Source: Hoeflea marina
GTDB lineage: Bacteria > Pseudomonadota > Alphaproteobacteria > Rhizobiales > Rhizobiaceae
Direction of reading: 5' to 3'
Assembly: GCF_003182275.1 (NCBI RefSeq)
Contig: NZ_QGTR01000001.1
Coordinates: 124,001-188,000 of the forward strand
DNA: 64,000 bases
A program made the position numbers and the translations under genes. Shown here piece after piece: positions 1 to 64,000 of this stretch (its first letter is position 1; each line of letters starts with the position of its first letter). Below the pieces are notes generated by a model. It was not told where the DNA came from. It did not search any database and saw only the letters and a list, made by a program, of their open reading frames with translations.

Positions 1-890
1 CGGCCGAGCCGCTCGCCGTCATAGTCCTGCACCAGCCGGGCGCGGTTGCTGAACAGGTCCGACACCTGGTCGAACTGCATGGCGATGATCACCGCGGCAA
101 TCAGCAGCGCGATGCCGATCAGCGTCATGATCAGGATCTTCAGCCGGAAGGCGCCGCTGCGCTCCTTGAGCAGCAGGGCAAACACCATGAGGATCATCGA
201 GACCCCGAACAGGCCCCAGGCCGCACGCGAGAACGACAGGAAGACGCCGAGCGTCAGCACCATCAGCCCGACGGCGCGCAGCGGCGCGGCCCTCAGCGTG
301 CCGGTGAGCAGCCCGTGCATGAGGTAGATCGACGGCAGCACCAGGAAGGGGCCGAAGACGTTGGGGTCCTGGAAGACGCCCATGGCCCGGTCATAGCGGG
401 TGAACATCTCGCCGCCGGGGATGGCATGGAAGTAGCCGAGAATCCCGAACAGCGCGGTGATCACGGCCGCCAGCACCCAGGCGCGGAAGATCAGCCTCAG
501 CCGCCGCGGCTCGGCCTCGATGATGGCGGCGTAGAACATCGCCGTGAACGCCAGGAACAGCGACACGGCGATGTACATCGGCGTGTCCCGGGTGTCTGCC
601 ATGGTCAGGATCGAGATCATGCCGCCGATGTTGAAGACGACAAAGAGCACGATCAGCGGGGCGATGTGGCGCGACAGCCTCAGCCCGAACAGCGCCCAGA
701 GGCCGATGAGGGCGGCCATGTAGATCTCGTAGGGTGCAGGTTCGCGAATGACGAAGCCGGACAGGAACACGCCGAGGCCGACGCAGAACGAGGCGAGCAG
801 CCCCAGGGCCGCGCGCTGCGGCACGGCGATGCGGGACCGCTGCGCTGCGGCCCGGCTCGGCCCGGATGCGGGGAGGGCGGCGCTGGTCAA
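1..890 (-). CDS. O-antigen ligase/polymerase family membrane protein (partial, 3' end outside window)
   Basis: This is the 5' portion of a polytopic inner-membrane protein that runs off the left edge. Reading the minus strand from 890 gives an open frame with a string of hydrophobic segments and the motifs DPNVFGPFL and FSRAAWG, which are typical of the Wzy_C/O-antigen ligase family that polymerises or ligates polysaccharide repeat units at the periplasmic face. The likely start is a TTG at 890 that overlaps the stop codon of the upstream sugar transferase gene (TTGA), so the two are translationally coupled; a GTG about 22 codons further in is an alternative. The exopolysaccharide context makes polymerase more likely than LPS ligase. 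The family call is firm; the exact role (ExoQ-like polymerase or ligase) is inferred. Confidence 0.8.
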   Translation of the reverse strand, partial: MTSAALPASGPSRAAAQRSRIAVPQRAALGLLASFCVGLGVFLSGFVIREPAPYEIYMAALIGLWALFGLRLSRHIAPLIVLFVVFNIGGMISILTMADTRDTPMYIAVSLFLAFTAMFYAAIIEAEPRRLRLIFRAWVLAAVITALFGILGYFHAIPGGEMFTRYDRAMGVFQDPNVFGPFLVLPSIYLMHGLLTGTLRAAPLRAVGLMVLTLGVFLSFSRAAWGLFGVSMILMVFALLLKERSGAFRLKILIMTLIGIALLIAAVIIAMQFDQVSDLFSNRARLVQDYDGERLG

Positions 891-2461
891 TAGGCGTTTT
901 CCGTGTTGAGCAGCCGGATCGGGGTGAGCAGCAGGATCTTCAGGTCGAACAGCAGCGACCAGTTCTCGATGTAGTAGAGGTCGCAGGCGGTGCGCTGCTT
1001 GATCTTGTCGTCATTGTCGATCTCGCCGCGCCAGCCGTTGATCTGGGCCCAGCCGGTGACGCCGGGCTTGACCCGGTGGCGCGCGAAATAGCCGTCCACC
1101 ACCTCGGCGAACAGCTTGTCCTGGGTGATGGCCACCACCGCGTGCGGGCGGGGTCCGACCAGCGACAGGTCGCCGCGCAGCACGTTGAAGAACTGCGGCA
1201 GCTCGTCGATCGAGGTCTTGCGGATGAAGCGGCCGACCTTGGTCACCCGCGGGTCACCCTTGGTGACCACCTTCTTCGCCGCCGGGTCGCTGGCCTCGGT
1301 GTACATCGAGCGGAACTTGAACACCTCGACAACCTCGTTGTTGAAGCCGTGGCGCTTCTGCTTGAAGATCACCGGGCCCTTGGAATCGAGCTTGATGGCG
1401 ATGGCCGTGGCGATCATCACCGGCCACAGCACGGCCACGGCGAGCAGGCTGAAGAGGATGTCGAAGCCGCGCTTTGCCACCGAATCCCAGTCGGTGATCG
1501 GACGGTCGAAGATGTCGAGCATCGGCACCGAACCGACATAGGAGTAGGAGCGCGGCCGGAAACGAAGCTTGTTGGCGTGGGCCGCCAGCCGGATGTCGAG
1601 CGGCAGGATCCACAGCTTCTTGAGCAGTTCGAGCACCCGGTTCTCGGCATTGAGCGGCAGCGCGATGATCAGCATGTCGATGCGCGCCAGCCGCGCGAAG
1701 GTCACCAGGTCGTCGACATTGCCGAGTTTCGGGTAGCCTGCCACCATCGGCGGCGAGCGGCGTTCGTCCCGGTCGTCGAAGATGCCGCAGATGCGGATGT
1801 CGTTGTCGCTCTGCTGCTCGATGGAGCGGATGAGGGCCTTGGCCGGTTCGCCGCCGCCGACGATGACGGCGCGGCGCTCCATGATGCCGTTGCGGGCCCA
1901 GCGGCGGATGGCAAAGGCGATGAAATTGCGGTTGAGCACGAGGAAGGCGATGCCGGCGGCATACCAGGCGGCGAACCAGACGCGCGAGAACTGGATGCCG
2001 TACTGCAGGAAGAAGCCTGCGACCGCCATCAGCGCGAAGGCGGCCGTCCAGGCCGTCAGGATCTTCGGCAGCGTGCCCAGCGCGTTGCGCAGGGCAGGGA
2101 CCTGGTAGCCGTCGGCGATCTGCATCAGCAGCACGGCCGTGGTGGCGCCGAGCAGGATCGCCGGGCCGTAGTGGACCAGCGCCATGTCGGTGCGGAAGCC
2201 GACATAGAGCATGTAGAGCACGACGCCGACGATCATCAGGCCGACGAACTCGATCAGCCTGAGCAGCCCGATGATCATCGTCGGCGAGTAGCTTTCCTGG
2301 GAAAGGCGGTTTGCGGTCTGGCGGGCGACGCGGTTGATCTCGGTCATCTCGCCGGGCTTGCGCACCGGCGAGCCGTCGCTGCGCGGCGTGACGGTGATGC
2401 TGCTCATCGCCTTGCGCAACACCTCGGGATCGAAACGGTCGGTGCGGTCGTGCTTGTTCAA
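887..2461 (-). CDS. undecaprenyl-phosphate glucose phosphotransferase (WbaP/ExoY-type priming enzyme)
   Basis: It starts polysaccharide repeat assembly by moving a sugar-1-phosphate, usually glucose or galactose, from UDP-sugar onto undecaprenyl phosphate in the inner membrane. The 524-residue product has an N-terminal region with about four membrane segments, a middle CoA-binding-like domain (GGGEPAKALI region) and the C-terminal bacterial sugar transferase domain, with KRGFDILFS, FKQKRHGFNN, FKFRSMYTE and the end motif SIDELPQFFNVLRGDLSLVG followed by PRPHAV. I chose the TTG at 2461 because a GGGAG lies about 8 bases before it; an in-frame ATG at 2407 would give 506 residues. It is followed directly by the polymerase gene. 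Sugar specificity cannot be read from the sequence. Confidence 0.92.
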   Translation of the reverse strand: MNKHDRTDRFDPEVLRKAMSSITVTPRSDGSPVRKPGEMTEINRVARQTANRLSQESYSPTMIIGLLRLIEFVGLMIVGVVLYMLYVGFRTDMALVHYGPAILLGATTAVLLMQIADGYQVPALRNALGTLPKILTAWTAAFALMAVAGFFLQYGIQFSRVWFAAWYAAGIAFLVLNRNFIAFAIRRWARNGIMERRAVIVGGGEPAKALIRSIEQQSDNDIRICGIFDDRDERRSPPMVAGYPKLGNVDDLVTFARLARIDMLIIALPLNAENRVLELLKKLWILPLDIRLAAHANKLRFRPRSYSYVGSVPMLDIFDRPITDWDSVAKRGFDILFSLLAVAVLWPVMIATAIAIKLDSKGPVIFKQKRHGFNNEVVEVFKFRSMYTEASDPAAKKVVTKGDPRVTKVGRFIRKTSIDELPQFFNVLRGDLSLVGPRPHAVVAITQDKLFAEVVDGYFARHRVKPGVTGWAQINGWRGEIDNDDKIKQRTACDLYYIENWSLLFDLKILLLTPIRLLNTENAY

Positions 2462-2507
2462 GGTGCGGACTCCCGGGAAATCTCCCTCCCGGAATAGCAG
2501 CTTAGTT

Positions 2508-3689
2508 CTAAGAAAGGCTTGACGCGGACGCTGCGGCGGCAGCCGCCGGTGCCCCGGACAGGGACTCGCGGTAGAGCGTGAGCATCTCCCGGGCCATGGT
2601 CGTGACCGAAAACCGGTGACGGAAATCCTCGCGGTCGGGCATTGCCGCGGCCAGCCATGCCGGTTCGGCGAGGCTGCGCGCCATCGCCACTGCCAGCGCC
2701 TCGGCATTGCCGGGCTCGACCAGCGCCGCCGAGCCGGCGCCCATGATCTCGGGAATGCCGCCGACATCGGTGGCAATCAGCGGCTTTCCCGCAGCGATCG
2801 CCTCGAGAACGATATAGGGCATGGATTCCGCCCGCGAAGGCACCACGACATGGCGCGCGAGCGCGAAGGCCGCCCGCGCCGGCATGGCGTCGTGCATGGT
2901 GATGCGCCGGTCCAGTCCCAGCTTGTCGATGCGCGCCTGATAGCGCGGTTTGTCGTCGCCGTCGCCCACCATCACCGCGCTCAGCGGGCGGCCGGCGATC
3001 TGTTCGGCGCGGCGGAAGGCGGCGATGAACACATCGGGTCCCTTGAGGTCGCGCATCATGCCGATGTAGAGAAAGTCGGCGGCCTCCCCGTTGGCCCCCA
3101 CCGGGTCGAATTCCTCGGCCCTAAGGCCGTTGTAGATGAGCCGGGAGGCGCATGTCGGCACGCCGATCTTCTCGGCATAGACCCGCCTTTCGTAATCGGA
3201 CACGAAGACCAGACTGTCGGTCCAGCGCTCCAGAAAACGTTCGATGGCGAAATAGGCCTGGCCCCGCGCGGTGGCGCGCGTGTAGTGCAGGCTGCCCCCA
3301 TGGGGGGAATAGAAACGGGCAACGCGAGACTGGGATACCCGTAAGCGTGAGCCGATGAGCCGGACATAGGCGCCGCCCTTGGCGCCGTGTCCGTGCAACA
3401 CATCGGGCTGCAATTCCTTGATTTCCTTGTAGGTCTTCATAGCCGTCGCGATGTCGGCCGGTCCGACGGAGCGTTTGATCGCCAGCCGGTGAAGTCCGAG
3501 CGACAGATAGGGCCGGATGGAATCGAACAGCTTGTCCTCGAAGCTGCCGCCGGTGATCGAATCGCACAGGATTCCCACCTCGTGCCCGGCGCCGGAATGC
3601 GCCTCGGCCAGGTCCCGGACATGGCGGAAGATTCCGCCGACGGGCGAGCGGAAGCAGTGCAGGATGCGCAGGCGACGGCCATCCTCCAT
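2508..3689 (-). CDS. glycosyltransferase family 4 protein
   Basis: A 393-residue GT-B fold glycosyltransferase that probably adds a sugar to the lipid-linked exopolysaccharide repeat on the cytoplasmic side. The N terminus has the usual LRILHCFRSPVGGI nucleotide-sugar fold start with GGIFRHV as the acceptor-side loop, and the C-terminal domain has the GT4 signature ESMPYIVLEAIAAGKPLIAT followed by DVGGIPE. The ATG at 3689 lies only 4 bases after the stop of the export lipoprotein gene, so the genes are co-transcribed. The donor and acceptor sugars are unknown. Confidence 0.9.
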   Translation of the reverse strand: MEDGRRLRILHCFRSPVGGIFRHVRDLAEAHSGAGHEVGILCDSITGGSFEDKLFDSIRPYLSLGLHRLAIKRSVGPADIATAMKTYKEIKELQPDVLHGHGAKGGAYVRLIGSRLRVSQSRVARFYSPHGGSLHYTRATARGQAYFAIERFLERWTDSLVFVSDYERRVYAEKIGVPTCASRLIYNGLRAEEFDPVGANGEAADFLYIGMMRDLKGPDVFIAAFRRAEQIAGRPLSAVMVGDGDDKPRYQARIDKLGLDRRITMHDAMPARAAFALARHVVVPSRAESMPYIVLEAIAAGKPLIATDVGGIPEIMGAGSAALVEPGNAEALAVAMARSLAEPAWLAAAMPDREDFRHRFSVTTMAREMLTLYRESLSGAPAAAAAASASSLS

Positions 3690-3693
3690 GGGA

Positions 3694-4269
3694 TCAGAAA
3701 AGCCGTTCGCGCACGTAGATCGTGTCGCCGGCAAGGATCGGATCGGAGATCGTCACCCGGCCCGTCATGCTCTTGCCGTTGATCGTGCGGGTGATGTCGA
3801 CATTGCGCTGGTTTGCGCGGGGCGAGTAACCGCCGGCAATGGCGATGGCGTTCTGCACCGTCATGCCGGCCACATAGGTGTATTGCCCCGACTGGCCCAC
3901 TTCGCCCATGATGAAGAAGGACCGGTAACGGTCGATCTCGATGCTGACATCGGGGTCGCGCAGGTAGCCCTTGCGCAGCTGGGCGGCGATCTGGCCCTCG
4001 AGTTCCTGCACGGTCTGGCCGCGGGCGGGAACCGAGCCGATCAGCGGGAAGGCGATGTAGCCGGCCTGGTCGACCGTATAGGTGCTCGTCAGGCCGGCCT
4101 GCTCGAAGACCGTGATGCGAAGCCTGTCGCCGGCATCGAGCCGGTAGGGCTTGGTCACCGCTTCGTGGAAGGCCCGGGGTGCCGGATGATAGCCGGAGCA
4201 GCCGGCCAGCATGACCGTGGTCATGGCCGCGGCCAGAATCGTGCTGAACTTGAATTTGCCGGATGTCAT
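3694..4269 (-). CDS. polysaccharide export outer-membrane lipoprotein (Wza/ExoF-like)
   Basis: A 191-residue lipoprotein of the polysaccharide biosynthesis/export family. It has a signal peptide ending in a lipobox (LAGC, Cys about residue 21), then the Poly_export domain (YRLDAGDRLRITVFEQ, VDQAGYIAFPLIG) and one SLBB-type repeat (FIMGEVGQSGQYTYVAGMT). Its length is that of the short GumB/ExoF-like proteins rather than the 380-residue Wza, so the outer-membrane pore part is minimal. It is the first gene of a minus-strand operon with the glycosyltransferase, priming transferase and polymerase, and is divergent from the Wzz/GumC gene across a 234-base gap that must hold both promoters. The start was chosen at MTSGKF because it gives a normal signal peptide. 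Confidence 0.9.
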   Translation of the reverse strand: MTSGKFKFSTILAAAMTTVMLAGCSGYHPAPRAFHEAVTKPYRLDAGDRLRITVFEQAGLTSTYTVDQAGYIAFPLIGSVPARGQTVQELEGQIAAQLRKGYLRDPDVSIEIDRYRSFFIMGEVGQSGQYTYVAGMTVQNAIAIAGGYSPRANQRNVDITRTINGKSMTGRVTISDPILAGDTIYVRERLF

Positions 4270-4503
4270 GCGTTTCCCGCTCCACGATGAAAATGCCGCG
4301 AACAGGCCTGTTATCGATCCATTAGGGTTAACGGCTGGTAAAACCGCCGGCAAAAACGCTGCGGCCGTCGAAACATTTCGCGGCCTGCGGGAAGCCAATG
4401 CTCTCATGCCCGCAAGTCTTAACGGGAGGTGAAAACGGGTTTAACGCTTGGGTTACCATGTTCGTTTAGACTCCCGCCTGCAAGAATGTGTGGAGTGAAT
4501 GGC

Positions 4504-6837
4504 ATGTCGGGTGCAAACGTCAATCAAGCGGATGTGGACATCGATCTGGGTCACCTGGTGAGCGCGATCTGGATCCGCAAGCGCGGCATCGCCCTCGCGA
4601 CGGTCCTGGCGGCGGGGCTTGCCTTCGCCGTCACCGGACTCATCCATCCGCTTTACAAATCTGAAACGCGCATTCTCATCGAGGCGCGCGAGCCGGTCTA
4701 TTCGCGCGACCAGAACCAGGCCCGCCCGACCGATACGGCCTTTGACGAGCGCTCCGTCACCAGCCAGGTGGAGGTGCTCCGATCCACCGACCTGCTCAAG
4801 GACGTGGCGACCCGGCTGGATCTGGCCTCGCGTCCCGAATTCGACCCCGCCGCCAGCCCGTCCGCCATCGGCGATGCCCTGGTGCTGCTCGGCCTGAAGA
4901 AGGATCCGCTGGAAGTGCCCGCCAGCGAAAGGGTGCTGAAGGAATTCACCCGCAAGCTCGAGGTCTATGCGGTGCCGCAGTCGCGCGTCATCGTTATCGA
5001 GTTCAGCTCCCGCGACGCGGGCCTTGCAGCGGCCGTTCCCAATGCGCTTGCCGAAACCTATCTCGCCTTCAATGCGGGCGCCAAGGTGGAGAACAATTCC
5101 GACGCCAGCGCCTGGCTGGAGCCGGAAATCGCCCGGCTCAGGCTCAAGGTGCGCGAGGCCGAGGAAAAGGTGGCCGCCTACCGCTCCGAGAAGGGGTTGC
5201 TGTTGGTCAACGAGAAGGACACAATCTCGGCCAAGCAGCTCTCAGACATTTCCACCGAGCTGAGCCGGGTCCGCGCCGAGGCCGCCGACGCCGACGCCCG
5301 CGCCCGCGCGGTGCGCAACACGCTGGAGCGCGGCGGCTCGATCGACGCCATCAGCGATGTGCTCGGCTCGCCGCTGGTGCAGCGGCTGCGCGAGACGGAA
5401 GGCAACATCCGCTCGCAGCTGGCGGACTTGTCGACCACCCTGCTCGACAACCACCCGCGCATGAGGGCGCTGCGTGCCCAGCTTGCCGACATCGAGCGGC
5501 AGGTGCTCGCCGAAACCCGCAAGGTGCTCTCCGGCTTGGAAAACAACGCCAAGCTCGGCGCCCTGCGCGAGGAGGAACTGGTCTCGCAGATCAATTCGCT
5601 CAAGGCCGGCTCGGCGCGCGAGGGCGAGGAGACGGTGCAGCTGCGGTCGCTCGAACGCGATGCAGCCTCGCAGCGCGACCTGCTCGAGACCTATCTCGCC
5701 CGCTACCGCGAATCCGCCTCCCGGTCCGAGCCGCGCTCGACCCCGGCGGATGCACGGGTCATCTCCCAGGCGGTGCCGGCCTCCGAATCCTACTATCCGA
5801 AGACCGTTCCGATCATCATCGTCGCCGCACTCGCCGCGCTGTTGCTGAGTTCGATTTGGGTGATGCTGAGCGAACTGTTCAGCGGCCGTGCGTTGAGGCC
5901 GGTCGGTAATCTGGCCGACGACGCCGATTTCGATGCCGCAGCCGATGCCGAGCTGGGAACGCTGCGCCGGCATGCCGCCGCGCCTGTCGCCGCGCCTGTC
6001 GTTGAGCGCTTCCCGGACCCGGAGATCGCTCCTGCAGCCGCCGCTGCCGAGCCCGCCGGCGACGCCCGTCTCCATGCGGAAGCAGCGGCTACGGTCCCAC
6101 TGGCTGCCCCGGTCGCCGCCGCCGTCCCGGCTGCCGCGCGCCGCCCGGCACAGGATTCCCGGCACACGATCAAGGCCAGTCTGCTGTCGGCGGCCTCGCC
6201 CGAGGTCAGCCCTGCGCCTGCGTCCGGTGTGCCTGACGGCGCCGATTTCACGGTGGAGGCGGTGGCCGATCAGCTGCTCGCCGACGAGACGGCGCTGGCA
6301 ATCTGCGTGTCGCCGGAAGGCGATGAGGGCTCCGCCACGGCGGTCATGCTGGCGCGCACGGTCGCCGGCGAGGGCGCCCGCATCCTGCTCATCGACCTCA
6401 CCGGCTCCGGCTGCCCGACCGACCTGATGGCGGAATCGCCGCGCCTTCCCGGTTTGACCGACCTGCTCTGCGGCGAGATCTCGATCGCGGATGCCATTCA
6501 TGGCGACCGTCTTTCTGAGGCGCAGATCATTCCGCGCGGCAACGCCAATGGCCGCCGCGCCATGCGCGCCATCGAGCGTCTGCCGATGATCCTGAACGCG
6601 CTCACGGATACCTATGATCTGGTCATTGTCGAATGCGGCCCCGCCGATGCGGCGAGCGTCGCCCGCATCGCCCGCGTCGAAGGCACAGAGATCATTCTCT
6701 CGGTCGTCCGTCCTGACGAGGACACGCTTCTCGGCGTGGTCGCCGATTTCCACGATCAGGGCTTCACGGATCTGCTGCTGATGAGCTCGGCGACGGGTCC
6801 CGGTGGACCTGACACGGGCCGACGCTCCGTCGCCTGA
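4504..6837 (+). CDS. GumC/Wzz-type exopolysaccharide chain-length protein with degenerate ATPase domain
   Basis: A 777-residue polysaccharide co-polymerase that spans the inner membrane and works with the outer-membrane exporter to set chain length. It has an N-terminal Wzz domain (first membrane helix about residues 30-50), a long periplasmic coiled coil with GNVR-like repeats (about 195-420), the second membrane helix near 435-456, an Ala/Pro-rich linker of about 130 residues, and a C-terminal domain with the fold of bacterial tyrosine kinases. Where a Walker A P-loop is expected the sequence is SPEGDEGSAT (residues 603-612), with no GKS/T, and there is no C-terminal tyrosine cluster, so kinase activity is unlikely. 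A GGAG 8 bases before ATG 4504 sets the start. Confidence 0.88.
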   Translation: MSGANVNQADVDIDLGHLVSAIWIRKRGIALATVLAAGLAFAVTGLIHPLYKSETRILIEAREPVYSRDQNQARPTDTAFDERSVTSQVEVLRSTDLLKDVATRLDLASRPEFDPAASPSAIGDALVLLGLKKDPLEVPASERVLKEFTRKLEVYAVPQSRVIVIEFSSRDAGLAAAVPNALAETYLAFNAGAKVENNSDASAWLEPEIARLRLKVREAEEKVAAYRSEKGLLLVNEKDTISAKQLSDISTELSRVRAEAADADARARAVRNTLERGGSIDAISDVLGSPLVQRLRETEGNIRSQLADLSTTLLDNHPRMRALRAQLADIERQVLAETRKVLSGLENNAKLGALREEELVSQINSLKAGSAREGEETVQLRSLERDAASQRDLLETYLARYRESASRSEPRSTPADARVISQAVPASESYYPKTVPIIIVAALAALLLSSIWVMLSELFSGRALRPVGNLADDADFDAAADAELGTLRRHAAAPVAAPVVERFPDPEIAPAAAAAEPAGDARLHAEAAATVPLAAPVAAAVPAAARRPAQDSRHTIKASLLSAASPEVSPAPASGVPDGADFTVEAVADQLLADETALAICVSPEGDEGSATAVMLARTVAGEGARILLIDLTGSGCPTDLMAESPRLPGLTDLLCGEISIADAIHGDRLSEAQIIPRGNANGRRAMRAIERLPMILNALTDTYDLVIVECGPADAASVARIARVEGTEIILSVVRPDEDTLLGVVADFHDQGFTDLLLMSSATGPGGPDTGRRSVA

Positions 6838-6843
6838 GGGCGC

Positions 6844-8097
6844 TCAGTCGTCGGCGACCGCGTCGGGCGCCGCCGCATGCGGCCTGCCGATGATGCGCAG
6901 GCGGGCGGCGATCCGGTGCAGCGCGGGCGAGGTCTTGATGAGGCGCTTGGCCCGGACGAGATTGGAAAGCCCGGCCGCCGCCAGCCGGCCGCGCAGGTTG
7001 AGCGCGATGAAACTGTCGAAATGCAGCGATTCCACCGTGCACCAGGAGCGCTTGTAGGGCTGGTCGCCGATGCCGAAATCGAACACGTGGCAGCCGGCAA
7101 GCGACGCCCGCTGGATCATCAGATAGAACAGCAGTTCGCCGGCGCTGGCGTCGGCCGCGATCTCGGCGTCGATGGAGCCGAACTGGCAGATGACATGCCC
7201 GTCCTTCTCCGTCAGCGCGGCGATGGCGATCACCCGGCCTTCGTTCTCGCCTCCGAGCACGACGCCGTGCATTTCCAGAATAGGCTTGGTGCCGGACTCC
7301 GGAACGCGTGTCAGATCCTCGAAGAACGCCTTGAGTTCACCGTCGCCGAACACATCCGGCAACCCGCGCTCCGACAGCCGAGTCGCCTTCTGCCGGAAGA
7401 ACTCCGCAAGCAGCGCCTGCCCCTCTTCGGTGGTGGAGGCGATCATGTGGCGATAGCCGCCGACAGGCTCGAGCCGGCGCTCTGAAACACGGAACTTCTT
7501 GCGCCGGCGCTTGGCGTTGAGCTGGGCCAGCACATCCTCGAAACGCGGGAACAGCGGCAGCTGGAAGCTCGAATTCTGGTTGATGACTTTCGGCATCAGC
7601 GCGAAGGGCTGCACCCAGTCGCCGCAACCGGACCGCATCCTCTCCAGCGCGACGACATCGGCGGGCAGCCGCACGGCGCGAAGTGCCGCGACGAGCATGT
7701 CCATCAGCCGTGGATCGGCGCGTGACAGGAACTCGGCCGAGAACAGCCCGGAATTGACGTTGCTCTGCGACGAGCCGATGAAGCGTGCGACGCGGATGCC
7801 GCCCCGACGAACGATCTCGAACGGAAACAGCGCGGCCGGGCGTCCGTCGAGTTCGATGGCCACCAGCGCCGTCCGCACATGTGTCGACCGGCTCCACGCC
7901 AGGCACCAGTCATAACTCTGGTGCACGGAGGCCTGTGCCCCGGCTTCGATCTCGCGCCACATCGGCTCGGCTTCGGCGAAGCTGTCGATGAGCCTGGCGG
8001 TGAGCGAAATCCGGTTCGAGGCGCAGCCGGCCGTCACGGTCGCCGGCGGGCGGGCCGACAGGAGAGGGGCGGCAAAGCTGTCGTGGACGTGAATCAT
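6844..8097 (-). CDS. GNAT family N-acetyltransferase, BcsL/CelD (FemAB-like) type
   Basis: A 417-residue protein of the Acetyltransf_6 (BcsL/CelD) group, which resembles FemAB transferases and often sits in exopolysaccharide and cellulose clusters, where it is thought to acylate polysaccharide precursors. Recognisable parts are HQSYDWCLAW near residue 70, the VARFIGSSQSNVNSGLF segment, and the C-terminal acyltransferase end with FDFGIGDQPYKRSWC, which is strongly conserved in the group. It faces the GumC-type gene with a 6-base gap between their stops. The ATG at 8097 was preferred over an upstream in-frame ATG because the extra residues look unrelated. Substrate unknown. Confidence 0.82.
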   Translation of the reverse strand: MIHVHDSFAAPLLSARPPATVTAGCASNRISLTARLIDSFAEAEPMWREIEAGAQASVHQSYDWCLAWSRSTHVRTALVAIELDGRPAALFPFEIVRRGGIRVARFIGSSQSNVNSGLFSAEFLSRADPRLMDMLVAALRAVRLPADVVALERMRSGCGDWVQPFALMPKVINQNSSFQLPLFPRFEDVLAQLNAKRRRKKFRVSERRLEPVGGYRHMIASTTEEGQALLAEFFRQKATRLSERGLPDVFGDGELKAFFEDLTRVPESGTKPILEMHGVVLGGENEGRVIAIAALTEKDGHVICQFGSIDAEIAADASAGELLFYLMIQRASLAGCHVFDFGIGDQPYKRSWCTVESLHFDSFIALNLRGRLAAAGLSNLVRAKRLIKTSPALHRIAARLRIIGRPHAAAPDAVADD

Positions 8098-8215
8098 GGC
8101 TGCATCCGGTTTGATGGCACCCGGACGTCTTAGGCCCAATCGGCAAACAATCCGTCACCACGGCCACTTGGCGGCGTTTGCCCGGATGAAATCGCCCGGC
8201 AGGGCAAATGATTGG

Positions 8216-8443
8216 TTAAAGCTCTCCGTCCTCGGCGGGCGCCCTCGGTCCCGCCATCCAGCGGATGATCAGCATCGCCGGCACCACCCAGAGCAGGCCG
8301 GAGAAGAAGAAATACAGCAGATGGACATACCAGGGCTGGTCCGAGAGCCGGTAGGTGGCGATCGTCGTGGCCACCAGCGCATAGATCACCACCAGCGATA
8401 CGATCAGCAGCATGCCGATGAGCTTCTTCAGTCTGATGGGCAT
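8216..8443 (-). CDS. DUF2842 small membrane protein
   Basis: A 75-residue protein with two predicted membrane helices (KKLIGMLLIVSLVVIYALVA and YFFFSGLLWVVPAMLIIRWM), matching DUF2842, a small alphaproteobacterial family. It is divergent from heme A synthase with 176 bases between starts; neighbouring DUF2842 and ctaA suggests a part in respiratory-chain biogenesis, but no function is established. Confidence 0.8.
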   Translation of the reverse strand: MPIRLKKLIGMLLIVSLVVIYALVATTIATYRLSDQPWYVHLLYFFFSGLLWVVPAMLIIRWMAGPRAPAEDGEL

Positions 8444-8619
8444 GGCGGGTTCCGGCTCCGGCGTGAAGATACCTCCACATAAAGGCTTTGACGCGCCGCG
8501 CAAGGCCTGACGGCCGGCGGGCGCCGCGACCGCATGCCGCAAAGCCCGCTCCCTTGCCAAGGCAGGCCTGCTGGTGCACATCTCCGCCGACCTCGCCTGT
8601 GCCCGGAGACCGCCGCCCG

Positions 8620-9720
8620 ATGACCGATCAGACAGCCGCAATCGAAACCGTCCTCGCCCGCCAGGCGGCGCTCGTCCGCAACCGGCGGCTGATGCGGATC
8701 TGGCTCGGCATCGTGCTTGTCGCCATCTTTGCCCTGGTGCTGGTCGGCGGCGCCACCCGGCTCACCGATTCCGGTCTGTCGATCACCGAGTGGAAGCCGA
8801 TCCACGGCGTCATTCCTCCGCTGAGCGAAGCCGAGTGGCAGGAGGAACTGCAGCTCTACCGCCAGATCCCCGAATACCAGCTCATCAACAAGGGCATGAC
8901 GCTGGAGGCCTTCAAGTCGATCTACTGGTGGGAGTGGGCGCACCGCTTTCTCGCCCGCTCGGTCGGTGTGCTCTTCGGCGTGCCGTTCCTCCTCTTCCTG
9001 GTGACCGGACGCATCGAAAGTCGGTTGCGCTGGCCGCTGGCGGGCCTGCTGGCGCTGGGCGCGCTGCAGGGTGCCGTCGGCTGGTGGATGGTGGCCTCGG
9101 GCCTCGTCGACCGTGTCGATGTCAGCCAGTACCGGCTCGCCACCCATCTGTCGCTGGCCTGCGCCATTTTCGCGGCGATCGTCTGGGTGATGCGCGGACT
9201 GTCGCCGCATTCGGGAGACCGCGCGCCGACGCGCGGTCTCGCCTGGGCGGCGGCGCTGATCGTGCTGATGGTGCTCGTGCAGATCTATCTGGGCGGTCTC
9301 GTCGCCGGTCTCGACGCCGGCCTGGCCTACAACACCTGGCCGCTGATGGACGGCAGACTGGTGCCCGAGCAGCTCTTCGGCATCGATCCCCTCTGGCGCA
9401 ATCTGTTCGAAAGCGTCAAGACCGTGCAGTTCGAGCACCGCGTCGGCGCCTATCTGCTGTGGACCGCGGTCCTCATGCACATGCTCTTCGCCCTTGCGCA
9501 CGCGCCGCGCACAACCCATGCCCGCCGCGCCGTCGTGCTCTTCGGTCTTGTCACCATCCAGGCGGCGCTTGGCATCGCCACGCTCGTCCTGCAGGTGCCC
9601 TTCGGCTGGGCCCTTGCGCACCAGGGCTGGGCGCTGGTCGTGCTCGGCTTCGCGGTCGCCCACTGGCGCGGCTTTATCGGCGAATATCCGGTCGAGACGG
9701 CGGTTGTCGTTCGCAGCTGA
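8620..9720 (+). CDS. ctaA: heme A synthase (COX15/CtaA)
   Basis: It oxidises the C8 methyl group of heme O to the formyl group of heme A for aa3-type cytochrome oxidase, in the inner membrane. The 366-residue product has eight predicted helices in two similar halves and the conserved heme-ligand histidines in EWAHRFLAR, THLSLA, FEHRVGAY and AHQGWA, plus the type-2 CtaA hallmark GATRLTDSGLSITEWKP. The ATG at 8620 was chosen over an upstream in-frame ATG because it begins just before the first conserved segment. The adjacent DUF2842 gene is divergent. Confidence 0.96.
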   Translation: MTDQTAAIETVLARQAALVRNRRLMRIWLGIVLVAIFALVLVGGATRLTDSGLSITEWKPIHGVIPPLSEAEWQEELQLYRQIPEYQLINKGMTLEAFKSIYWWEWAHRFLARSVGVLFGVPFLLFLVTGRIESRLRWPLAGLLALGALQGAVGWWMVASGLVDRVDVSQYRLATHLSLACAIFAAIVWVMRGLSPHSGDRAPTRGLAWAAALIVLMVLVQIYLGGLVAGLDAGLAYNTWPLMDGRLVPEQLFGIDPLWRNLFESVKTVQFEHRVGAYLLWTAVLMHMLFALAHAPRTTHARRAVVLFGLVTIQAALGIATLVLQVPFGWALAHQGWALVVLGFAVAHWRGFIGEYPVETAVVVRS

Positions 9721-9743
9721 AGAGCGCCGGCCAAGTCAATCGT

Positions 9744-10631
9744 TCACATCGCGTGGATGGCGGCCGCCAGCCGGTCGGCGAGCGCGCGCACCCGTCTGGG
9801 CTGGGCGCGGCTTGGCGGAAACAGCATCTGGATCGGCAGCTGAGGGGGTGCGAAGCCGGCAAGCAGCTCGACCAGGCGTCCGGCCCGGATGTCGGCGCCG
9901 ACATCGAGTTCCGACCGGAACACCACGCCGTGGCCTTCCAGCGCCCATTGCCGCACCAGCGCGCTGTCATTGGCGACGCGGTCGCCGCGCACCGTGACCG
10001 GCTGCGGCCCGGCGGGGGAGCCCAGCAGCCAGACATTGTCGAGATTGGCGCCGAAGCGCATCACCAGGCAGTTGTGGTCCTTGAGGTCGGCTGGTGTCTT
10101 CGGCGCGCCGCGCCGGTCGAGATAGCCGGGCGCAGCGCAGACCACCCGCCGCCACGCGCCCATGCTGCGCACCCGCAGCGAGCTGTCGGTCACGGTGCCG
10201 AAGCGCACTGCGATGTCGAAGCCCTGGCCGACAATGTCGATATAGCCGTCAGAGAGCATCACCTCGACCGAGATCGAAGGGTGCTCGGCGAGAAAACGGT
10301 CGATCTCCGCGGCCACGACGGTGCGGCCAAGGTCGCTCGGCGCGCTGACGCGGATCAGCCCCGAAAGCGTCTGCGCCCCGAGGCGGATGCGGGCCTCCAG
10401 ATCCTCGATCTCGCCCAGCACCTGCCGGGCGCCCTCGACCAGCGTCCGGCCCTCCTCGGTCAGGCTGATGGCGCGGGTGGTGCGGTTGAGCAGCACCACG
10501 CCGTAATGCGCCTCCAGCGCCGAAAGCCGCTCGGACACGGTCGTCGGCGACAGGCCGAGTTCGCGCCCGGCGGCCGACAGGCTTCCCTGCTCGACGATCT
10601 TCTGGAACAGGGCGATGTTGTCGACGAGCAT
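9744..10631 (-). CDS. LysR family transcriptional regulator
   Basis: A 295-residue LysR regulator. The N-terminal winged helix-turn-helix is clear (LSAAGRELGLSPTTVSERLS, about residues 17-36), followed by the LysR effector domain. It belongs by appearance to the large group that ends without a metal site and is often found beside oxidoreductase genes. It is divergent from the zinc-type dehydrogenase gene, with 104 bases between the two starts, so the dehydrogenase is its probable target and it probably autoregulates from the same interval. The inducer is unknown. Confidence 0.93.
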   Translation of the reverse strand: MLVDNIALFQKIVEQGSLSAAGRELGLSPTTVSERLSALEAHYGVVLLNRTTRAISLTEEGRTLVEGARQVLGEIEDLEARIRLGAQTLSGLIRVSAPSDLGRTVVAAEIDRFLAEHPSISVEVMLSDGYIDIVGQGFDIAVRFGTVTDSSLRVRSMGAWRRVVCAAPGYLDRRGAPKTPADLKDHNCLVMRFGANLDNVWLLGSPAGPQPVTVRGDRVANDSALVRQWALEGHGVVFRSELDVGADIRAGRLVELLAGFAPPQLPIQMLFPPSRAQPRRVRALADRLAAAIHAM

Positions 10632-10735
10632 TGTGCGGAAATTCCGGATTATCAATTTGTATCTGACGCGTTTATCCGGCGATGGCAAGACGCTAGACCG
10701 GGCAGGACCCCTTGCTCCTCCGGATTGGATTTCCC

Positions 10736-11746
10736 ATGAAAGCCGTCGCCCTCACGCACTATCTCCCCGTCACCGACCCCAACGCCTTCCTCGATGTCGA
10801 TCTGCCCAGGCCGGCGCCGTCCGGCCGCGATCTCCTGGTCGCCGTCAAGGCGGTGTCGATCAATCCCGTCGACACCAAGGTGCGCGCGCCGAAGGACACG
10901 GTCGAGGAGACGCCGCGGGTCATCGGCTATGACGCTTCCGGTGTCGTCGAGGCCGTCGGCGAGGACGTCACGCTCTTCAAGGTGGGGGACGAGGTCTATT
11001 ATGCCGGCGACATCACCCGCCCGGGCACCAACCAGGAATTCCACCTGGTCGACGAGCGCATCGTCGGCGTCAAGCCGAAGAGCCTGGGCTTCGCCGAGGC
11101 CGCGGCGCTGCCGCTGACCACCATCACCGCCTATGAGGCGTTCTTCGATCGCCTCGGCATCGACCGCGACGGCGCCGACAGGGGCCAGTCGATCCTCATC
11201 GTCGGCGGCGCCGGCGGCGTCGGTTCGATCGGCATTCAGCTGGCGAAGGCCGCGGGCCTCGTCGTCATCGCCACCGCCTCACGTTCGGAGACCGAAAGCT
11301 GGGTCCGTGACCTCGGCGCCGATCACGTGGTCAATCACCGCAAGGACATGGTCGAGCAGGTCCGTGCATTGGGCTTCCGGCATGTCGATCACATCGCAAT
11401 CTTCAACGACATGCGGCATTGGGCGGCGGCGGTCGAGCTGATCCGTCCGCAGGGCGGCATCGTCAGCATAGACGCCACCGACCTGCCGATGCCGATGGCC
11501 GGCATGAAGATGAAATCCGCCAGCCTGCACTGGGAGTTCATGTTTGCCCGCGCCATGCACCAGACGCCCGACATGATCGAGCAGCATAACCTGCTCACCT
11601 ATGTCGCCGCCGAGGTCGACGCCGGCCGCATCCGCACCACGCTCGACACGGTGCTCGCGCCGATCAATGCCGAAACCATGCGCAAGGCGCATGCGCTGGT
11701 CGAGGCCGGCACGGTCAAGGGCAAGGTGGTCGTCGAAGGCTTCTGA
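10736..11746 (+). CDS. zinc-type alcohol dehydrogenase-like protein (MDR superfamily)
   Basis: A 336-residue medium-chain dehydrogenase/reductase of the quinone-oxidoreductase-like group. It has the GroES-like N-terminal domain (VSINPVDTKVR, GYDASGVVEAVG) and the nucleotide-binding motif LIVGGAGGVGSIGIQLAK near residue 157. The catalytic cysteine and structural zinc cysteines of true zinc alcohol dehydrogenases are absent, so an NADPH-dependent reductase of quinones or enals is more likely than an alcohol dehydrogenase. The LysR gene is divergent, and a strong hairpin follows at 11772. Substrate unknown. Confidence 0.9.
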   Translation: MKAVALTHYLPVTDPNAFLDVDLPRPAPSGRDLLVAVKAVSINPVDTKVRAPKDTVEETPRVIGYDASGVVEAVGEDVTLFKVGDEVYYAGDITRPGTNQEFHLVDERIVGVKPKSLGFAEAAALPLTTITAYEAFFDRLGIDRDGADRGQSILIVGGAGGVGSIGIQLAKAAGLVVIATASRSETESWVRDLGADHVVNHRKDMVEQVRALGFRHVDHIAIFNDMRHWAAAVELIRPQGGIVSIDATDLPMPMAGMKMKSASLHWEFMFARAMHQTPDMIEQHNLLTYVAAEVDAGRIRTTLDTVLAPINAETMRKAHALVEAGTVKGKVVVEGF

Positions 11747-11771
11747 CCGCCGATCGGGCAATGGCCGCCTT

Positions 11772-11810
11772 GGGGCGCTTCTGCAGTTCGCTGGACAGCA
11801 GAAGCGCCCC
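11772..11810. terminator. hairpin between convergent genes
   Basis: A perfect 12-base-pair stem (GGGGCGCTTCTG with CAGAAGCGCCCC) and a 15-base loop lie between the convergent dehydrogenase and argC genes. There is no T-run, so it is either a weak bidirectional terminator or a 3' end stabiliser. Confidence 0.55.
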
Positions 11811-11854
11811 CGATCGTTGCATTGTCCGGCGACGAAGTGAAATTCACTTCCGCT

Positions 11855-12781
11855 TTAGAGTCCGGCCATCAGTTTCAGGTTCTGCACCGCGGCACCCGAG
11901 GCGCCCTTGCCGAGATTGTCGTAGACGGCAATCAGCAGCGCCTGGGCGCGGGCGTCGTTGGCGTGCACATGCAGCGTCATGCGGTCGGTGTTGTTGTGTC
12001 GCTCCGGATTGATGTCGGGCGAGCGCTCGGAATTGGCGTAGGGCGCCACATCGACGAGTGACCCGGGCATCGCCGCATAGTGGTCGGCGATCGCCGCATG
12101 CAGTTGCGCGCCGGTCGGAATTTTCTCCAGCCGGTCGAGCTGCAGCGGGACCATCGTCACCATTCCTTGCGCAAAATCGCCCACCACCGGCATCATCATC
12201 GGCGTGCGCGTGAGCCTGGCGTTGAGCTGCAGTTCCGGCACATGCTTGTGCTGCAGCGTCAGCCCGTAGGGCAGGTAGGCCGGCGCGCTGTCGCCCTGGC
12301 CCTCGTAGTCCTCGATCATCTGCCGTCCGCCGCCGGAATAGCCGGTGATGCCGCTCATCGAGACGGCGTGGTCGGCGGGCAGCAGGCCGGCCTCGATCAG
12401 CGGCCGGAGCATGGCGATCGGTCCCTGCGGCCAGCAGCCGGGATTTGAGACGAACTGCGCCGCGGCTATCAACCCGGCCTGGCCCCTGTCCATTTCGGCG
12501 AAGCCGTAGACCCAGCCGTCAGCGGTGCGGTGGGCGGTCGATGCATCGATGAAGCGGGTGCCGGCATCGGCGGCCAGCGCCACCGATTCCTTCGCCGCCG
12601 CGTCCGGCAGGCACAGAATGGCGATGTCGGCTGCGCGCAGGAACTCGGCGCGGGTGTCGGGATCCTTGCGCTTGTCGGTCGGGATCGACAACAGATCGAT
12701 GTCGGTCCGGCCCGCGAGCCGCGTCAGGATCTGCAGCCCGGTGGTGCCATGCTCGCCGTCGATGAAGATCTTCGCTGCCAT
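11855..12781 (-). CDS. argC: N-acetyl-gamma-glutamyl-phosphate reductase, short (type 2) form
   Basis: It reduces N-acetylglutamyl phosphate to the semialdehyde with NADPH, the third step of arginine synthesis, in the cytoplasm. At 308 residues it belongs to the shorter ArgC type found in many alphaproteobacteria. Visible are the N-terminal nucleotide-binding start FIDGEHGTTGLQI, the active-site cysteine in NPGCWPQG (Cys116) and GITGYSGGGR further on. It is transcribed away from the dehydrogenase and lies 90 bases downstream of agmatinase, so the two polyamine/arginine genes may share a transcript. Confidence 0.95.
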   Translation of the reverse strand: MAAKIFIDGEHGTTGLQILTRLAGRTDIDLLSIPTDKRKDPDTRAEFLRAADIAILCLPDAAAKESVALAADAGTRFIDASTAHRTADGWVYGFAEMDRGQAGLIAAAQFVSNPGCWPQGPIAMLRPLIEAGLLPADHAVSMSGITGYSGGGRQMIEDYEGQGDSAPAYLPYGLTLQHKHVPELQLNARLTRTPMMMPVVGDFAQGMVTMVPLQLDRLEKIPTGAQLHAAIADHYAAMPGSLVDVAPYANSERSPDINPERHNNTDRMTLHVHANDARAQALLIAVYDNLGKGASGAAVQNLKLMAGL

Positions 12782-12871
12782 GTCTGTATCCGGAATGTTG
12801 TTCGATGTCAGATGGTTGTGAACGACTGCGGATTCAATCCGGCAGCCGCTTGATTCAATTTGGCAACGGCC

Positions 12872-13825
12872 TCATCGGCCCCTCGCCAGCCTTTCGGCTC
12901 TCAGCCCGAGCATGTACATCGCCACGCTGGCGCCGGCAATCGCGGTGATGTCGGCATGGTCGTAGGCGGGCGCCACTTCGACCACATCGGCGCCGCGGAT
13001 GTCGAGCGCGCCGAGCTTCTGCAACACCGAAAGGATCTTCGCCGTCGATGGTCCGCCCGCCACAGGGGTGCCGGTGCCCGGCGCGTAGGCCGGGTCGAAG
13101 CAGTCGATGTCAAAGGTCAGGTAGCAGGGCGCGTCGCCGACATGCTCGAGGATGGTGCGGGCGATCTCGGCGGCGCTCAGATCCTCGACCTCGTGGCCGT
13201 AAAGCATCCGGATGCCGCAATCCTCGGGTGCGTGCGTGCGGATGCCGACCTGGATCGAGCGGCTCGTGTCGATCGTGCCGTCCCGCGCCGCGCGTCCGAC
13301 GAAGGAGCCGTGGTCGATGCGCTTGCCGTCGTCATACCAGGTGTCCTGGTGGGCGTCGAACTGCACCAGCGCCAGCGGCCCGTGCCGGGCCGCGTGCGCC
13401 TTGAGGAGCGGCCAGGTGACATAGTGGTCGCCGCCCAGCGACAGGAGGAACGCGCCCGACGCGAGGATCGTCGTCGCCTCCCGCTCGATTGCCGCCGGCG
13501 TCTCCTGGTGGTTGCCGTAGTCGAGCAGGCAGTCGCCGTAATCGATCACCGCCATGGCCTCGAACAGGTCGCGCTGAAACGGGTATTGCGGGTCGTTGTC
13601 GAAGATAGCCGAAGCGCGCCGGATCGCCTGCGGGCCGAATCGGGCGCCGGGCCGGTTCGACACCGCCGCGTCGAAGGGAATGCCCCAGACCACCGCGTCG
13701 ACGCCCTCGAGGCTCTTGCTGTAGCGGCGGCGCATGAACGACAGCGCCCCGGCATGGGTCGGATCCGTGGCGGCCGAGGTCAGGCTGCGGGCGGTGAAGG
13801 CATGGTCGATGGACTTGTCGGGCAT
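12872..13825 (-). CDS. speB: agmatinase (ureohydrolase family)
   Basis: It hydrolyses agmatine to putrescine and urea using a dinuclear manganese centre. The 317-residue protein has all ureohydrolase metal motifs: GGDHYVTWP, DAHQDTWYDDG and FDIDCFDPAYAPGTGTPVAGG. The Asp-His-Gln-Asp and the long C-terminal PGTGTPV segment favour agmatinase over arginase. It lies upstream of argC on the same strand. Related guanidino-acid hydrolases cannot be excluded from sequence alone, so the substrate is inferred from family resemblance. Confidence 0.93.
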   Translation of the reverse strand: MPDKSIDHAFTARSLTSAATDPTHAGALSFMRRRYSKSLEGVDAVVWGIPFDAAVSNRPGARFGPQAIRRASAIFDNDPQYPFQRDLFEAMAVIDYGDCLLDYGNHQETPAAIEREATTILASGAFLLSLGGDHYVTWPLLKAHAARHGPLALVQFDAHQDTWYDDGKRIDHGSFVGRAARDGTIDTSRSIQVGIRTHAPEDCGIRMLYGHEVEDLSAAEIARTILEHVGDAPCYLTFDIDCFDPAYAPGTGTPVAGGPSTAKILSVLQKLGALDIRGADVVEVAPAYDHADITAIAGASVAMYMLGLRAERLARGR

Positions 13826-14143
13826 CGGTTCATCCGGGGCATTTGAGGATGATCCGGTCTAGCGCATTTGTCCCGGCGGATAAAGCAGCGATGGACCGGC
13901 GGAGGGGCGGACAGACCATCCGCCACGGTGAGGCACGCGCCGAAAGACGATCGGCTCCGCGAAAATTCAACGCTTGCGGCCGGCATTTCGTCGGTTTTCC
14001 AACGCTGGCGACCACGCTCATTGCCATGATGAGGCTTTTAAAGGCCGCCCAACGCCGGCCGCACAAGCACTGGCGCCGACAGATCGCCCGCTTCGGGCGT
14101 CGTCCTCCCAACCAACCTGAACTGAATGGATAGGAACTCGACA
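13826..14143. other. intergenic region between speB and a small secreted-protein gene
   Basis: About 320 bases that must hold the divergent promoters of speB and the small secreted protein at 14144. I found no convincing gene or strong hairpin here; an AGGA about 8 bases before 14144 is the ribosome-binding site of that gene. Confidence 0.5.
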
Positions 14144-14428
14144 ATGACCAAGCTCGTCCTCGCATTCGGCCTGACCCTGGCCGCCTCCACCGCCGCTTTC
14201 GCCGGCTCCACCGCGCTCGACGCCTATGACTTCCCCGCCGCCTCCGGCTCGCATTCGGCACCTCTTGTCGTCGCCGTCTCGACGGAAGTCCGGCAGCCGC
14301 GTCTTGGCGACGGCTCGCCCGTCTTCACCGGCGCACGCCTGTTCGACGGCATCGACTATACCTCGACCGCGTCCATCGGCGGCTTCGACAGCCGCAACAG
14401 GCTCGGCGTCTCGCCGCGCGCTGAGTGA
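14144..14428 (+). CDS. small secreted protein of unknown function
   Basis: A 94-residue protein with a clean signal peptide (KLVLAFGLTLAASTAAFA, cleavage about residue 20). The mature part is polar, without cysteines or recognised domains, and ends in DSRNRLGVSPRAE. AGGAA precedes the ATG at the right distance, and a stem-loop follows at 14476, so it looks like a stand-alone transcription unit. I do not recognise the family; small periplasmic proteins of this type are common in rhizobia. Confidence 0.7.
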   Translation: MTKLVLAFGLTLAASTAAFAGSTALDAYDFPAASGSHSAPLVVAVSTEVRQPRLGDGSPVFTGARLFDGIDYTSTASIGGFDSRNRLGVSPRAE

Positions 14429-14475
14429 AGTTGCGAGCCCGCCCCGCGACCGAAACGTCCGGAACGTCGAAGCAT

Positions 14476-14511
14476 CGATAAGGGCGGCCGCGTCTGCGGT
14501 CGCCCTTATCG
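14476..14511 (+). terminator. stem-loop after the small secreted protein
   Basis: CGATAAGGGCG pairs perfectly with CGCCCTTATCG around a G+C-rich loop that can add further pairs. No T-run follows, so termination strength is uncertain. Confidence 0.6.
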
Positions 14512-14660
14512 GCATGCCGGAATATGCGGCATGAGCGGTCCGCCGGGGCGCCTGCCTCAGGCGGCGCAGGCAATGCGGTGAGGCTGTCGGAAACCGACCC
14601 ACCACAAGACCGCCGTCCGCAATCCGCAGAAAGACACGACCGCGTATGCCGCACCCCCCA

Positions 14661-14691
14661 AACGAAAAAGGCGGAGCCGAAGCCCCGCCTT
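14661..14691 (-). terminator. intrinsic terminator of rplM-rpsI
   Basis: Read on the minus strand, GGCGGGGC, a TTCG tetraloop and GCTCCGCC are followed by TTTTTCGTTT, starting about 25 bases after the rpsI stop. This is a textbook Rho-independent terminator. Confidence 0.92.
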
Positions 14692-14715
14692 GCAATCTTC
14701 GAAGTCCCGAAGCGC

Positions 14716-15201
14716 TTAGCGCTTGGAGAACTGGAACGAACGACGGGCCTTGGCCTTGCCGTACTTCTTGCGTTCGACGACGCGGCTGTCGCGGGTCAGG
14801 AAGCCGCCCTTCTTGAGCACGGCGCGCAGGCCCGGCTCGTAATAGGTCAGCGCCTTGGAGATGCCGTGACGGATCGCGCCGGCCTGGCCGGAGAGGCCGC
14901 CTCCGGCAACGGTGCAGACCACGTCGAACTGGCCTTCGCGGGCCGCGGCGACGATCGGCTGCTGGACAACCATCTGCAGCACCGGACGGGCGAGATAGGT
15001 GGTGAAATCGCGGCCGTTGACCGTGATCTTGCCGGTGCCGGGCTTGACCCAGACGCGGGCGACCGCGTCCTTGCGCTTGCCGGTGGCATAGGACCGGCCC
15101 AGGTCATCGACCTTGCGGACATGAACGGGGGCGGCCGGTGCGGCGGGAGCAGCCGAAGTGGCAACGGTGCCCAGCTCTGCGAGCGAATTGAGCTCAGCCA
15201 T
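14716..15201 (-). CDS. rpsI: 30S ribosomal protein S9
   Basis: Ribosomal protein of the small-subunit head whose C-terminal tail reaches the P site. The 161-residue product has an Ala/Pro-rich N-terminal extension usual for alphaproteobacteria, then [37 protein letters not shown] and the basic tail ending FQFSKR. The ATG at 15201 has an AGGAG 9 bases upstream; an ATG at 15207, overlapping the rplM stop as ATGA, is only 3 bases from the same AGGAG and less likely. Confidence 0.98.
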
Positions 15202-15203
15202 GG

Positions 15204-15668
15204 TCATGCGCTCCTTTTGTTCTTGGAATTGAGAGCGGCGACGTCGAGGACGACGGGCTGCTGTGCTTCATGCGGATGATCCGGACCCGGATAGACGCGC
15301 AGATTCTTCATCTGGCGACGGCCGAGCGGGCCGCGGGGCACCATGCGTTCGACAGCCTTCTCGAGAACGCGCTCCGGGAAGCGGCCTTCGAAGATCTGGC
15401 GCGCGGTGCGCTCCTTGATGCCGCCGGGATAACCGGTGTGCCAGTAGTACTTCTTGTCGGAGTACTTGTTGCCGGTCAGCACGGCCTTGGCGGCGTTGAT
15501 GACGATGATGTAGTCGCCGTCATCCACATGCGGGGTGAAGGTGGCCTTGTGCTTGCCGCGGAGACGGTTGGCGATGACAGTGGCAAGACGACCGACGACG
15601 AGCTGCTCGGCGTCGATGATCACCCACTTCTTCTCCACCTCTGCAGGCTTCTGCGAGAAGGTTTTCAT
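15204..15668 (-). CDS. rplM: 50S ribosomal protein L13
   Basis: Early-assembling large-subunit protein, 154 residues, with the usual rhizobial start [20 protein letters not shown] and the motifs [29 protein letters not shown] and [18 protein letters not shown]. It is followed immediately by rpsI, the conserved rplM-rpsI order. The start is fixed by conservation. Confidence 0.98.
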
Positions 15669-15894
15669 GATGTTCTCTCTTCAAGTCTGGATCCGGGCGA
15701 TGCCGGACGTTTCTTGTTGCTTGTGTTGCCGGCGGCGCTTTGGTCGCGACAACGTCATTCCGGCCCGAAAGCCCGCGAATGCGTGGGTTTATAGGCGAGG
15801 GCCGGAAACGCGTCAAGCGCACAGTTTTCCGACGTTTGAAAATAAACTCAAACAAAACAACAGTTTAATATTGTGGTATTTAGATACCGCATAA

Positions 15895-16326
15895 TCAGCG
15901 CGGCGGAATCGAATAGGTGGCGGTCGCATGCGCCACCAGATCGCCGCCGGATTCGGGCGCGATCGCCACCTCCACCACCGCCAGCCGCTTGCCGAGCTTG
16001 AGAATCCGGCAGGTCGCCAGATGCGGCGTCATGTCCGGCTTGCGCAGGAAATTGATGCTGAGATTGGTGGTCACCGCCAGCGCCACCGGCCCGATATGGG
16101 CGAGGATCGCCACATAGGCGGCGAGATCCGACAGCGTGAACAGGGTCGGGCCGGAGATCGTGCCGCCTGGCCTCAGATGGGCGTTGTCGGGGTCGAGCCG
16201 CATCACCGCCTCGCCCGGCCGCACCTCGGTGACGGTGTAGACCCGGCCGCCGGCATTGACCTGCGGGAACTCGGCGTCGAGGAACCGGGTGAGTTCGTCG
16301 GCGGTCATCAGCGGCGTCAGGCTCAT
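15895..16326 (-). CDS. PaaI family hotdog-fold thioesterase
   Basis: A 143-residue single hotdog domain protein resembling PaaI/YdiI-type acyl-CoA thioesterases, with LRPGGTISGPTLFTLSDLAA as the central helix carrying the catalytic acid (Asp in LSDLA) and VTTNLSINFLRKP as the following strand. It is divergent from the enoyl-CoA hydratase gene, so both probably act on acyl-CoA esters. The acyl chain is not predictable. Confidence 0.88.
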   Translation of the reverse strand: MSLTPLMTADELTRFLDAEFPQVNAGGRVYTVTEVRPGEAVMRLDPDNAHLRPGGTISGPTLFTLSDLAAYVAILAHIGPVALAVTTNLSINFLRKPDMTPHLATCRILKLGKRLAVVEVAIAPESGGDLVAHATATYSIPPR

Positions 16327-16520
16327 GGGATCATCCCGTCTGGTCGGTGCATGGCGCGCGGGGTGTGCCCCGGGGCCGCGGTGGCGGCATGCGAAATCAG
16401 GAACTGCGGCGCGCCGACCGAATCCTTGCCGGTGCGGCGCGCTGCAGGCGCCACCAGAGAGGGCTGGCCATCAAACGTCAAGTCGTGGCAAGGTCGGCAA
16501 TCCAGATCGAGGAGACTTCC

Positions 16521-17339
16521 ATGGCCGACATCGCCCCCTTCGCACCCGCCGGTTCCGGCCTGGTGCTCAAGACCGTCGAGAACGGCGTTCTCAGGCTGAT
16601 GCTCAACAATCCCCCCGCCAACGCCCTGTCCATCGCGCTGATGCAGGCGCTCAGGGCCGAGCTCGAGGCTGCGGGCGCCGATCCGGACATTCGCGTCGTC
16701 GTGCTGGCGGCCGCCGGCAAGCTGTACTCCGCCGGTCACGATCTCAAGGAACTGCAGGGCCACAGGGGCGACGCAGACGGGGGCAGGGCCTTTTTCTCCC
16801 GCACCATGGAACTGTGCGCCGATCTCATGCAGACGATCGTGAACCTGCCCAAGCCGGTGATCGCCGAGGTCGACGGCCTTGCCACCGCCGCAGGCTGCCA
16901 GCTGGTTGCCTCCTGCGATCTCGCCGTCTGTTCCGACACGTCCCATTTCTGCACCCCGGGCGTGAACATCGGCCTGTTCTGCTCCACCCCCATGGTGGCG
17001 CTGACGCGCAATGTGCCGCGCAAGCAGGCGATGGAAATGCTGCTCACCGGCGACACGATCGACGCCTCGACGGCGCGCGAGATCGGCCTCGTCAACCGGG
17101 TCTGCCCCCGCCAGTACCTGACTCAGACTGTTCAGAAATACGCCGAACTCATTGTTGCCAAATCACCCTTGACCGTCCGGATCGGCAAGGAAGCCTTCTA
17201 CCGCCAGGCAGAGATGTCGCTGTCGGACGCCTATGACTACACCGCGGGGGTCATGGTCGAGAACATGCTCGCCCGCGATGCCGACGAGGGCATGGGCGCC
17301 TTCATCGACAAGCGCGCCCCGCATTGGACCGGAGAATAG
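16521..17339 (+). CDS. enoyl-CoA hydratase/isomerase family protein
   Basis: A 272-residue crotonase-fold protein. Both oxyanion-hole segments are present (GKLYSAGHDLKEL and ATAAGCQLVASCDLAV). At the positions where canonical hydratases carry their two catalytic glutamates the sequence CTPGVNIGLFCST shows no obvious glutamate, as in the ECHDC3-like branch, so hydratase activity is not assured. GAGGAGA ends 5 bases before the ATG. The divergent thioesterase gene suggests a shared role in acyl-CoA metabolism. Confidence 0.9.
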   Translation: MADIAPFAPAGSGLVLKTVENGVLRLMLNNPPANALSIALMQALRAELEAAGADPDIRVVVLAAAGKLYSAGHDLKELQGHRGDADGGRAFFSRTMELCADLMQTIVNLPKPVIAEVDGLATAAGCQLVASCDLAVCSDTSHFCTPGVNIGLFCSTPMVALTRNVPRKQAMEMLLTGDTIDASTAREIGLVNRVCPRQYLTQTVQKYAELIVAKSPLTVRIGKEAFYRQAEMSLSDAYDYTAGVMVENMLARDADEGMGAFIDKRAPHWTGE

Positions 17340-17353
17340 CGGCACGGATGCCG

Positions 17354-17374
17354 CGCCCGGGTGACGTCCGGGCG
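17354..17374 (+). terminator. hairpin after the enoyl-CoA hydratase gene
   Basis: A perfect 7-base-pair stem (CGCCCGG with CCGGGCG) 14 bases after the stop codon. No T-run follows. Confidence 0.4.
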
Positions 17375-17432
17375 ATGCGGGTGACCCGGGGCATTTCCGC
17401 CCCGGCCTGAGCGATCAGGTTGCGGCCCTTAT

Positions 17433-17499
17433 GCATGTGCCCGAAAATGTGCAGCGGGAGGAACACGGGCGGTCGCTCCGAAATGTGTGAATCTCGTAG
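17433..17499. repeat. fragments of two dispersed intergenic repeats
   Basis: CCCGAAAATGTGCAGCGG at 17440-17457 recurs at 41593-41610, and ATGTGTGAATCTCGTAG at 17483-17499 recurs exactly at 31532-31548 with variants at 31681 and 26932. Both look like remnants of rhizobial mosaic repeats between genes. Confidence 0.65.
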
Positions 17500-17544
17500 C
17501 GGCAGCCCGGGAGGCTCTGGCGGATCTCCGTGCGGGTGGCGCCG

Positions 17545-18516
17545 CTATTTCTGCGGTATCGTCGAGGTCGGCGCCCCGTCGGTGCCGTTGCCGTCGACGT
17601 GATTGTTGCCGTAGGACTGGATCTTGCCCGAGTTGACGGTCTGCATCCCGGTGGAATTGCCGGTGACGTTGCTGTTGGACATCCGCACCGTGCCCGCCGT
17701 GCCGTCGGCGCGGATCCCGGCGACGCTGGCATTGCCCTCGATCGTGACATTGTCGATCATCACATTGGCGGCGGAGCTTGCTGCGACCACCAGCAGCCCG
17801 ACGTCGCGGTTGCCGGACAGCGACGTGTCGTGGACGGCGACATTGACGGTGCCGGTGGTGTCGCTGGTCACCACCCTGAGGCCGGTGATGTTGTCGTTGA
17901 CCTGCGAGTGGTCGATGACAACCCTGGCGCTGGCGCTGCCGGTGGGCCTGATGCGGATGCCGGTACCTGCCGCGCTCGCGGTGCTGCCGTTGTTGCTGAC
18001 GATGGTGTTGTCCACGAACAGCGAGGCGGTGTTGGCCGGCGCGAATTCGATCCCCATGCCGTTGGGTGCCGCGCCGCGGAAGCCGCTGATGAACGAATTC
18101 TGCACATGCAGCGATGCGCCGGCGATGAAGCGGATGCCGTTGAGGCCGGTCAGCGCGCCCTCGATGTCGAGGCCGCGCAGCACCACCACGTCGTTGACGC
18201 CGGCATTGACGATGATGCCGTTGGTGCCGCTGGCCAGCACGCCGGCCTGGCTGCCGGTGCCGTCGATGGTGATCGCCTTGGTGATCGTGACCGCGCCGAA
18301 GCCGCCCGGGTCGAGCACGCTGATCTGGCCGGCGGCGGCGGTCTTGGAGATCGCGCCGGCGAAGGTCTTGCACGGCGCCGTCCGGCTGCAGGGGTTGGCG
18401 TCGTCGCCGACACCCGAAACCCATGTCCGCAAGGCCTGGGCGGAGGCGGATGTCGGAGCGGCGGGTATGGCGACCGCCAGAAGCAACAGGGCGCCAATAA
18501 AGGTCAGAATGCGCAT
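17545..18516 (-). CDS. secreted right-handed beta-helix protein
   Basis: A 323-residue protein with a signal peptide (ILTFIGALLLLAVAIPAAP, ending SASAQA) and a mature part with repeating short-strand turns rich in Asn, Gly, Thr and Val, such as GIIVNAGVNDVVVLRGLDI and NVTIEGNASVAGIRADG, the pattern of parallel beta-helix proteins. The start of the mature part, RTWVSGVGDDANPCSRTAPC followed by KTFAGAI, is typical of a widespread family of secreted pectate-lyase-fold proteins whose function is mostly unknown. GGGAGGATCC precedes the ATG. No catalytic residues are recognisable, so it may bind surface polysaccharide rather than cleave it. Confidence 0.85.
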   Translation of the reverse strand: MRILTFIGALLLLAVAIPAAPTSASAQALRTWVSGVGDDANPCSRTAPCKTFAGAISKTAAAGQISVLDPGGFGAVTITKAITIDGTGSQAGVLASGTNGIIVNAGVNDVVVLRGLDIEGALTGLNGIRFIAGASLHVQNSFISGFRGAAPNGMGIEFAPANTASLFVDNTIVSNNGSTASAAGTGIRIRPTGSASARVVIDHSQVNDNITGLRVVTSDTTGTVNVAVHDTSLSGNRDVGLLVVAASSAANVMIDNVTIEGNASVAGIRADGTAGTVRMSNSNVTGNSTGMQTVNSGKIQSYGNNHVDGNGTDGAPTSTIPQK

Positions 18517-18672
18517 TGCGGATCCTCCCGTAGGTGATTTTTCAGATTCTATTTGAAAAAGTGCATTCAATACATACACCAGGCTCATGACTGGCGCAAT
18601 TGCCGGCGATGCATCTGCGAAAAATCAGTTTCTATACTTGGGAGCGGCAGTTTTCGCGGGCGATTGTCCGGC

Positions 18673-18808
18673 GAGCGGAGGCCTTCAGGGCTGCAGTGAC
18701 TCGGGGCGCATCTGCTTGCTGCGTCGGGGCACGGCTCCCTGAGCGGAGGCCTTCAGGGCTGCAGTGACTCGGGGCGCATCTGCTTGCTGCGTCGGGGCAC
18801 GGCTCCCT
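18673..18808. repeat. perfect tandem duplication, 2 x 68 bases
   Basis: The 68 bases at 18673-18740 are repeated without a mismatch at 18741-18808; both copies begin GAGCGGAGGCCTTCAGGGCT and end ACGGCTCCCT. The identity implies a recent slippage or unequal-exchange event, or an assembly artefact. Confidence 0.9.
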
Positions 18809-18994
18809 CCGGCACTGCGGCCACCGGAGCCACCCGCGCCGCAGGCACGCCGCCCCTGTCGGGGGGGCGGCGCTCCGGTATCCCCTCATCGCCAGGCGGG
18901 CGACGACCTGCGGGCTCGGCTCGAGCCGCGAGGGCCGAGGGGCGAATAAGCGGAGCGCGGCCGGGTGCCGGATGGGTGCCCGTGCGATCGATCC

Positions 18995-19056
18995 GGCGAC
19001 AGCCTGCCTCGAGCATGGAGGTCATTCCCGCCCGGTGCCGGAAGCAGGCTGTCGCC
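18995..19056. repeat. 13-base inverted repeat
   Basis: GGCGACAGCCTGC at 18995-19007 pairs perfectly with GCAGGCTGTCGCC at 19044-19056 across a 36-base spacer, just downstream of the small secreted protein gene at 19076. It could form the 3' end structure of that minus-strand transcript or be the ends of a small repeat element. Confidence 0.65.
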
Positions 19057-19075
19057 GACCTGGCCGATGCGCCGT

Positions 19076-19426
19076 TCAGTCGCGACCGAAGCGCGGGCGG
19101 ATGCGCATGATGTCGTCGTCATAGTCGGGCCGGTAGCATTTGAGCACCGGGCATGACGCCGTGTCGCTGGCCGGCACGGACGCCCGCTGTGTCACCTCGC
19201 CGAAGGTGCACGAACCACGATTCGACACATAGCGGTCGTAGAGCGTGATCGACGAGTTGCGCGGCGACGGATGACGCAGGATGGCCGCGCCTTCCCGGGC
19301 AAGCGTCTGCTTGATGGCGCCGCAGGATTGGCCCAGCGTTTCGATCCGGCTGATGGCCGAAGCCTGGCCTGCCATCACCAGGGTCGAGAGCGCCAGAGCG
19401 GCGGATAATGCATGTCTCATCTTCAT
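19076..19426 (-). CDS. small secreted cysteine-containing protein, unknown function
   Basis: A 116-residue protein with a signal peptide (HALSAALALSTLVMAGQASA). The mature part has four cysteines (LGQSCG, GSCTFG, ASCPVLKC), which probably form two disulfides in the periplasm. Similar small SQ..C..K proteins of unknown role occur in rhizobia. AAGGA lies about 9 bases before the ATG at 19426; an ATG two codons later is possible. It is divergent from the CoA-binding protein gene. Confidence 0.75.
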   Translation of the reverse strand: MKMRHALSAALALSTLVMAGQASAISRIETLGQSCGAIKQTLAREGAAILRHPSPRNSSITLYDRYVSNRGSCTFGEVTQRASVPASDTASCPVLKCYRPDYDDDIMRIRPRFGRD

Positions 19427-19510
19427 TGTCGTTTTCCTTTACCAACGCCCCACTCTATGCAAACTGGCGCTCCGGTCAGCGATATCAACGCGAAACAATG
19501 CGGCGGAACG

Positions 19511-20047
19511 ATGAATCACGACAGCTATGACAATGCCTATATTTCCTCGATCCTGCATTCGGTGAAGACCATCGCCATGGTCGGCGCGTCGGCCAACGAC
19601 GTCCGCCCCAGCTTCTTCGTCATGAAATATCTCATCGACAAGGGGTTTCGCGTCATACCGGTCAATCCGGGCCAGGCCGGCAAGGAGATCCTCGGTCAGA
19701 CGGTCTACGCGAGGCTCGCCGACATTCCCGAGCCGATCGACATGGTCGATGTCTTCCGCGGCTCCGACGCCGTTCCCGGCGTGGTCGACGAGGTTCTGGC
19801 GCTCGACCCGCTGCCCAGGGTGATCTGGACCCAGCTCACCGTGCGCCACGACGAGGCGGCCGCCCGCGCCGAGGCAGCCGGCATCAAGGTGGTGATGAAC
19901 CGCTGCCCGAAGATCGAATATGCGCGCCTGTCGGGCGAGATCGGCTGGAGCGGCGTCAACAGCCGGGTGATCTCGTCTAAGAAGCCGCTTCGCCGCGACG
20001 GATTCCAGAGCTTCGGGCTGCGCGGCAGGCCGGACCCGAAGGACTGA
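19511..20047 (+). CDS. CoA-binding domain protein (YccU type)
   Basis: A 178-residue protein made of one Rossmann-like CoA_binding domain, as in succinyl-CoA synthetase alpha subunit but without its ligase parts. The pattern TIAMVGASANDVRPSFFVMK, the GFRVIPVNPGQAG strand and MNRCPKIEY near the C terminus match the stand-alone YccU group. It probably binds CoA or an acyl-CoA, but no physiological role is established. Confidence 0.9.
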   Translation: MNHDSYDNAYISSILHSVKTIAMVGASANDVRPSFFVMKYLIDKGFRVIPVNPGQAGKEILGQTVYARLADIPEPIDMVDVFRGSDAVPGVVDEVLALDPLPRVIWTQLTVRHDEAAARAEAAGIKVVMNRCPKIEYARLSGEIGWSGVNSRVISSKKPLRRDGFQSFGLRGRPDPKD

Positions 20048-20157
20048 GGCGCGCGGTGTGTGCTCCCTGTCGCGTTCCCCGCGCGGCTTTGGAACCAATC
20101 GGCGGCTGCCGGGTTGAAGGTGCTCGGGCCGATCATGGCTCGCAGGAGACCACGGAC

Positions 20158-20373
20158 ATGGGTAGCACCAAGGACAAGATCACCGGCATGGCCAACGAAG
20201 CCGCCGGCAACGTCAAGCAGGGCGCTGGCAAGGCTGTCGGCAACGAAAAGCTCCAGGCCGAGGGCAAGGCGCAGGAAATCAAGGGCGAAGGCCAGCAGGC
20301 TGTCGGCAAGGCCAAGGCCGCCGTCAAGGACGGCGCCAAGGCTGCCTCCGACTACGCCAACAAGAAGCTCTGA
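20158..20373 (+). CDS. CsbD family stress protein
   Basis: A 71-residue, very hydrophilic and charged protein of the CsbD family (DKITGMANEAAGNVKQGAGK, GNEKLQAEGKAQEIKGE). The repeated Lys/Gly/Ala/Gln composition is that of cytoplasmic stress-induced, largely disordered proteins; members are induced by osmotic or general stress in several bacteria. CAGGAGA precedes the ATG and a strong terminator follows, so it forms its own transcription unit. Confidence 0.92.
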   Translation: MGSTKDKITGMANEAAGNVKQGAGKAVGNEKLQAEGKAQEIKGEGQQAVGKAKAAVKDGAKAASDYANKKL

Positions 20374-20397
20374 TCCGGGCGATCATGGGAAGCTTGA

Positions 20398-20428
20398 GGG
20401 ACGGACCATTTGGTCCGTCCCTTTTTTT
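20398..20428 (+). terminator. intrinsic terminator of the csbD-like gene
   Basis: GGGACGGACC and GGTCCGTCCC form a perfect 10-base-pair stem with a 4-base loop, followed by seven T residues. Confidence 0.95.
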
Positions 20429-20446
20429 CACCGCCGTCCGCGCCCG

Positions 20447-21235
20447 TCAGACCGTCGGCACGGTGCCGCCGTCGATGGTGTATTCGGCGCCGTGGATGGC
20501 CGCGGCCCGATCGGAGGCCAGGAAGGCGATCAGCTCCGCCACCTCGTCGGGCTCGGCCGGACGACCGATCGGGATGCCGCCCAGCGCGTCGAGAATGCTC
20601 TGCCGCGCCGCCGCCTCGGTGATGCCGGAGCTGTCGGCGATCCGCTCCACCAGCCGCGCCGAGGCGTCGGTGTAGATCCAGCCGGGCGCCACCGCGTTGA
20701 CCCGCACGCCCTTCGGCCCCAGTTCCTTCGACAGCGCCTTGGAATAGGTCGACAGTGCCGCCTTCGCCGCCGCATAGGCGATGGTCGAGTCGTAGAGCGG
20801 CAGCCGCCGCTGGATCGACGAGGTGTGCACCACCGCTCCCTTGCCCCGGGCGATCATGCCCGGGACCAGCAGCCGGTCGAGCCGCACCGCGGTCATCAGG
20901 TTGATGCCGAGCTCCGCCGCCCAGGCGGCGTCATCAAGCGCGGCAAAGCCGCCGCCGGGCGACGACGAGCCGCCCACCACATGCACCAGGATATCGACGC
21001 CCCCGAGCCTTGCGAGCGCCGCCTCGGCCAGGTGCCCGACACCCTCGACCGTCGACAGATCGGCCTGCACGAAGCTGTCCGCATCCAGATCGTCCGGCGC
21101 GCCGCGCGCCGCCGTCAGCATGCGCCCGCCGCCGGCTGCCAGCCGCGCCATCACCGCCCGGCCCGCGCCCTTGCTGCCGCCGGTGACGACGATGCGCTTG
21201 CCTTCGAATTCGGTCGCGTCGATGCGCGCGCCCAT
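20447..21235 (-). CDS. SDR family oxidoreductase
   Basis: A 262-residue short-chain dehydrogenase with the cofactor motif TGGSKGAGRA near residue 19, the catalytic Ser in HTSSIQRR and the Tyr-x-x-x-Lys in IAYAAAKAALS, and the SDR end pattern ASDRAAAIHGAEYTIDGGTV. Its start overlaps the stop of the upstream NTF2-like gene (TGATG), so they are translationally coupled. With the divergent HxlR regulator this resembles small inducible detoxification units. The substrate is unknown. Confidence 0.92.
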   Translation of the reverse strand: MGARIDATEFEGKRIVVTGGSKGAGRAVMARLAAGGGRMLTAARGAPDDLDADSFVQADLSTVEGVGHLAEAALARLGGVDILVHVVGGSSSPGGGFAALDDAAWAAELGINLMTAVRLDRLLVPGMIARGKGAVVHTSSIQRRLPLYDSTIAYAAAKAALSTYSKALSKELGPKGVRVNAVAPGWIYTDASARLVERIADSSGITEAAARQSILDALGGIPIGRPAEPDEVAELIAFLASDRAAAIHGAEYTIDGGTVPTV

Positions 21236-21591
21236 CAGGAGATCGCCAGGCGGGCGATGGCGCCGTCCGCGAGGACGAAGCGGAAGCTCAATTGCACGGG
21301 GCTGCCGGGAAAGCCGCCGGAGACCTCGGCGTCGACCACATGCACATCCGGCCTGGCCTGGCCTCCGTCCTCGAGCCGGTAGCCGGTGACGCGCGGCACC
21401 GCCTGGTTGGCGATGCTCGCCTCGAGGATCCAGGCGCGGATTTCGTCCGTGCCGGCGTGGCTGCGGCGCTCGTCGCCGACCACGGCGTCGGATGCGAACG
21501 GGGCGAGCATCGCCTCGGCGTCGAGCCGCGCATTCGCCTCCAGATAGGCCGAGATCGGGGCGGGCAGGGCGGGGGAAATCTGGTCTTGCAT
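21235..21591 (-). CDS. NTF2-like (SnoaL/DUF4440-type) protein
   Basis: A 118-residue protein of the nuclear transport factor 2 fold: AYLEANARLDAEAMLAPFAS is the opening helix pair and HAGTDEIRAWI the typical following segment. Proteins of this fold act as isomerases, hydrolases or ligand binders. It is the first gene of a two-gene operon with an SDR, which it overlaps by one base, and is divergent from an HxlR regulator, with 55 bases between starts. Its function is inferred only at the level of fold. Confidence 0.85.
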   Translation of the reverse strand: MQDQISPALPAPISAYLEANARLDAEAMLAPFASDAVVGDERRSHAGTDEIRAWILEASIANQAVPRVTGYRLEDGGQARPDVHVVDAEVSGGFPGSPVQLSFRFVLADGAIARLAIS

Positions 21592-21646
21592 CGGGACATC
21601 CGGTTCGTTTGTTGCGATGGTCCGGATATGCGGATAGGCTGCGGGA

Positions 21647-22048
21647 ATGACAAGAACCGACGAAAACGTAAGGTACCCACTAAGAAGTAAGCGCCCCGAT
21701 TACGCCCCGGGATCCGGCGCGCGCAGCGTCCAGAACGTGCTCGGCGTGCTCGAGGGCCGCTGGAAGCTCATCATCCTGTTCGAGCTCTTCGGCGGTCGGC
21801 TCAAGCGCTTCTCCGAGCTCGAGCGCGCCATCCCGGCCATCTCGCAGAAGATGCTGATCCAGCAGCTGCGCCAGCTCGAACGCGACGGCGTGGTGGCGCG
21901 CATCGTCCACCCCGAGGTGCCGCCGCGGGTCGAGTATCATTTGACCGAATGGGGCCAGCGCCTCTGTCCGGCGCTCGACCAGCTGCTCATCTGGGCGGAA
22001 TCGGCTCCCGACGAAATCCGGCAGGCGTTGATCGTGCCGGAGGGCTGA
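21647..22048 (+). CDS. HxlR family winged-helix transcriptional regulator
   Basis: A 133-residue regulator with the HxlR signature: VLGVLEGRWKLIILFELFGG, RFSELERAIPAISQKMLIQQ and a wing ending in PPRVEYHLTEWG. There is one conserved N-terminal region without cysteine, so redox sensing through a Cys is unlikely. It is divergent from and only 55 bases away from the NTF2/SDR operon, its most probable target. Confidence 0.93.
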   Translation: MTRTDENVRYPLRSKRPDYAPGSGARSVQNVLGVLEGRWKLIILFELFGGRLKRFSELERAIPAISQKMLIQQLRQLERDGVVARIVHPEVPPRVEYHLTEWGQRLCPALDQLLIWAESAPDEIRQALIVPEG

Positions 22049-22092
22049 GGCCCGGCCGGTTGCCGCCATCCGCGATGCCGCCGCTGGCGCTG

Positions 22093-23508
22093 CTACAGCG
22101 CGGCGAGATAGGTGGGCAGCTTGCTCATGCTTTCCACCACGATCAGCCGCTCGATCTCGCCCTTCTTGAAGGCGGCGAGGAAGCGCTGGTAGTCCTTGAA
22201 CACCACGCAGCCGTTGGACTGCGAGCGGCTGCCGCCGCCGGCATACATGTAGGTGTGGGCGAGCAGGCCGTCCCGGTTGAACTTCTTGCGTCCGTCGGCG
22301 GGCAGGAGACGGATGGCCTCGACGCCATGGAAGCGGCTTTCGCGCATCCGGAGATTGTAGAGATTGGGCGGTGTCGGGCCACGGTTCTTCTGTTTCACAT
22401 AGTCCGGATCGTCCTGCATGTGGGCGAGGCCCGAATGCGCCTCGAGCTTCTCGCCGTTGGGCATGTGCACGATCGCCGACGAGATGTCGTAGACGGCAAC
22501 CTTCGCGGCCCGGCCGGGAAGCCGCTTGCTCGAGCCGCCGCCCAGGAGCCGGCCGAAGATGCCGCCGGATTTTTCCTCGTCCGCCGCCACGTCCGGGCTG
22601 GCATAGGCGAGCACGCTCTCGGGCTTTTGTGGGGTGGCGGCCGGCCGCGCCGGGCGCCTGGCCGGCACGACTGCCGCCTCGACAACCTCGGCCGCGACCT
22701 GAACGGAGGCCGCCGCAACGGGTGCCGCCACTTGCGGCCGCGGCTCAGGCACCGGCACCATCATGGCAAGTTCGACGGCGGCCGCGCCTGCCTCGGCAAC
22801 GGCGGCAGCCGCGGCGTCGCGGGTCTCAAGCGCGGCGGCAGTCCCGGTTTCGGCGACCGACTCGGCCAGTGCCAGCGCAATCATCATCGGCGCGACAAAC
22901 TGCTCGGCGGAGGCGGCGAGCGCGGTGGCCCCGATCCTTTGCTGCCAGTGGCTCGCCGCCCCGGCGGCAGCGGCGGAATGAAGCTCGGCCACCTCGAAGG
23001 GCGAGGAGGCGATCCATCCGTCGCGCCTGCCGGGCAATTCGGCGGGCGCTGCTGCCGGAGGCGAGGAAAACCGCTGCGGATCGATGTCGGCGGCGTGGGC
23101 CGCTGCCCGCGGGCCGCGGGCGACGCGGGCGGCCATCGGGCTTGTGCCGGCTGCCGGCGGGTTGACCGGAACCGCAGCGGCGGGCTTCGGCTCGACAAGG
23201 GCGATTTCGGCGGCCTCCACCCGATGATGGACGCGCAGCGCCTTGAAGCGGGTCGCATCCGCCATCGGCGCGACCGCTGCGCCGTGCGCGGCCGGCGTCG
23301 CGGTGAAGCCGCCGGCAAAGCGCGAAAGCTGATGCGCCAGCAGTGACGTCACCGCAATCAGTGCAGCGACACCGAGCACCGCCGCCGCCTTCGCGCCATA
23401 GGGTCTTTTCTTCGAACGCTGACGCAACCCGTACACACGATCAGTCAAATCACAGTCCTCGATTGTCAGTGCCGCGCCCGCTGGTCCGGGCCGGTGATTG
23501 CAGTGCAT
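22093..23508 (-). CDS. DUF2778 (Tlde1-like) domain protein with long Ala/Pro-rich region
   Basis: A protein of about 471 residues. After a basic stretch comes one membrane segment (AAVLGVAALIAVTSLLAHQL), then about 250 residues rich in Ala, Pro, Val and Glu, and a C-terminal domain with HMPNGEKLEAHSGLAHMQDD and HTYMYAGGGSRSQSNGCVVF (Cys434). That is the DUF2778 pattern, related to L,D-transpeptidase-like Tlde1 toxins that attack peptidoglycan. In rhizobia such membrane-anchored members are chromosomal and mostly uncharacterised, so a cell-wall role of the host is as likely as toxin use. No immunity gene is seen. The start is uncertain: a TTG at about 23451 with a better GAGGA is an alternative. 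Confidence 0.7.
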   Translation of the reverse strand: MHCNHRPGPAGAALTIEDCDLTDRVYGLRQRSKKRPYGAKAAAVLGVAALIAVTSLLAHQLSRFAGGFTATPAAHGAAVAPMADATRFKALRVHHRVEAAEIALVEPKPAAAVPVNPPAAGTSPMAARVARGPRAAAHAADIDPQRFSSPPAAAPAELPGRRDGWIASSPFEVAELHSAAAAGAASHWQQRIGATALAASAEQFVAPMMIALALAESVAETGTAAALETRDAAAAAVAEAGAAAVELAMMVPVPEPRPQVAAPVAAASVQVAAEVVEAAVVPARRPARPAATPQKPESVLAYASPDVAADEEKSGGIFGRLLGGGSSKRLPGRAAKVAVYDISSAIVHMPNGEKLEAHSGLAHMQDDPDYVKQKNRGPTPPNLYNLRMRESRFHGVEAIRLLPADGRKKFNRDGLLAHTYMYAGGGSRSQSNGCVVFKDYQRFLAAFKKGEIERLIVVESMSKLPTYLAAL

Positions 23509-24051
23509 GCCCGTGGAGGAGCCCGCCGGCGTCCACCCGATCGGTTGAACATTGCAAAGCCCGGTCAATGACGGCCGCATCCGACCGCCAGTCTGCCGGT
23601 GATCCCCAGCATGCTCGATCATGGTAAAGAAAGGATTTCGAACTCCTCTCCACGGCAAAAGCCCCCAGATCATGGAAATCGGGTGAGAGTGGGGCAGGGT
23701 CGGGCGGGGGAGTGCGGCCCGCCGCCTCGGCGTGCGTGGCCGGGCGACGGCCCGACATTGCCGGGGCTCTCTCCTCCCTCATGCCGACCTCCGAGCCGGC
23801 ATCCGGCCGACCGTGTCCGCGAGCCGGGACGCCGTTGCGGATATGGGGACAGTTTGGGTCCTGCCCCACGGTGTGGTCCGCCGCCCGAAGCAAACCGTCC
23901 GCGGCCACCCCGGGCTGCCGCCGCGCGGTGGCCGGATTCCGCCTTCGGCCACCCATTTTCGTGGCGCGGCAAGAAGAACCGGTTCGCTAACCCTTGATCG
24001 CGCCTATATACAACGCCAGTCGACGACCGCGAAATTCACCCGCTTCTGGAA
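23509..24051. other. intergenic region before the DUF475 gene
   Basis: About 540 G+C-rich bases with no supportable gene. A 10-base inverted repeat, GTGGGGCAGG at 23689 and CCTGCCCCAC at 23860, is widely spaced. The promoter of the TerC-like gene probably lies near the A+T-richer stretch at 24000-24015. Confidence 0.45.
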
Positions 24052-25125
24052 ATGGACGATATGGCGAACTGCAAATATTTCACCTGGGCGTTCCTGGCCA
24101 CGATTCTGGGACTGGTGCTCGGCACCTGGTTGGGCTGGAAGGCGACCGGAACGCTCGCAGGCGCGGGTCAGTTCCTCTTCATCTGCGCAGTGCTCGCCGT
24201 GCTTGAAATCTCGCTGTCGTTCGACAACGCCATCGTCAACGCGGCGAAACTCAAGACCATGACGCCGATATGGCAGCACCGGTTCCTGACCTGGGGCATC
24301 CTCATTGCCGTCTTCGGGATGCGCATCGTCTTCCCGCTCGCCATCGTCGCCGTCGCCGCGGGCATCGGGCCGTTTGCGGCCATCGCACTCGCGGTCGAGC
24401 AACCGCACGAATACGCCCGCATCATGACGGAATCCCATGTGAGCATTGCCGCGTTCGGCGGCACGTTCCTGATGATGGTGGGCCTCGGCTTCTTCTTCAA
24501 CGTTGAGAAGGACGTGCACTGGATCCACTGGATCGAGACGCATCTGGCCAGGATCGCCGGCATCAAGGGCGTGGAGGTCTTCCTTGTCCTCGTCACGATG
24601 GTGGCGTTCTCGCGCTTGCTCGACGCCGAGACCGCGCGGACCTTCCTTCACTCCGCGATCTACGGCCTGATCACCTTTCTCGCCGTCGAGATCCTGGGCA
24701 GCGTTCTCGACGCCTCGCAGCAGGCCATCGAAGGCGTGGCCAAGGGAGGGCTGGGGGCGTTTCTCTATCTCGAGGTGCTGGATGCGAGCTTCTCGTTCGA
24801 TGGCGTCATCGGTGCATTCGCACTCTCCCAGAACCTTTTCGTGATCGCCATCGGCCTCGGCATCGGCGCCATGTATGTCCGGTCGATGACCATCATGCTG
24901 GTCGAGAAAGGAACCCTCTCGCACTATCGCTACCTTGAGCACGGGGCCTTCTGGGCGATCCTCGCCCTTGCCGTCATCATGTATGCCCAGACCATGGTGC
25001 ACATCCCCGAAGTGATCACGGGTCTCTTCGGCGCAGGCCTGATCGGCGTGGCGCTCTGGTCGTCGATTCGCTGGAAGAAGGCGAACCCGGAAGAGGATCC
25101 CGCGCTGCCGGCGGCGGCCGACTGA
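24052..25125 (+). CDS. DUF475/TerC-like integral membrane protein
   Basis: A 357-residue protein with about nine hydrophobic segments. It has the two TerC-type motifs EISLSFDNAIVNAAKL and LDASFSFDGVIGAFALS, whose acidic residues in membrane helices are thought to coordinate metal ions. DUF475 proteins are relatives of TerC, linked to metal export and tellurite resistance, but here no other ter gene is nearby. An ATG at 24061 is an alternative start. The metal substrate is not known. Confidence 0.88.
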   Translation: MDDMANCKYFTWAFLATILGLVLGTWLGWKATGTLAGAGQFLFICAVLAVLEISLSFDNAIVNAAKLKTMTPIWQHRFLTWGILIAVFGMRIVFPLAIVAVAAGIGPFAAIALAVEQPHEYARIMTESHVSIAAFGGTFLMMVGLGFFFNVEKDVHWIHWIETHLARIAGIKGVEVFLVLVTMVAFSRLLDAETARTFLHSAIYGLITFLAVEILGSVLDASQQAIEGVAKGGLGAFLYLEVLDASFSFDGVIGAFALSQNLFVIAIGLGIGAMYVRSMTIMLVEKGTLSHYRYLEHGAFWAILALAVIMYAQTMVHIPEVITGLFGAGLIGVALWSSIRWKKANPEEDPALPAAAD

Positions 25126-25374
25126 AGGCTTCCGAAAGCCGCAACAGCCGAGCCCTGAAAACATGGCGACGGCCTGGCGTCGAGGGATACAGGGCGGTCG
25201 GCGGTCGCCCGCCGCCGGCACGAGGCCGCTCTGCCGAAACCGGAGGCACTTCTGGACCATTGCCTGCAAATCCATCCTCCTGCGTCCATCCCCGGCGGAA
25301 AAATCGTCTTTGACCTCCAGTCCCGCATGCGGGATAAAGCTCCCCACGCCAAACGGCCAAACAGGGAGAGGTCC

Positions 25375-26658
25375 ATGTCGAACAGAGAACCGGGGTTCAA
25401 CACGCTAGCCATTCATGCCGGCGCCCAGCCCGATCCGACCACCGGCGCGCGCGCCACGCCGATCTACCAGACCACCAGCTTCGTCTTCGACGACACCGAC
25501 CACGCCGCCTCGCTGTTCGGTCTCAAGGCCTTCGGCAACATCTACACCCGCATCATGAACCCGACCCAGGCAGTGCTCGAGGAGCGGCTGGCAGCACTTG
25601 AGGGCGGCACGGCGGCGCTGGCGACGGCCACCGGCCACGCCGCACAGCTCCTGGTGTTCCACAACATCATGACGCCGGGCGACAATTTCGTTGCCGCCAA
25701 GCGGCTTTACGGCGGCTCGATCAACCAGTTCGGCCACGCCTTCAAGAATTTCGACTGGCAGGTGCGCTGGGCCGATTCATCCGATCCGGCGAGCTTCGCG
25801 GCTCAGATCGACGACCGCACCAAGGCGATCTTCGTCGAGAGCCTCGCCAATCCCGGCGGCACCTTCGTCGACATCGAGGCGATCGCCAGGGTCGCCCACG
25901 AGCACGGCCTGCCGCTGATCGTCGACAACACCATGGCCTCGCCCTATCTCATCCGCCCCATCGAGCATGGCGCCGACATCGTCGTCCACTCGCTGACAAA
26001 ATTCATCGGCGGCCACGGCAATTCCATGGGCGGCATCATCGTCGACGGCGGCACCTTCGACTGGTCGAAATCCGGCAAGTATCCGATGCTCTCGGAGCCG
26101 CGCCCGGAATATGGCGGCATGGTGCTGCACGAGACCTTTGGCAATTTCGCCTTCGCCATTGCCGCCCGCGTGCTGGGCCTGCGCGATTTCGGCCCGTCGA
26201 TCTCGCCCTTCAACGCCTTCATGATCCTGACCGGCATCGAGACGCTGCCGCTTCGCATGCAGCGCCATTCCGACAATGCGCTGGAAGTTGCCGGCTGGCT
26301 CGATAAGCATCCGAAGGTCGCCTGGGTCTCCTATGCCGGACTGCCGAGCCACGAGAACCACGCGCTGCAGCAGCGCTATTCGCCCAAGGGCGGCGGTGCC
26401 GTCTTCACCTTCGGGCTCAAGGGCGGCTACGAGGCCGGCGTCAAGGTGGTCGAGGGCGTCGAGATGTTCTCGCATCTCGCCAATATCGGCGACACCAAGT
26501 CGCTGGTCATCCACCCGGCGTCCACCACCCACCGCCAGCTCACCGACGAACAGAAGGTCGCCGCCGGCGCCGGCCCGGAAGTGGTCCGCCTGTCGATCGG
26601 CATCGAGGACGTGGCCGACATCATCGCCGATCTGGAACAGGCGCTCGACAAGGCCTGA
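25375..26658 (+). CDS. metY: O-acetylhomoserine aminocarboxypropyltransferase/sulfhydrylase
   Basis: A PLP enzyme of the Cys/Met metabolism family that makes homocysteine directly from O-acetylhomoserine and sulfide. The 427-residue length, the opening FNTLAIHAGAQPDPTTGARA, the PLP lysine in HSLTKFIGGHG (Lys209) and the long insert before DFGPSISPFNAF are those of MetY rather than MetZ or cystathionine gamma-synthase. AGGGAGAG precedes the ATG. A perfect palindrome CCCGCATGCGGG sits 42 bases upstream of the start; I could not find a SAM-II or SAM/SAH riboswitch fold there. A terminator follows at 26706. Confidence 0.95.
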   Translation: MSNREPGFNTLAIHAGAQPDPTTGARATPIYQTTSFVFDDTDHAASLFGLKAFGNIYTRIMNPTQAVLEERLAALEGGTAALATATGHAAQLLVFHNIMTPGDNFVAAKRLYGGSINQFGHAFKNFDWQVRWADSSDPASFAAQIDDRTKAIFVESLANPGGTFVDIEAIARVAHEHGLPLIVDNTMASPYLIRPIEHGADIVVHSLTKFIGGHGNSMGGIIVDGGTFDWSKSGKYPMLSEPRPEYGGMVLHETFGNFAFAIAARVLGLRDFGPSISPFNAFMILTGIETLPLRMQRHSDNALEVAGWLDKHPKVAWVSYAGLPSHENHALQQRYSPKGGGAVFTFGLKGGYEAGVKVVEGVEMFSHLANIGDTKSLVIHPASTTHRQLTDEQKVAAGAGPEVVRLSIGIEDVADIIADLEQALDKA

Positions 26659-26705
26659 GCCAACCAATTCCCGTCCGGCCAGCCGCCGGGCGGAAACTCT
26701 CATCG

Positions 26706-26730
26706 AACGGTCCGGCCCCGCCGGGCCGTT
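26706..26730 (+). terminator. intrinsic terminator of metY
   Basis: AACGG-CCGGC pairs with GCCGG-CCGTT (one internal T/G mismatch, CCC loop) and is followed by TTTGCGTTTGT, about 50 bases after the stop. Confidence 0.75.
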
Positions 26731-26776
26731 TGCGTTTGTGCTGCAAGAGCCTGGCGCCGCAGCTTCTGCATTGGCT

Positions 26777-26851
26777 CCTCTCCCTTGGTGGGAGAGGAAG
26801 CAATTTCAGCGTCTTGGCGCAGCCAAGCGCTGGAAATTGCCGGTGAGGGGG
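26777..26851 (+). repeat. mosaic intergenic repeat (CCTCTCCC...GGTGAGGGG family), single copy
   Basis: It starts with a CCTCTCCC/GGGAGAGG stem-loop, has a central imperfect hairpin CAATTTCAGCGTCTTGG with CCAAGCGCTGGAAATTG, and ends GGTGAGGGGG. Five more copies lie at 57.8-58.7 kb. It occupies much of the 365-base gap between metY and the next gene, which otherwise holds only a variant of the 17-base repeat at 26932. Confidence 0.8.
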
Positions 26852-27023
26852 CATTCGCGCGCTGCGCCCGGACCTATCGTTATGTTCCACACATTCTCTG
26901 CGGTCCACGGTGTCGAACGCGGCCTTGCGACATGTGGGAATGCCCTAGCCGCCGCCCGCGAATAATTGCGCCTCCCTGTTTGCCATGCTTTAGTCATGGC
27001 TTCTCAATGGCAGGGGCAAGACC

Positions 27024-27827
27024 GTGATCCGCATGTTGAAATTTCTCGTCGCGGCACTGCTGGCGCTGGCGGCGGGCCCGGCGGTGGCCGGGGTGCAGAC
27101 CTCGATCCCGGCATCGGCCACCCAAAGCCCGAAGGCCTTCTGGGCGGCGGTCATGGAGGAATTTTACGGTCCCTATTCGACGCGGCAGAAATGCTGGCTC
27201 GGCACGGTCGAGGGCAAGGCCGTCTGCATGCGCCCGCACCGGCTCGATACCGTCGTCGAGGGCGGCGCCAGCCGATACTATCTCGTCATCGGCGGCTATG
27301 AGCTGCAGGAGGGCGGCGGCCGTCCGGATTGCCATGCCTGCGCCGGCAGCATAGGCCTGATCGTGCTCGGCGGCGGAAGCAGCCGCCTCGAGCTGGTGGC
27401 GCGCAATTCGCTTGCCGAGCCCGCCGGCTCCTGGGGCGAGGTTCCCGGCGAAAAGCAGTTCCGGCTGCAGCGCATCGGGCCGGCGGCCTATGGCTGGACG
27501 ATGGAGTCGGGCTATACCGGGCAAGGCTACACCGGCGTGGGTGAGACGGTGTTCGGGCTCGTCGGCGACAAGGTAGCCGATCTCGGCTTCATCAACACCC
27601 ATTCCGACAATTCCGGCGCCTGCGGCGACGGCATGGCCGCCTGCTACGCCCACGACTACGAGCTGATCTTCGACATCGCACCTGGCGACACCCGCTTCAG
27701 CGATGTCATTGTCCGCAGGCTCGACAGCACCGACCCGAAATCGCCGGCGAGCTTCGCCGTGCCGTTCAACCGCCAGACCCTGAGTTACGACGTACCGCAG
27801 GCGCTGAGCGACCTGCTCGGCATCTGA
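27024..27827 (+). CDS. secreted protein of unknown function
   Basis: A 267-residue protein with a signal peptide (LKFLVAALLALAAGPAVAG). The mature part has six cysteines (QKCW, AVCM, PDCHAC, GACG, AACY), likely disulfide-bonded in the periplasm, and no membrane segments. The pattern MEEFYGPYSTRQKCW is followed by several beta-rich Gly/Tyr segments. I do not recognise a characterised family. The ATG three codons later (27033) is an alternative start. The next gene is convergent. Confidence 0.8.
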   Translation: MIRMLKFLVAALLALAAGPAVAGVQTSIPASATQSPKAFWAAVMEEFYGPYSTRQKCWLGTVEGKAVCMRPHRLDTVVEGGASRYYLVIGGYELQEGGGRPDCHACAGSIGLIVLGGGSSRLELVARNSLAEPAGSWGEVPGEKQFRLQRIGPAAYGWTMESGYTGQGYTGVGETVFGLVGDKVADLGFINTHSDNSGACGDGMAACYAHDYELIFDIAPGDTRFSDVIVRRLDSTDPKSPASFAVPFNRQTLSYDVPQALSDLLGI

Positions 27828-27856
27828 GCGCGCTCCGGCCGGCCAATTCAGCTGTC

Positions 27857-27874
27857 CGGACGATCGGCCGTCCG
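27857..27874. terminator. short hairpin between convergent genes
   Basis: CGGACG and CGTCCG form a 6-base-pair stem in the 48-base gap between the secreted-protein gene and ocd. No T-run. Confidence 0.35.
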
Positions 27875-27875
27875 T

Positions 27876-28919
27876 CTATCCCGCCCGCATCAGCATGCCG
27901 AACAGGTCGCGCGGCTCGTCCGGGTCGGCGATCATGTCGAGTTCCAGGAAGTGGCCGCTGTCCCTCAGCCGGCCGTGGACGTAGCGCAGGGCGGAGAAAT
28001 CCTCGATGGCGAAGCCCACGCCGTCAAACAGCGTGATGGCGTCCGCGTCGGCGCGGCCCGGCACGGCGCCGGTGATCACCTGCCAGAGCTCCTTGACCGG
28101 ATGATCGGCGTCGAGTTGCTGGATCTCGCCCTCGACGCGCGTCTGCGGCGGATATTCGACAAAGATGTCGGAGCGGTCGAGGATGGCGCGGGCGAGTTCG
28201 GTCTTGCCCGGGCAGTCGCCGCCGATCGCGTTGATGTGCACGCCGCGGCCGACCATGTTGTCCGACAGGATGGTGGCATACTGCTTGTCGGCGGTGCAGG
28301 TGGTGATGATCTGCGCGCCCTCGATGGCCTCCTCGGCCGAGCGGCAGGGGACCACTGTCAGGCCCTTGCCGGCGAGGTTGCGGGCGCATTTCTCGGTGGC
28401 GCTGCGGTCGATGTCGTAGAGCCGCACCTCGGTGATGCCGTTGACGGCCTTGAAGGCCAGCGCCTGGAATTCCGACTGCGCGCCGTTGCCGATGATGGCA
28501 AGTGTCGTGGCGTTCTTCGGCGCCAGGTGTTTTGCCGCCATCGCCGAGGTGGCAGCCGTTCTCAGCGCCGTCAGGATCGTCATCTCCGACAGCAGCACCG
28601 GATAGCCTGTCGACACATCGGCGAGCAGGCCGAAGGCGGTGACCGTCTGCAGCCCTTCCTTCATGTTCTTCGGATGGCCGTTGACATATTTGAAGCCGTA
28701 GAACGAACCGTCGGAGGTGGGCATCAGCTCGATGACGCCGACATCGGAGTGGCTTGCCACCCGCGGCGTCTTGTCAAAGCTCTCCCAGCGGCGGAAGTCG
28801 GCCTCGATCTCGGCGGCGAGTTCAGTGAGCACTGTCTCCAGACCGATGTGATGGACGAGCCGCATCATGTCGGCGACGGACACGAAGGGAACGAGGGCGA
28901 GGCGGGAAGGGTCGGTCAC
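27876..28919 (-). CDS. ocd: ornithine cyclodeaminase
   Basis: It converts ornithine to proline and ammonia with bound NAD+. The 347-residue product has the OCD signature NAIGGDCPGKTELA, the NAD-binding stretch LAIIGNGAQSEFQALAF and the FDKTPRVASHS substrate loop, which separate it from alanine dehydrogenases and mu-crystallins of the same superfamily. The start is GTG 28919, with GAGGAG 8 bases before; an upstream ATG would add 16 unrelated residues. It follows arginase on the same strand, so arginine is taken to ornithine and then proline. Confidence 0.95.
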   Translation of the reverse strand: MTDPSRLALVPFVSVADMMRLVHHIGLETVLTELAAEIEADFRRWESFDKTPRVASHSDVGVIELMPTSDGSFYGFKYVNGHPKNMKEGLQTVTAFGLLADVSTGYPVLLSEMTILTALRTAATSAMAAKHLAPKNATTLAIIGNGAQSEFQALAFKAVNGITEVRLYDIDRSATEKCARNLAGKGLTVVPCRSAEEAIEGAQIITTCTADKQYATILSDNMVGRGVHINAIGGDCPGKTELARAILDRSDIFVEYPPQTRVEGEIQQLDADHPVKELWQVITGAVPGRADADAITLFDGVGFAIEDFSALRYVHGRLRDSGHFLELDMIADPDEPRDLFGMLMRAG

Positions 28920-29044
28920 GGTGGGTCTCCTCAGGATGGGTTTCGGCGGCGGCTGCAGGACTGTCAAAAAGACTCGTCGATCATGGCCTTGCCGGAATTG
29001 GTTGATTCATCGCCTGCACCCGGGCGCGGGCGCTGTTGCATTTC

Positions 29045-29971
29045 TCATGCGTAGCTCCGCGTCGGGCGGTCGAAGACCTTGCGGCCCATCAGGCTGGCGG
29101 TCAGGTCGACCATCAGCCTGGCGGTGCGGCCGCGCTCGTCGAGAAACGGATTGAGCTCGACCAGGTCGAGCGAGGTCACCAGCCCGGTCTCGTGCAGCAT
29201 CTCCATCACCAGATGCGCCTCGCGGAAAGTGGCGCCGCCCGGAACCGTGGTGCCGACGGCGGGCGCGATGGTGGGATCGAGAAAATCGACATCGAGCGAG
29301 ACATGCAGCATGCCGCCCGCGGCTTTCACACGATCGAGAAAGCCGCGCAGCGGTGCGACGATGCCGTGCTCGTCGAGCACCCGCATGTCCTTGATGGCGA
29401 TGTCGCGCTCGATCAGCGCCGCGTGTTCCTGGCTGTCGACCGAGCGGATGCCGAACAGGCAGATGTTCTCGGCCGGCAGCGGCGCCGGGAAGGGCGGGAA
29501 GGCGTCAAAGCCGTCGCGGCCGGCGATATAGGCCACCGGCGTGCCGTGCAGATTGCCCGACTGCGTCGTCATCGGCGTGTGGAAATCGGTGTGGGCGTCG
29601 AGCCAGAGCAGGAATTGCGGCCGCCCGATCTCCATTGCGTGGCTGGTCACGCCTGCCACCGAGCCGAGCGACAGGCTGTGGTCGCCGCCGAGAAAGATCG
29701 GAAAGCCGTCCTGCATCGCCGCCTTTCCGGCTTCCGCCAGCGAGGCGGACCAGGCGCGCACCGCGTCGAGCGAATGCACCGCCGGATTGGCGCAGTTGCC
29801 TGGCTCGACCGCATGCGGCGCGACATCGCCGCGATCCTCCACCGGATAGCCGAGCTCGCCCAGCATGGATGCCAGGCCGGCGACGCGATAGGCGGCCGGT
29901 CCCATAAGGCAGCCGGGGCGCTTCTGGCCGTCGTCGATCGGCGCGCCGATCAGGATACAGGTCTTGGACAT
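29045..29971 (-). CDS. rocF: arginase
   Basis: A manganese ureohydrolase, 308 residues, that splits arginine into ornithine and urea. The metal motifs are FLGGDHSLSLGSVAG, WLDAHTDFHTP and SLDVDFLDPTIAPAVGTTVP; the His-Thr-Asp-Phe-His form and ELNPFLDERGRTARL near the C terminus are arginase-like. GGAG precedes ATG 29971 by 7 bases. It lies 125 bases upstream of ocd and is divergent from an Lrp-type regulator, the classical layout of rhizobial arginine catabolism. Confidence 0.96.
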   Translation of the reverse strand: MSKTCILIGAPIDDGQKRPGCLMGPAAYRVAGLASMLGELGYPVEDRGDVAPHAVEPGNCANPAVHSLDAVRAWSASLAEAGKAAMQDGFPIFLGGDHSLSLGSVAGVTSHAMEIGRPQFLLWLDAHTDFHTPMTTQSGNLHGTPVAYIAGRDGFDAFPPFPAPLPAENICLFGIRSVDSQEHAALIERDIAIKDMRVLDEHGIVAPLRGFLDRVKAAGGMLHVSLDVDFLDPTIAPAVGTTVPGGATFREAHLVMEMLHETGLVTSLDLVELNPFLDERGRTARLMVDLTASLMGRKVFDRPTRSYA

Positions 29972-30173
29972 GGTCATTCTCCGTTTCATGGAGACATGAC
30001 CCGATCTGGTGGCGGTTGAAACCCGAATATCTACCAATTCGCACTGCAAATTGTCCGAAATGGAATGCACCATTGTCCATGTCGGCCGAATGGCCTAATC
30101 TTCCTCGGCATCGGCCCGACCATTCCGTTGACGGATGGGGCGGTTGTAATGCGAGATCTTCGGGAGATGCCGC

Positions 30174-30617
30174 ATGAGCCAGATGGACGACACTGACCGG
30201 AGGCTGATCGCCGCGCTCCGCCGCGACGGCCGCGCGGCCCTCTCCGACCTGGCCGGCACGCTTGCGATTTCGCGCGCCACCATCCGCGCCCGGCTGGAGA
30301 AGCTCGCCTCGAGCGGCGAGATCGCCGGTTTCACCGTGCTCACCCGCGCCGATGTCACCGCGGCGCCGGTGCGCGGTCTGATGATGATCGGCATCGAGGG
30401 CAGGGGGGCGGACCGCATCACCGGGCGGCTGCAGGGACTGACTTCGGTGCAGGCGGTGCACGCCACCAATGGCCGCTGGGACCTGATCGTGGAGATCAGC
30501 ACTGAAACCCTGCAGCAGTTCGATGATACGCTGGCGCAGATTCGCCGCATGGACGGCGTCGCCACCAGCGAGACCAGTCTGCTGCTGTCGACGCGCCGGC
30601 CGCTGACGCGGGGATGA
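30174..30617 (+). CDS. Lrp/AsnC family transcriptional regulator
   Basis: A 147-residue regulator with an N-terminal helix-turn-helix (LSDLAGTLAISRATIRARLE, residues about 24-43) and a C-terminal RAM effector domain ending in TSETSLLLSTRRPL. Divergent from rocF with about 200 bases between starts; rhizobial arginase operons are commonly activated by an Lrp protein encoded this way, so arginine or ornithine is the likely effector (inference). Confidence 0.93.
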   Translation: MSQMDDTDRRLIAALRRDGRAALSDLAGTLAISRATIRARLEKLASSGEIAGFTVLTRADVTAAPVRGLMMIGIEGRGADRITGRLQGLTSVQAVHATNGRWDLIVEISTETLQQFDDTLAQIRRMDGVATSETSLLLSTRRPLTRG

Positions 30618-30662
30618 TGCGGGCCGCGGGCAAGGCGACCAGAACCAGGCAGGGAGAGTGAG

Positions 30663-31097
30663 ATGCGAGCAGTTAGCGCGATTTCAGGCGGGGTCATCAG
30701 GGCGTGCCTCGGGGTCGGCCTTGTGGGGCTCGCAAGCCTGGCAGCCGTCACCGGCGCGGGCGCCGACCCGCTGCCGAAGTCGGTCGAGGAGTTCATGCAG
30801 GTCTACCGGCAGTTTCTCGTTATCACCGGCGCCGGCGCCTCGGCGCCCTATCAGATGGTGGTTCCCGCCTGCGACCGCTGCGTTCCGGTGGTCGTCAATT
30901 GCACCGCGCCGATCAGCGCGCCGGCGGGTCTGGCCGGCCGCCGCGCCATCGTCGACGAATACACCGAGGCCTGGGTCCGGCGCTTTGGCGGAGTTCCCGT
31001 CGCCGCCATGCAGGACGGCGGCCTCGACGAGGTGACGCGGATCATCGAACGGCGCGGCTTCGACTGCATCGCGGCAGGCAATTCGCCGCTTGGCTGA
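30663..31097 (+). CDS. secreted small protein of unknown function
   Basis: A 144-residue protein with a long signal peptide (VIRACLGVGLVGLASLAAVT, ending near GAGADP). The mature part has four cysteines, including a CDRC pair and DC near the end, and no recognised domain. AGGGAGAG stands before the ATG. It follows the Lrp gene by 45 bases and may be co-transcribed, but no functional link is visible. Confidence 0.7.
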   Translation: MRAVSAISGGVIRACLGVGLVGLASLAAVTGAGADPLPKSVEEFMQVYRQFLVITGAGASAPYQMVVPACDRCVPVVVNCTAPISAPAGLAGRRAIVDEYTEAWVRRFGGVPVAAMQDGGLDEVTRIIERRGFDCIAAGNSPLG

Positions 31098-31210
31098 CCC
31101 CGCCGCTGCATGGACGACGCGACGGCGACGGCATCCCGGCAGGGGCGCGGCTTGCCCCCGATTGTTTCCTCCCCCGCACTCAATGGCCGGCGCCATCGCG
31201 ACTGCCAAAG

Positions 31211-31403
31211 TACCCCCACCCTCAACTGGCTCGCGCCACGGGTCGCTCGCCGTCCTTCGGACCCCCTCAAGGGGGAGGGAGGCTTTGCTCCGCGTGCGTG
31301 GCGGCATCCGGTCCAGCTTGAACAAGGCGGATCGACGGTCAGTCGGCGGCAACGCAGCGTTTGTCCCCCTCCCCCTTGAGGGGAGGGGTTAGGGGTGGGG
31401 GTA
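31211..31403. repeat. 193-base repeat element with 10-base terminal inverted repeats
   Basis: TACCCCCACC at 31211-31220 and GGTGGGGGTA at 31394-31403 are perfect inverted ends. Just inside are complementary segments, CCCCCTCAAGGGGGAGGG at about 31262 and CCCTCCCCCTTGAGGGG at about 31367, each itself partly palindromic. A fragment CCCCTCAAGGGGGAGGGG recurs at 31549-31566, next to an exact copy of the 17-base repeat. It looks like a non-autonomous mobile or REP-type element. Confidence 0.75.
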
Positions 31404-31531
31404 TCAATGGTTGCACAAACGGGGACTGGCCTTGGACTGCATCAAAAACTGGAGAGGTCATCTTCAGTTGGAAGGAAACCGAAATGCCCATGCAGCAGAA
31501 CAGGTTTCCCAGCGCCGCCATGGGCCACCAG

Positions 31532-31697
31532 ATGTGTGAATCTCGTAGCCCCTCAAGGGGGAGGGGCTTGCCCGCGGCACCTCCGCAATTGCCGGGTTGC
31601 CACAGCCTCCGTTGGGCTCGCCAGTTGCATCAGGATGCTGAAATCGCATCTCCTCATCCCGCTGGTGGCCGACCATAACAATGTGTGAATGCCGTAG
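31532..31697. repeat. two copies of a 17-base repeat flanking a repeat fragment
   Basis: ATGTGTGAATCTCGTAG (31532-31548) and ATGTGTGAATGCCGTAG (31681-31697) bracket 130 bases that begin with a fragment of the CCCCTCAAGGGG element. The first is identical to 17483-17499. Confidence 0.65.
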
Positions 31698-31843
31698 GGC
31701 GGGTCTCCGCCGGCGTATAGGCTGCCAAAGTTCCAAATATAGATTTATGATAATATCGGTTTGGTTTATTTATTGGCAGGCTATATATAAAGTAAGCGGG
31801 ATTTTATGGTAGTTCGTCGACCAATATTTGAATTGCATTTAAG

Positions 31844-31855
31844 GTTGCATGCAAC
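31844..31855. promoter_or_regulatory. perfect 12-base palindrome, possible operator
   Basis: GTTGCATGCAAC lies in the A+T-rich leader about 280 bases upstream of gpsA. The TTGCATGCAA core is of the kind bound by LacI-like regulators, but no regulator gene is nearby, so this is a suggestion. Confidence 0.3.
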
Positions 31856-32131
31856 AAACGGTAGTCGAAAAAATACCTGCGAAACGATTGTATTTGTCGG
31901 CAATTCCTCTATGTTCAATGCTGCAGCGCACAAGCGGGAATCGAGCTGGCGACGGACTTGAGCTATCGGTCTTCGCCCCCACCATTTTCTGTGCCGCGCC
32001 TGAACCCCGTTCAGGCCCTGGTTCCCGCGATTCCGGAGGGCGCGACATTGTCGCCCCGGCTCAGCATGGAGCCGTCACGGCTTTCTGTCGCCGCCGCCGG
32101 ATCTTCGCAACCAGACCCAGGAGGCTGTCAT

Positions 32132-33277
32132 TTGGACATGCACGACGAAACGATCCATTCCCCCATTGTCCTGCCGGACCAGCGCCCGATCCGCAGCATC
32201 GCCGTCATCGGCGCCGGCGCCTGGGGCACGGCACTCGCCATGACGGCGGCATCCGCCGGACGCGTGGTCCGCCTCTGGGGGCGCGACCCGGCCCATGTCG
32301 AGGCGATGGCCCGGCAGGGCCGCAACAGCCGCTACCTGCCGGAGGTCGATTTCCCCGCCGGCCTTTCGGTCACCGCCGACATGGCGGTGGCCGTCTCGGA
32401 CGCCGATGCCGTGCTGCTGGTGACGCCGTCGTCGAGCATTCGCGCCATGGCGCGCCGCCTCGACCAACATCTCGGCGGCGTGCCGGTCTTCGTCTGTTCA
32501 AAGGGCATCGAGGCCGGGACCGGCATGATGATGAGCGATGTCGTCGGCGCCGAAATGCCGCGCCACACGGTCGGCGTGCTCTCCGGCCCGACCTTCGCCC
32601 ACGAGACCGCCAGGGGCTATCCCACTGCGGTCACCATCGCAGCCCCCTTCACGTCGGCTGAACGCGCCGCTCCCCAGACCAGCCCCGCCGCGCGCATGGC
32701 GCTGGCCATGGGGTCGGAGTGGTTCCGGCCCTATGTTTCCGACGATGTCATCGGCGTCGAGATCGGCGGCGCGGTCAAGAACGTCATCGCCATTGCCTGC
32801 GGCATGATGACCGGGGCCGGCTTTGCCGAAAACACCCGCGCGGCGCTGATCACGCGCGGCCTCGACGAGATGAAGGCGCTTGCCGCGGCGCTGGGCGGCA
32901 GCCGCGAGACCGTCACCGGCCTATCCGGCGTCGGCGACCTGACGCTCACCTGTTCGAGCAGTTCGTCGCGCAACATGTCGCTCGGCCTGCAGCTGGGGCA
33001 GGGCATCGCCCGGCCGATGTGCTTCGGCGGCGCCCCCGTGGTGGTCGAGGGCGAGAACACCGCCATCTCGCTCACCGATCTTGCCCGTCGCGTCGGCGTC
33101 GAGATGCCGATCTCGGAGGCGGTTCGCGAGATCCTGCATTGCGGCGCCGATCTGGGCGAGACCTTCGCGGCGCTCTGGTCGCAGCCGATCCGGGGCGAGC
33201 CGCGGGCGCTGAGCTTCGAGATGGCCCATCCCGCCAGCGTCGAGGCGATCGACACATTCGCGAGGGCCTTCGCATGA
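32132..33277 (+). CDS. gpsA: NAD(P)H-dependent glycerol-3-phosphate dehydrogenase
   Basis: It reduces dihydroxyacetone phosphate to glycerol 3-phosphate in the cytoplasm. The cofactor motif IAVIGAGAWGTALAM begins near residue 25, followed by VLSGPTFAHETARGYPTAVT, EIGGAVKNVIAIACGMMTG and GLSGVGDLTLTCSS, all classical GpsA blocks. An AGGAGG lies 7 bases before TTG 32132 and 13 before ATG 32138; the TTG therefore fits better. At about 380 residues it is longer than the usual 330. Its stop overlaps the next start (ATGA). In this operon its G3P probably feeds glucosylglycerol synthesis; a second housekeeping gpsA may exist elsewhere. Confidence 0.95.
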   Translation: MDMHDETIHSPIVLPDQRPIRSIAVIGAGAWGTALAMTAASAGRVVRLWGRDPAHVEAMARQGRNSRYLPEVDFPAGLSVTADMAVAVSDADAVLLVTPSSSIRAMARRLDQHLGGVPVFVCSKGIEAGTGMMMSDVVGAEMPRHTVGVLSGPTFAHETARGYPTAVTIAAPFTSAERAAPQTSPAARMALAMGSEWFRPYVSDDVIGVEIGGAVKNVIAIACGMMTGAGFAENTRAALITRGLDEMKALAAALGGSRETVTGLSGVGDLTLTCSSSSSRNMSLGLQLGQGIARPMCFGGAPVVVEGENTAISLTDLARRVGVEMPISEAVREILHCGADLGETFAALWSQPIRGEPRALSFEMAHPASVEAIDTFARAFA

Positions 33278-34077
33278 TTCCCGCTCCCAATCCCGGCGAC
33301 AAGCCATGGCACGAGCGGCGCATGCTGCTGGCCACCGACCTCGACGGCACCTTTCTCGGCGGCAGCGACGACGACCGCCGCGCCCTCTACGATCTCATCG
33401 CCGCCCATCGCGACGATGTCGCTCTCGTCTTCGTCACCGGCCGCGATCCCGAATTCATCACCGACCTGTGCGCCGAGGGCTTCGTGCCCTGGCCCGACCT
33501 GCTGATCGGCGATGTCGGCACCACCATCGCCTCCGTGCATCCCGGTTCCAACACGCCGGTCCGCCCGGTGGCCGTGCTCGAGGCGGACATCGCCGAGCGC
33601 TGGGGCAACAGCGGCGCCAGGGTGCGCAAGGCGCTGGAAGGCGCGCCCGGCCTCACCCTGCAGCCGACCGCCTTCCGCTACCGCGTGAGCTACGATCTCG
33701 ATGCCGACCTGCACGACCCGGCCACCGAGGCGATGATCCGCGAGATGGGCTTCGACGTCATCGTCTCGGCCAACCGCTTCTTCGACGTGCTGCCCTCCGG
33801 CATCTCCAAGGGCCCGTCGCTCAGAAAGCTGGTGAGCCACCTCGGCGTGCCCGAGGAGCGGGTGCTCGCCGCCGGCGACACGCTCAACGACCTGTCGATG
33901 CTCGCCTGCGGCCTCAACGCGGTGGCCGTCGGCGGCTCCGAACAGAAGCTCATCGACCAGGTCCGCCATTTGCCGACTGTCTACAAGGCCGCCGGAATCG
34001 GAACCGCCGGCATCACCGAGGCGATCGCCGTCTTCGGCCTGCTGCCGATCGAAAAAGGAATCACCAATGCCCTCTGA
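33274..34077 (+). CDS. HAD family phosphatase, probable glucosylglycerol-phosphate phosphatase
   Basis: A 267-residue haloacid-dehalogenase-fold phosphatase of the sucrose-phosphatase-like type. Motif I is LLATDLDGTFLGG, motif II FVTGRDPEF, the motif III lysine is in SKGPSLRKL and motif IV is AAGDTLNDLSML, so catalysis looks intact. It overlaps gpsA by 4 bases and ggpS by 11 bases, which ties it tightly to the glucosylglycerol pathway: in proteobacterial GgpPS fusions a HAD domain is joined to the synthase, and here the two parts are separate genes. The function is inferred from that context; a mannosylglycerate- or sucrose-type phosphatase is the alternative. Confidence 0.85.
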   Translation: MIPAPNPGDKPWHERRMLLATDLDGTFLGGSDDDRRALYDLIAAHRDDVALVFVTGRDPEFITDLCAEGFVPWPDLLIGDVGTTIASVHPGSNTPVRPVAVLEADIAERWGNSGARVRKALEGAPGLTLQPTAFRYRVSYDLDADLHDPATEAMIREMGFDVIVSANRFFDVLPSGISKGPSLRKLVSHLGVPEERVLAAGDTLNDLSMLACGLNAVAVGGSEQKLIDQVRHLPTVYKAAGIGTAGITEAIAVFGLLPIEKGITNAL

Positions 34078-35578
34078 TCTCGTCATCGTCTACCATCGCC
34101 AGCCCTTCGAGGAAGTGGAGGAGGACGGCGTCGTCGTCCGCCGCGCCAATTCCAGCCCCAACGGCATCGTGCCGACGCTCAAGGGCTTCTTCGCCAATGT
34201 CGAGAAAGGCTCCTGGGTGGCCTGGAAGATGGCCGAGGATCCGGCCAATCCGGATTTCGAGCGCGTGGTCGAGGTGGAGGACACGTTCGGGACCTATTCG
34301 GTGTCGCGGCTGCCGCTGACCCGGGCGCAGGTGTCGAGCTTCTACCACATCACCTCCAAGGAGGCGTTCTGGCCGATCCTGCACTCCTTCAAGGATCGCT
34401 ACAATTACGACCCGGTCGACTGGCCCACTTTCCGCGAGGTCAACTGGGCCTTCGCCGAGGCCGCCGCCGCCGAAGCCGCTCCCGGCGCCGTCGTCTGGGT
34501 GCACGACTACAATCTCTGGCTCGTGCCCGGCTATCTGCGCCAGCTGCGCCCCGATGTGCGGATTTCCTTCTTCCACCACACGCCGTTCCCCTCGGCCGAC
34601 ATGTTCAACGTGCTGCCCTGGCGCCGCGAGATCATCAAGAGCCTGCTCGCCGCCGACGTGGTCGGCTTCCACATCCCGCGCTACGCCAACAATTTCGTCT
34701 CCGTCGTCCGCTCGCTCTTCGATGTGGCGCCGCCGGAGCGCGAACAGGTGCGCGGCGATTTCCTCGGCGAGGGCACCGCGCTGTCGGAACGCTCGGTGCC
34801 GGTCTCCCTGATGCATCAGGGCCGCAAGGTCCACATCAGCGCCTTCCCGGTGGGCGTCAATGCCGGCTATGTCGAAAGCATCGCCTCGAACGACGAGACC
34901 GAGGCGCGCGTGCGCGCCATCAAGGCCGAACTCGGCGACGCCAGGCTCATCATCTCGGTCGCCCGCACCGACTACACCAAGGGCAATATCGAGCAGCTGC
35001 TCACCTATGAGCGGCTGCTGGAGCGCCAGCCGGCCTTGCGCGGCAAGGTGAGGCTGATGCATGTCTCTGTGCAGGCCAACCGCTCGATGACCGCCTATGA
35101 ATCCATCCAGAACGAGATCGAGCAGATCGCCGGCCGCATCAACGGCCGCTTCGGCAGTTTCGACTGGCAGCCGGTGGCGCTGATCTCGCGCGCCGTCCCC
35201 TTCGCCGAGCTGATCGCCTATTACCGCGCAGCCGACATCGCCTGGATCACGCCGCTGGCCGACGGGCTCAACCTGGTGGCGCAGGAATATGTCGCCGCCC
35301 GCACCGACGGCGACGGCGTTCTGGTGCTCTCGGAATTCGCCGGCACCGCCATCGCGCTCGAATCCGCCGTGCTGACCAATCCGTTCTCCGACGGGATGAT
35401 GAACTGGTCGATCGACCAGGCGCTGGAAATGCCGGAAGACGAACGCCGGGCGCGCATGACCGTCATGCGCCGCACGGTGGCCACCTACGACATCGAGGCC
35501 TGGGCAAGCGAACAGCAACGCATGTTCGACCTCGCCCGCTTCGACACCCCGGAACAGGACAAGGCCGACGCGGCGTGA
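34067..35578 (+). CDS. ggpS: glucosylglycerol-phosphate synthase (GT20)
   Basis: It joins glucose from ADP-glucose to sn-glycerol 3-phosphate; dephosphorylation yields the osmolyte glucosylglycerol. The 503-residue protein is a trehalose-phosphate-synthase relative (WVHDYNLWLVPGYLRQLRPD, ISFFHHTPFPSADMFNVLPW, ARTDYTKGNIEQLL, ITPLADGLNLVAQEYVAART). The start LVIVYHRQPFEEVEEDG and the segments SPNGIVPTLKGFF and VSSFYHITSKEAFWPILHSF agree, as far as I recall them, with cyanobacterial GgpS and not with OtsA. It is the last gene of gpsA-HAD-ggpS and a terminator-like hairpin follows. Regulation by salt is expected from the family, not shown here. Confidence 0.9.
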   Translation: MPSDLVIVYHRQPFEEVEEDGVVVRRANSSPNGIVPTLKGFFANVEKGSWVAWKMAEDPANPDFERVVEVEDTFGTYSVSRLPLTRAQVSSFYHITSKEAFWPILHSFKDRYNYDPVDWPTFREVNWAFAEAAAAEAAPGAVVWVHDYNLWLVPGYLRQLRPDVRISFFHHTPFPSADMFNVLPWRREIIKSLLAADVVGFHIPRYANNFVSVVRSLFDVAPPEREQVRGDFLGEGTALSERSVPVSLMHQGRKVHISAFPVGVNAGYVESIASNDETEARVRAIKAELGDARLIISVARTDYTKGNIEQLLTYERLLERQPALRGKVRLMHVSVQANRSMTAYESIQNEIEQIAGRINGRFGSFDWQPVALISRAVPFAELIAYYRAADIAWITPLADGLNLVAQEYVAARTDGDGVLVLSEFAGTAIALESAVLTNPFSDGMMNWSIDQALEMPEDERRARMTVMRRTVATYDIEAWASEQQRMFDLARFDTPEQDKADAA

Positions 35579-35601
35579 GCGGCGGGCATTATCGCTGAAC
35601 T

Positions 35602-35630
35602 AAAGGGGCGGGCAGAGATGTCCGCCTTTT
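35602..35630 (+). terminator. probable terminator after ggpS
   Basis: AAAGGGGCGGGCA pairs imperfectly with TGTCCGCCTTTT (one G-T pair, GAGA loop) about 25 bases after the ggpS stop; the 3' arm ends in four T residues. Confidence 0.6.
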
Positions 35631-35902
35631 CCATGCCGGGAGGGGCGGTGGGAGGGAATTCAACGAGGTGTCAGAAGGGCAGGGAGGGGTGGTTCGGTGC
35701 GGCGGGAATGAACGCTGAAATGGGGCCGTAAGAGGACAGTTCGCACTTATCGGGAACCTCACAAAAACGGACATAAGCCCGAGGCACTAGATCCATCGCG
35801 ACCGACCCAAATCAACCGTTGGATAGCTTCCCGGCAGATGGCTGCTTCTGCTTGGCATAGACGAAGTTATCAATAGCTGTCGACGTAGAGGGCATTTAGC
35901 CC
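35631..35902. other. left margin of a low-G+C island
   Basis: The base composition falls from about 35.75 kb and stays low to about 37.4 kb. I see no gene, integrase remnant or flanking direct repeat in this stretch. Confidence 0.4.
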
Positions 35903-37114
35903 TCAGAAATCGCTCGCGGAGAATTTGCGCTCAACGTCGAGCAAATACGTGAATGGAGAAGCGCGACGTGCCTTGTTTCGCGCAAGATGCGTTTTCACGG
36001 ATACGTCTGTGACCGCAATCGCTGCCCCTGCGGCGAGCAACGTCGTGCCAGTCAAACCGGTGAAATATGCCAGTGCTCCGCCTGCGGGTACGGAGACCGT
36101 GACGGCGCGCTGAACACCCTCCCAAACGGATTGGATCGAGTTGTCTTTCAATTCGCTTCTCAACGCCTCCAACTTCGGGCGAATTCGCCGTTTATAGACT
36201 TGCTTCGCCTTCTCCTCGAGTTCCTTACCGGTTTCACAGGCGCCGATCTTGGAAGAGAGCTCCTCGAAATGCCCAGATAGCTCCGCCAGTTGAACTGCGC
36301 GCGCACGCCGGAAGTCCAGCAGCTTATCGACCCGTGTTGCCGGATCGACGCGAAGCGCCTCCATGACGAATGAGATAAGTGCTCCCTTCTTTTCTGACTC
36401 CGACGAAGGTTTCACATCATCCAGTAACGTGTGAAGGTTCACGCCCATTGCAGGCTCTTCATTCGTCAGCGCCGCTAGCTCCGTTTCCTTGGACAGCAAG
36501 GCAGCAAGAGCAGCCATGTAGACTTCAGCAAACAGGCTATCGACAAGCAGCCATTCGCCGTCGTTGTTGAAACGCCGATTGGCGTGATGAACGATGTCCT
36601 CTAAATGCCGGGACATTTTTCCGGGATGCATTGCGACAAACCGCATCTCCTCAAAATGGTCACGTAAACCAGGGTCGATCTTGCCCCGATGCATGTGCGC
36701 CAAACCAGTTCGCATCGCGAGGCTCCTGAGCGCTGGCGAGAGCTTTTCAGGATGTATATGGGCGTACCTGAACTGATCGCGAATATTCATGCCAATCTTG
36801 TCCGCGTGCATCAGCGCGTAGCGATTGGGGTCCCGGCCCATTCGGTTGGAGTCCAAGTCTCGTCGGAAGAAGCCACTGTCCATCAGGCCAACCACCCGTT
36901 TGCCGAGAACGTCAAGCAGATCGGGATGAAGGTCGCATCTCAACGGCTCAATGAACCCTTCGCGCCAGAGCATGTTAGTGTCGGCGTTCTGATATGGCTG
37001 ATTAATGGCACGCGGTGCGATCGTCTTAATTTCGTCCCAGAACAGAATTGCTGAGCGCAACCAAGTGCTGTCATGAATATCAATGTGAGGATAATAAAGC
37101 GCAGACCCCAACAC
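35903..37114 (-). CDS. orphan protein of unknown function with C-terminal membrane hairpin
   Basis: A 403-residue protein whose DNA has clearly lower G+C than its neighbours, which suggests horizontal transfer. It opens LGSALYYPHIDIHDSTWLRS followed by AILFWDEIKTIAPR, a start reminiscent of DUF6236-type proteins (weak recollection). The middle is helical and charged, with a predicted coiled coil near residues 275-330, and residues about 345-380 are hydrophobic (AYFTGLTGTTLLAAGAAIAV), forming one or two membrane segments. It is alone on its strand in the island, without transposase, toxin or nuclease neighbours. A stand-alone defence or stress function is possible but only a guess. Confidence 0.75.
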   Translation of the reverse strand: MLGSALYYPHIDIHDSTWLRSAILFWDEIKTIAPRAINQPYQNADTNMLWREGFIEPLRCDLHPDLLDVLGKRVVGLMDSGFFRRDLDSNRMGRDPNRYALMHADKIGMNIRDQFRYAHIHPEKLSPALRSLAMRTGLAHMHRGKIDPGLRDHFEEMRFVAMHPGKMSRHLEDIVHHANRRFNNDGEWLLVDSLFAEVYMAALAALLSKETELAALTNEEPAMGVNLHTLLDDVKPSSESEKKGALISFVMEALRVDPATRVDKLLDFRRARAVQLAELSGHFEELSSKIGACETGKELEEKAKQVYKRRIRPKLEALRSELKDNSIQSVWEGVQRAVTVSVPAGGALAYFTGLTGTTLLAAGAAIAVTDVSVKTHLARNKARRASPFTYLLDVERKFSASDF

Positions 37115-37410
37115 GGATGAACCTCAAAGCCAATTTCCCTAGTGGCCATAGTCGCAGTATTGGCGATCACTAAGCAAGCAATTTGTCCAAAGCGCCCCCA
37201 ACTCAGTAATTCGGATCAGATTCAGCGGAAGTCGACCTCCTACCAGCTGGTGCAGAAATGGCCCGCCATTCCGAGCGTCTGTTTCCCCTCTCAGCAGTTG
37301 CTGCTCGACTTGTCGAATGGCAGCTTCCGAGCGTCTCACCGAGGAGCCTGAACGGCCGAAATTAGGGCGCGAAGCGGACTTTGGCCGCCGAGCGTATCAA
37401 ACTCCCGCCC
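37115..37410. other. right margin of the low-G+C island
   Basis: About 300 bases of lower G+C upstream of the orphan gene, presumably with its promoter. Short open frames here have no ribosome-binding sites. Composition returns to normal at the DUF202 gene. Confidence 0.4.
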
Positions 37411-37734
37411 TCAACTATCCACATGCAGCCCGAAAGCGCCCAGCAGCAGGAACAGCGCCATCACCAGCGCCAGCAGCATCGCGTCGGGTCCGAACGAGCC
37501 GTCGTCGACTTCGGCTTCGAGCGCGATGCGTTTTCTGAGCCTGAGCATCCTCAGATAGGCGATCAGCACCACCAGCCCGCCGGCGGCGAGCAGGCCGATC
37601 TCGGAGCCGGTCGAGGGCGCGCCCGGATCGAGCCTTGCCGCGGCCAGCCCGAAGCCGACCACCGCCATGGCGGTGCGGACCCAGGCGAGGAATGTGCGTT
37701 CATTGGCCGAGTGGTCGGCATAGTTCTTGATCAT
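37411..37734 (-). CDS. DUF202 (YidH) family membrane protein
   Basis: A 107-residue inner-membrane protein with three hydrophobic segments and the DUF202 start HSANERTFLAWVRTAMAVVG. It follows mprF by 3 bases and is the last gene of the DUF1003-mprF-DUF202 operon. Function unknown; members occur beside membrane-stress genes. Confidence 0.9.
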   Translation of the reverse strand: MIKNYADHSANERTFLAWVRTAMAVVGFGLAAARLDPGAPSTGSEIGLLAAGGLVVLIAYLRMLRLRKRIALEAEVDDGSFGPDAMLLALVMALFLLLGAFGLHVDS

Positions 37735-37737
37735 GAC

Positions 37738-40374
37738 CTACCTCAGGATTCCCTTGGCGCCGGCCGAGACCAGCCCCTTGATGCCGCCCGAGACCAGGCC
37801 GTTGACATCCATCAGCACGCCCGGCGCATCGATGGCGCGCGGCACCGCCATGTAGCTCGGGGTCCAGACCGGATTGAACTTCTGCTTGAAGGCGCGCAGG
37901 CCCTCGAAATTGTAGAAATGCTCGCCATGCTTGAAGACCGCGTTGCCGATGCGGTTCCACATCGTCGCCATCGGCCCGCTCTTCAGCCCCGAGAGGGGTG
38001 CGGCGCCGAGCGAGAACCAGCGAAACCCCTTGTCGGCGCCCCACAGCATCAGTTCGCCGAACAGCGCATCCATTACGAAGCCGGGGATTTCCGGGTCGTA
38101 GCGCATCAGGTCGATGGAGAATTCCTCCATGTCGGCGCCCTGCAGCAGATTGGCAAACGCAATGATGCGGTTGTCTTCCGTGTGGCGGATGACGGCCTGG
38201 TCGAAATGGGCGAGATACTGCTCGTTGAAGGAGCCGAGCGAAAAGCCCTTCTCGGTGCCGTGCTTGGATTCGAGCCAGGCTTCCGAGACGCGCCGGAGGT
38301 CGGCGAGATGCGCCTTGACCTGGCGCGCCGGAATGATGTCGAACTCGTAGCCCTCGCGCCGCGCCTTGTTGCGCGCCCGGCGGAAATAGCCCTTGTCCGG
38401 ACCGTCGAGCGTCAGCCCCACCAGGTTGACGCGCGCCACCTCGCCGATCTTGAGGATCGAGAACCCCATCTCGACATAGGTCGGCAGGTATTTTTCCGAG
38501 GTGGCGTAGAAGGCGCATGTCTTGCCGCTGGCGTCGGCCAGGCCGCGCAGTTGCCAGCAGAGATCGGCGCCGGCCCTGGGCTCGCCCACCGGGTCGCCCT
38601 TGGCAACCAGCGTGCCGCCGCCATCGGCATAGGCGATGAAGGCCTTGCCGTCTTCCGACAGCAGGAAGCGCTTGTCGCCGGTCAGCGCCAGACCTGCTTC
38701 CGCCTCCGGCGATGCCGCCACCAGATCGCGCACCCGGTCGGGAATCGGCTCGGGCTTGAGCCGCGGGCCGGAACCGCCGATCCAGGCGTTGAGCGCCACC
38801 GCCAGCAGAATGACGGCGATCGCCAGCGAAGCGCGCAGGAACCGCGGGGCATCGCCGTGCCAGGCAAAATCCCACCACAGCTCGTTGGAATATTCGACAT
38901 TGGAATAGGCAAACAGCCCGATCCAGATCGCCGCCGTCACCGCCATGGCCGAGACGATCAGCCAGCGCCAGCTCGGGGAGAACACCGCCTGGTTCGGCCC
39001 CCGGTAGAAGGCGTTGCGGAACGTCCCCAGCAGCACCAGTGCGGCCAGCAGGGCTTCCGCCTGCAGCCAGCCCGCGCCCCTGGCGACGGACGCGGCCGCG
39101 CCGATGGCAATCAGCGCCATGGCAATCCACCAGGCCTTGGCCTGCTTGCGGTAGAGTCCGCGGGCGACGATGATGAGCAGCACGCCGGCAACCGAACCGA
39201 TCAGGTGCGAAGCCTCGACGAGCGACAGCAGCGAGACCTCCTGCAGCGCCCGCATGCGGCCGAACTCGGCCGGCAGGCTGCCCGAGACCAGCAGCGTCAG
39301 CCCGGCCATCAGCGCGATGCCGGCGCTGGCGGCGTGGATGAGCGGCTTGACGATGGAGTAGATCTTGCGGCCGGTGCGCTTGTCCGTGTCCGGCGACCGC
39401 ATGATCCAGGCCAGCGCCAGGCCGCAGACGGCGATCGAGAACGGGATGACGTAGTAGACAAGCCGGTAGAGCACGAGGCTTGCGAGCATGTCGGAGCGGC
39501 CGGCGGCCCCCAGTCCGGCGATCATCGTCGCCTCGAAGACGCCGATGCCGCCGGGTGAATGGCTGACGATGCCGAGCCCGATCGCGGCCACGAAGACGAC
39601 GAAGAACAGGGCGAAATTCTGCGCCAGGTCGGGCGGCAGCAGCACATAGAGGGTGAGCGCCGCCGAGATGATGTCGAACACCGCCACCGCGGTCTGCGCA
39701 AGCGCCATCTCCGCGCCCGGAAGCTGGATCCGGAAGCCCCTGTGGCCCACCGACCGCCTGCCGCCGGCAAGCCACCCGATCAGCAGCACGAACAGCGTCA
39801 GCAGCCCGATGCCGATGCCGGTCTCGGCCGGCGCGGACAGATTGAGCGTCGACCCCAGGCCCGCGGGATGGAAGGTCAGGAGCAGTCCGGTCAGGATCGT
39901 GACGCCCAGCCAGAACGAGAACCACAGGGTCGCCACCACATTGCCGATGGCGCCCATGTTCATGTCATAGGTGTCGTAGATGCGGGCGCGGACCGCGGCC
40001 CCGGTCAGCCAGGAAAATCCGAGCAGGTTTGAGATGGCGTAGCCCGCCGCTCCCGCGGTCGCGGCCACGCCCACGGGCACCCGTCCCGGCGCCACCGAAT
40101 GCACGGCCAGCACGTCGTAGCAGGCCAGCGCCATGAAGCTCGCGGCGGTGAAGGCGAGCGCCAGCATGAGATGCGACAGCGGCAGTGCGGCAATGTCGGC
40201 CTGGACCTCGGTCCAGCCGACATTGACCGCCAGGCGGTGCAGCACGACGATGGCGATGGCGAAAATGCCGCCGCCGATCATCAGCTTGACCGCCGGATGC
40301 AGCAGGGCGCTCTCGAGGGAGGCGATCATGTCGGACTTTTCAGTCCGGTCGGCCTCGTCAGTTTCTTGGTCCAA
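37738..40374 (-). CDS. mprF: bifunctional phosphatidylglycerol lysyltransferase/flippase
   Basis: It transfers an amino acid, usually lysine, from aminoacyl-tRNA to phosphatidylglycerol and flips the product, lowering the net negative charge of the membrane and giving resistance to cationic peptides. The 878-residue protein has about 13 or 14 membrane helices in its first 540 residues, with the flippase motif SHSPGGIGVFEATMI, and a C-terminal DUF2156 synthase domain with KGYFRRARNKARREGYEFD, KGFSLGSFNEQYL and FYNFEGLRAFKQKFNPVW. Full length, no missing part seen. It overlaps the DUF1003 gene by 17 bases. Whether lysine or alanine is used cannot be told. Confidence 0.95.
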   Translation of the reverse strand: MDQETDEADRTEKSDMIASLESALLHPAVKLMIGGGIFAIAIVVLHRLAVNVGWTEVQADIAALPLSHLMLALAFTAASFMALACYDVLAVHSVAPGRVPVGVAATAGAAGYAISNLLGFSWLTGAAVRARIYDTYDMNMGAIGNVVATLWFSFWLGVTILTGLLLTFHPAGLGSTLNLSAPAETGIGIGLLTLFVLLIGWLAGGRRSVGHRGFRIQLPGAEMALAQTAVAVFDIISAALTLYVLLPPDLAQNFALFFVVFVAAIGLGIVSHSPGGIGVFEATMIAGLGAAGRSDMLASLVLYRLVYYVIPFSIAVCGLALAWIMRSPDTDKRTGRKIYSIVKPLIHAASAGIALMAGLTLLVSGSLPAEFGRMRALQEVSLLSLVEASHLIGSVAGVLLIIVARGLYRKQAKAWWIAMALIAIGAAASVARGAGWLQAEALLAALVLLGTFRNAFYRGPNQAVFSPSWRWLIVSAMAVTAAIWIGLFAYSNVEYSNELWWDFAWHGDAPRFLRASLAIAVILLAVALNAWIGGSGPRLKPEPIPDRVRDLVAASPEAEAGLALTGDKRFLLSEDGKAFIAYADGGGTLVAKGDPVGEPRAGADLCWQLRGLADASGKTCAFYATSEKYLPTYVEMGFSILKIGEVARVNLVGLTLDGPDKGYFRRARNKARREGYEFDIIPARQVKAHLADLRRVSEAWLESKHGTEKGFSLGSFNEQYLAHFDQAVIRHTEDNRIIAFANLLQGADMEEFSIDLMRYDPEIPGFVMDALFGELMLWGADKGFRWFSLGAAPLSGLKSGPMATMWNRIGNAVFKHGEHFYNFEGLRAFKQKFNPVWTPSYMAVPRAIDAPGVLMDVNGLVSGGIKGLVSAGAKGILR

Positions 40375-41059
40375 GGCGCTCTTCCAACAGTTCGATCTGC
40401 AATTGCTGCATTTCCGCCAGCCGCTCCCACTGATGGGCCAGCTGATGGTCGATCTTCTCGTGCAGCTGGCGGATTTCCAGCTCCGCCTTGAGATTGACCT
40501 TGTAGTCGTTTTCGGCGCGCAGGCGATCCTTTGTTTCCTGCCGGCGCTGGCTCATCATGATCACCGGCGCCTGGATGGCGGCGATGCAGGAGAGCACGAG
40601 GTTGAGCAGGATGAAGGGGTAGGGGTCGAAGGCGGCAAAGAGCAGGCCGGTGACGTTGAGCATCATCCAGATGACCAGCACCACCGCGAAGGAGAGGATG
40701 AAGGTCCAGGAGCCACCAAACTGCGCCACCTTGTCGGCGGCCCGGTCGCCGATGGTCATGTGCTCGTCGATCAGGCCGGCGGGGTCGACGGAGACGATCT
40801 CGTTGTTCTGCAGGCTGGAGAGCACCTGGCGGTCAAGCGCCGAGATCTCGCCGCGCTCGTCCTCGAGCATGTTCTCGACGTAGCGGCGCCGGTAGCCGGC
40901 GAGGTCGTCGCTGCAGATGAACTTGCCGTCGCCCCAGTCGGCGTGGTCGCGGGCAATCAGCGCCGAGACGCCCGGCCGCACGGAGATCCACGGCCGCAGC
41001 GAGTGCGGCGGCAGATGCCGCCGGCAGACATGACAGGTCCGGTGCGTGGCTTGCGTCAT
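40358..41059 (-). CDS. DUF1003 domain membrane protein
   Basis: A 233-residue protein. An N-terminal zinc-ribbon-like start (RTCHVCRRHLPP, with CSD further on) precedes two membrane helices (FILSFAVVLVIWMMLNVTGL and FILLNLVLSCIAAIQAPVIM) and a C-terminal charged coiled coil (RQLHEKIDHQLAHQWERLAE). This is the DUF1003 layout. It is the first gene of the operon with mprF and overlaps it by 17 bases, so a role in envelope or cation stress is plausible but unproven. Confidence 0.9.
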   Translation of the reverse strand: MTQATHRTCHVCRRHLPPHSLRPWISVRPGVSALIARDHADWGDGKFICSDDLAGYRRRYVENMLEDERGEISALDRQVLSSLQNNEIVSVDPAGLIDEHMTIGDRAADKVAQFGGSWTFILSFAVVLVIWMMLNVTGLLFAAFDPYPFILLNLVLSCIAAIQAPVIMMSQRRQETKDRLRAENDYKVNLKAELEIRQLHEKIDHQLAHQWERLAEMQQLQIELLEERLGPRN

Positions 41060-41722
41060 CTTTTCGTCCTGCCGAGTGGGTTCCGTCACTGGAATCAGCC
41101 TGTTGCGGCGAGTGTGGCAGCTGAACCCGGTGCGAGGATGGAATGGGCGGAGCCATCCTGACCCCGATCGCGGCATGACCGGGGCGACCCGCGGCCGTCC
41201 CTTGACCGGTGCCCGATGCTTAACCGGGCTGCTTGGCACGCATCAGCGCGCGCCATTCGTGCGCGCTGCGCAGCCGCGCCTGGCCGGACCTGCGGTCGAT
41301 CGCTGCGGAGGGCGGCCGCGCGAGAGCGGCGCCCGCATCAAGGCGTTCGCCGGCTCTGGGCCGCCTGATGCAGGTGAACCGGCTTCCGGCCCGGCGCGGG
41401 TCAACGCGACGACGCCCGCCGCGGCGCGCGCATGGTGCCGTCCGACAACCGGTCCGGCGTGCCTGCAAGGCGCCGCGCGTGGCCGATGCTCCGCGCAAAG
41501 AATGCAGGACCATGCGACAGCCGGCTCGTCCGGCGGCGACCCGCGTGAGCGCACCCGCCAACCGGCGGATGCGCCTGGCCGAATGCATCTCGCCCGAAAA
41601 TGTGCAGCGGTTTCGGGACCATGACGCACAAGCACAAAGAGCTAAAGCACATCGCGTGAATCGGAAATCACGCGATGTGCTTCAAGGGCTTCTGCCGCTT
41701 CGGCTTGTATCGGGGGCGGGGC
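41060..41722. other. intergenic region with repeat remnant
   Basis: About 660 bases between divergent... operon start of DUF1003 and the 3' end of the DUF4440-like gene. The open frames across 41220-41640 are Arg/Ala-rich on both strands, overlap one another and lack ribosome-binding sites, so I do not call a gene. The right part holds a repeat remnant and a perfect hairpin (41585-41682). Confidence 0.5.
41585..41682. repeat. rhizobial-type mosaic repeat with perfect 15-base-pair hairpin
   Basis: CCCGAAAATGTGCAGCGG (41593-41610, shared with 17440) is followed by a perfect stem AAGCACATCGCGTGA / TCACGCGATGTGCTT (41645-41659 and 41668-41682) with an 8-base loop. The arrangement of a GTGCAGCGGTTT block followed by a GCGATGTGCTT hairpin is widespread between genes in rhizobia. 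The hairpin may also terminate the gene at 41723. Confidence 0.7.
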
Positions 41723-42226
41723 CTACTGCACCGCCGCAACCGGCGGTGTCGGGCCGGGATCGACGTTCCAGGTCTGCATGACGTCCTTCCAGACAGCGTC
41801 CTCCAGCACGGAGATCGCCGACCAGTAGCCGTGCAGCGGCATCGAGTTGCCCTTGTCGTCGGAGGCGGTGAAACTGTACTCGCCCTCGCTCCAGACCGTC
41901 TTGCCGTCGTCGCCGATCATGTGGGAACTGGTCACCTTGCCGGCGTGGTCGCTGAACTTGAAGCGCTCGAGCAGCTTCTCGTAATGCGCCTTGATCGCCT
42001 CGCGGCCCCGGATCGGGCCCTGGTTGGTGATCTCGACGGCGTCTTCGGCGTAAAGCGCGACGATGGCGTCGGCGGTGTTGGCGTTGAAGGCGTCGTCCCA
42101 TTTGGCGGAGTGCTCAGCCAGCGCCGAAAGCATGGCTTCGTCGGTCACCCGCATTTGCTCCGCGCCTGCCGGGCCGACGGCGAGCAGGGCCGCGCCCAGC
42201 AACGCAGCTGTGAGGATGTGCTTCAT
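41723..42226 (-). CDS. secreted NTF2-like protein (DUF4440/YybH type)
   Basis: A 167-residue protein with a signal peptide (ILTAALLGAALLAVGPAGA, cleaved about residue 22) and a single NTF2-like domain: HSAKWDDAFNANTADAIVAL, YAEDAVEITNQGPIRGREAI and the Trp/Tyr-rich C-terminal strands. It resembles ketosteroid-isomerase-like DUF4440 proteins, here periplasmic. GGGAG precedes the ATG. No partner gene is adjacent and the ligand is unknown. Confidence 0.87.
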   Translation of the reverse strand: MKHILTAALLGAALLAVGPAGAEQMRVTDEAMLSALAEHSAKWDDAFNANTADAIVALYAEDAVEITNQGPIRGREAIKAHYEKLLERFKFSDHAGKVTSSHMIGDDGKTVWSEGEYSFTASDDKGNSMPLHGYWSAISVLEDAVWKDVMQTWNVDPGPTPPVAAVQ

Positions 42227-42584
42227 GGCAAGTCTCCCGTTGTGAAAGCTGCGGCGGCGGAGCCGGTACCTGATCATTTCCCGGTCATTCCCGCCTGTCG
42301 CACCCTGAAATCATAGCGCATCGCAATAAAAACGCAATAAACATCAATAAAAAATCGTTTTACGCATGTATAAATTAAAAGTGAAACTTGAATACGTTAT
42401 TTGATCATGATTTATATTGAAGAATGGCTTGCTGTGTTGTCTTGGAGGCAGCTTCCGCGGTTCCGCGGCCGGATTGCGGCGCGCCGCTGTGCTCGGCTGC
42501 GCGCCTATGTCACGCTGGCCAAACTGGCCAGCGGCGGACGGATGGCCTATCTATCTGTTCTGTTGAATGTGTCAGGGGAACGGG
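42227..42584. promoter_or_regulatory. regulatory region upstream of the bd oxidase operon
   Basis: About 360 bases; 42310-42420 is strikingly A+T-rich. TTGATCATGATTTA at 42401-42414 has one perfect FNR half-site (TTGAT) and a poor second half, so oxygen control through an FNR-like protein is only suggested. No gene is called here. Confidence 0.4.
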
Positions 42585-44006
42585 ATGACCTACGGATTGA
42601 CGGCGGAAATTCTGGCGCGGGCTCAGTTCGCCTTCACCATCTCCTTCCACATCATCTTCCCGGCCTTTTCCATCGGGCTTGCGAGCTTCCTCGCCGTCCT
42701 CAACGCCGCCTTCCTCTGGACCGGGGACCGCGCCTATCTGAGCCTGTTCAACTACTGGAAGAAGATCTTCGCCATCGGCTTCGGCATGGGTGTCGTCTCC
42801 GGCATCGTCATGTCCTACCAGATCGGCACCAACTGGAGCGTGTTCGCCGACAAGACCGGACCGGTGCTGGGGCCGCTGATGGCCTACGAGGTGCTCTCCG
42901 CCTTCTTCCTCGAGGCGGGCTTCCTCGGCATCATGCTCTTCGGCCGCACCAGGGTCGGGCCGGGCCTGCACATGTTCGCCACCGCCATGGTCGCCGTCGG
43001 CACGCTGGCGTCGGCCACCTGGATCCTGTCGGTCAATTCCTGGATGCAGACGCCGGCGGGCTACTCGATCAACGATGCCGGCCAGTTCGTGCCGGAAGAC
43101 TGGTGGGCGATCGTCTTCAACCCGTCCTTCCCCTACCGCCTGGTGCACATGGTGCTGGCGGCCTATCTCACCACCGCCTTCGTGGTCGGCGGCGTCGGCG
43201 CCTGGCACCTCATCAAGGGCCACAGCGGGCCGGCCGTGCGCACCATGTTCTCGATGGCCATGTGGATGGCGGCGCTCGTCACGCCGCTGCAGATCGTCGC
43301 CGGCGACGCCCACGGCCTCAACACGCTCGAGCACCAGCCGGTCAAGATCATGGCCATGGAGGGCCATTATCAGAGCCATCCGGACGGCGCGCCGCTGATC
43401 CTGTTCGGCATCCCAAATTCCGAGGAGCGGCGCATCGACTACGCGCTCGAGATCCCCAGGCTCGGCAGCCTCATCCTCAAGCACGATCCGAACGCGCCGA
43501 TGGCGGGCCTCGACACCATTCCCGAGGCCGACCAGCCCCCGGTTCCCATCGTCTTCTGGAGCTTCCGGATCATGGTCGGCCTCGGCTTCGCCATGCTCGG
43601 CCTCGGCCTGTGGAGCCTGGTGCAGCGCTGGCGCGGCCGGATCTACACCGACGGCTGGCTGCACCGCGCCGCCGTGCTGATGGGGCCGACCGGCTTCGTC
43701 GCCGTGCTTGCCGGCTGGGTCACCACCGAGGTCGGCCGCCAGCCCTTCACCGTCTACGGCCTGCTCAGGACCTCCGACTCGCTGGCGCCGATCGCCGCTC
43801 CCGCCGTCGGCGCCTCCTTCACCGCTTTCGTCGTGGTCTATTTCTTCGTCTTCGGCGCCGGCGTCTTCTACATCCTGCGCCTCATGCACCGCGCGCCGGT
43901 CATCGACGAGAGCGAGAATGTCGACGGCCCGATCCGCGCCGCCGGCGTCACGCCCGGCCCGGCGATGGAACACGCGCCGGCCGAAACCGGATCACAGGAG
44001 CGCTAG
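42585..44006 (+). CDS. cydA: cytochrome bd-type quinol oxidase subunit I (CioA-like)
   Basis: Heme-bearing subunit of a bd-type quinol oxidase that reduces oxygen at the inner membrane. The 473-residue protein has nine predicted helices, the heme-ligand His in FTISFHIIFPAFSIG and the Met ligand region, GRQPFTVYGLLRTSDS near the end, and a short quinol loop (between about residues 250 and 330), which makes it CioA-like, the cyanide-insensitive type, rather than E. coli CydA. CAGGGGAA lies before ATG 42585. cydB follows without a gap. Confidence 0.95.
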   Translation: MTYGLTAEILARAQFAFTISFHIIFPAFSIGLASFLAVLNAAFLWTGDRAYLSLFNYWKKIFAIGFGMGVVSGIVMSYQIGTNWSVFADKTGPVLGPLMAYEVLSAFFLEAGFLGIMLFGRTRVGPGLHMFATAMVAVGTLASATWILSVNSWMQTPAGYSINDAGQFVPEDWWAIVFNPSFPYRLVHMVLAAYLTTAFVVGGVGAWHLIKGHSGPAVRTMFSMAMWMAALVTPLQIVAGDAHGLNTLEHQPVKIMAMEGHYQSHPDGAPLILFGIPNSEERRIDYALEIPRLGSLILKHDPNAPMAGLDTIPEADQPPVPIVFWSFRIMVGLGFAMLGLGLWSLVQRWRGRIYTDGWLHRAAVLMGPTGFVAVLAGWVTTEVGRQPFTVYGLLRTSDSLAPIAAPAVGASFTAFVVVYFFVFGAGVFYILRLMHRAPVIDESENVDGPIRAAGVTPGPAMEHAPAETGSQER

Positions 44007-45011
44007 ATGGTCTTCGATCTTCCCTTCATCTGGGCCGGCATCATCGCTTTCGCGGTGCTGGTCTATGTCGTTCTCGACGGCTTCGACCTCGGCGTCGGCA
44101 TCCTGTTCGCGATCGAGCCGCACGAGCGCGAGCGCTCGCTGATGATGAATTCCGTGGCGCCCGTCTGGGACGGCAACGAGACCTGGCTGGTGATGGGCGG
44201 CGGCGGCCTGCTCGCCGTCTTCCCGCTCGCCTACGCCACCGTGCTGCCCGCGCTCTACGTGCCGATCATCGCCATGCTGCTGGCGCTGGTCTTCCGCGGC
44301 GTCGCCTTCGAGTACCGCTGGCGCACGGCGCGCTGGAAGGGCGTCTGGGACATGGCCTTCTTCGGCGGCTCGCTGGTTGCGGCGCTGATGCAGGGCATCG
44401 CGCTGGGCGCGCTGGTGCAGGGCATCGAGATCGAAGGCCGCGCCTATGCCGGCGGCTGGTGGGACTGGCTGACGCCGTTCTCGCTTCTGACCGGCGTGGC
44501 GGTGGCCATCGGCTACGCGCTGCTCGGCGCCACCTGGCTGGTGATGAAGACCGAGGGCGAGATGCATGACCGGATGCGCAGCCGCGCGAAGCTGCTCGGC
44601 ATCGCCACGCTCGCTCTCATCGGGCTCGTGAGCCTCTGGACGCCGTTCCAGGAACCGCTCTACTTCCAGCGCTGGTTCGCCTGGCCGACAATTGCCTTCT
44701 CCGTCGTGGTGCCGGTGCTGGTGGCGGCTCTCGCCTGGGTGCTGTTTTCCGGGCTGGCTTCGGGCCACGACCGCTATCCGTTCCTGGCTTCGCAGGGGCT
44801 GTTCGTGCTGAGCTTCGTCGGCATCGGCATCAGTTTCTACCCCTTCATCGTGCCGCCGAGCCTGACCATCGCGGAAGCGGCGGCGCCGGAGAGCAGCCTG
44901 CTGTTCACGCTCGTCGGCTTCCTCATCCTGATGCCGATGATCCTCGCCTACACCGCCTATGCCTATTATGTGTTTCGCGGCAAGATGGACCCCGACGAGG
45001 GCTATCACTGA
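44007..45011 (+). CDS. cydB: cytochrome bd-type quinol oxidase subunit II (CioB-like)
   Basis: A 334-residue membrane subunit, eight or nine helices, with the CydB motifs YVVLDGFDLGVGILF near the N terminus and PVWDGNETWLVMGGGGLLAV. It stabilises the heme pair in subunit I. It begins right after the cydA stop and its own stop overlaps the next start (TGATG). Confidence 0.96.
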   Translation: MVFDLPFIWAGIIAFAVLVYVVLDGFDLGVGILFAIEPHERERSLMMNSVAPVWDGNETWLVMGGGGLLAVFPLAYATVLPALYVPIIAMLLALVFRGVAFEYRWRTARWKGVWDMAFFGGSLVAALMQGIALGALVQGIEIEGRAYAGGWWDWLTPFSLLTGVAVAIGYALLGATWLVMKTEGEMHDRMRSRAKLLGIATLALIGLVSLWTPFQEPLYFQRWFAWPTIAFSVVVPVLVAALAWVLFSGLASGHDRYPFLASQGLFVLSFVGIGISFYPFIVPPSLTIAEAAAPESSLLFTLVGFLILMPMILAYTAYAYYVFRGKMDPDEGYH

Positions 45012-45121
45012 TGGCAGTCGGAGAAACGGCAAGGCGGCTCGCCTGGTTCGTCGCCATCTGGCTGGCAAGCGTCGCGGCGCTTGCAGTGGTCGCCTACGGC
45101 CTGCGGCTGGTGATCAACTGA
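45011..45121 (+). CDS. DUF2474 small subunit of bd oxidase (CydX-like)
   Basis: A 36-residue protein (MAVGETARRLAWFVAIWLAS then VAALAVVAYGLRLVIN) with a single membrane helix and the WFV.IW..S...L pattern of DUF2474 proteins, which accompany CioAB oxidases as CydX accompanies CydAB. Its ATG overlaps the cydB stop by one base. It probably stabilises the heme sites. Confidence 0.88.
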   Translation: MAVGETARRLAWFVAIWLASVAALAVVAYGLRLVIN

Positions 45122-45217
45122 CGCCCTATTTGGGTGGCCGTGGGTACTGGATAAATCTGAATTCCTGCGGTATTTGTGAAAACTGCTTTGTTCTAGAGGT
45201 GTTAACGGGAACCGCCG

Positions 45218-46198
45218 TTGGATACGACCGCCAGGATAGTCGGGATATTTCGTGACGAGATGCGCCTTCCGGCCGTTTCGGCCGATGGCAATTTCTTCGA
45301 TCTCGGCGGCGATTCGCTGATGGCGGAAAACATCATCCTCGCCGTGCAGGAGGCCTTCGCGGTCAAGCTGCAGACCTCGGTGCTGCTCAAGGCATCGACG
45401 CCGCGCGACCTGGCGGCCGTGGTGCAGGGGCAGAGACATGCCGGCGACCTGTCGCGTCTGGTCACCGAGATTTCCGGCGGGACGGAGAAGCCGGCTATGG
45501 TGATGGTGCACGGCATGGGAGGCAGTTCGCTGTTTGCCAACCGGCTCGATGACACCATCCGCTCCCGGGCGCGCATCCTCGCCATGCGCGGCATGGGTCT
45601 GGGGGAAGGGGAAGCGCCGCTCGACGATGCCGACGAGATCAGCGGCCTCTATCTCGACGCGGCCAGGTCTTACGCCGGGCAGACGCCGAACATCTTCGGC
45701 GGCATCTGCGTCGGCGGACTGATCGCGCTCACCATGGGCCTCAAGGCGCAGACCGAATCGGGCAAGCGGCCGCAACTGGTGCTCATTGATCCGCCGCCGC
45801 TCGGCTCCCTCTGGCTCAAGCCTGTCAAGGCGGGCCGTGATGCCAAAGCCCGTCGCGGCAGCCTTGACCGACAGGTGCGGTTCTGGCGCGCCGTGTCGCG
45901 CGTCTGCGAGCGCTTTGGCCTCGGCCGCTCGGTGATCGGCCGCAAGGCCCGGCGCGAGAATTTCAAGAAATCCCTGACCCGCGCCTTTGCCGGCTTCACC
46001 CCGGCCTCCTATCCCTGCGACGTGCTGCTGGTCGCCAGTTCGCAGTGGGGCGAGACCACGCTCGCCGATTACCAGAAGTGGCTCGGGCCCGAAGCCTCGA
46101 TCCGCACGGCGGTGATGCCGGGCCAGCACCGCGATTTCCAGCGGGTCAACCGCGACCGGATCAACGCGACGATTCGGGAATTCCTCGGACTGGAATGA
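45218..46198 (+). CDS. stand-alone carrier protein-thioesterase didomain with cysteine nucleophile
   Basis: A 326-residue protein joining a peptidyl/acyl carrier domain to a type I thioesterase, with no condensation, ketosynthase or adenylation domain. The carrier motif FFDLGGDSLMAE puts the phosphopantetheine on Ser33. The alpha/beta-hydrolase thioesterase occupies about residues 85-326 and starts PAMVMVHGMGGSS; its nucleophile elbow reads GGICVGG, so Cys164 replaces the usual serine, with Asp in LVLIDPPP and His in PGQHRDFQ completing the triad. Start TTG 45218 keeps the conserved carrier N terminus, with GGGA nearby. One base separates its stop from the AMP ligase ATG. A carrier-bound acyl group loaded by the ligase is presumably released or cyclised here; the product is unknown. 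Confidence 0.87.
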   Translation: MDTTARIVGIFRDEMRLPAVSADGNFFDLGGDSLMAENIILAVQEAFAVKLQTSVLLKASTPRDLAAVVQGQRHAGDLSRLVTEISGGTEKPAMVMVHGMGGSSLFANRLDDTIRSRARILAMRGMGLGEGEAPLDDADEISGLYLDAARSYAGQTPNIFGGICVGGLIALTMGLKAQTESGKRPQLVLIDPPPLGSLWLKPVKAGRDAKARRGSLDRQVRFWRAVSRVCERFGLGRSVIGRKARRENFKKSLTRAFAGFTPASYPCDVLLVASSQWGETTLADYQKWLGPEASIRTAVMPGQHRDFQRVNRDRINATIREFLGLE

Positions 46199-46199
46199 G

Positions 46200-47684
46200 A
46201 TGATGATTCCGCAGGCAGGCCGGCTTGCGGCCATCGGAACGCTGTTGCATGCCAATCTTGCCGCGCGCCACGATTCGATTGTCGTGGAGACGGCGGAGCG
46301 CGCATTCACCGGCGCCGATCTGCTCCGGCGCAGCGCGGGCGTTGCCAGGGTGCTTGCCGAGAACGGCCTTTCCCGGGGAGACAGGGCGCTGTTCTTCCTG
46401 GTGGGCAACGAGGACGCGCTGGTCTGCAGCCTGGCCTGCTGGTGGCTCTGCGCCACGCCCGTGCTGATGGATTTCCGCAGCCCGGCCGCCCAGCGCCGCC
46501 GGATCGCCGAACTGCTCGGCGCGCGCCTGATCGTCGAGCAGCGCCGCCCGTCGGGCGAGGAGCAGTATGAAAGCCTGATCTGGAACGAGACCTGGTGCGA
46601 GCGACCGGCCTGGGACGCGCCCTGGCCGCAGCAGGACGACCTCGACGCGGTCCCGGCCTTCATGTCGCTGTCCTCCGGCACCACGGGACTGCCCAAGGCC
46701 TATGTCCATTCCCATCAGCGCTCCACCGGACGCGTGCTCGATCGCGAATCGACAGGCGAGAGCACGGGGGGGCTGATCTTCACGCCGATGAACCTGTCCT
46801 TCGCCGCCACGCGCAACATGGTCATGGCGGGGCTTCACTACGGAGCCAGGATCCGCTTTGCCTCGCCGCTGTTCAGCGCCGGCGAACTGGTCGAGATGAT
46901 CGCCGCCAGCGGCGCCACCGCCTGCGCGCTGCCGCCGCCGCTGATCCGCAATCTGGCGCGCGAGGTCGGCGAGCGCTCCACCCCGTTCTTCGATCGGCTG
47001 GTCATGTTGCGCAGCATTGGCGGACCGGCCTCGGCCGAGGACAAGCTCGAGGCCTATACCAGGCTCAGCCGCGGCTACGTGATGACCTATGCCTCCGGGC
47101 TCACCGGCACGGCGACGCAACTCGGCGGACCGGACCTGCTTTCCCATACGGCGAGTGTCGGCCGCCCGCTGCGCACCGTGCGCATCGAGATCGTCGATCC
47201 CGAGACGCTACGGCCGCTGGGCACCGGTCAGGCCGGACTGATCCGGGTCTGGACGCCAAACCTCGCCGACGACGTCATCGAGGCGGCCGAGGGCGCGCCC
47301 AACACCGAGCGCTGGGGCGAGGGCTGGGGCATTCCCGGCGATTTCGGCCGGCTCGACGCGGAGGGCTATCTCACCATCGTCGGCCGCGAGGCAGACATGA
47401 TCGTGCGCGGCGGCGTGAACGTCGCCCCGCAGGAGATCGAGAACCTGCTGCGCAAGGACCCTCGGATTGTCGATGTCGGCGTGGTCGGCATCGACGACCC
47501 CGCCTATGGCCAGGAGATCGCCGTCTTCATCGTCGCCGAGAGCGGCGAGGAGGCGGACTTCCATGTGCTGTGCATGAGCCTGCTGGCCTCCGACCGCCGG
47601 CCGCGCATCATCCGCCTGGTCAAGCGCCTTCCCTACAACGCCAACGGCAAGCTGGTGCGCAACGAGCTGCGCGCCATGCTCTGA
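46200..47684 (+). CDS. AMP-forming acyl ligase (ANL superfamily), copy 1
   Basis: A 494-residue adenylate-forming enzyme. It has the P-loop SLSSGTTGLPKAYVHSH (from about residue 156), the A5-type MTYASGLTG, the hinge region GREADMIVRGGVNVAPQEIE and the C-terminal catalytic lysine in RLPYNANGKLVRNEL. The protein activates a carboxylate to the acyl-AMP and most likely passes it to the Ser33-pantetheine of the preceding carrier protein, with which it is co-transcribed (1-base gap). CoA as acceptor is the alternative. It is a paralogue of the ligase at 49350, sharing length and many blocks such as YESLIWNE and DFRSPA. Confidence 0.9.
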   Translation: MMIPQAGRLAAIGTLLHANLAARHDSIVVETAERAFTGADLLRRSAGVARVLAENGLSRGDRALFFLVGNEDALVCSLACWWLCATPVLMDFRSPAAQRRRIAELLGARLIVEQRRPSGEEQYESLIWNETWCERPAWDAPWPQQDDLDAVPAFMSLSSGTTGLPKAYVHSHQRSTGRVLDRESTGESTGGLIFTPMNLSFAATRNMVMAGLHYGARIRFASPLFSAGELVEMIAASGATACALPPPLIRNLAREVGERSTPFFDRLVMLRSIGGPASAEDKLEAYTRLSRGYVMTYASGLTGTATQLGGPDLLSHTASVGRPLRTVRIEIVDPETLRPLGTGQAGLIRVWTPNLADDVIEAAEGAPNTERWGEGWGIPGDFGRLDAEGYLTIVGREADMIVRGGVNVAPQEIENLLRKDPRIVDVGVVGIDDPAYGQEIAVFIVAESGEEADFHVLCMSLLASDRRPRIIRLVKRLPYNANGKLVRNELRAML

Positions 47685-47704
47685 CCCTTCGTCCGGGAGC
47701 CGAC

Positions 47705-47727
47705 CGGCGGCCTCGGCCAGGCCGCCG
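47705..47727. terminator. hairpin between convergent ligase and TctC genes
   Basis: CGGCGGCCT and AGGCCGCCG form a 9-base-pair stem with a 5-base loop in the 46-base gap between convergent stops. No T-run; probably bidirectional. Confidence 0.5.
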
Positions 47728-47730
47728 CGG

Positions 47731-48744
47731 TCAGCGGCTGAGTTCCGCCGCGCGCTCGACGGTTGCCGTGTCTGCGGCGGTTATCGCCCGGACCGTCTCC
47801 GCCACGTCGGTACCGGGTTTCGACGCGATGTCCGAATGCCGCTTGCGCGCTTCCTCGAGAACCCTGGGGTCGGCGACCATCGCGTCGAAGGCCTTCCGGA
47901 ATTCGGCCACCGTGGCCTCCGGCGTTCCCGGCGGCAGGAAGATCGGCAGCTGGAATTTCAGGTGGCTGGTCAGAAGTTCGGCCGCGGCCCGGTCCCGAGG
48001 CTCTTCGATCCGCTCGACGAAATTGGGGATGTCCGCGATCTCCGGCGGGACCTTGTAGGCCCATTGCGCGACGATGCGCTGGCTGCGCTCGGAGTTGGCC
48101 TGGATGAAGGAGGAGAGCGTGATGCCGCACCAGCCCTCGATCTCGCCGCGGTCCATGGCGATGTTGACCTCCGGCGCGGTCTTGAAGCCGGTGATGACGG
48201 TGTAGCGGGCGCCCAGTGTCTGCTTGATCATGTTGGCCAGCATGTAGCTGCCGCTGGCCTTTCCCGTCGAGCCGAGGATGACGTCGGCCTCGAGCAGGTC
48301 GTCGGCAGTCCGGATGGCGCTGTCCTTGCGCACCACGCAGAGCAGCGGCGTGTCGGCGAGGCTGCCGATCCAGTGGAACGCATTGGGGTCGAAGTCGGCG
48401 GTCGCCGGGTCGGTGACGGTCGCCACCATCACCGACGGATTGACGAGGCCGAACACCGAGCCGTCGCCGGGTTCGGTGGCCGCCATCATCTTGGCGAGCT
48501 TCAGGCTGCCTGCGCCCTCCACATACTGGACCACGATGCCGGGATTGCCGGGCAGGTGGGCGCCGAGATTTTCGGCCACCAGTTGCGCCATGGCGCCGTA
48601 GCTGCCTCCCGGCCCGAACCCGACCTTGAGGGTGACCGGGTCGGCGGCGAGGGCGTTTCCGGCGATGGCCGGGAAAGCTGCGGCCAGGACCGTGGCCGCC
48701 AGGCCGGTGCGGAGGGCATGGCAGGTATTCCGGATCAGTCTCAT
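47731..48744 (-). CDS. TctC/Bug-type tricarboxylate transport substrate-binding protein, paralogue 1
   Basis: A 337-residue periplasmic binding protein with a Sec signal peptide ending about ALAA (residue 34). The mature start TLKVGFGPGGSYGAMAQLVA and GIVVQYVEGAGSLKLAKMMA are the ligand-cradling segments of the Bug/TctC family, whose members bind carboxylates through backbone amides. GFKTAPEVNIAMDRGEIEGWC is shared with the three paralogues at 52.8-56 kb. It is convergent with ligase 1 and separated from the permease gene by ligase 2, so it may be regulated separately. Confidence 0.88.
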   Translation of the reverse strand: MRLIRNTCHALRTGLAATVLAAAFPAIAGNALAADPVTLKVGFGPGGSYGAMAQLVAENLGAHLPGNPGIVVQYVEGAGSLKLAKMMAATEPGDGSVFGLVNPSVMVATVTDPATADFDPNAFHWIGSLADTPLLCVVRKDSAIRTADDLLEADVILGSTGKASGSYMLANMIKQTLGARYTVITGFKTAPEVNIAMDRGEIEGWCGITLSSFIQANSERSQRIVAQWAYKVPPEIADIPNFVERIEEPRDRAAAELLTSHLKFQLPIFLPPGTPEATVAEFRKAFDAMVADPRVLEEARKRHSDIASKPGTDVAETVRAITAADTATVERAAELSR

Positions 48745-49349
48745 TGCATTTCACCTCTTCGGTCTGGAAATGAAGGAACCGGGATTCAGGTTCTGGGAGT
48801 TGTCTGCTGGACGATCAGACGATCTCGGGCTGTGCGTTATGGCATGGCACGCAGCGCCATGGTGCGCCGGGCGGTTCGGCCCGAAGCGCCCCTGACGCAG
48901 GTCCCGCGGCTTTCCCTGTGCGAACATGGCGCGCGCCGGAACCCGCCCGGAATTGACGCCTCGACGATTCTCGGGCGCGCGATGAACGGGCCGATCCTCC
49001 GGCGGGGCGGTACGGACTGTGGCAATGTGGAGGACAGGCAGGAAATGAAGGCACGACATCCTCGGTGATCGGCTCGGAGGGCTCCGCCATTATGCAGCGG
49101 CGAGCAGCCGATGTCACCTGGCCCGAGATCCGGAAGCAGCCCTCCTGCATACTGGATCCGTTCCTGACTTCTTGCAACCGCTGAGGGAATAGCGCATATG
49201 CGCCCTCGGAAAGCGGCGGGATGGGTGTTACGGCTTCCGCCTTCCCGGCGCCATCAGGCTCGCGGCAGCTCTGCCCCGAGCAGCGCGTCTTTCCGGCGGT
49301 GCAGGACGGCCGCCGGATGCAACGATCCGTATGCTGGAGTTTGATAGAG
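48745..49349. promoter_or_regulatory. divergent promoter region of TctC paralogue 1 and ligase 2
   Basis: About 600 bases between the starts of the minus-strand binding protein and plus-strand ligase 2. I see no supportable gene; open frames in it are Arg/Pro-rich and lack ribosome-binding sites. No clear operator was recognised. Confidence 0.4.
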
Positions 49350-50834
49350 ATGGAATTTGCAGCACAGACCGAAGATGCCGGCCTGGGGACAAGGCTGTAC
49401 CGCGCGCTGTCGGCGCGCAGCGGCGATGTCGTGGTCGAGACCGCGGAGCGCATGTTCACCGGCGCCGATCTGCTGCGCCGCGCCGCCGGCGTCGCCCGCG
49501 TGCTGTCCGCCGCCGGTCTGGGCAAGGGCGGCCGGGCCGTCATCTGCCTGCCGGCCGGCGATGATGCGCTGACCTGCATTCTGGCCTGCTGGCATCTGGC
49601 GGCGACACCGGTGCCGATGGATTTCCGCAGCCCGGCGGGGCAGCGCCGGCAGATCTCAGAGCTGGTCGGGGCGCATGTGGTCGTCGAGCCGCGCCGGCCG
49701 GCCGGCGCCGAGGGGTATGAGAGCCTGATCTGGAACGAGGCCTGGTGCGAGGGAGCCGCTGTCGATGCGGCGTACGCGTCGAACGCCGAATTGAACGACG
49801 TGCCGGCCTATCTGGCGTTCTCGTCCGGCACCACCGGGCTGCCCAAGACATATGTCCAGTCCCACCGGCGCATGGCCGGCCGGATGCTGGTTCGGCTGGC
49901 GAGCAGGGAAACGGCAGGGGCGCGAAGTTTCACGCCGATGACGCTGGCCTTTTCCGCCACCCGCAACATGGTGACCGGCGCGTTGCTGTCCGGCGGCGTG
50001 GTCCGCTTCGGTCCGCCGCTGTTCAGCACCGGTGAGCTCATCGAGATGATCGACGCCAGCCGGGCCAGCGTGGTGGCGCTGCCGCCGCCGCTGATCCGCA
50101 ACATGCTCCGTGAAATCGGACCCCGGTCGACGCCCTATTTTTCCCGGCTGAGTTCCTTGCGCAGCATCGGCGGGCCGGCCTCGGCCGAGGACAAGATCGG
50201 CGCCTACACCCATCTCTCCAACGGCTACCTGATGAGCTACGGCACTGGTCTGACCGGCAATGTCTCGCTGCTGTCGGGACCCGACGTGCTCACCCATCCC
50301 CAGACCGTCGGCCGCGCCGTCGCGAGCGTCGGCTTCGAGATTGTCGATCCGGAAACGCTGCGGCCGCTGGGGCGCAATGTTCCGGGCCTCATCAAGATCA
50401 TCACGCCCTGGTTGGCCGACGATGTCATCGAGGACGTCCGCCCGGGCGCCATTGCCGAGCGGCGCGGCGAAGGCTGGGGCATTCCGGGGGACGTCGGCAT
50501 GCTGGACGACGAGGGCTTCCTGACGATCCTAGGTCGCGAGGCCGACATGATCGTGCGCGGCGGCGTCAATGTCGCGCCGCAGGAAATCGAGAACCTGCTG
50601 CGCCGTGACCCGCGGATCACCGATATCGGGGTCACCGGCATCGACGATCCGTCCTATGGCCAGGAGATCGCCGCCTTCATCGTGGCGGCCAGCGGCGAGG
50701 AGGCGGATTTCCACGCGCTTTGCATGCAGCTCCTGTCCTATGACCGTCGCCCGCGCATCATCCGTCTCGTCAGTCGGCTGCCCTACAACGTCAACGGCAA
50801 GCTGCTGCGCGGCGAGCTTGCGGCGATGCTGTAG
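49350..50834 (+). CDS. AMP-forming acyl ligase (ANL superfamily), copy 2
   Basis: A 494-residue paralogue of the ligase at 46200 with the same motif set: AFSSGTTGLPKTYVQSH, MSYGTGLTG, GREADMIVRGGVNVAPQEIE and RLPYNVNGKLLRGELAAML. Differences cluster in the acyl-pocket half (for example TPMTLAFSATRNMVTGALLS against TPMNLSFAATRNMVMAGLHY), which would fit a different carboxylate. It stands alone on its strand; its end is 24 bases from the convergent permease stop. GGAG lies 10 bases before ATG 49350; an upstream in-frame ATG would add about 43 unrelated residues. Confidence 0.9.
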   Translation: MEFAAQTEDAGLGTRLYRALSARSGDVVVETAERMFTGADLLRRAAGVARVLSAAGLGKGGRAVICLPAGDDALTCILACWHLAATPVPMDFRSPAGQRRQISELVGAHVVVEPRRPAGAEGYESLIWNEAWCEGAAVDAAYASNAELNDVPAYLAFSSGTTGLPKTYVQSHRRMAGRMLVRLASRETAGARSFTPMTLAFSATRNMVTGALLSGGVVRFGPPLFSTGELIEMIDASRASVVALPPPLIRNMLREIGPRSTPYFSRLSSLRSIGGPASAEDKIGAYTHLSNGYLMSYGTGLTGNVSLLSGPDVLTHPQTVGRAVASVGFEIVDPETLRPLGRNVPGLIKIITPWLADDVIEDVRPGAIAERRGEGWGIPGDVGMLDDEGFLTILGREADMIVRGGVNVAPQEIENLLRRDPRITDIGVTGIDDPSYGQEIAAFIVAASGEEADFHALCMQLLSYDRRPRIIRLVSRLPYNVNGKLLRGELAAML

Positions 50835-50858
50835 CGGGAGCGGCCGCCACTGGACGGA

Positions 50859-52814
50859 TCAGAACCAAAGCAGCGGCCGCGGCCAGGGAACCGATATCAG
50901 CCAGCCGAAGATCCCGTAGCTCAGCGCCGTCGTTGACAGTGCGGCGATGACAGCCGCCGCCCGGCCGGTGGGCTGTTCGGCAAGCCTGTTGCGCGACCAG
51001 ATCACGGTGAGCACGAAGATCGGCACGGCCACCACCAGTCCGGCGAGCATCACCAGGCTGGCAAAGAGCACGCAATGAACCGGCACCAGCATGCGTTTCA
51101 TGGTCTCGTTGCGGCGGGCCAGCCGCGCCGTCGCGTCAGAAGCCCAGGGTGCCCGCGGCCGGTCGCGCAGGAACATCTGCCAGGCGAGCGCGGCGACCAC
51201 CACAAGCAGCAGGATGGCGGTGAACGTCGGAAACCGCCGCGCCCCGTCCGGCATGGACCAGGTGTCGACGATCACGAAGATGCAGGCAGCGCTCAGCAGC
51301 GCGATCGCCACCATGTCGGAAATCCTGTGGGCGCCAGGCGCGCTGGCAGCGCGGCGCGCGCGCCGCCAGGCCAGCGTCTTGCGGATGGCGAAGGCGCCGC
51401 CGAGAAGGATCAGAGCCTGGATCGACGGTCGGTAGATCCAGTCGGTGCCGACGATCTGGTAGGACAGGAAGAAATAGCGCTCGATGCTGGGGCCGAGCAC
51501 GAATCCCAGCGAGAACGCCGCCCGCGGCCAGTTGCCCTGCGCCATGAAGTGGCCGAGGATTCCGAAGCCGACCAGCACAACGATGTCGGCGAAGCTCGCA
51601 TGGGTCTGGAACGCGCCGAGCGTGACGAACACCAGCGCGACCGGAATGATGATCGTGCTCGGCAGCAGCGCGATGCGCGCCAGCGGGTTGGTCAGGCCGA
51701 GGCACAGCGAGGCACCCAGGATGTTGGCCAGCGCCACGAACAGGATCAGCGAATAGGTGATGGGAAGATTGGTGGTCATCATCGCGGGACCCGGCACCAG
51801 GCCCTGCACCATGAAGGCGCCGAGCAGGATGCTCATCGTCGCCGACCCCGGCAGGCCGAAGGCGATGGTCGGGATCAGCGAGCCGCCTTCCTTCGCGTTG
51901 TTGGCGCTTTCCGGCCCGATCACGCCGCGGATGTTGCCTTCGCCGAACTCCGGTCCACCCTTGCGGTCGCGCTTGGCCATGCCGTAGGCGACCCATTCGA
52001 TCACCGGCAGGCCGATGCCGGGAATGGCGCCCAGCATCGAGCCGAGGGAACTGCACTGCAGCACCAGCCTCCATTCCCTGAGCGTGTCCTTGAGGCCGAC
52101 CAGCATCGAGGAGGGGCGCATGGATGCCGTCGCACCCGATATCGAGGTCCGCCGCGACAGGTCCATCAGCGCCGGCAGCCCGAACAGACCCAGGAAGACG
52201 ATGCCGATCGGCAGCCCGTCCCAGAGATACAGGGTGCCGAAGGTGAAGCGGGCGACGGCCGACTGGTCGTCGATGCCGACGAAGGACATCAGCACGCCGC
52301 CCAGGGCGGCGATGACGCCCTTGAGCGGCTGCGGGCCGGCGAGCATCGCCACGAAGAACAGGCCGAAGAGCGATATGGCCAGGAAGTCGGGGGACTTGAG
52401 CAGCAGCATCAGTGGCCGCATCACCGGGATCGACAGCGCCAGCACCAGCGCGCCGAACAGCCCGCCGATCAGCGAGGCGCTGTAGGCGGCGCCGAAGGCG
52501 CGCGCCGCCTGGTTCTGCCGCGCCAGCGGAAACCCGTCCTCCACCGTGGCGATGGCGCCGATGCTGCCGGGCACGCCGATCAGAACCGCGGGGATGGTGT
52601 CGGAGGTGGTGATCACCGAGCCCATGCCGAGCAGCAGGGCGAAGGCGGCGTAGCTGTCCATCGTGTAGGTCAGCGGCACCAGCAGCGCCATGCCGAAAAT
52701 GCCGCCGAGGCCGGGGATGACGCCGATGACCAGCCCGACGACGACGCCGCAGACCAGCATCAGCAGCGTGAAGGGCTCGGTCACTCCGGCAATGGCGGTG
52801 GTCCATGCGTCCAT
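50859..52814 (-). CDS. tripartite tricarboxylate transporter permease, TctA-TctB fusion
   Basis: A 651-residue membrane protein that combines the large and small permease subunits of a tripartite tricarboxylate transporter. Residues about 1-490 are TctA, with the family blocks GVIPGLGGIFGMALLVPLTY, GVPGSIGAIATVEDGFPLAR, GPESANNAKEGGSLIPTIAF and GLPGSATMSILLGA. From about residue 500 on, four more helices follow (MVAIALLSAACIFVIVDTWS onward), the TctB (DUF1468) part. It is energised by the proton or sodium gradient. Three binding-protein genes lie directly upstream on the same strand, so it is the last gene of that group. The cargo is unknown, probably an organic acid. Confidence 0.92.
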   Translation of the reverse strand: MDAWTTAIAGVTEPFTLLMLVCGVVVGLVIGVIPGLGGIFGMALLVPLTYTMDSYAAFALLLGMGSVITTSDTIPAVLIGVPGSIGAIATVEDGFPLARQNQAARAFGAAYSASLIGGLFGALVLALSIPVMRPLMLLLKSPDFLAISLFGLFFVAMLAGPQPLKGVIAALGGVLMSFVGIDDQSAVARFTFGTLYLWDGLPIGIVFLGLFGLPALMDLSRRTSISGATASMRPSSMLVGLKDTLREWRLVLQCSSLGSMLGAIPGIGLPVIEWVAYGMAKRDRKGGPEFGEGNIRGVIGPESANNAKEGGSLIPTIAFGLPGSATMSILLGAFMVQGLVPGPAMMTTNLPITYSLILFVALANILGASLCLGLTNPLARIALLPSTIIIPVALVFVTLGAFQTHASFADIVVLVGFGILGHFMAQGNWPRAAFSLGFVLGPSIERYFFLSYQIVGTDWIYRPSIQALILLGGAFAIRKTLAWRRARRAASAPGAHRISDMVAIALLSAACIFVIVDTWSMPDGARRFPTFTAILLLVVVAALAWQMFLRDRPRAPWASDATARLARRNETMKRMLVPVHCVLFASLVMLAGLVVAVPIFVLTVIWSRNRLAEQPTGRAAAVIAALSTTALSYGIFGWLISVPWPRPLLWF

Positions 52815-52845
52815 CGAAGGGCAGCGCTCCTGAATTGGATGGGGG

Positions 52846-53847
52846 TTATTTGCTGAGTTCGCCGGCCCTGTCTATGACGGCCTTGTCGGCGCCCGTCAGC
52901 GCCCTGACGATCCCGGCGACGGTCTCGCCGGACTTGGCGTTGAGCACGAGCTTGCGACTTGCGGCATCCGCCCGGAAGCCCGGATCGGCCACCATGGCGT
53001 CGAATGCCTTGCGGTAGGTCTCCACGATGTCTGGCGGGGTGCCGGGCGGAAGGTGCAGCGGATGCTGGAAGCGGAGCGTGTCGACGATGAGTTTCGCCGC
53101 CGCATGATCCACCGGGTCGGTGATCAACTCGAGAAAGGACGGAATGTCCTTCATGCTCTCTGGCACCTCAAGTGCCCATTGTCCGATGATGCGGTTGGTC
53201 TGCGACAGGCCTCCGGCAGTGTAGGCGGTCAGCGAATTGCCGCAGCTTCCCGCGATTTCGCCCCGTTCGCTGGCAAGACCGATCTCGGCCAGGCCCTTGA
53301 ATCCCGTCACCAGGCTGAACCTGGCGTGGAGCGCGTTCTTGACCAGCGCCGCCATCACATAGGTGGTGCTGGACTTGCCGCTCGCCCCGAGAATGAAGTC
53401 CCGGCCGAGGAAATCCTCCACGGTCTCGATCGGGCTGTTCCTGCTGACGGTGCAGAGCTGCGGCGAGCCAGACAGGCTGCCGATCCAGCCCAGCGAATTG
53501 GCGTCGAAACTGGCAAGCTCCGGGGTCGAGACGGTGGCGAATGCCACCACGGGATTGATCAGCGCGATGACCGAGCCGTCCTTCGGTTCGGATCCGACCA
53601 TCATCATGGCGAGCTTCAGGCTGCCCGCGCCGTCGACATTCTGGACGACGATGTCGGGATGGCCCGGCAGGAACCCGCCCAGATGCTCCGCCACGAAGCG
53701 GGCCATCAGGTCGTAGCCGCCGCCGGGACCGTAGCCGACCTTCAGCGTCACGCTTCCCTCGGCAAGCGCCGGAGCAGTCAGGACAAGCACGCCGATCGCC
53801 GCCTGGAGCCCGGTCAGCATCGTCTGGAAAAACGAGGATTTCATCAT
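52846..53847 (-). CDS. TctC/Bug-type substrate-binding protein, paralogue 2
   Basis: A 333-residue periplasmic binding protein with signal peptide ending APALAEG, mature start VTLKVGYGPGGGYDLMARFV and the block GFKGLAEIGLASERGEIAGS. In the last block the Cys of paralogues 1 and 4 (GWC) is replaced (GSC, shifted), so the pocket differs slightly. It is 31 bases from the permease and 56 bases downstream of paralogue 3. Start at MMKSSF. Confidence 0.88.
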   Translation of the reverse strand: MMKSSFFQTMLTGLQAAIGVLVLTAPALAEGSVTLKVGYGPGGGYDLMARFVAEHLGGFLPGHPDIVVQNVDGAGSLKLAMMMVGSEPKDGSVIALINPVVAFATVSTPELASFDANSLGWIGSLSGSPQLCTVSRNSPIETVEDFLGRDFILGASGKSSTTYVMAALVKNALHARFSLVTGFKGLAEIGLASERGEIAGSCGNSLTAYTAGGLSQTNRIIGQWALEVPESMKDIPSFLELITDPVDHAAAKLIVDTLRFQHPLHLPPGTPPDIVETYRKAFDAMVADPGFRADAASRKLVLNAKSGETVAGIVRALTGADKAVIDRAGELSK

Positions 53848-53903
53848 ATTCCCGGTGGGTTGGTTGGACGGCCGGCCGGCCGGACGCGGTGCCGACTTTC
53901 CAT

Positions 53904-54899
53904 TTATTGCGCCAGTTCCGCGGCGCGGGCAATGACGGATTTGTCGACGCTGACCAGGGAATCGATGATTTCGGCAACTTTTTCGCCGGGCTTGGGCGAC
54001 AGCTCGATGTTCCGTCCGGCGGCGTCGGCCTGAAACGCCGGATCGGCGACCATGGCGTCGAAGCCGGCACGGTAGGCATCGACCGTCGCCTGCGGCGTGC
54101 CGGGCGGCAGCAGCAGCGGGTTGTCGAAGGCGAGATTGCCGATGACCAGTTCGGCGGCCTTCCTGTCGGCCGCATCCTCGATCAGGTCCAGGAAGGAGGG
54201 GAGGTCCCGGGTCGTCTCGGGGACATTCATGGTCCATTGCCCGACCGGCCGCAGCAGCCCGGTGCCGAGCGCCTGGAACGAGGTCAGCGAATAGCCGCAA
54301 CGCAGTCCGATCTCGCCACGCTCCATTGCCAGGTTGACTTCCGCTCCGCCCTTGAAACCGGTGACCAGCTTGAACCTGCCGCCGAGCGCGTTCCTGAGCA
54401 GCGCGGCCATGACATAGGTTGCGCTGGTCTTGCCGGTCGACCCGGCAATGAGATCGGCGGCGAGAAGCTCCTCGACGCTCCTGACCGGACTCGCATTGGG
54501 AACCACGCACAACGAAGGCGTATCGTTCATGCTGCCGATCCAGTTGAAGGACCGGGCATCGAAATCGGCCAGTTCCGGCCTCGTCACCGTGGCGATTGTC
54601 ACCGAGGAGTTGACCAGGGCGATCACGCTGCCGTCGGCTGCCTCGCTTCCGGCCATCAGCTTGGCCAGCTTCAGGCTGCCGGCGCCGTCGACATTCTCCA
54701 CGACGATGTCCGGACGGCCGGGCAGGAACCCGCCGAGATGGTCGGCCACCAGGCGGCCGACGGCGTCATAGCCGCCGCCGGGCGCATAGCCGATCTTCAG
54801 GGTCACCGCTCCCTCGGCCCACGCCGGACCGGACAGAAAAAGCAGGGCGAGGGATGCCCGCAGGCTGGAGCGCATCATTTCCTGGAGGCTTGTCGTCAT
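53904..54899 (-). CDS. TctC/Bug-type substrate-binding protein, paralogue 3
   Basis: A 331-residue binding protein with signal peptide ending SGPAWAEG, mature start VTLKIGYAPGGGYDAVGRLV, NVDGAGSLKLAKLMAGSE and GFKGGAEVNLAMERGEIGLR. In-frame ATG codons at 54911 and within ten codons after 54899 make the exact start uncertain. Middle gene of the three tandem binding-protein genes. Confidence 0.87.
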   Translation of the reverse strand: MTTSLQEMMRSSLRASLALLFLSGPAWAEGAVTLKIGYAPGGGYDAVGRLVADHLGGFLPGRPDIVVENVDGAGSLKLAKLMAGSEAADGSVIALVNSSVTIATVTRPELADFDARSFNWIGSMNDTPSLCVVPNASPVRSVEELLAADLIAGSTGKTSATYVMAALLRNALGGRFKLVTGFKGGAEVNLAMERGEIGLRCGYSLTSFQALGTGLLRPVGQWTMNVPETTRDLPSFLDLIEDAADRKAAELVIGNLAFDNPLLLPPGTPQATVDAYRAGFDAMVADPAFQADAAGRNIELSPKPGEKVAEIIDSLVSVDKSVIARAAELAQ

Positions 54900-54957
54900 C
54901 GGCTGATCCATCGGTGTGAGGAGGGGAAGGGGCCCGGGCAACGGCGCGCGCGGGGGT

Positions 54958-55956
54958 CTATCTGATGAGCTCCGCCGCCCGGGCCACGATCGCCGGACTG
55001 GCATCGGTCAGCCCTCGGACGATGGCCTCGACGCTTGCGCCATTCTTCGGCGACAGCCGGATATCGCGGCGCAGCGCAGCCTCCACGAATGCCGGGTCGG
55101 CGATCATGGCGTCAAAGGCCCTGCGGTGCGTGTCCACGATGTCGGGCGGCGTGCCAGCCGGCAGGACCAGCGGCAGCTGGAATGCCAGGTAGCCGATGAC
55201 CAGTCCCGCCGCGTCGCGGTCGACCCCATCGGCAATCCGGTCGAGCAGCGCCGGCAAGTCTGCGGTCTCGCCGGATGTCGAGAAGTCCAGGCGTCCGATC
55301 AGCCGCATGGTTCGCTCGGCGCCCGTCGCATGGTAGGAGGTCAGCGACGTGCCGCACCAGCCCTCGATCTCGCCGCGTTCGATGGCCAGATTGATTTCGG
55401 CGCTGCCCTTGAAGCCGGTCACCAGCCTGAAGCGCGCGTGCAGCGAATTCTTCACCAGCGCCGCCATCACATAGCTGGAACTGGCCTTGCCGCTCGCCCC
55501 GAGGAGAAACTCGCCGCCGAGGAACTCGTCCACGCTCGCGATCGCGCTGGCCTTGCCGACCAAGCATACCGTCGGCGAGGCGCTGAGGCTGCCGATCCAG
55601 TTGAGGCTGTTGGCGTCGAAACCGGTGAGCCCCGGGTCGGTCACGGTGGCGATGACCAGCGAGGGATTGATCAGGCCGATGACCGAACCGTCCTTCGGCT
55701 CGGTTCCGGCCAGCATCCTGGCCAGCTTCAGGCTCCCGGCGCCGTCGACATTCTGCACCGCCACCTCGGGATGGCCGGGCAGATGCGCGCCGAGATGCTC
55801 CGCCACGAAGCGGGCGGCCGTGTCGAAGCCGCCGCCGGGACCGTAGCCCACCTTGAGCGTCACCGTCTCGGCCGCGCTGGGCGCGCCGGATATCGCGGTC
55901 AGGCCGAGGGCGATGGCAAGACCGAGGGCGCGCAGGAGATGTATCGAATCCGCCAT
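54958..55956 (-). CDS. TctC/Bug-type substrate-binding protein, paralogue 4
   Basis: A 332-residue binding protein with signal peptide ending APSAAE, mature start VTLKVGYGPGGGFDTAARFV and GFKGSAEINLAIERGEIEGW. It is the first gene of the minus-strand group paralogue 4 - 3 - 2 - permease and is divergent from the dehalogenase-like gene, so the 123 bases between 55957 and 56079 must carry both promoters. Confidence 0.88.
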   Translation of the reverse strand: MADSIHLLRALGLAIALGLTAISGAPSAAETVTLKVGYGPGGGFDTAARFVAEHLGAHLPGHPEVAVQNVDGAGSLKLARMLAGTEPKDGSVIGLINPSLVIATVTDPGLTGFDANSLNWIGSLSASPTVCLVGKASAIASVDEFLGGEFLLGASGKASSSYVMAALVKNSLHARFRLVTGFKGSAEINLAIERGEIEGWCGTSLTSYHATGAERTMRLIGRLDFSTSGETADLPALLDRIADGVDRDAAGLVIGYLAFQLPLVLPAGTPPDIVDTHRRAFDAMIADPAFVEAALRRDIRLSPKNGASVEAIVRGLTDASPAIVARAAELIR

Positions 55957-56079
55957 GGTTGATGTCCGTGATCGGCTGCAGGACCGCTGTCCTTATGGCT
56001 TATCCGCGCCGTCGTGTCATCATCTGTCGCCGGATATCGGCGCCGCGGAACCTTTGCCCGGCGAGCGGATTGTCTGCGC

Positions 56080-56976
56080 ATGTTCGAAGGATTCAGGCTC
56101 GACAGGGTGGCGCTCTCCGGCGCCGTATTGCAGGTACGCCACGGTGGATCGGGTCCGCCGCTGCTGCTGCTGCACGGCCACCCGCGCACGCATGCCACCT
56201 GGCACAAGGTGGCGCCGATTCTGGCCCGGCACTGCACGGTGGTCTGTCCCGACCTGCGCGGCTTCGGCCGTTCCACCGTGCCGGCCGACCGGCCGGACCA
56301 TGCCGGGTCTTCCAAGCGCGCCAAGGCGCAGGACTGTGTCGAACTGATGCGCACGCTCGGCTTCGACCGCTTTGCCGTCGCCGGCCATGACCGCGGCAGC
56401 GACACCGCCTACCGCACCGCGCTCGACTATCCCGACCACGTCACCGATCTCGTCATCATGGACGGCGTGCCGGTCGTGGAGGCGCTGGAGCGCTGCAACG
56501 AGCGCTTTGCCTCGGCATGGTGGCACTGGTTCTTCTTCGCCCAGCCCGACAAGCCGGAGCGAGCGATCCTGGCCGATCCGGAGCGCTGGTACGGCGCCTC
56601 GCCCGAGCAGATGGGGGAGGAGGCCTATGCCGACTATCTGCGCGCCATCAACGACCCGCATGTGGTCCACGGCATGATCGAGGACTATCGCGCCGGACTC
56701 GCCTTTGACCGTCACATCGACGCGGCCGACCGCGAGGCGGGCCGCCGCATCCGCTGTCCGACCACGGTCCTGTGGTCGCTGCACGACGATCTCGAGTATC
56801 TCTACGGCGACGTGCTGGCGGTGTGGCGTCCGTGGACGACGAAGCTGGCCGGCCGCGGCATCAATTCCGGCCACCACATGGCGGAGGAGGCGCCGGAGGA
56901 GGTTGCCGAGGCCATCCTTGCGGCGCTGTCGCGGCAGCACTTCGCGCGGCGCGCGGCGGAGACGCCGGCGGCGTAG
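56080..56976 (+). CDS. alpha/beta hydrolase of the fluoroacetate dehalogenase family
   Basis: A 298-residue hydrolase that lines up, without gaps over the first 150 residues, with the haloacetate dehalogenase family: nucleophile Asp104 in GHDRG, Arg105, Asp128, halide-site His149 and Trp150 (WWHWFFFAQP) and the base His in SGHHMAEE (about residue 265). Known enzymes hold the substrate carboxylate with two arginines, Arg105 and Arg108 in FAc-DEX FA1 numbering; here position 108 is Asp. Halide-binding residues are kept, but the preferred substrate is probably not simple fluoroacetate. It is divergent from the binding-protein operon, hinting that the imported acid may be halogenated (inference). 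Confidence 0.85.
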   Translation: MFEGFRLDRVALSGAVLQVRHGGSGPPLLLLHGHPRTHATWHKVAPILARHCTVVCPDLRGFGRSTVPADRPDHAGSSKRAKAQDCVELMRTLGFDRFAVAGHDRGSDTAYRTALDYPDHVTDLVIMDGVPVVEALERCNERFASAWWHWFFFAQPDKPERAILADPERWYGASPEQMGEEAYADYLRAINDPHVVHGMIEDYRAGLAFDRHIDAADREAGRRIRCPTTVLWSLHDDLEYLYGDVLAVWRPWTTKLAGRGINSGHHMAEEAPEEVAEAILAALSRQHFARRAAETPAA

Positions 56977-57100
56977 GGCCACTCCGGGGAACCGGCTTTC
57001 GCTTGGCGGAGCGCACCGCGACCGATCGGCAGTCCCGAGTTCTGCGGCGGTTCGGTGAAAAGCCGCAGCCCGGGGCGCGGATCGGCGGCATGGTCGCGCG

Positions 57101-57580
57101 CTACAGCCTGAGCTCCAGAAACACCGTGTCGCGGATCGGGTTGTCGTAATAGGGCTCGATCGCACCGAAGCCGAGATCGCGGTAGAGGCCCTGCGCGGCG
57201 TTCATGCCGGGCAGCGTGTCGAGCAGCATGCGCTCGTAGCCCCGCCGGCGGGCATGCGCGATCACCGCCAGCGCCAGCCGACGGCCGAGCGCCGCGCCGC
57301 GCGCCTGCGGCCTGACATAGAGCCGCTTGATCTCGCAGCAGCCCGGCTCGTCGAGCGGCCTGAGCGCGGCACAGCCGACCGCCTCGCCGAAGGGACCGTG
57401 GGCGAGCACGATGATGCCGTCCGGCTCGGCGTATTTCCCCGGCAGATCCGCCAGTTCCGCATCGACGTTCTGGAACCTGAGATCGACGCCGAGGCTCTCC
57501 GTGTACTCGATGAACAGCTCGCGCGCCGCCTCCAGGTCGGGCGCGCTGCGTGCGGCGGAAAGCGGAAAAGTGTCGGTCAT
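57101..57580 (-). CDS. GNAT family N-acetyltransferase
   Basis: A 159-residue single-domain acetyltransferase. The acetyl-CoA pyrophosphate loop is VRPQARGAALGRRLALAVIA near residue 92, followed by LDTLPGMNAAQGLYRDLGF, the usual C-terminal GNAT motif. The substrate is unknown. It stands alone, with 124 bases to the dehalogenase-like gene and a repeat-rich region upstream. Confidence 0.9.
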   Translation of the reverse strand: MTDTFPLSAARSAPDLEAARELFIEYTESLGVDLRFQNVDAELADLPGKYAEPDGIIVLAHGPFGEAVGCAALRPLDEPGCCEIKRLYVRPQARGAALGRRLALAVIAHARRRGYERMLLDTLPGMNAAQGLYRDLGFGAIEPYYDNPIRDTVFLELRL

Positions 57581-57803
57581 GGCGGCCTCGCGGAGCGGAT
57601 GCGAATCATAGCAAGGAATTCACCGCCCCGTCACCCTGAAATGTGAGGCCATCCTTGCGCGGCCGAAACCGGCGTTTGGCCAGGCCCGGAGCCATTCTCC
57701 CCCCTTGCGGTGACCCATCGGCGAAGTTGAAAGGACGCGGTTTCAGCGCCTTGGTGCAATCTCGCGGCAGAAATTGTGGGGGAGGCATATTGCGGATGCC
57801 GGA

Positions 57804-57885
57804 CCCCCTCACCAACAAAATCTACAGCTTGGCCCTTCGGTCCAAGGCTGTGATTTTGTATCCTCTCCCACCAAGGGTGAGGTGG
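57804..57885 (-). repeat. mosaic repeat element, copy D (reverse orientation)
   Basis: Reads CCCCCTCACC to CCTCTCCCACCAAGGG on the plus strand, the reverse of the copy at 26777, with a central ACAAAATC/GATTTTGT hairpin. Confidence 0.75.
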
Positions 57886-57907
57886 ATATGCGGAACCCGC
57901 GGCGCGA

Positions 57908-57985
57908 CCCCCTCTCCATTGGTGGGAGAGGAAGCAATTTCAGCGTCTTAGCGCAGCTAAGCGCTAGAAATTGCAGGTGAGGGGG
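57908..57985 (+). repeat. mosaic repeat element, copy B
   Basis: CCCCCTCTCCATTGG, GGAGAGGAAGCAATTTCAGC and GAAATTGCAGGTGAGGGGG; nearly identical to the copy at 26777 and 23 bases from copy D in the opposite orientation. Confidence 0.8.
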
Positions 57986-58074
57986 TCGTTGTAGGCGCCG
58001 AACATGACGGCGCCCCGCAGGCTCCGAATTGCCGTGCGGCCGATTGGTGCTATTCTTGCCGATCGGAGAGAGCC

Positions 58075-58437
58075 ATGCGCCACAATCCGCCGCCGGTCCA
58101 CCGCAGCCGCGCCCGCGCTATGCGCGCGGATGCCACGCGGCCGGAAGCCATCCTGTGGCAGGCGTTGCGCGACCGCCAGCTCGAAGGCTTCAAGTTTCGC
58201 CGCCAAGTGCCGCTGAGGGGATACATCCTCGATTTCGTCTGCTTCGAGGCGCGGTTGATCGTTGAGGTGGATGGCCATCAGCATGCCGATTCCGAGCGCG
58301 ATGTCCGACGCGACGCAGTGTTCGGCGCCGACGGATTTCGGGTGCTGCGGTTCTGGAACGACGAGGTGCTGACCAATGCGGAGGGCGTGTGCCGTGCCAT
58401 TTTGGCAGAGTTGCAGAACACCGGAGAGGGGCGCTGA
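58075..58437 (+). CDS. DUF559 (Vsr-like fold) endonuclease-type protein
   Basis: A 120-residue protein with the DUF559 blocks RARAMRADATRPEAILWQAL, GFKFRRQVPLRGYILDFVCF and LIVEVDGHQHADSERDVRRD, which carry the PD-(D/E)XK-like active-site residues (Asp in ILDF, Glu-Val-Asp). Members resemble very-short-patch repair nucleases; their role is not established. The gene is boxed in on both sides by pairs of oppositely oriented mosaic repeats, an arrangement that suggests it travels or spreads with them. Confidence 0.88.
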   Translation: MRHNPPPVHRSRARAMRADATRPEAILWQALRDRQLEGFKFRRQVPLRGYILDFVCFEARLIVEVDGHQHADSERDVRRDAVFGADGFRVLRFWNDEVLTNAEGVCRAILAELQNTGEGR

Positions 58438-58443
58438 AATTGT

Positions 58444-58521
58444 CCTCCCCCCTTGTGGGAGAGGAAGAAAAATCTGCAGCTTGGCGCGAAGCGGCAAGTG
58501 CGAGATTTTTCAGGTGAGGGG
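58444..58521 (+). repeat. mosaic repeat element, copy C
   Basis: CCTCCCCCCTTGTGGGAGAG, central AAAATCTGCAGCTTGGCG and CGAGATTTTTCAGGTGAGGG, directly after the DUF559 stop. Confidence 0.75.
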
Positions 58522-58539
58522 TATTCGTGCGCTGACCGG

Positions 58540-58620
58540 CCCCCTCACCAACAAAATCTGCGACTTGGCCCTGCGGTCCAAGACCGCGATTTTGTATCCT
58601 CTCCCACCAAGGGAGAGGTG
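58540..58620 (-). repeat. mosaic repeat element, copy E (reverse orientation)
   Basis: CCCCCTCACCAACAAAATCT to ATTTTGTATCCTCTCCCACC plus AAGGGAGAGG; close to copy D at 57804 and in the same orientation as D, 18 bases from copy C. Confidence 0.78.
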
Positions 58621-58647
58621 GGACGAGTGGCGCTGTCCGCATTTCCC

Positions 58648-58721
58648 ATCTCCCCTAGGCGCAAGAGGCAGCAATTTCAGCGGCTTAACGCAGCCAAGGC
58701 TGGAAAATGCAGGTGAGAGGG
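58648..58721 (+). repeat. mosaic repeat element, degenerate copy F
   Basis: GCAATTTCAGCGGCTTAACG and GGAAAATGCAGGTGAGAGGG keep the 3' half of copy B while the opening CCTCTCCC stem has decayed. The rest of the interval to nrdJ (58722-58864) shows no gene. Confidence 0.6.
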
Positions 58722-58864
58722 ATATCAGTACACCAGCCACTGTTGTCAGGCGGCGATGTAGTCGACGCTGCCGGAAGCTTCGGGGACGGGGTCGTCGTTC
58801 CGGCACACGTCATCAGCCCGGAGCTCACGCCCCGGGCTGATTTCGTCTGTTCAATCATGTCGCC

Positions 58865-61800
58865 TCAGCTGCAGCCGCTCGTGCTTCCGCAGGTGTCGCA
58901 CTTCTCGCAGGTGCCGTTGCGCACCATGGTGAAGTTCTGGCATTCGCCGCACATGTTGCCGGTGTAGCCCTGCATCAGCGACTTGGCGCGGCGGTCGGCG
59001 GCCTTGGCCTTGGCGTCGCGGGCCTCGTCGGCGGCGATGTCGGAGAACAGCGCCTCGGCCTCGCCCTCGACCACCGCGATCTCGGCGGCCAGCACCTCGG
59101 CGCGCTCCTCGTAGTCGCGCTTGAAGGCCACCGGCGCCGTGTCGTCGGCATCGATGTCGAGCGCGGTGACCGGCTTGAGCGCCAGGTTGCCGGACTTCGA
59201 GGCCGGGAACGCCGCCTTGATCACCGAGGCGCCCGAGGAGGGGCCCTGGCCGGCGTGACCCTTGGGCTCGCCCGGGCTCATCGAATTGACCACCTTGAGC
59301 GAGGCGCCGCGGGTCAGGCCCTTGGAGAAGGGCTGCGCCTTGCCCTCGGAAATGCCCTTGCCGAGCGCGGTGTTGCCGAAGTCGGAGGTGTCGACATGGG
59401 CCAGATCGTGGCGTGAGAGGTAGGAGACCGCCAGTTCCCGGAAGATGTAGTCGAGGATCGAGGTGGCGTTCTTGATGGCGTCGTTGCCCTGCACCATGCC
59501 GGCCGGCTCGAACTTGGTGAAGGTGAAGGCCTCGACATATTCCTCCAGCGGCACGCCGTATTGCAGGCCGAGCGAGATGGCGATGGCGAAGTTGTTCATC
59601 ATCGCCCGGAAGGCCGCGCCCTCCTTGTGCATGTCGATGAAGATCTCGCCCAGGCGTCCGTCGTCGAACTCGCCGGTACGGAGATAGACCTTGTGGCCGC
59701 CGATGACGGCCTTCTGGGTGTAGCCCTTGCGGCGGTTGGGCAGCTTCTCGCGGTCGCGATAGAGCCGGTCGATGACCCGCTCGACGATCTTCTCGGTGAC
59801 GGCAACCGCCTGGGCGGCAATCGGCATCTCGGCGAAGGCCTCGGCTGCGTCATCCTCGTCCTCGTCGTCCTCGATCAGCGAGGAGTTGAGCGGCTGGCTG
59901 AGCTTGGAGCCGTCGCGGTAGAGCGCGTTGGCCTTCAGCGCCAGCTTCCACGACAGCATGTAGGCGTTCTTGCAGTCATCGACGGTGGCCTCGTTGGCCA
60001 TGTTGATGGTCTTGGAGATGGCGCCCGAGATGAAAGGCTGGGCGGCGGCCATCATGCGGATGTGGGATTCGACCGACAGGTAGCGCTTGCCGATCTTGCC
60101 GCAGGGATTGGCGCAGTCGAACACCGGATAGTGCTCGAGCTTGAGATGCGGCGCGCCTTCCAGCGTCATGGCGCCGCAGATGTGGATGTTGGCGGCCTCG
60201 ATGTCCTTCTTCGAGAAGCCGATGGCCGAGAGCATGTCGAAGCTGAAATCGGCCATCTGCTCGTCGGTGAGACCCAGCACGGACTTGCAGAAGTCCTCGC
60301 CCAGCGTCCACTTGTTGAAAACGAACTTGATGTCGAAGGCGGCCTTGGTGGCGCCGTTGAGCGCCTCGATCTTCTCGTCGGTGAAGCCCTTGGCCCTGAG
60401 CGAGCCGGGATTGATGGCCGGTGCCTGGTTGAGGTTGCCGTGGCCCACCGCATAGGCCTCGATCTCGGCGATGTGGGCTTCCGAATAGCCGAGCGTGCGC
60501 AAGGCTTCCGGCACGGCGCCGTTGATGATCTTGAAGTAGCCGCCGCCGGCGAGCTTCTTGAACTTGACCAGCGCGAAGTCGGGCTCGATGCCGGTGGTGT
60601 CGCAGTCCATCACCAGGCCGATCGTGCCGGTGGGGGCGACGACCGAGGTCTGGGCGTTGCGGTAGCCGTGCTTCTCGCCGAGTTCGAGCGCCAGGTCCCA
60701 GGCGCGGGTGGCGTGGGTGATCAGTTCCTGGTCCGGGCAGTCGGCATGGATCAGCGGCACCGGGTTGACGGAGAGGCCCTCGTAGCCCTCCGACAGGCCG
60801 TGGGCTGCCAGGCGATGGTTGCGGATGACCCGCAGCATGTTCTTCTTGTTGTCCTTGTAGCCGGCAAAGGCGCCGATCTCGCCGGCCATTTCGGCCGAGG
60901 TGGCGTAGGCCACGCCGGTCATGATGGCGGTCAACGCGCCGCAGATGGCGCGGCCTTCCCTGGAGTCGTAGGGAATCCCGGTGGTCATCAAGAGACCGCC
61001 GATATTGGCGTAGCCGAGGCCGAGCGTGCGGTACTTGTAGCTGAGTTCGGCGATCTGGCGCGAGGGGAACTGCGCCATCATCACCGAGACCTCAAGCACG
61101 ATGGTCCAGAGCCGGACGGCATGCTCGTAGTCGCCGATGTTGATGCGCTTGGTGTCGGCGTCCTTGAACTGCAACAGGTTGAGCGAGGCGAGGTTGCAGG
61201 CCGTGTCGTCGAGGAACATGTATTCCGAGCACGGATTGGAGGCGCGGATCGGGCCCGCCGCCGGACAGGTGTGCCAGTCGTTCATGGTGGTGTTGAAATG
61301 CAGGCCCGGATCGGCGGACGCCCAGGCGGCGTGGCCGATCTGTTCCCACAGGTCGCGGGCCTTGAGCGTCTTCATCACCTTGCCGTCCTTGCGGGCGGTG
61401 AGGTGCCAGTCGCCGTCGGTTTCCACCGCGCGCAGGAAGTCGTCCTTGATCGACACCGAGTTGTTGGAGTTCTGCCCCGAAACCGTCAGATAGGCTTCCG
61501 AATCCCAGTAGGTGTCATAGGTCTTGAACTCGATGTCGGTGTAGCCCTGGCGGGCGAACTGGATGACGCGCTTGACGTAGTTCTCCGGCACCTGGTCGCG
61601 CTTGGCGGCCTTGATCTCGCGCTTGAGCGCCGGGTTGAGCTTCGGGTCGAAGCAGGCGTCGTTGTCGGCCTCGCAGTTGAGGCAGGCCTTCATGATGGCC
61701 TTGAGGTGGCGGGCGACGATCTTCGAGCCGGTCACGAGTGCCGCGACCTTCTGCTCTTCCTTGACCTTCCAGTTGATGTAGGCCTCGATATCGGGGTGAT

Positions 61801-62656
61801 CGACGTCGACGACGACCATCTTGGCCGCCCGGCGGGTGGTGCCGCCCGACTTGATGGCGCCGGCGGCGCGGTCACCGATCTTGAGGAAGCTCATCAGGCC
61901 CGACGACTTGCCGCCGCCCGAGAGCTTTTCGCCTTCGCCGCGCAGATGCGAGAAGTTGGAGCCGGTGCCCGAGCCGTACTTGAACAGCCGCGCCTCGCGC
62001 ACCCACAGATCCATGATGCCGTTGTCGTTGACGAGATCGTCCTCGACCGACTGGATGAAACAGGCATGCGGCTGCGGGTGCTCATAGGAGGAGAGCGACT
62101 TGGTCAACTTGCCGGTGAACGGATCCATGTAGAAATGGCCCTGGCCGGGACCGTCGATGCCGTAGGCCCAGTGCAGGCCGGTGTTGAACCACTGCGGCGA
62201 GTTCGGCGCCACGCGCTGGGTGGCCAGCATGTAGGCGAGCTCGTCCATGAAGGTGCGGGCGTCTTCCTCGGAATTGAAGTAGCCGCCCTTCCAGCCCCAG
62301 TAGGTCCAGGTGCCGGCGAGCCGGTCGAAGACCTGGCGGGCATCGGTCTCGGGCCCGTAATGCTCCGCGGCGGGGAGGGCGGCGAGCGCCTCCTCGTCGG
62401 CGACCGAGCGCCACAGCCAGGACGGGACCGAATTCTCCTCGACCTTCTTCAGCCGCGCCGGGATGCCGGCCTTGCGGAAATATTTCTGCGCCAGAATGTC
62501 GGCAGCGACCTGGCTGAACTGCACCGGCACATCGATGTTCTCGAGCCGGAAGACCACGGAGCCGTCCGGGTTGCGGATTTCGCTGGTCGCCTTGCGGAAC
62601 GCGATGTCCGCATAGGCTGAGTGTCCGACCTTGGTGAACCGGCGTTCAATGCGCAT
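58865..62656 (-). CDS. nrdJ: vitamin B12-dependent (class II) ribonucleotide reductase
   Basis: It makes deoxyribonucleotides from ribonucleotides using adenosylcobalamin, independent of oxygen. The 1263-residue protein has [13 protein letters not shown], the active-site [39 protein letters not shown], and a C-terminal cysteine-rich tail ([20 protein letters not shown]) with a zinc-ribbon-like set and a final CGSTSGCS for thioredoxin-type reduction. No intein or frameshift is seen. GAGGATATT precedes ATG 62656. Two NrdR-box-like sites lie upstream (62786-62832); no cobalamin riboswitch was recognised. Confidence 0.97.
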
Positions 62657-62785
62657 AATATCCTCGACTTTTTGCCCCGGCCGCCTGCGGTCCTCGCATG
62701 ACGGCACAAAATTTTCCGCAGGCGGCGCACTCATTGCGCAGCCAGTTGTTTACTCGGTCACTCTTGGTGATTCCCGTTTCGGGAA

Positions 62786-62832
62786 ATCCTCTATCTTGTG
62801 CTCAGGTTGGCTGCAAACACTAAATATAGTGT
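62786..62832. promoter_or_regulatory. pair of NrdR-box-like sites upstream of nrdJ
   Basis: ACACTAAATATAGTGT at 62817-62832 is a near-perfect NrdR box, and ATCCTCTATCTTGTGC at 62786-62801 is a weaker one. Their starts are 31 bases apart, three helical turns, the spacing usual for paired NrdR boxes. NrdR with ATP/dATP would repress nrdJ here. Confidence 0.75.
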
Positions 62833-63060
62833 TAACAAGTTATTCATGCCAGCCCCGTTTTTGCCCCGCGGCCACTTTTTCAGCAAAATCCGTCCACGAT
62901 CCAACCGATGGTTTTTGCCACCTGTTAGGCCTGAATTCGCCTGATTGTGAAGGTTTTGACTGGGAAACGAAACATTCCAGTCGCGCCGCCGCCGCAACGT
63001 GACCCTATTAGGGGCGACTCGGTCGCAAGCGTCAAGGGGTTGTTTGTGACACGAACATGA

Positions 63061-63076
63061 ACACCATATCTTGTGC
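63061..63076. promoter_or_regulatory. third, single NrdR-box-like site
   Basis: ACACCATATCTTGTGC resembles the consensus ACACWATATATWGTGT closely but has no partner 31 bases away on either side. It lies about 400 bases before the nrdJ start. The rest of 62657-63333 shows no gene. Confidence 0.4.
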
Positions 63077-63333
63077 ACGGCTCTGTGGAAATCGGGGACA
63101 AACCAATCCCCCGGTTTTCAAGGGGTTGTTGGCGCTACATGCCCGGGATTCCGCCGCTCCGGCGCGAATCCGCTGAAAACACCGGGTAATTTTCGGGGGT
63201 GGGGAAAATAATTTCCGCCGACGCGGCGAATTAAGCCTTGCAATCCGGGCTGGCAGGGATTCGGGATTCGCCGGTCCCGGGCCAGCCTCCTGCCGGAGCG
63301 CGGTGCCGCCGGAAGCACGCCCGCATGCGCGCT

Positions 63334-63846
63334 TCAGGCGGCCTTGTGGATCAGCACCGCCTGGCGCACCACCGGCCTGAGCCCGACGTCGCCGATCATA
63401 TCCAGGGCGATGGCGACGGGAAACCATCTGCGGATGCGCTGGTTCTTTTCCGGCCACTCCTTGTCGGTGCGCACCGAACTGATCAGATAGACGTCGACGG
63501 TACAGGTGACGTCGCCGCGCCGGGTGCGCTGCTTGACATAGGAGAACTGCCCGATCGGCCCGCCATAGGCGATGTCCCCCCGGATCCCGGCTTCCTCCCA
63601 GGCTTCCCGCAGCGCCGCCTTTGCGCCGTCCTCGCCCGGTTCGATCCAGCCCTTGGGCACGATCCAGCGCCCGGTGTCGCGGCTGGTCACCAGCAGGATC
63701 TCGCAGACACCTTTTTCGCTCCGGAGCGCGATCGCCGCGACCTGGCCAAGCCGTCTCTCGCCGTCGGCATCCGCGGCGCTGTCCGCGGCGCTCCCGGGGG
63801 CGCGAAAAAGGTCGAGAAGTCGCTTCAGGCTGTCAAATGGCGTCAT
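63334..63846 (-). CDS. NUDIX hydrolase
   Basis: A 170-residue protein with an intact NUDIX box, GWIEPGEDGAKAALREAWEE followed by AGI (about residues 66-88), preceded by WIVPKGW. The basic, late residues and the size resemble diadenosine-polyphosphate or diphosphoinositol-polyphosphate hydrolases (DIPP-like), but the substrate cannot be fixed. It is transcribed toward nrdJ with about 680 bases between. Confidence 0.92.
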   Translation of the reverse strand: MTPFDSLKRLLDLFRAPGSAADSAADADGERRLGQVAAIALRSEKGVCEILLVTSRDTGRWIVPKGWIEPGEDGAKAALREAWEEAGIRGDIAYGGPIGQFSYVKQRTRRGDVTCTVDVYLISSVRTDKEWPEKNQRIRRWFPVAIALDMIGDVGLRPVVRQAVLIHKAA

Positions 63847-63915
63847 GGGATGGAATCACCTCTCCCGCGCAGGGTGACACCTATCCCGCGGTTTTGCGAG
63901 ACGGAACCGGCATCG

Positions 63916-64000
63916 TCATTTGATCAGCCGCAGCCGGAACGCCTTGGCCACGGACTGGGTGCGCGAGACGCAGTCGAGCTTGCGCGATGCCTCGGCGATG
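63916..64000 (-). CDS. C-terminal end of a LuxR-type regulator (partial)
   Basis: Twenty-seven codons ending at TGA 63916-63918 remain inside the window. They read IAEASRKLDCVSRTQSVAKA then FRLRLIK, which looks like the last helices of a LuxR/GerE helix-turn-helix as found in rhizobial autoinducer-binding regulators. The remainder lies beyond the right edge, so the call rests on a short segment. Confidence 0.5.
   Translation of the reverse strand, partial: IAEASRKLDCVSRTQSVAKAFRLRLIK

What the first reader, a model, noticed from the sequence alone, without database searches (positions are those of the whole stretch)
45218..56976. Uptake and carrier-tethered activation locus: carrier-thioesterase, two ligases, TTT transporter with four binding proteins, dehalogenase-like hydrolase
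A stand-alone carrier-thioesterase, two AMP ligases of equal length, a fused TctA-TctB permease, four related TctC proteins and a dehalogenase-family hydrolase lie together in 12 kb with no unrelated gene between them. There is no condensation or ketosynthase domain, so this is not a normal NRPS or PKS. The pattern suggests that an imported carboxylate is adenylated, loaded on the carrier and then released or cyclised. The gene set is seen; the pathway is inference. I do not know a described system with this composition.
Basis: partly seen in the sequence, partly recalled or inferred. Interest (0 to 1): 0.78.

Follow-up and report, generated by a model that had tools for sequence, protein, structure and literature searches.

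The report
Importer-linked ligase and carrier-thioesterase cassette
A small gene cassette in soil bacteria joins a membrane importer to enzymes that activate a carboxylic acid and hold it on a carrier; related cassettes use other importer types, so it is probably one working unit, but its product is unknown.

Summary
The gene set is real: a carrier/thioesterase didomain (PCP-TE), two paralogous AMP ligases (66% identical), a fused TctA-TctB permease and four TctC paralogues. The fluoroacetate-dehalogenase-like hydrolase is real too, but none of 23 related ligase loci carries it. I assembled 19 loci with both PCP-TE and ligase; 16 also have a tripartite, binding-protein-dependent importer of one of four kinds: fused TctAB+TctC (8), TctA with TctC (1), TAXI-TRAP (6), DctP-TRAP (1). 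The ligase resembles acyl/aryl-acid ligases, not amino-acid adenylation domains. The thioesterase has Cys in place of the usual Ser in 18 of 19 members. Best reading: a split, importer-coupled A-T-TE ('NRPS-like') unit; the imported acid is adenylated, loaded on the carrier and released other than by plain hydrolysis. Substrate, product and co-expression are unproven. Against it: 3 of 19 pairs lack a tripartite importer, three loci have ligase and TctAB without PCP-TE, some ligase cousins sit beside importers in catabolic-looking clusters without PCP-TE, and only AcpS was found as carrier-activating enzyme. My searches found no paper on this combination.

The parts
45218..46198 (+). PCP-TE: stand-alone carrier (Ser33) plus thioesterase with Cys164-Asp191-His304; TTG start
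   Evidence: Pfam; alignment and triad columns; AF2 model and fold search
46200..47684 (+). LIG1: AMP-forming acid ligase, 494 aa, 1 bp after PCP-TE
   Evidence: Pfam; PDB relatives; AF2 model and fold search; junction
47731..48744 (-). TctC1 solute-binding protein, convergent with LIG1
   Evidence: 22.2 bits to PF03401, below cut-off; 48-49% identical to TctC2-4
49350..50834 (+). LIG2: AMP-forming acid ligase, paralogue of LIG1 (66%); the ORF begins at 49221, the likely start is 49350
   Evidence: Pfam; alignments; start
50859..52814 (-). Fused TctA-TctB permease, convergent with LIG2
   Evidence: Pfam TctA 372.7 bits, TctB 38.2 bits
52846..53847 (-). TctC2 solute-binding protein
   Evidence: 22.4 bits to PF03401, below cut-off; 49-58% identical to the other three
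53904..54911 (-). TctC3 solute-binding protein (ORF extends to 55004; start at 54911 or 54899 more likely)
   Evidence: Pfam 41.9 bits; starts
54958..55956 (-). TctC4 solute-binding protein
   Evidence: Pfam 28.2 bits
56014..56976 (+). Fluoroacetate-dehalogenase-like alpha/beta hydrolase; neighbour, probably not part of the unit
   Evidence: no match in 23 related ligase loci

Best explanation
The locus is one instance of a recurring, apparently mobile cassette that couples a tripartite importer to a split A-T-TE unit. Proposed steps: (1) TctC proteins capture a carboxylate and TctAB imports it (inferred from the family); (2) LIG1 or LIG2 adenylates it (inferred from family and motifs); (3) the acyl group goes onto the phosphopantetheine arm of the PCP domain, in place of or beside CoA (inferred from the close coupling and joint inheritance of PCP-TE and ligase); (4) the Cys thioesterase takes the acyl group and releases it by ring closure, by joining two units, or by transfer to a small acceptor (inferred; plain hydrolysis would be a futile cycle). 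Shown: gene set, recurrence, four importer kinds, conserved carrier Ser and Cys/Asp/His. Not shown: substrate, product, co-expression, any activity.
For: 16 of 19 PCP-TE+ligase loci carry a tripartite importer of four kinds. Of 14 ligase loci found in 394 family genomes, 12 have such an importer beside the ligase, against a mean of at most 9% of the genome within about 5 kb of a TctA or DctM gene and 6 of 54 other AMP-binding genes (the 6 of 54 is a lower bound). Core genes keep their order while flanks change between lineages. PCP-TE and ligase are 1 bp apart in the window and overlap in L104, L078 and L079. Their identities correlate at 0.90 over 171 pairs. In L105 the PCP-TE belongs to another branch than its ligase would predict, as if exchanged with function kept. 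Carrier Ser in 19 of 19, TE Cys in 18 of 19. Ligase nearest to MenE, MatB and aryl/acyl-acid ligases.
Against: L046, L047 and L048 have PCP-TE+ligase without a tripartite importer found. L069, L106 and L080 have ligase+TctAB without PCP-TE in the region; the ligase is frame-broken in L069 and cut short in L080. L103 and L109 have the ligase with neither. Ligase cousins occur beside TRAP or TTT genes without PCP-TE (L156, L157, L169) and in catabolic-looking plasmid clusters, so a CoA-ligase role is possible. The window's genome shows one ACPS-family gene, next to a lepB-like gene, and no Sfp-type transferase above cut-off. L155 has Ser, not Cys.
Confidence: 0.45

Rival explanations
1. Acylation system: the imported acid is loaded on the carrier and the TE transfers it to a saccharide, lipid or other acceptor made elsewhere, so that it decorates something instead of giving a free product.
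For: Without an importer, L046 has PCP-TE+ligase amid polysaccharide-type genes (Wzz, epimerase, nucleotidyl transferase, GT2, GH16). L040 has several PCP-TE genes with a glycosyltransferase-25 and a methyltransferase.
Against: No glycosyltransferase or acceptor gene belongs to the shared core of the importer-linked cassettes.
Confidence: 0.2
2. Catabolic entry: the ligase is an ordinary acyl-CoA ligase for the imported acid and PCP-TE is an accessory, for instance a carrier for a trans-acting tailoring enzyme or an editing thioesterase.
For: Nearest solved relatives are CoA ligases; cousins lie in catabolic-looking clusters beside TctC or ABC genes (5 of the 7 plasmid hits were looked at) and beside importers without PCP-TE (L156, L157, L169).
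Against: No downstream degradation genes in the shared core; PCP-TE and ligase are tightly coupled and co-inherited in 19 loci.
Confidence: 0.2
3. The importer takes back or senses the product rather than supplying the substrate; the ligase works on an acid made in the cell.
For: Not excluded by gene content; solute-binding proteins are duplicated (four in the window, two in L074 and L080).
Against: Four unrelated importer kinds for small acids beside acid ligases fit substrate supply more simply; a TTT/TRAP review describes these importers as taking up carboxylates (PMC5812351, passages).
Confidence: 0.11
4. Coincidence: these genomes hold many tripartite importers and the neighbours are unrelated in function.
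For: The 11 genomes hold 11-74 TctA plus DctM genes each, up to 14% of a genome within about 5 kb.
Against: 12 of 14 loci against a mean bound of 9% (binomial 2.5e-11; 3e-6 even at 25%), though loci are related by descent; same core order in several lineages with different flanks.
Confidence: 0.04

Closest known systems
Non-reducing A-T-TE NRPS-like enzymes (TdiA, MicA, AtqA, BtyA, ApvA, RalA, EchA; PMC5523082, passages)
   Same: Acid-activating domain, carrier and thioesterase with no condensation domain; there the TE is proposed to condense, cyclise and release.
   Different: Here A and T-TE are separate proteins, the ligase is of acyl/aryl-CoA-ligase type, the TE nucleophile is Cys, and an importer belongs to the set. 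Substrate unknown.
Cys-type NRPS thioesterases: ObiF (PMC6668435, passages) and SulM (PMC11298585, passages)
   Same: Carrier-thioesterase pair with Cys nucleophile; both are among the best fold matches of the model.
   Different: Those end multidomain peptide synthetases; this one is free-standing beside a single ligase. Strained-ring formation is only an analogy.
Tripartite tricarboxylate transporters with fused TctAB, and TAXI-TRAP and DctP-TRAP transporters (PMC5812351, passages)
   Same: The importer parts belong to these families by Pfam; the review mentions rare TctAB fusions.
   Different: The passages that I saw do not mention a carrier or thioesterase partner; 'phosphopantetheine' does not occur in that text.
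Free-standing aryl-acid ligases feeding carrier proteins (EntE, PchD type; named in the hit lists)
   Same: Stand-alone acid ligase of the same superfamily, thought to load a carrier in trans.
   Different: Those feed siderophore NRPSs; here there is no condensation domain and an importer is attached.
Catabolic clusters on plasmids with a related ligase (Roseomonas, Rhizobium, Comamonas, Variovorax)
   Same: Related ligase (about 30% identity), often with TctC or ABC genes near by.
   Different: No PCP-TE annotated; amidohydrolase, isochorismatase-family and dehydrogenase genes instead.

Membership tests
A-T-TE NRPS-like enzyme | Adenylating unit, carrier and thioesterase present, no condensation domain | tested here: met
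   Pfam of the locus
A-T-TE NRPS-like enzyme | All three domains in one polypeptide | tested here: not met
   Ligase and PCP-TE are separate genes; so it is not filed as a member, only as working like one
A-T-TE NRPS-like enzyme | Aromatic alpha-keto acid substrate, dimeric product | not testable with these tools
   Needs biochemistry
Tripartite tricarboxylate transporter | TctA and TctB membrane parts | tested here: met
   372.7 and 38.2 bits, both over cut-off, in one protein
Tripartite tricarboxylate transporter | TctC solute-binding protein | tested here: met
   Two over cut-off, two below but 48-58% identical to them
Cys-type strained-ring thioesterase (ObiF-like) | GxCxG nucleophile with Asp and His | tested here: met
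   18 of 19 members; L155 has Ser
Cys-type strained-ring thioesterase (ObiF-like) | Forms a beta-lactone or beta-lactam | not testable with these tools
   Needs biochemistry
Functional carrier protein | Phosphopantetheine Ser in the carrier motif | tested here: met
   19 of 19
Functional carrier protein | A phosphopantetheinyl transferase able to modify it | tested here: inconclusive
   One ACPS-family gene in the window's genome, no Sfp-type above cut-off; the PF17837 model passed its cut-off in only 3 of 14 control genomes
Fluoroacetate dehalogenase (56014-56976) | Asp nucleophile in HDRG and overall family match | tested here: met
   Alignments (role of the Asp recalled)
Fluoroacetate dehalogenase (56014-56976) | Second Arg after the nucleophile (DRGAR) that binds the carboxylate (role recalled) | tested here: not met
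   The five shown relatives read drgar, the window protein drgsd

The most novel reading that the evidence does not exclude
A new class of thiotemplate unit defined by its importer: a free-standing acid ligase and a Cys-type PCP-TE have repeatedly teamed up with unrelated tripartite importers (TTT, TAXI-TRAP, DctP-TRAP) to turn scavenged environmental carboxylates, one importer per acid, into small cyclic, dimeric or strained-ring products without condensation domains.
Probability: 0.4. Interest if true: 0.78.

Novelty: new variant of a known kind. Interest (0 to 1): 0.62.

Why it matters
If true, a family of small-molecule pathways has been overlooked because genome mining leans on condensation and ketosynthase domains. 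The binding proteins give a direct handle: their ligands would point to the acid that each ligase activates, which makes the chemistry testable before the product is known. It would also give tripartite importers a biosynthetic role beside catabolism.

Tried and rejected
Rejected: the hydrolase at 56014-56976 as part of the unit (no match at E 1e-4 in 23 related ligase loci; one 29% match lies 6.7 kb from a TctAB gene in L072, which has no ligase or PCP-TE beside it). Rejected: cydAB upstream as part of it (flanks differ between lineages). Rejected: an amino-acid NRPS (ligase relatives). Left open: a conserved Arg (R205 of LIG1) near the A4 region as a sign of a second acidic group on the substrate; it is present in 16 of 19 ligases and absent in L099, L101 and L104, and its place in the pocket rests on recalled numbering.

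Led nowhere: genome-contig scan with the single PCP-TE; plasmid search with PCP-TE, which returned mostly NRPS annotations; phylum-wide PCP-TE profile, whose hits lie mostly inside long NRPS frames, with G1034 and G365:C142 as shorter ones; class-wide ligase profile: 57 of 289 genomes matched, I fetched 19 ligase regions and one (L155) had PCP-TE plus importer, while L156, L157 and L169 had DctM or TctA within about 6 kb and no PCP-TE found. Promoter and terminator scans gave no more than shuffles. Paper searches: 64, 80 and 113 gave no paper; 81 and 116 nothing relevant; 112 was too broad; one gave a TTT/TRAP review; others gave the thioesterase papers. Of the papers, I saw passages of PMC9047271, PMC6668435, PMC11298585, PMC5523082 and PMC5812351, the whole text of none.

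Searches were made after it; they closed gaps: importer queries had not been run on L046-L048, and TctC1, TctC2, L108, L155 and L077 had not been scanned with Pfam.
Full report
Observation. Two of the four TctC proteins score below the Pfam cut-off and rest on 48-58% identity to the other two. The two ligases are 66% identical and equally long if LIG2 starts at 49350. In a tree the four TctC proteins group together against those of the other cassettes, so they look like duplications within this lineage.

The cassette elsewhere. In ACE_PRO27 one 5.6 kb block holds PCP-TE (40% identical), TctC, TctAB (52%) and a convergent ligase (43%). A scan of named genomes with a three-ligase alignment returned ten loci. 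Seven are close relatives (42-51% identity over the best segment; Mesorhizobium and other Rhizobiales, ACE_PRO27 among them). All seven have TctAB and TctC beside the ligase and six have PCP-TE. The seventh, L080, keeps only a C-terminal part of the ligase, and no PCP-TE was found. The other three of the ten are 27-28% hits in actinobacterial records without the other genes. Outside the core the flanks differ between the window, L039, the L074/L076/L080 group and the L077/L078/L079 group, so the unit seems to move as a block. None of the seven same-genus genomes listed has a ligase match at E 1e-60.

Other importers. LIG1 against 394 family genomes gave 15 matches in 11 genomes, 14 loci. Twelve loci have a tripartite importer beside the ligase. 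Five have fused TctAB: the window, G151, G177:3784858, G523:C53 and G575. Five have TAXI-TRAP: G061, G177:225219, G523:C39, G523:C112 and G564. One (G039) has TctC, a 151-aa ORF in the place of TctB, TctA, ligase and PCP-TE in a same-strand run. One (G634) has overlapping PCP-TE and ligase, then DctP and DctM. The other two (G019, G121) have no PCP-TE beside the ligase; in G121 a Na/H exchanger and a tryptophan-halogenase-like flavoprotein flank it, and G019 has homologues of both. In another part of the class, L155 (G755) has ligase, TAXI protein, DctM and PCP-TE together. In all I assembled 19 loci with PCP-TE and ligase; 16 have a tripartite importer. L046, L047 and L048 show none, though L047 has ABC-importer permease genes and L048 a CitMHS citrate-transporter-family gene about 7 kb away. 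L105 is informative: ligase and transporter are of the TctAB type but its PCP-TE belongs to another branch, as if it had been exchanged while the function was kept. This is a sample drawn from search hits, not a census.

Statistics and their limits. The 11 genomes hold 11-74 TctA plus DctM genes each, so at most about 3-14% (mean 9%) of a genome lies within about 5 kb of one. Twelve of 14 is far above that (binomial 2.5e-11 at 9%, 3e-6 at 25%). The control of other AMP-binding genes gave 6 of 54 in G000 and G177, but only 29 of 46 and 19 of 43 permeases were listed there, so it is a lower bound. Loci are related by descent and not independent; the sounder argument is that importers of unrelated families stand beside the same enzyme pair. 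PCP-TE and ligase identities correlate at 0.90 over 171 pairs, 0.93 without L105, 0 of 5000 permutations as high; linked genes share history, so this shows joint inheritance, not contact.

Anatomy and mechanism. The AF2 model of PCP-TE (mean pLDDT 83.6, seven sequences) is a carrier helix bundle followed by an alpha/beta hydrolase. The best PDB matches are NRPS carrier-thioesterase ends: AB3403 first, EntF, SulM and ObiF1 among the top ten, TM-scores 0.45-0.57 by query length. The carrier Ser is present in 19 of 19, the TE Asp and His in 19 of 19, and the TE nucleophile is Cys in 18 of 19 (Ser in L155). Cys is called less common in the ObiF paper and is required there for beta-lactone formation (PMC6668435, passages); SulM uses Cys too (PMC11298585, passages). 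The ligase model (mean pLDDT 77.3) and sequence match MenE, MatB, feruloyl-CoA and aryl-acid ligases. An acid-activating unit, a carrier and a thioesterase without a condensation domain are the parts of A-T-TE NRPS-like enzymes, whose TE is proposed to condense and release the product (PMC5523082, passages). Here they are split and linked to uptake. The order import, adenylation, loading, non-hydrolytic release is inference.

Against the model. Ligase with TctAB but no PCP-TE in the region exists (L069 frame-broken, L106, L080 cut short). TctAB relatives without the ligase exist (L070-L073). Ligase cousins stand beside importers without PCP-TE (L156, L157, L169) and in catabolic-looking plasmid clusters (five of seven hits viewed), so a CoA-ligase origin is likely and a CoA-ligase function is not excluded. 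The window's genome (96.6% complete) has one ACPS-family gene beside a lepB-like ORF and no Sfp-type transferase above the Pfam cut-off; among ten genomes only G177 shows a clear Sfp-type N-terminal domain, and the model was weak on the controls too.

Literature. Ten searches of the held library were used. Those that combined tripartite-importer terms with carrier, adenylation or thioesterase terms gave no relevant paper. The library lacks most subscription journals and all preprints, so absence from print is not shown.

Verdict. Gene set confirmed; one-system inference well supported for importer, ligase and PCP-TE, not for the hydrolase; chemistry unknown.

Noticed in passing
L040 (G019:C6), 8341-14882: Run of four PCP-TE genes (one scanned with Pfam, the others by homology) with a glycosyltransferase-25 between two of them, a methyltransferase after them and a subtilase before them; the same genome has up to ten PCP-TE-like matches.
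   Followed up: partly
L103 7928-12978 and L109 (G121, G019): Related ligase flanked by a Na/H exchanger and a tryptophan-halogenase-like flavoprotein, no PCP-TE beside it.
   Followed up: partly
G177:C1:1529907-1531723: Another PCP-TE-like match directly before the only clear Sfp-type phosphopantetheinyl transferase domain seen in ten genomes.
   Followed up: no
L069 7796-9409 and L080 9935-10930: Ligase broken by a frame change in one and lacking its N-terminal part together with PCP-TE in the other: the enzyme half may decay while the importer stays.
   Followed up: no
L105 13807-16925 and L047 12093-15172: HlyD-type and ABC-exporter genes near PCP-TE in both loci (33-43% identical between them), a possible export route for a product.
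   Followed up: no
window 35903-37114 (-): ORF with a weak DUF6236 match, below cut-off, in the stretch of lowest G+C of the window (0.583).
   Followed up: no
window 58865-62734 (-): 1289-aa class II (B12-dependent) ribonucleotide reductase with a TSCPD domain.
   Followed up: no
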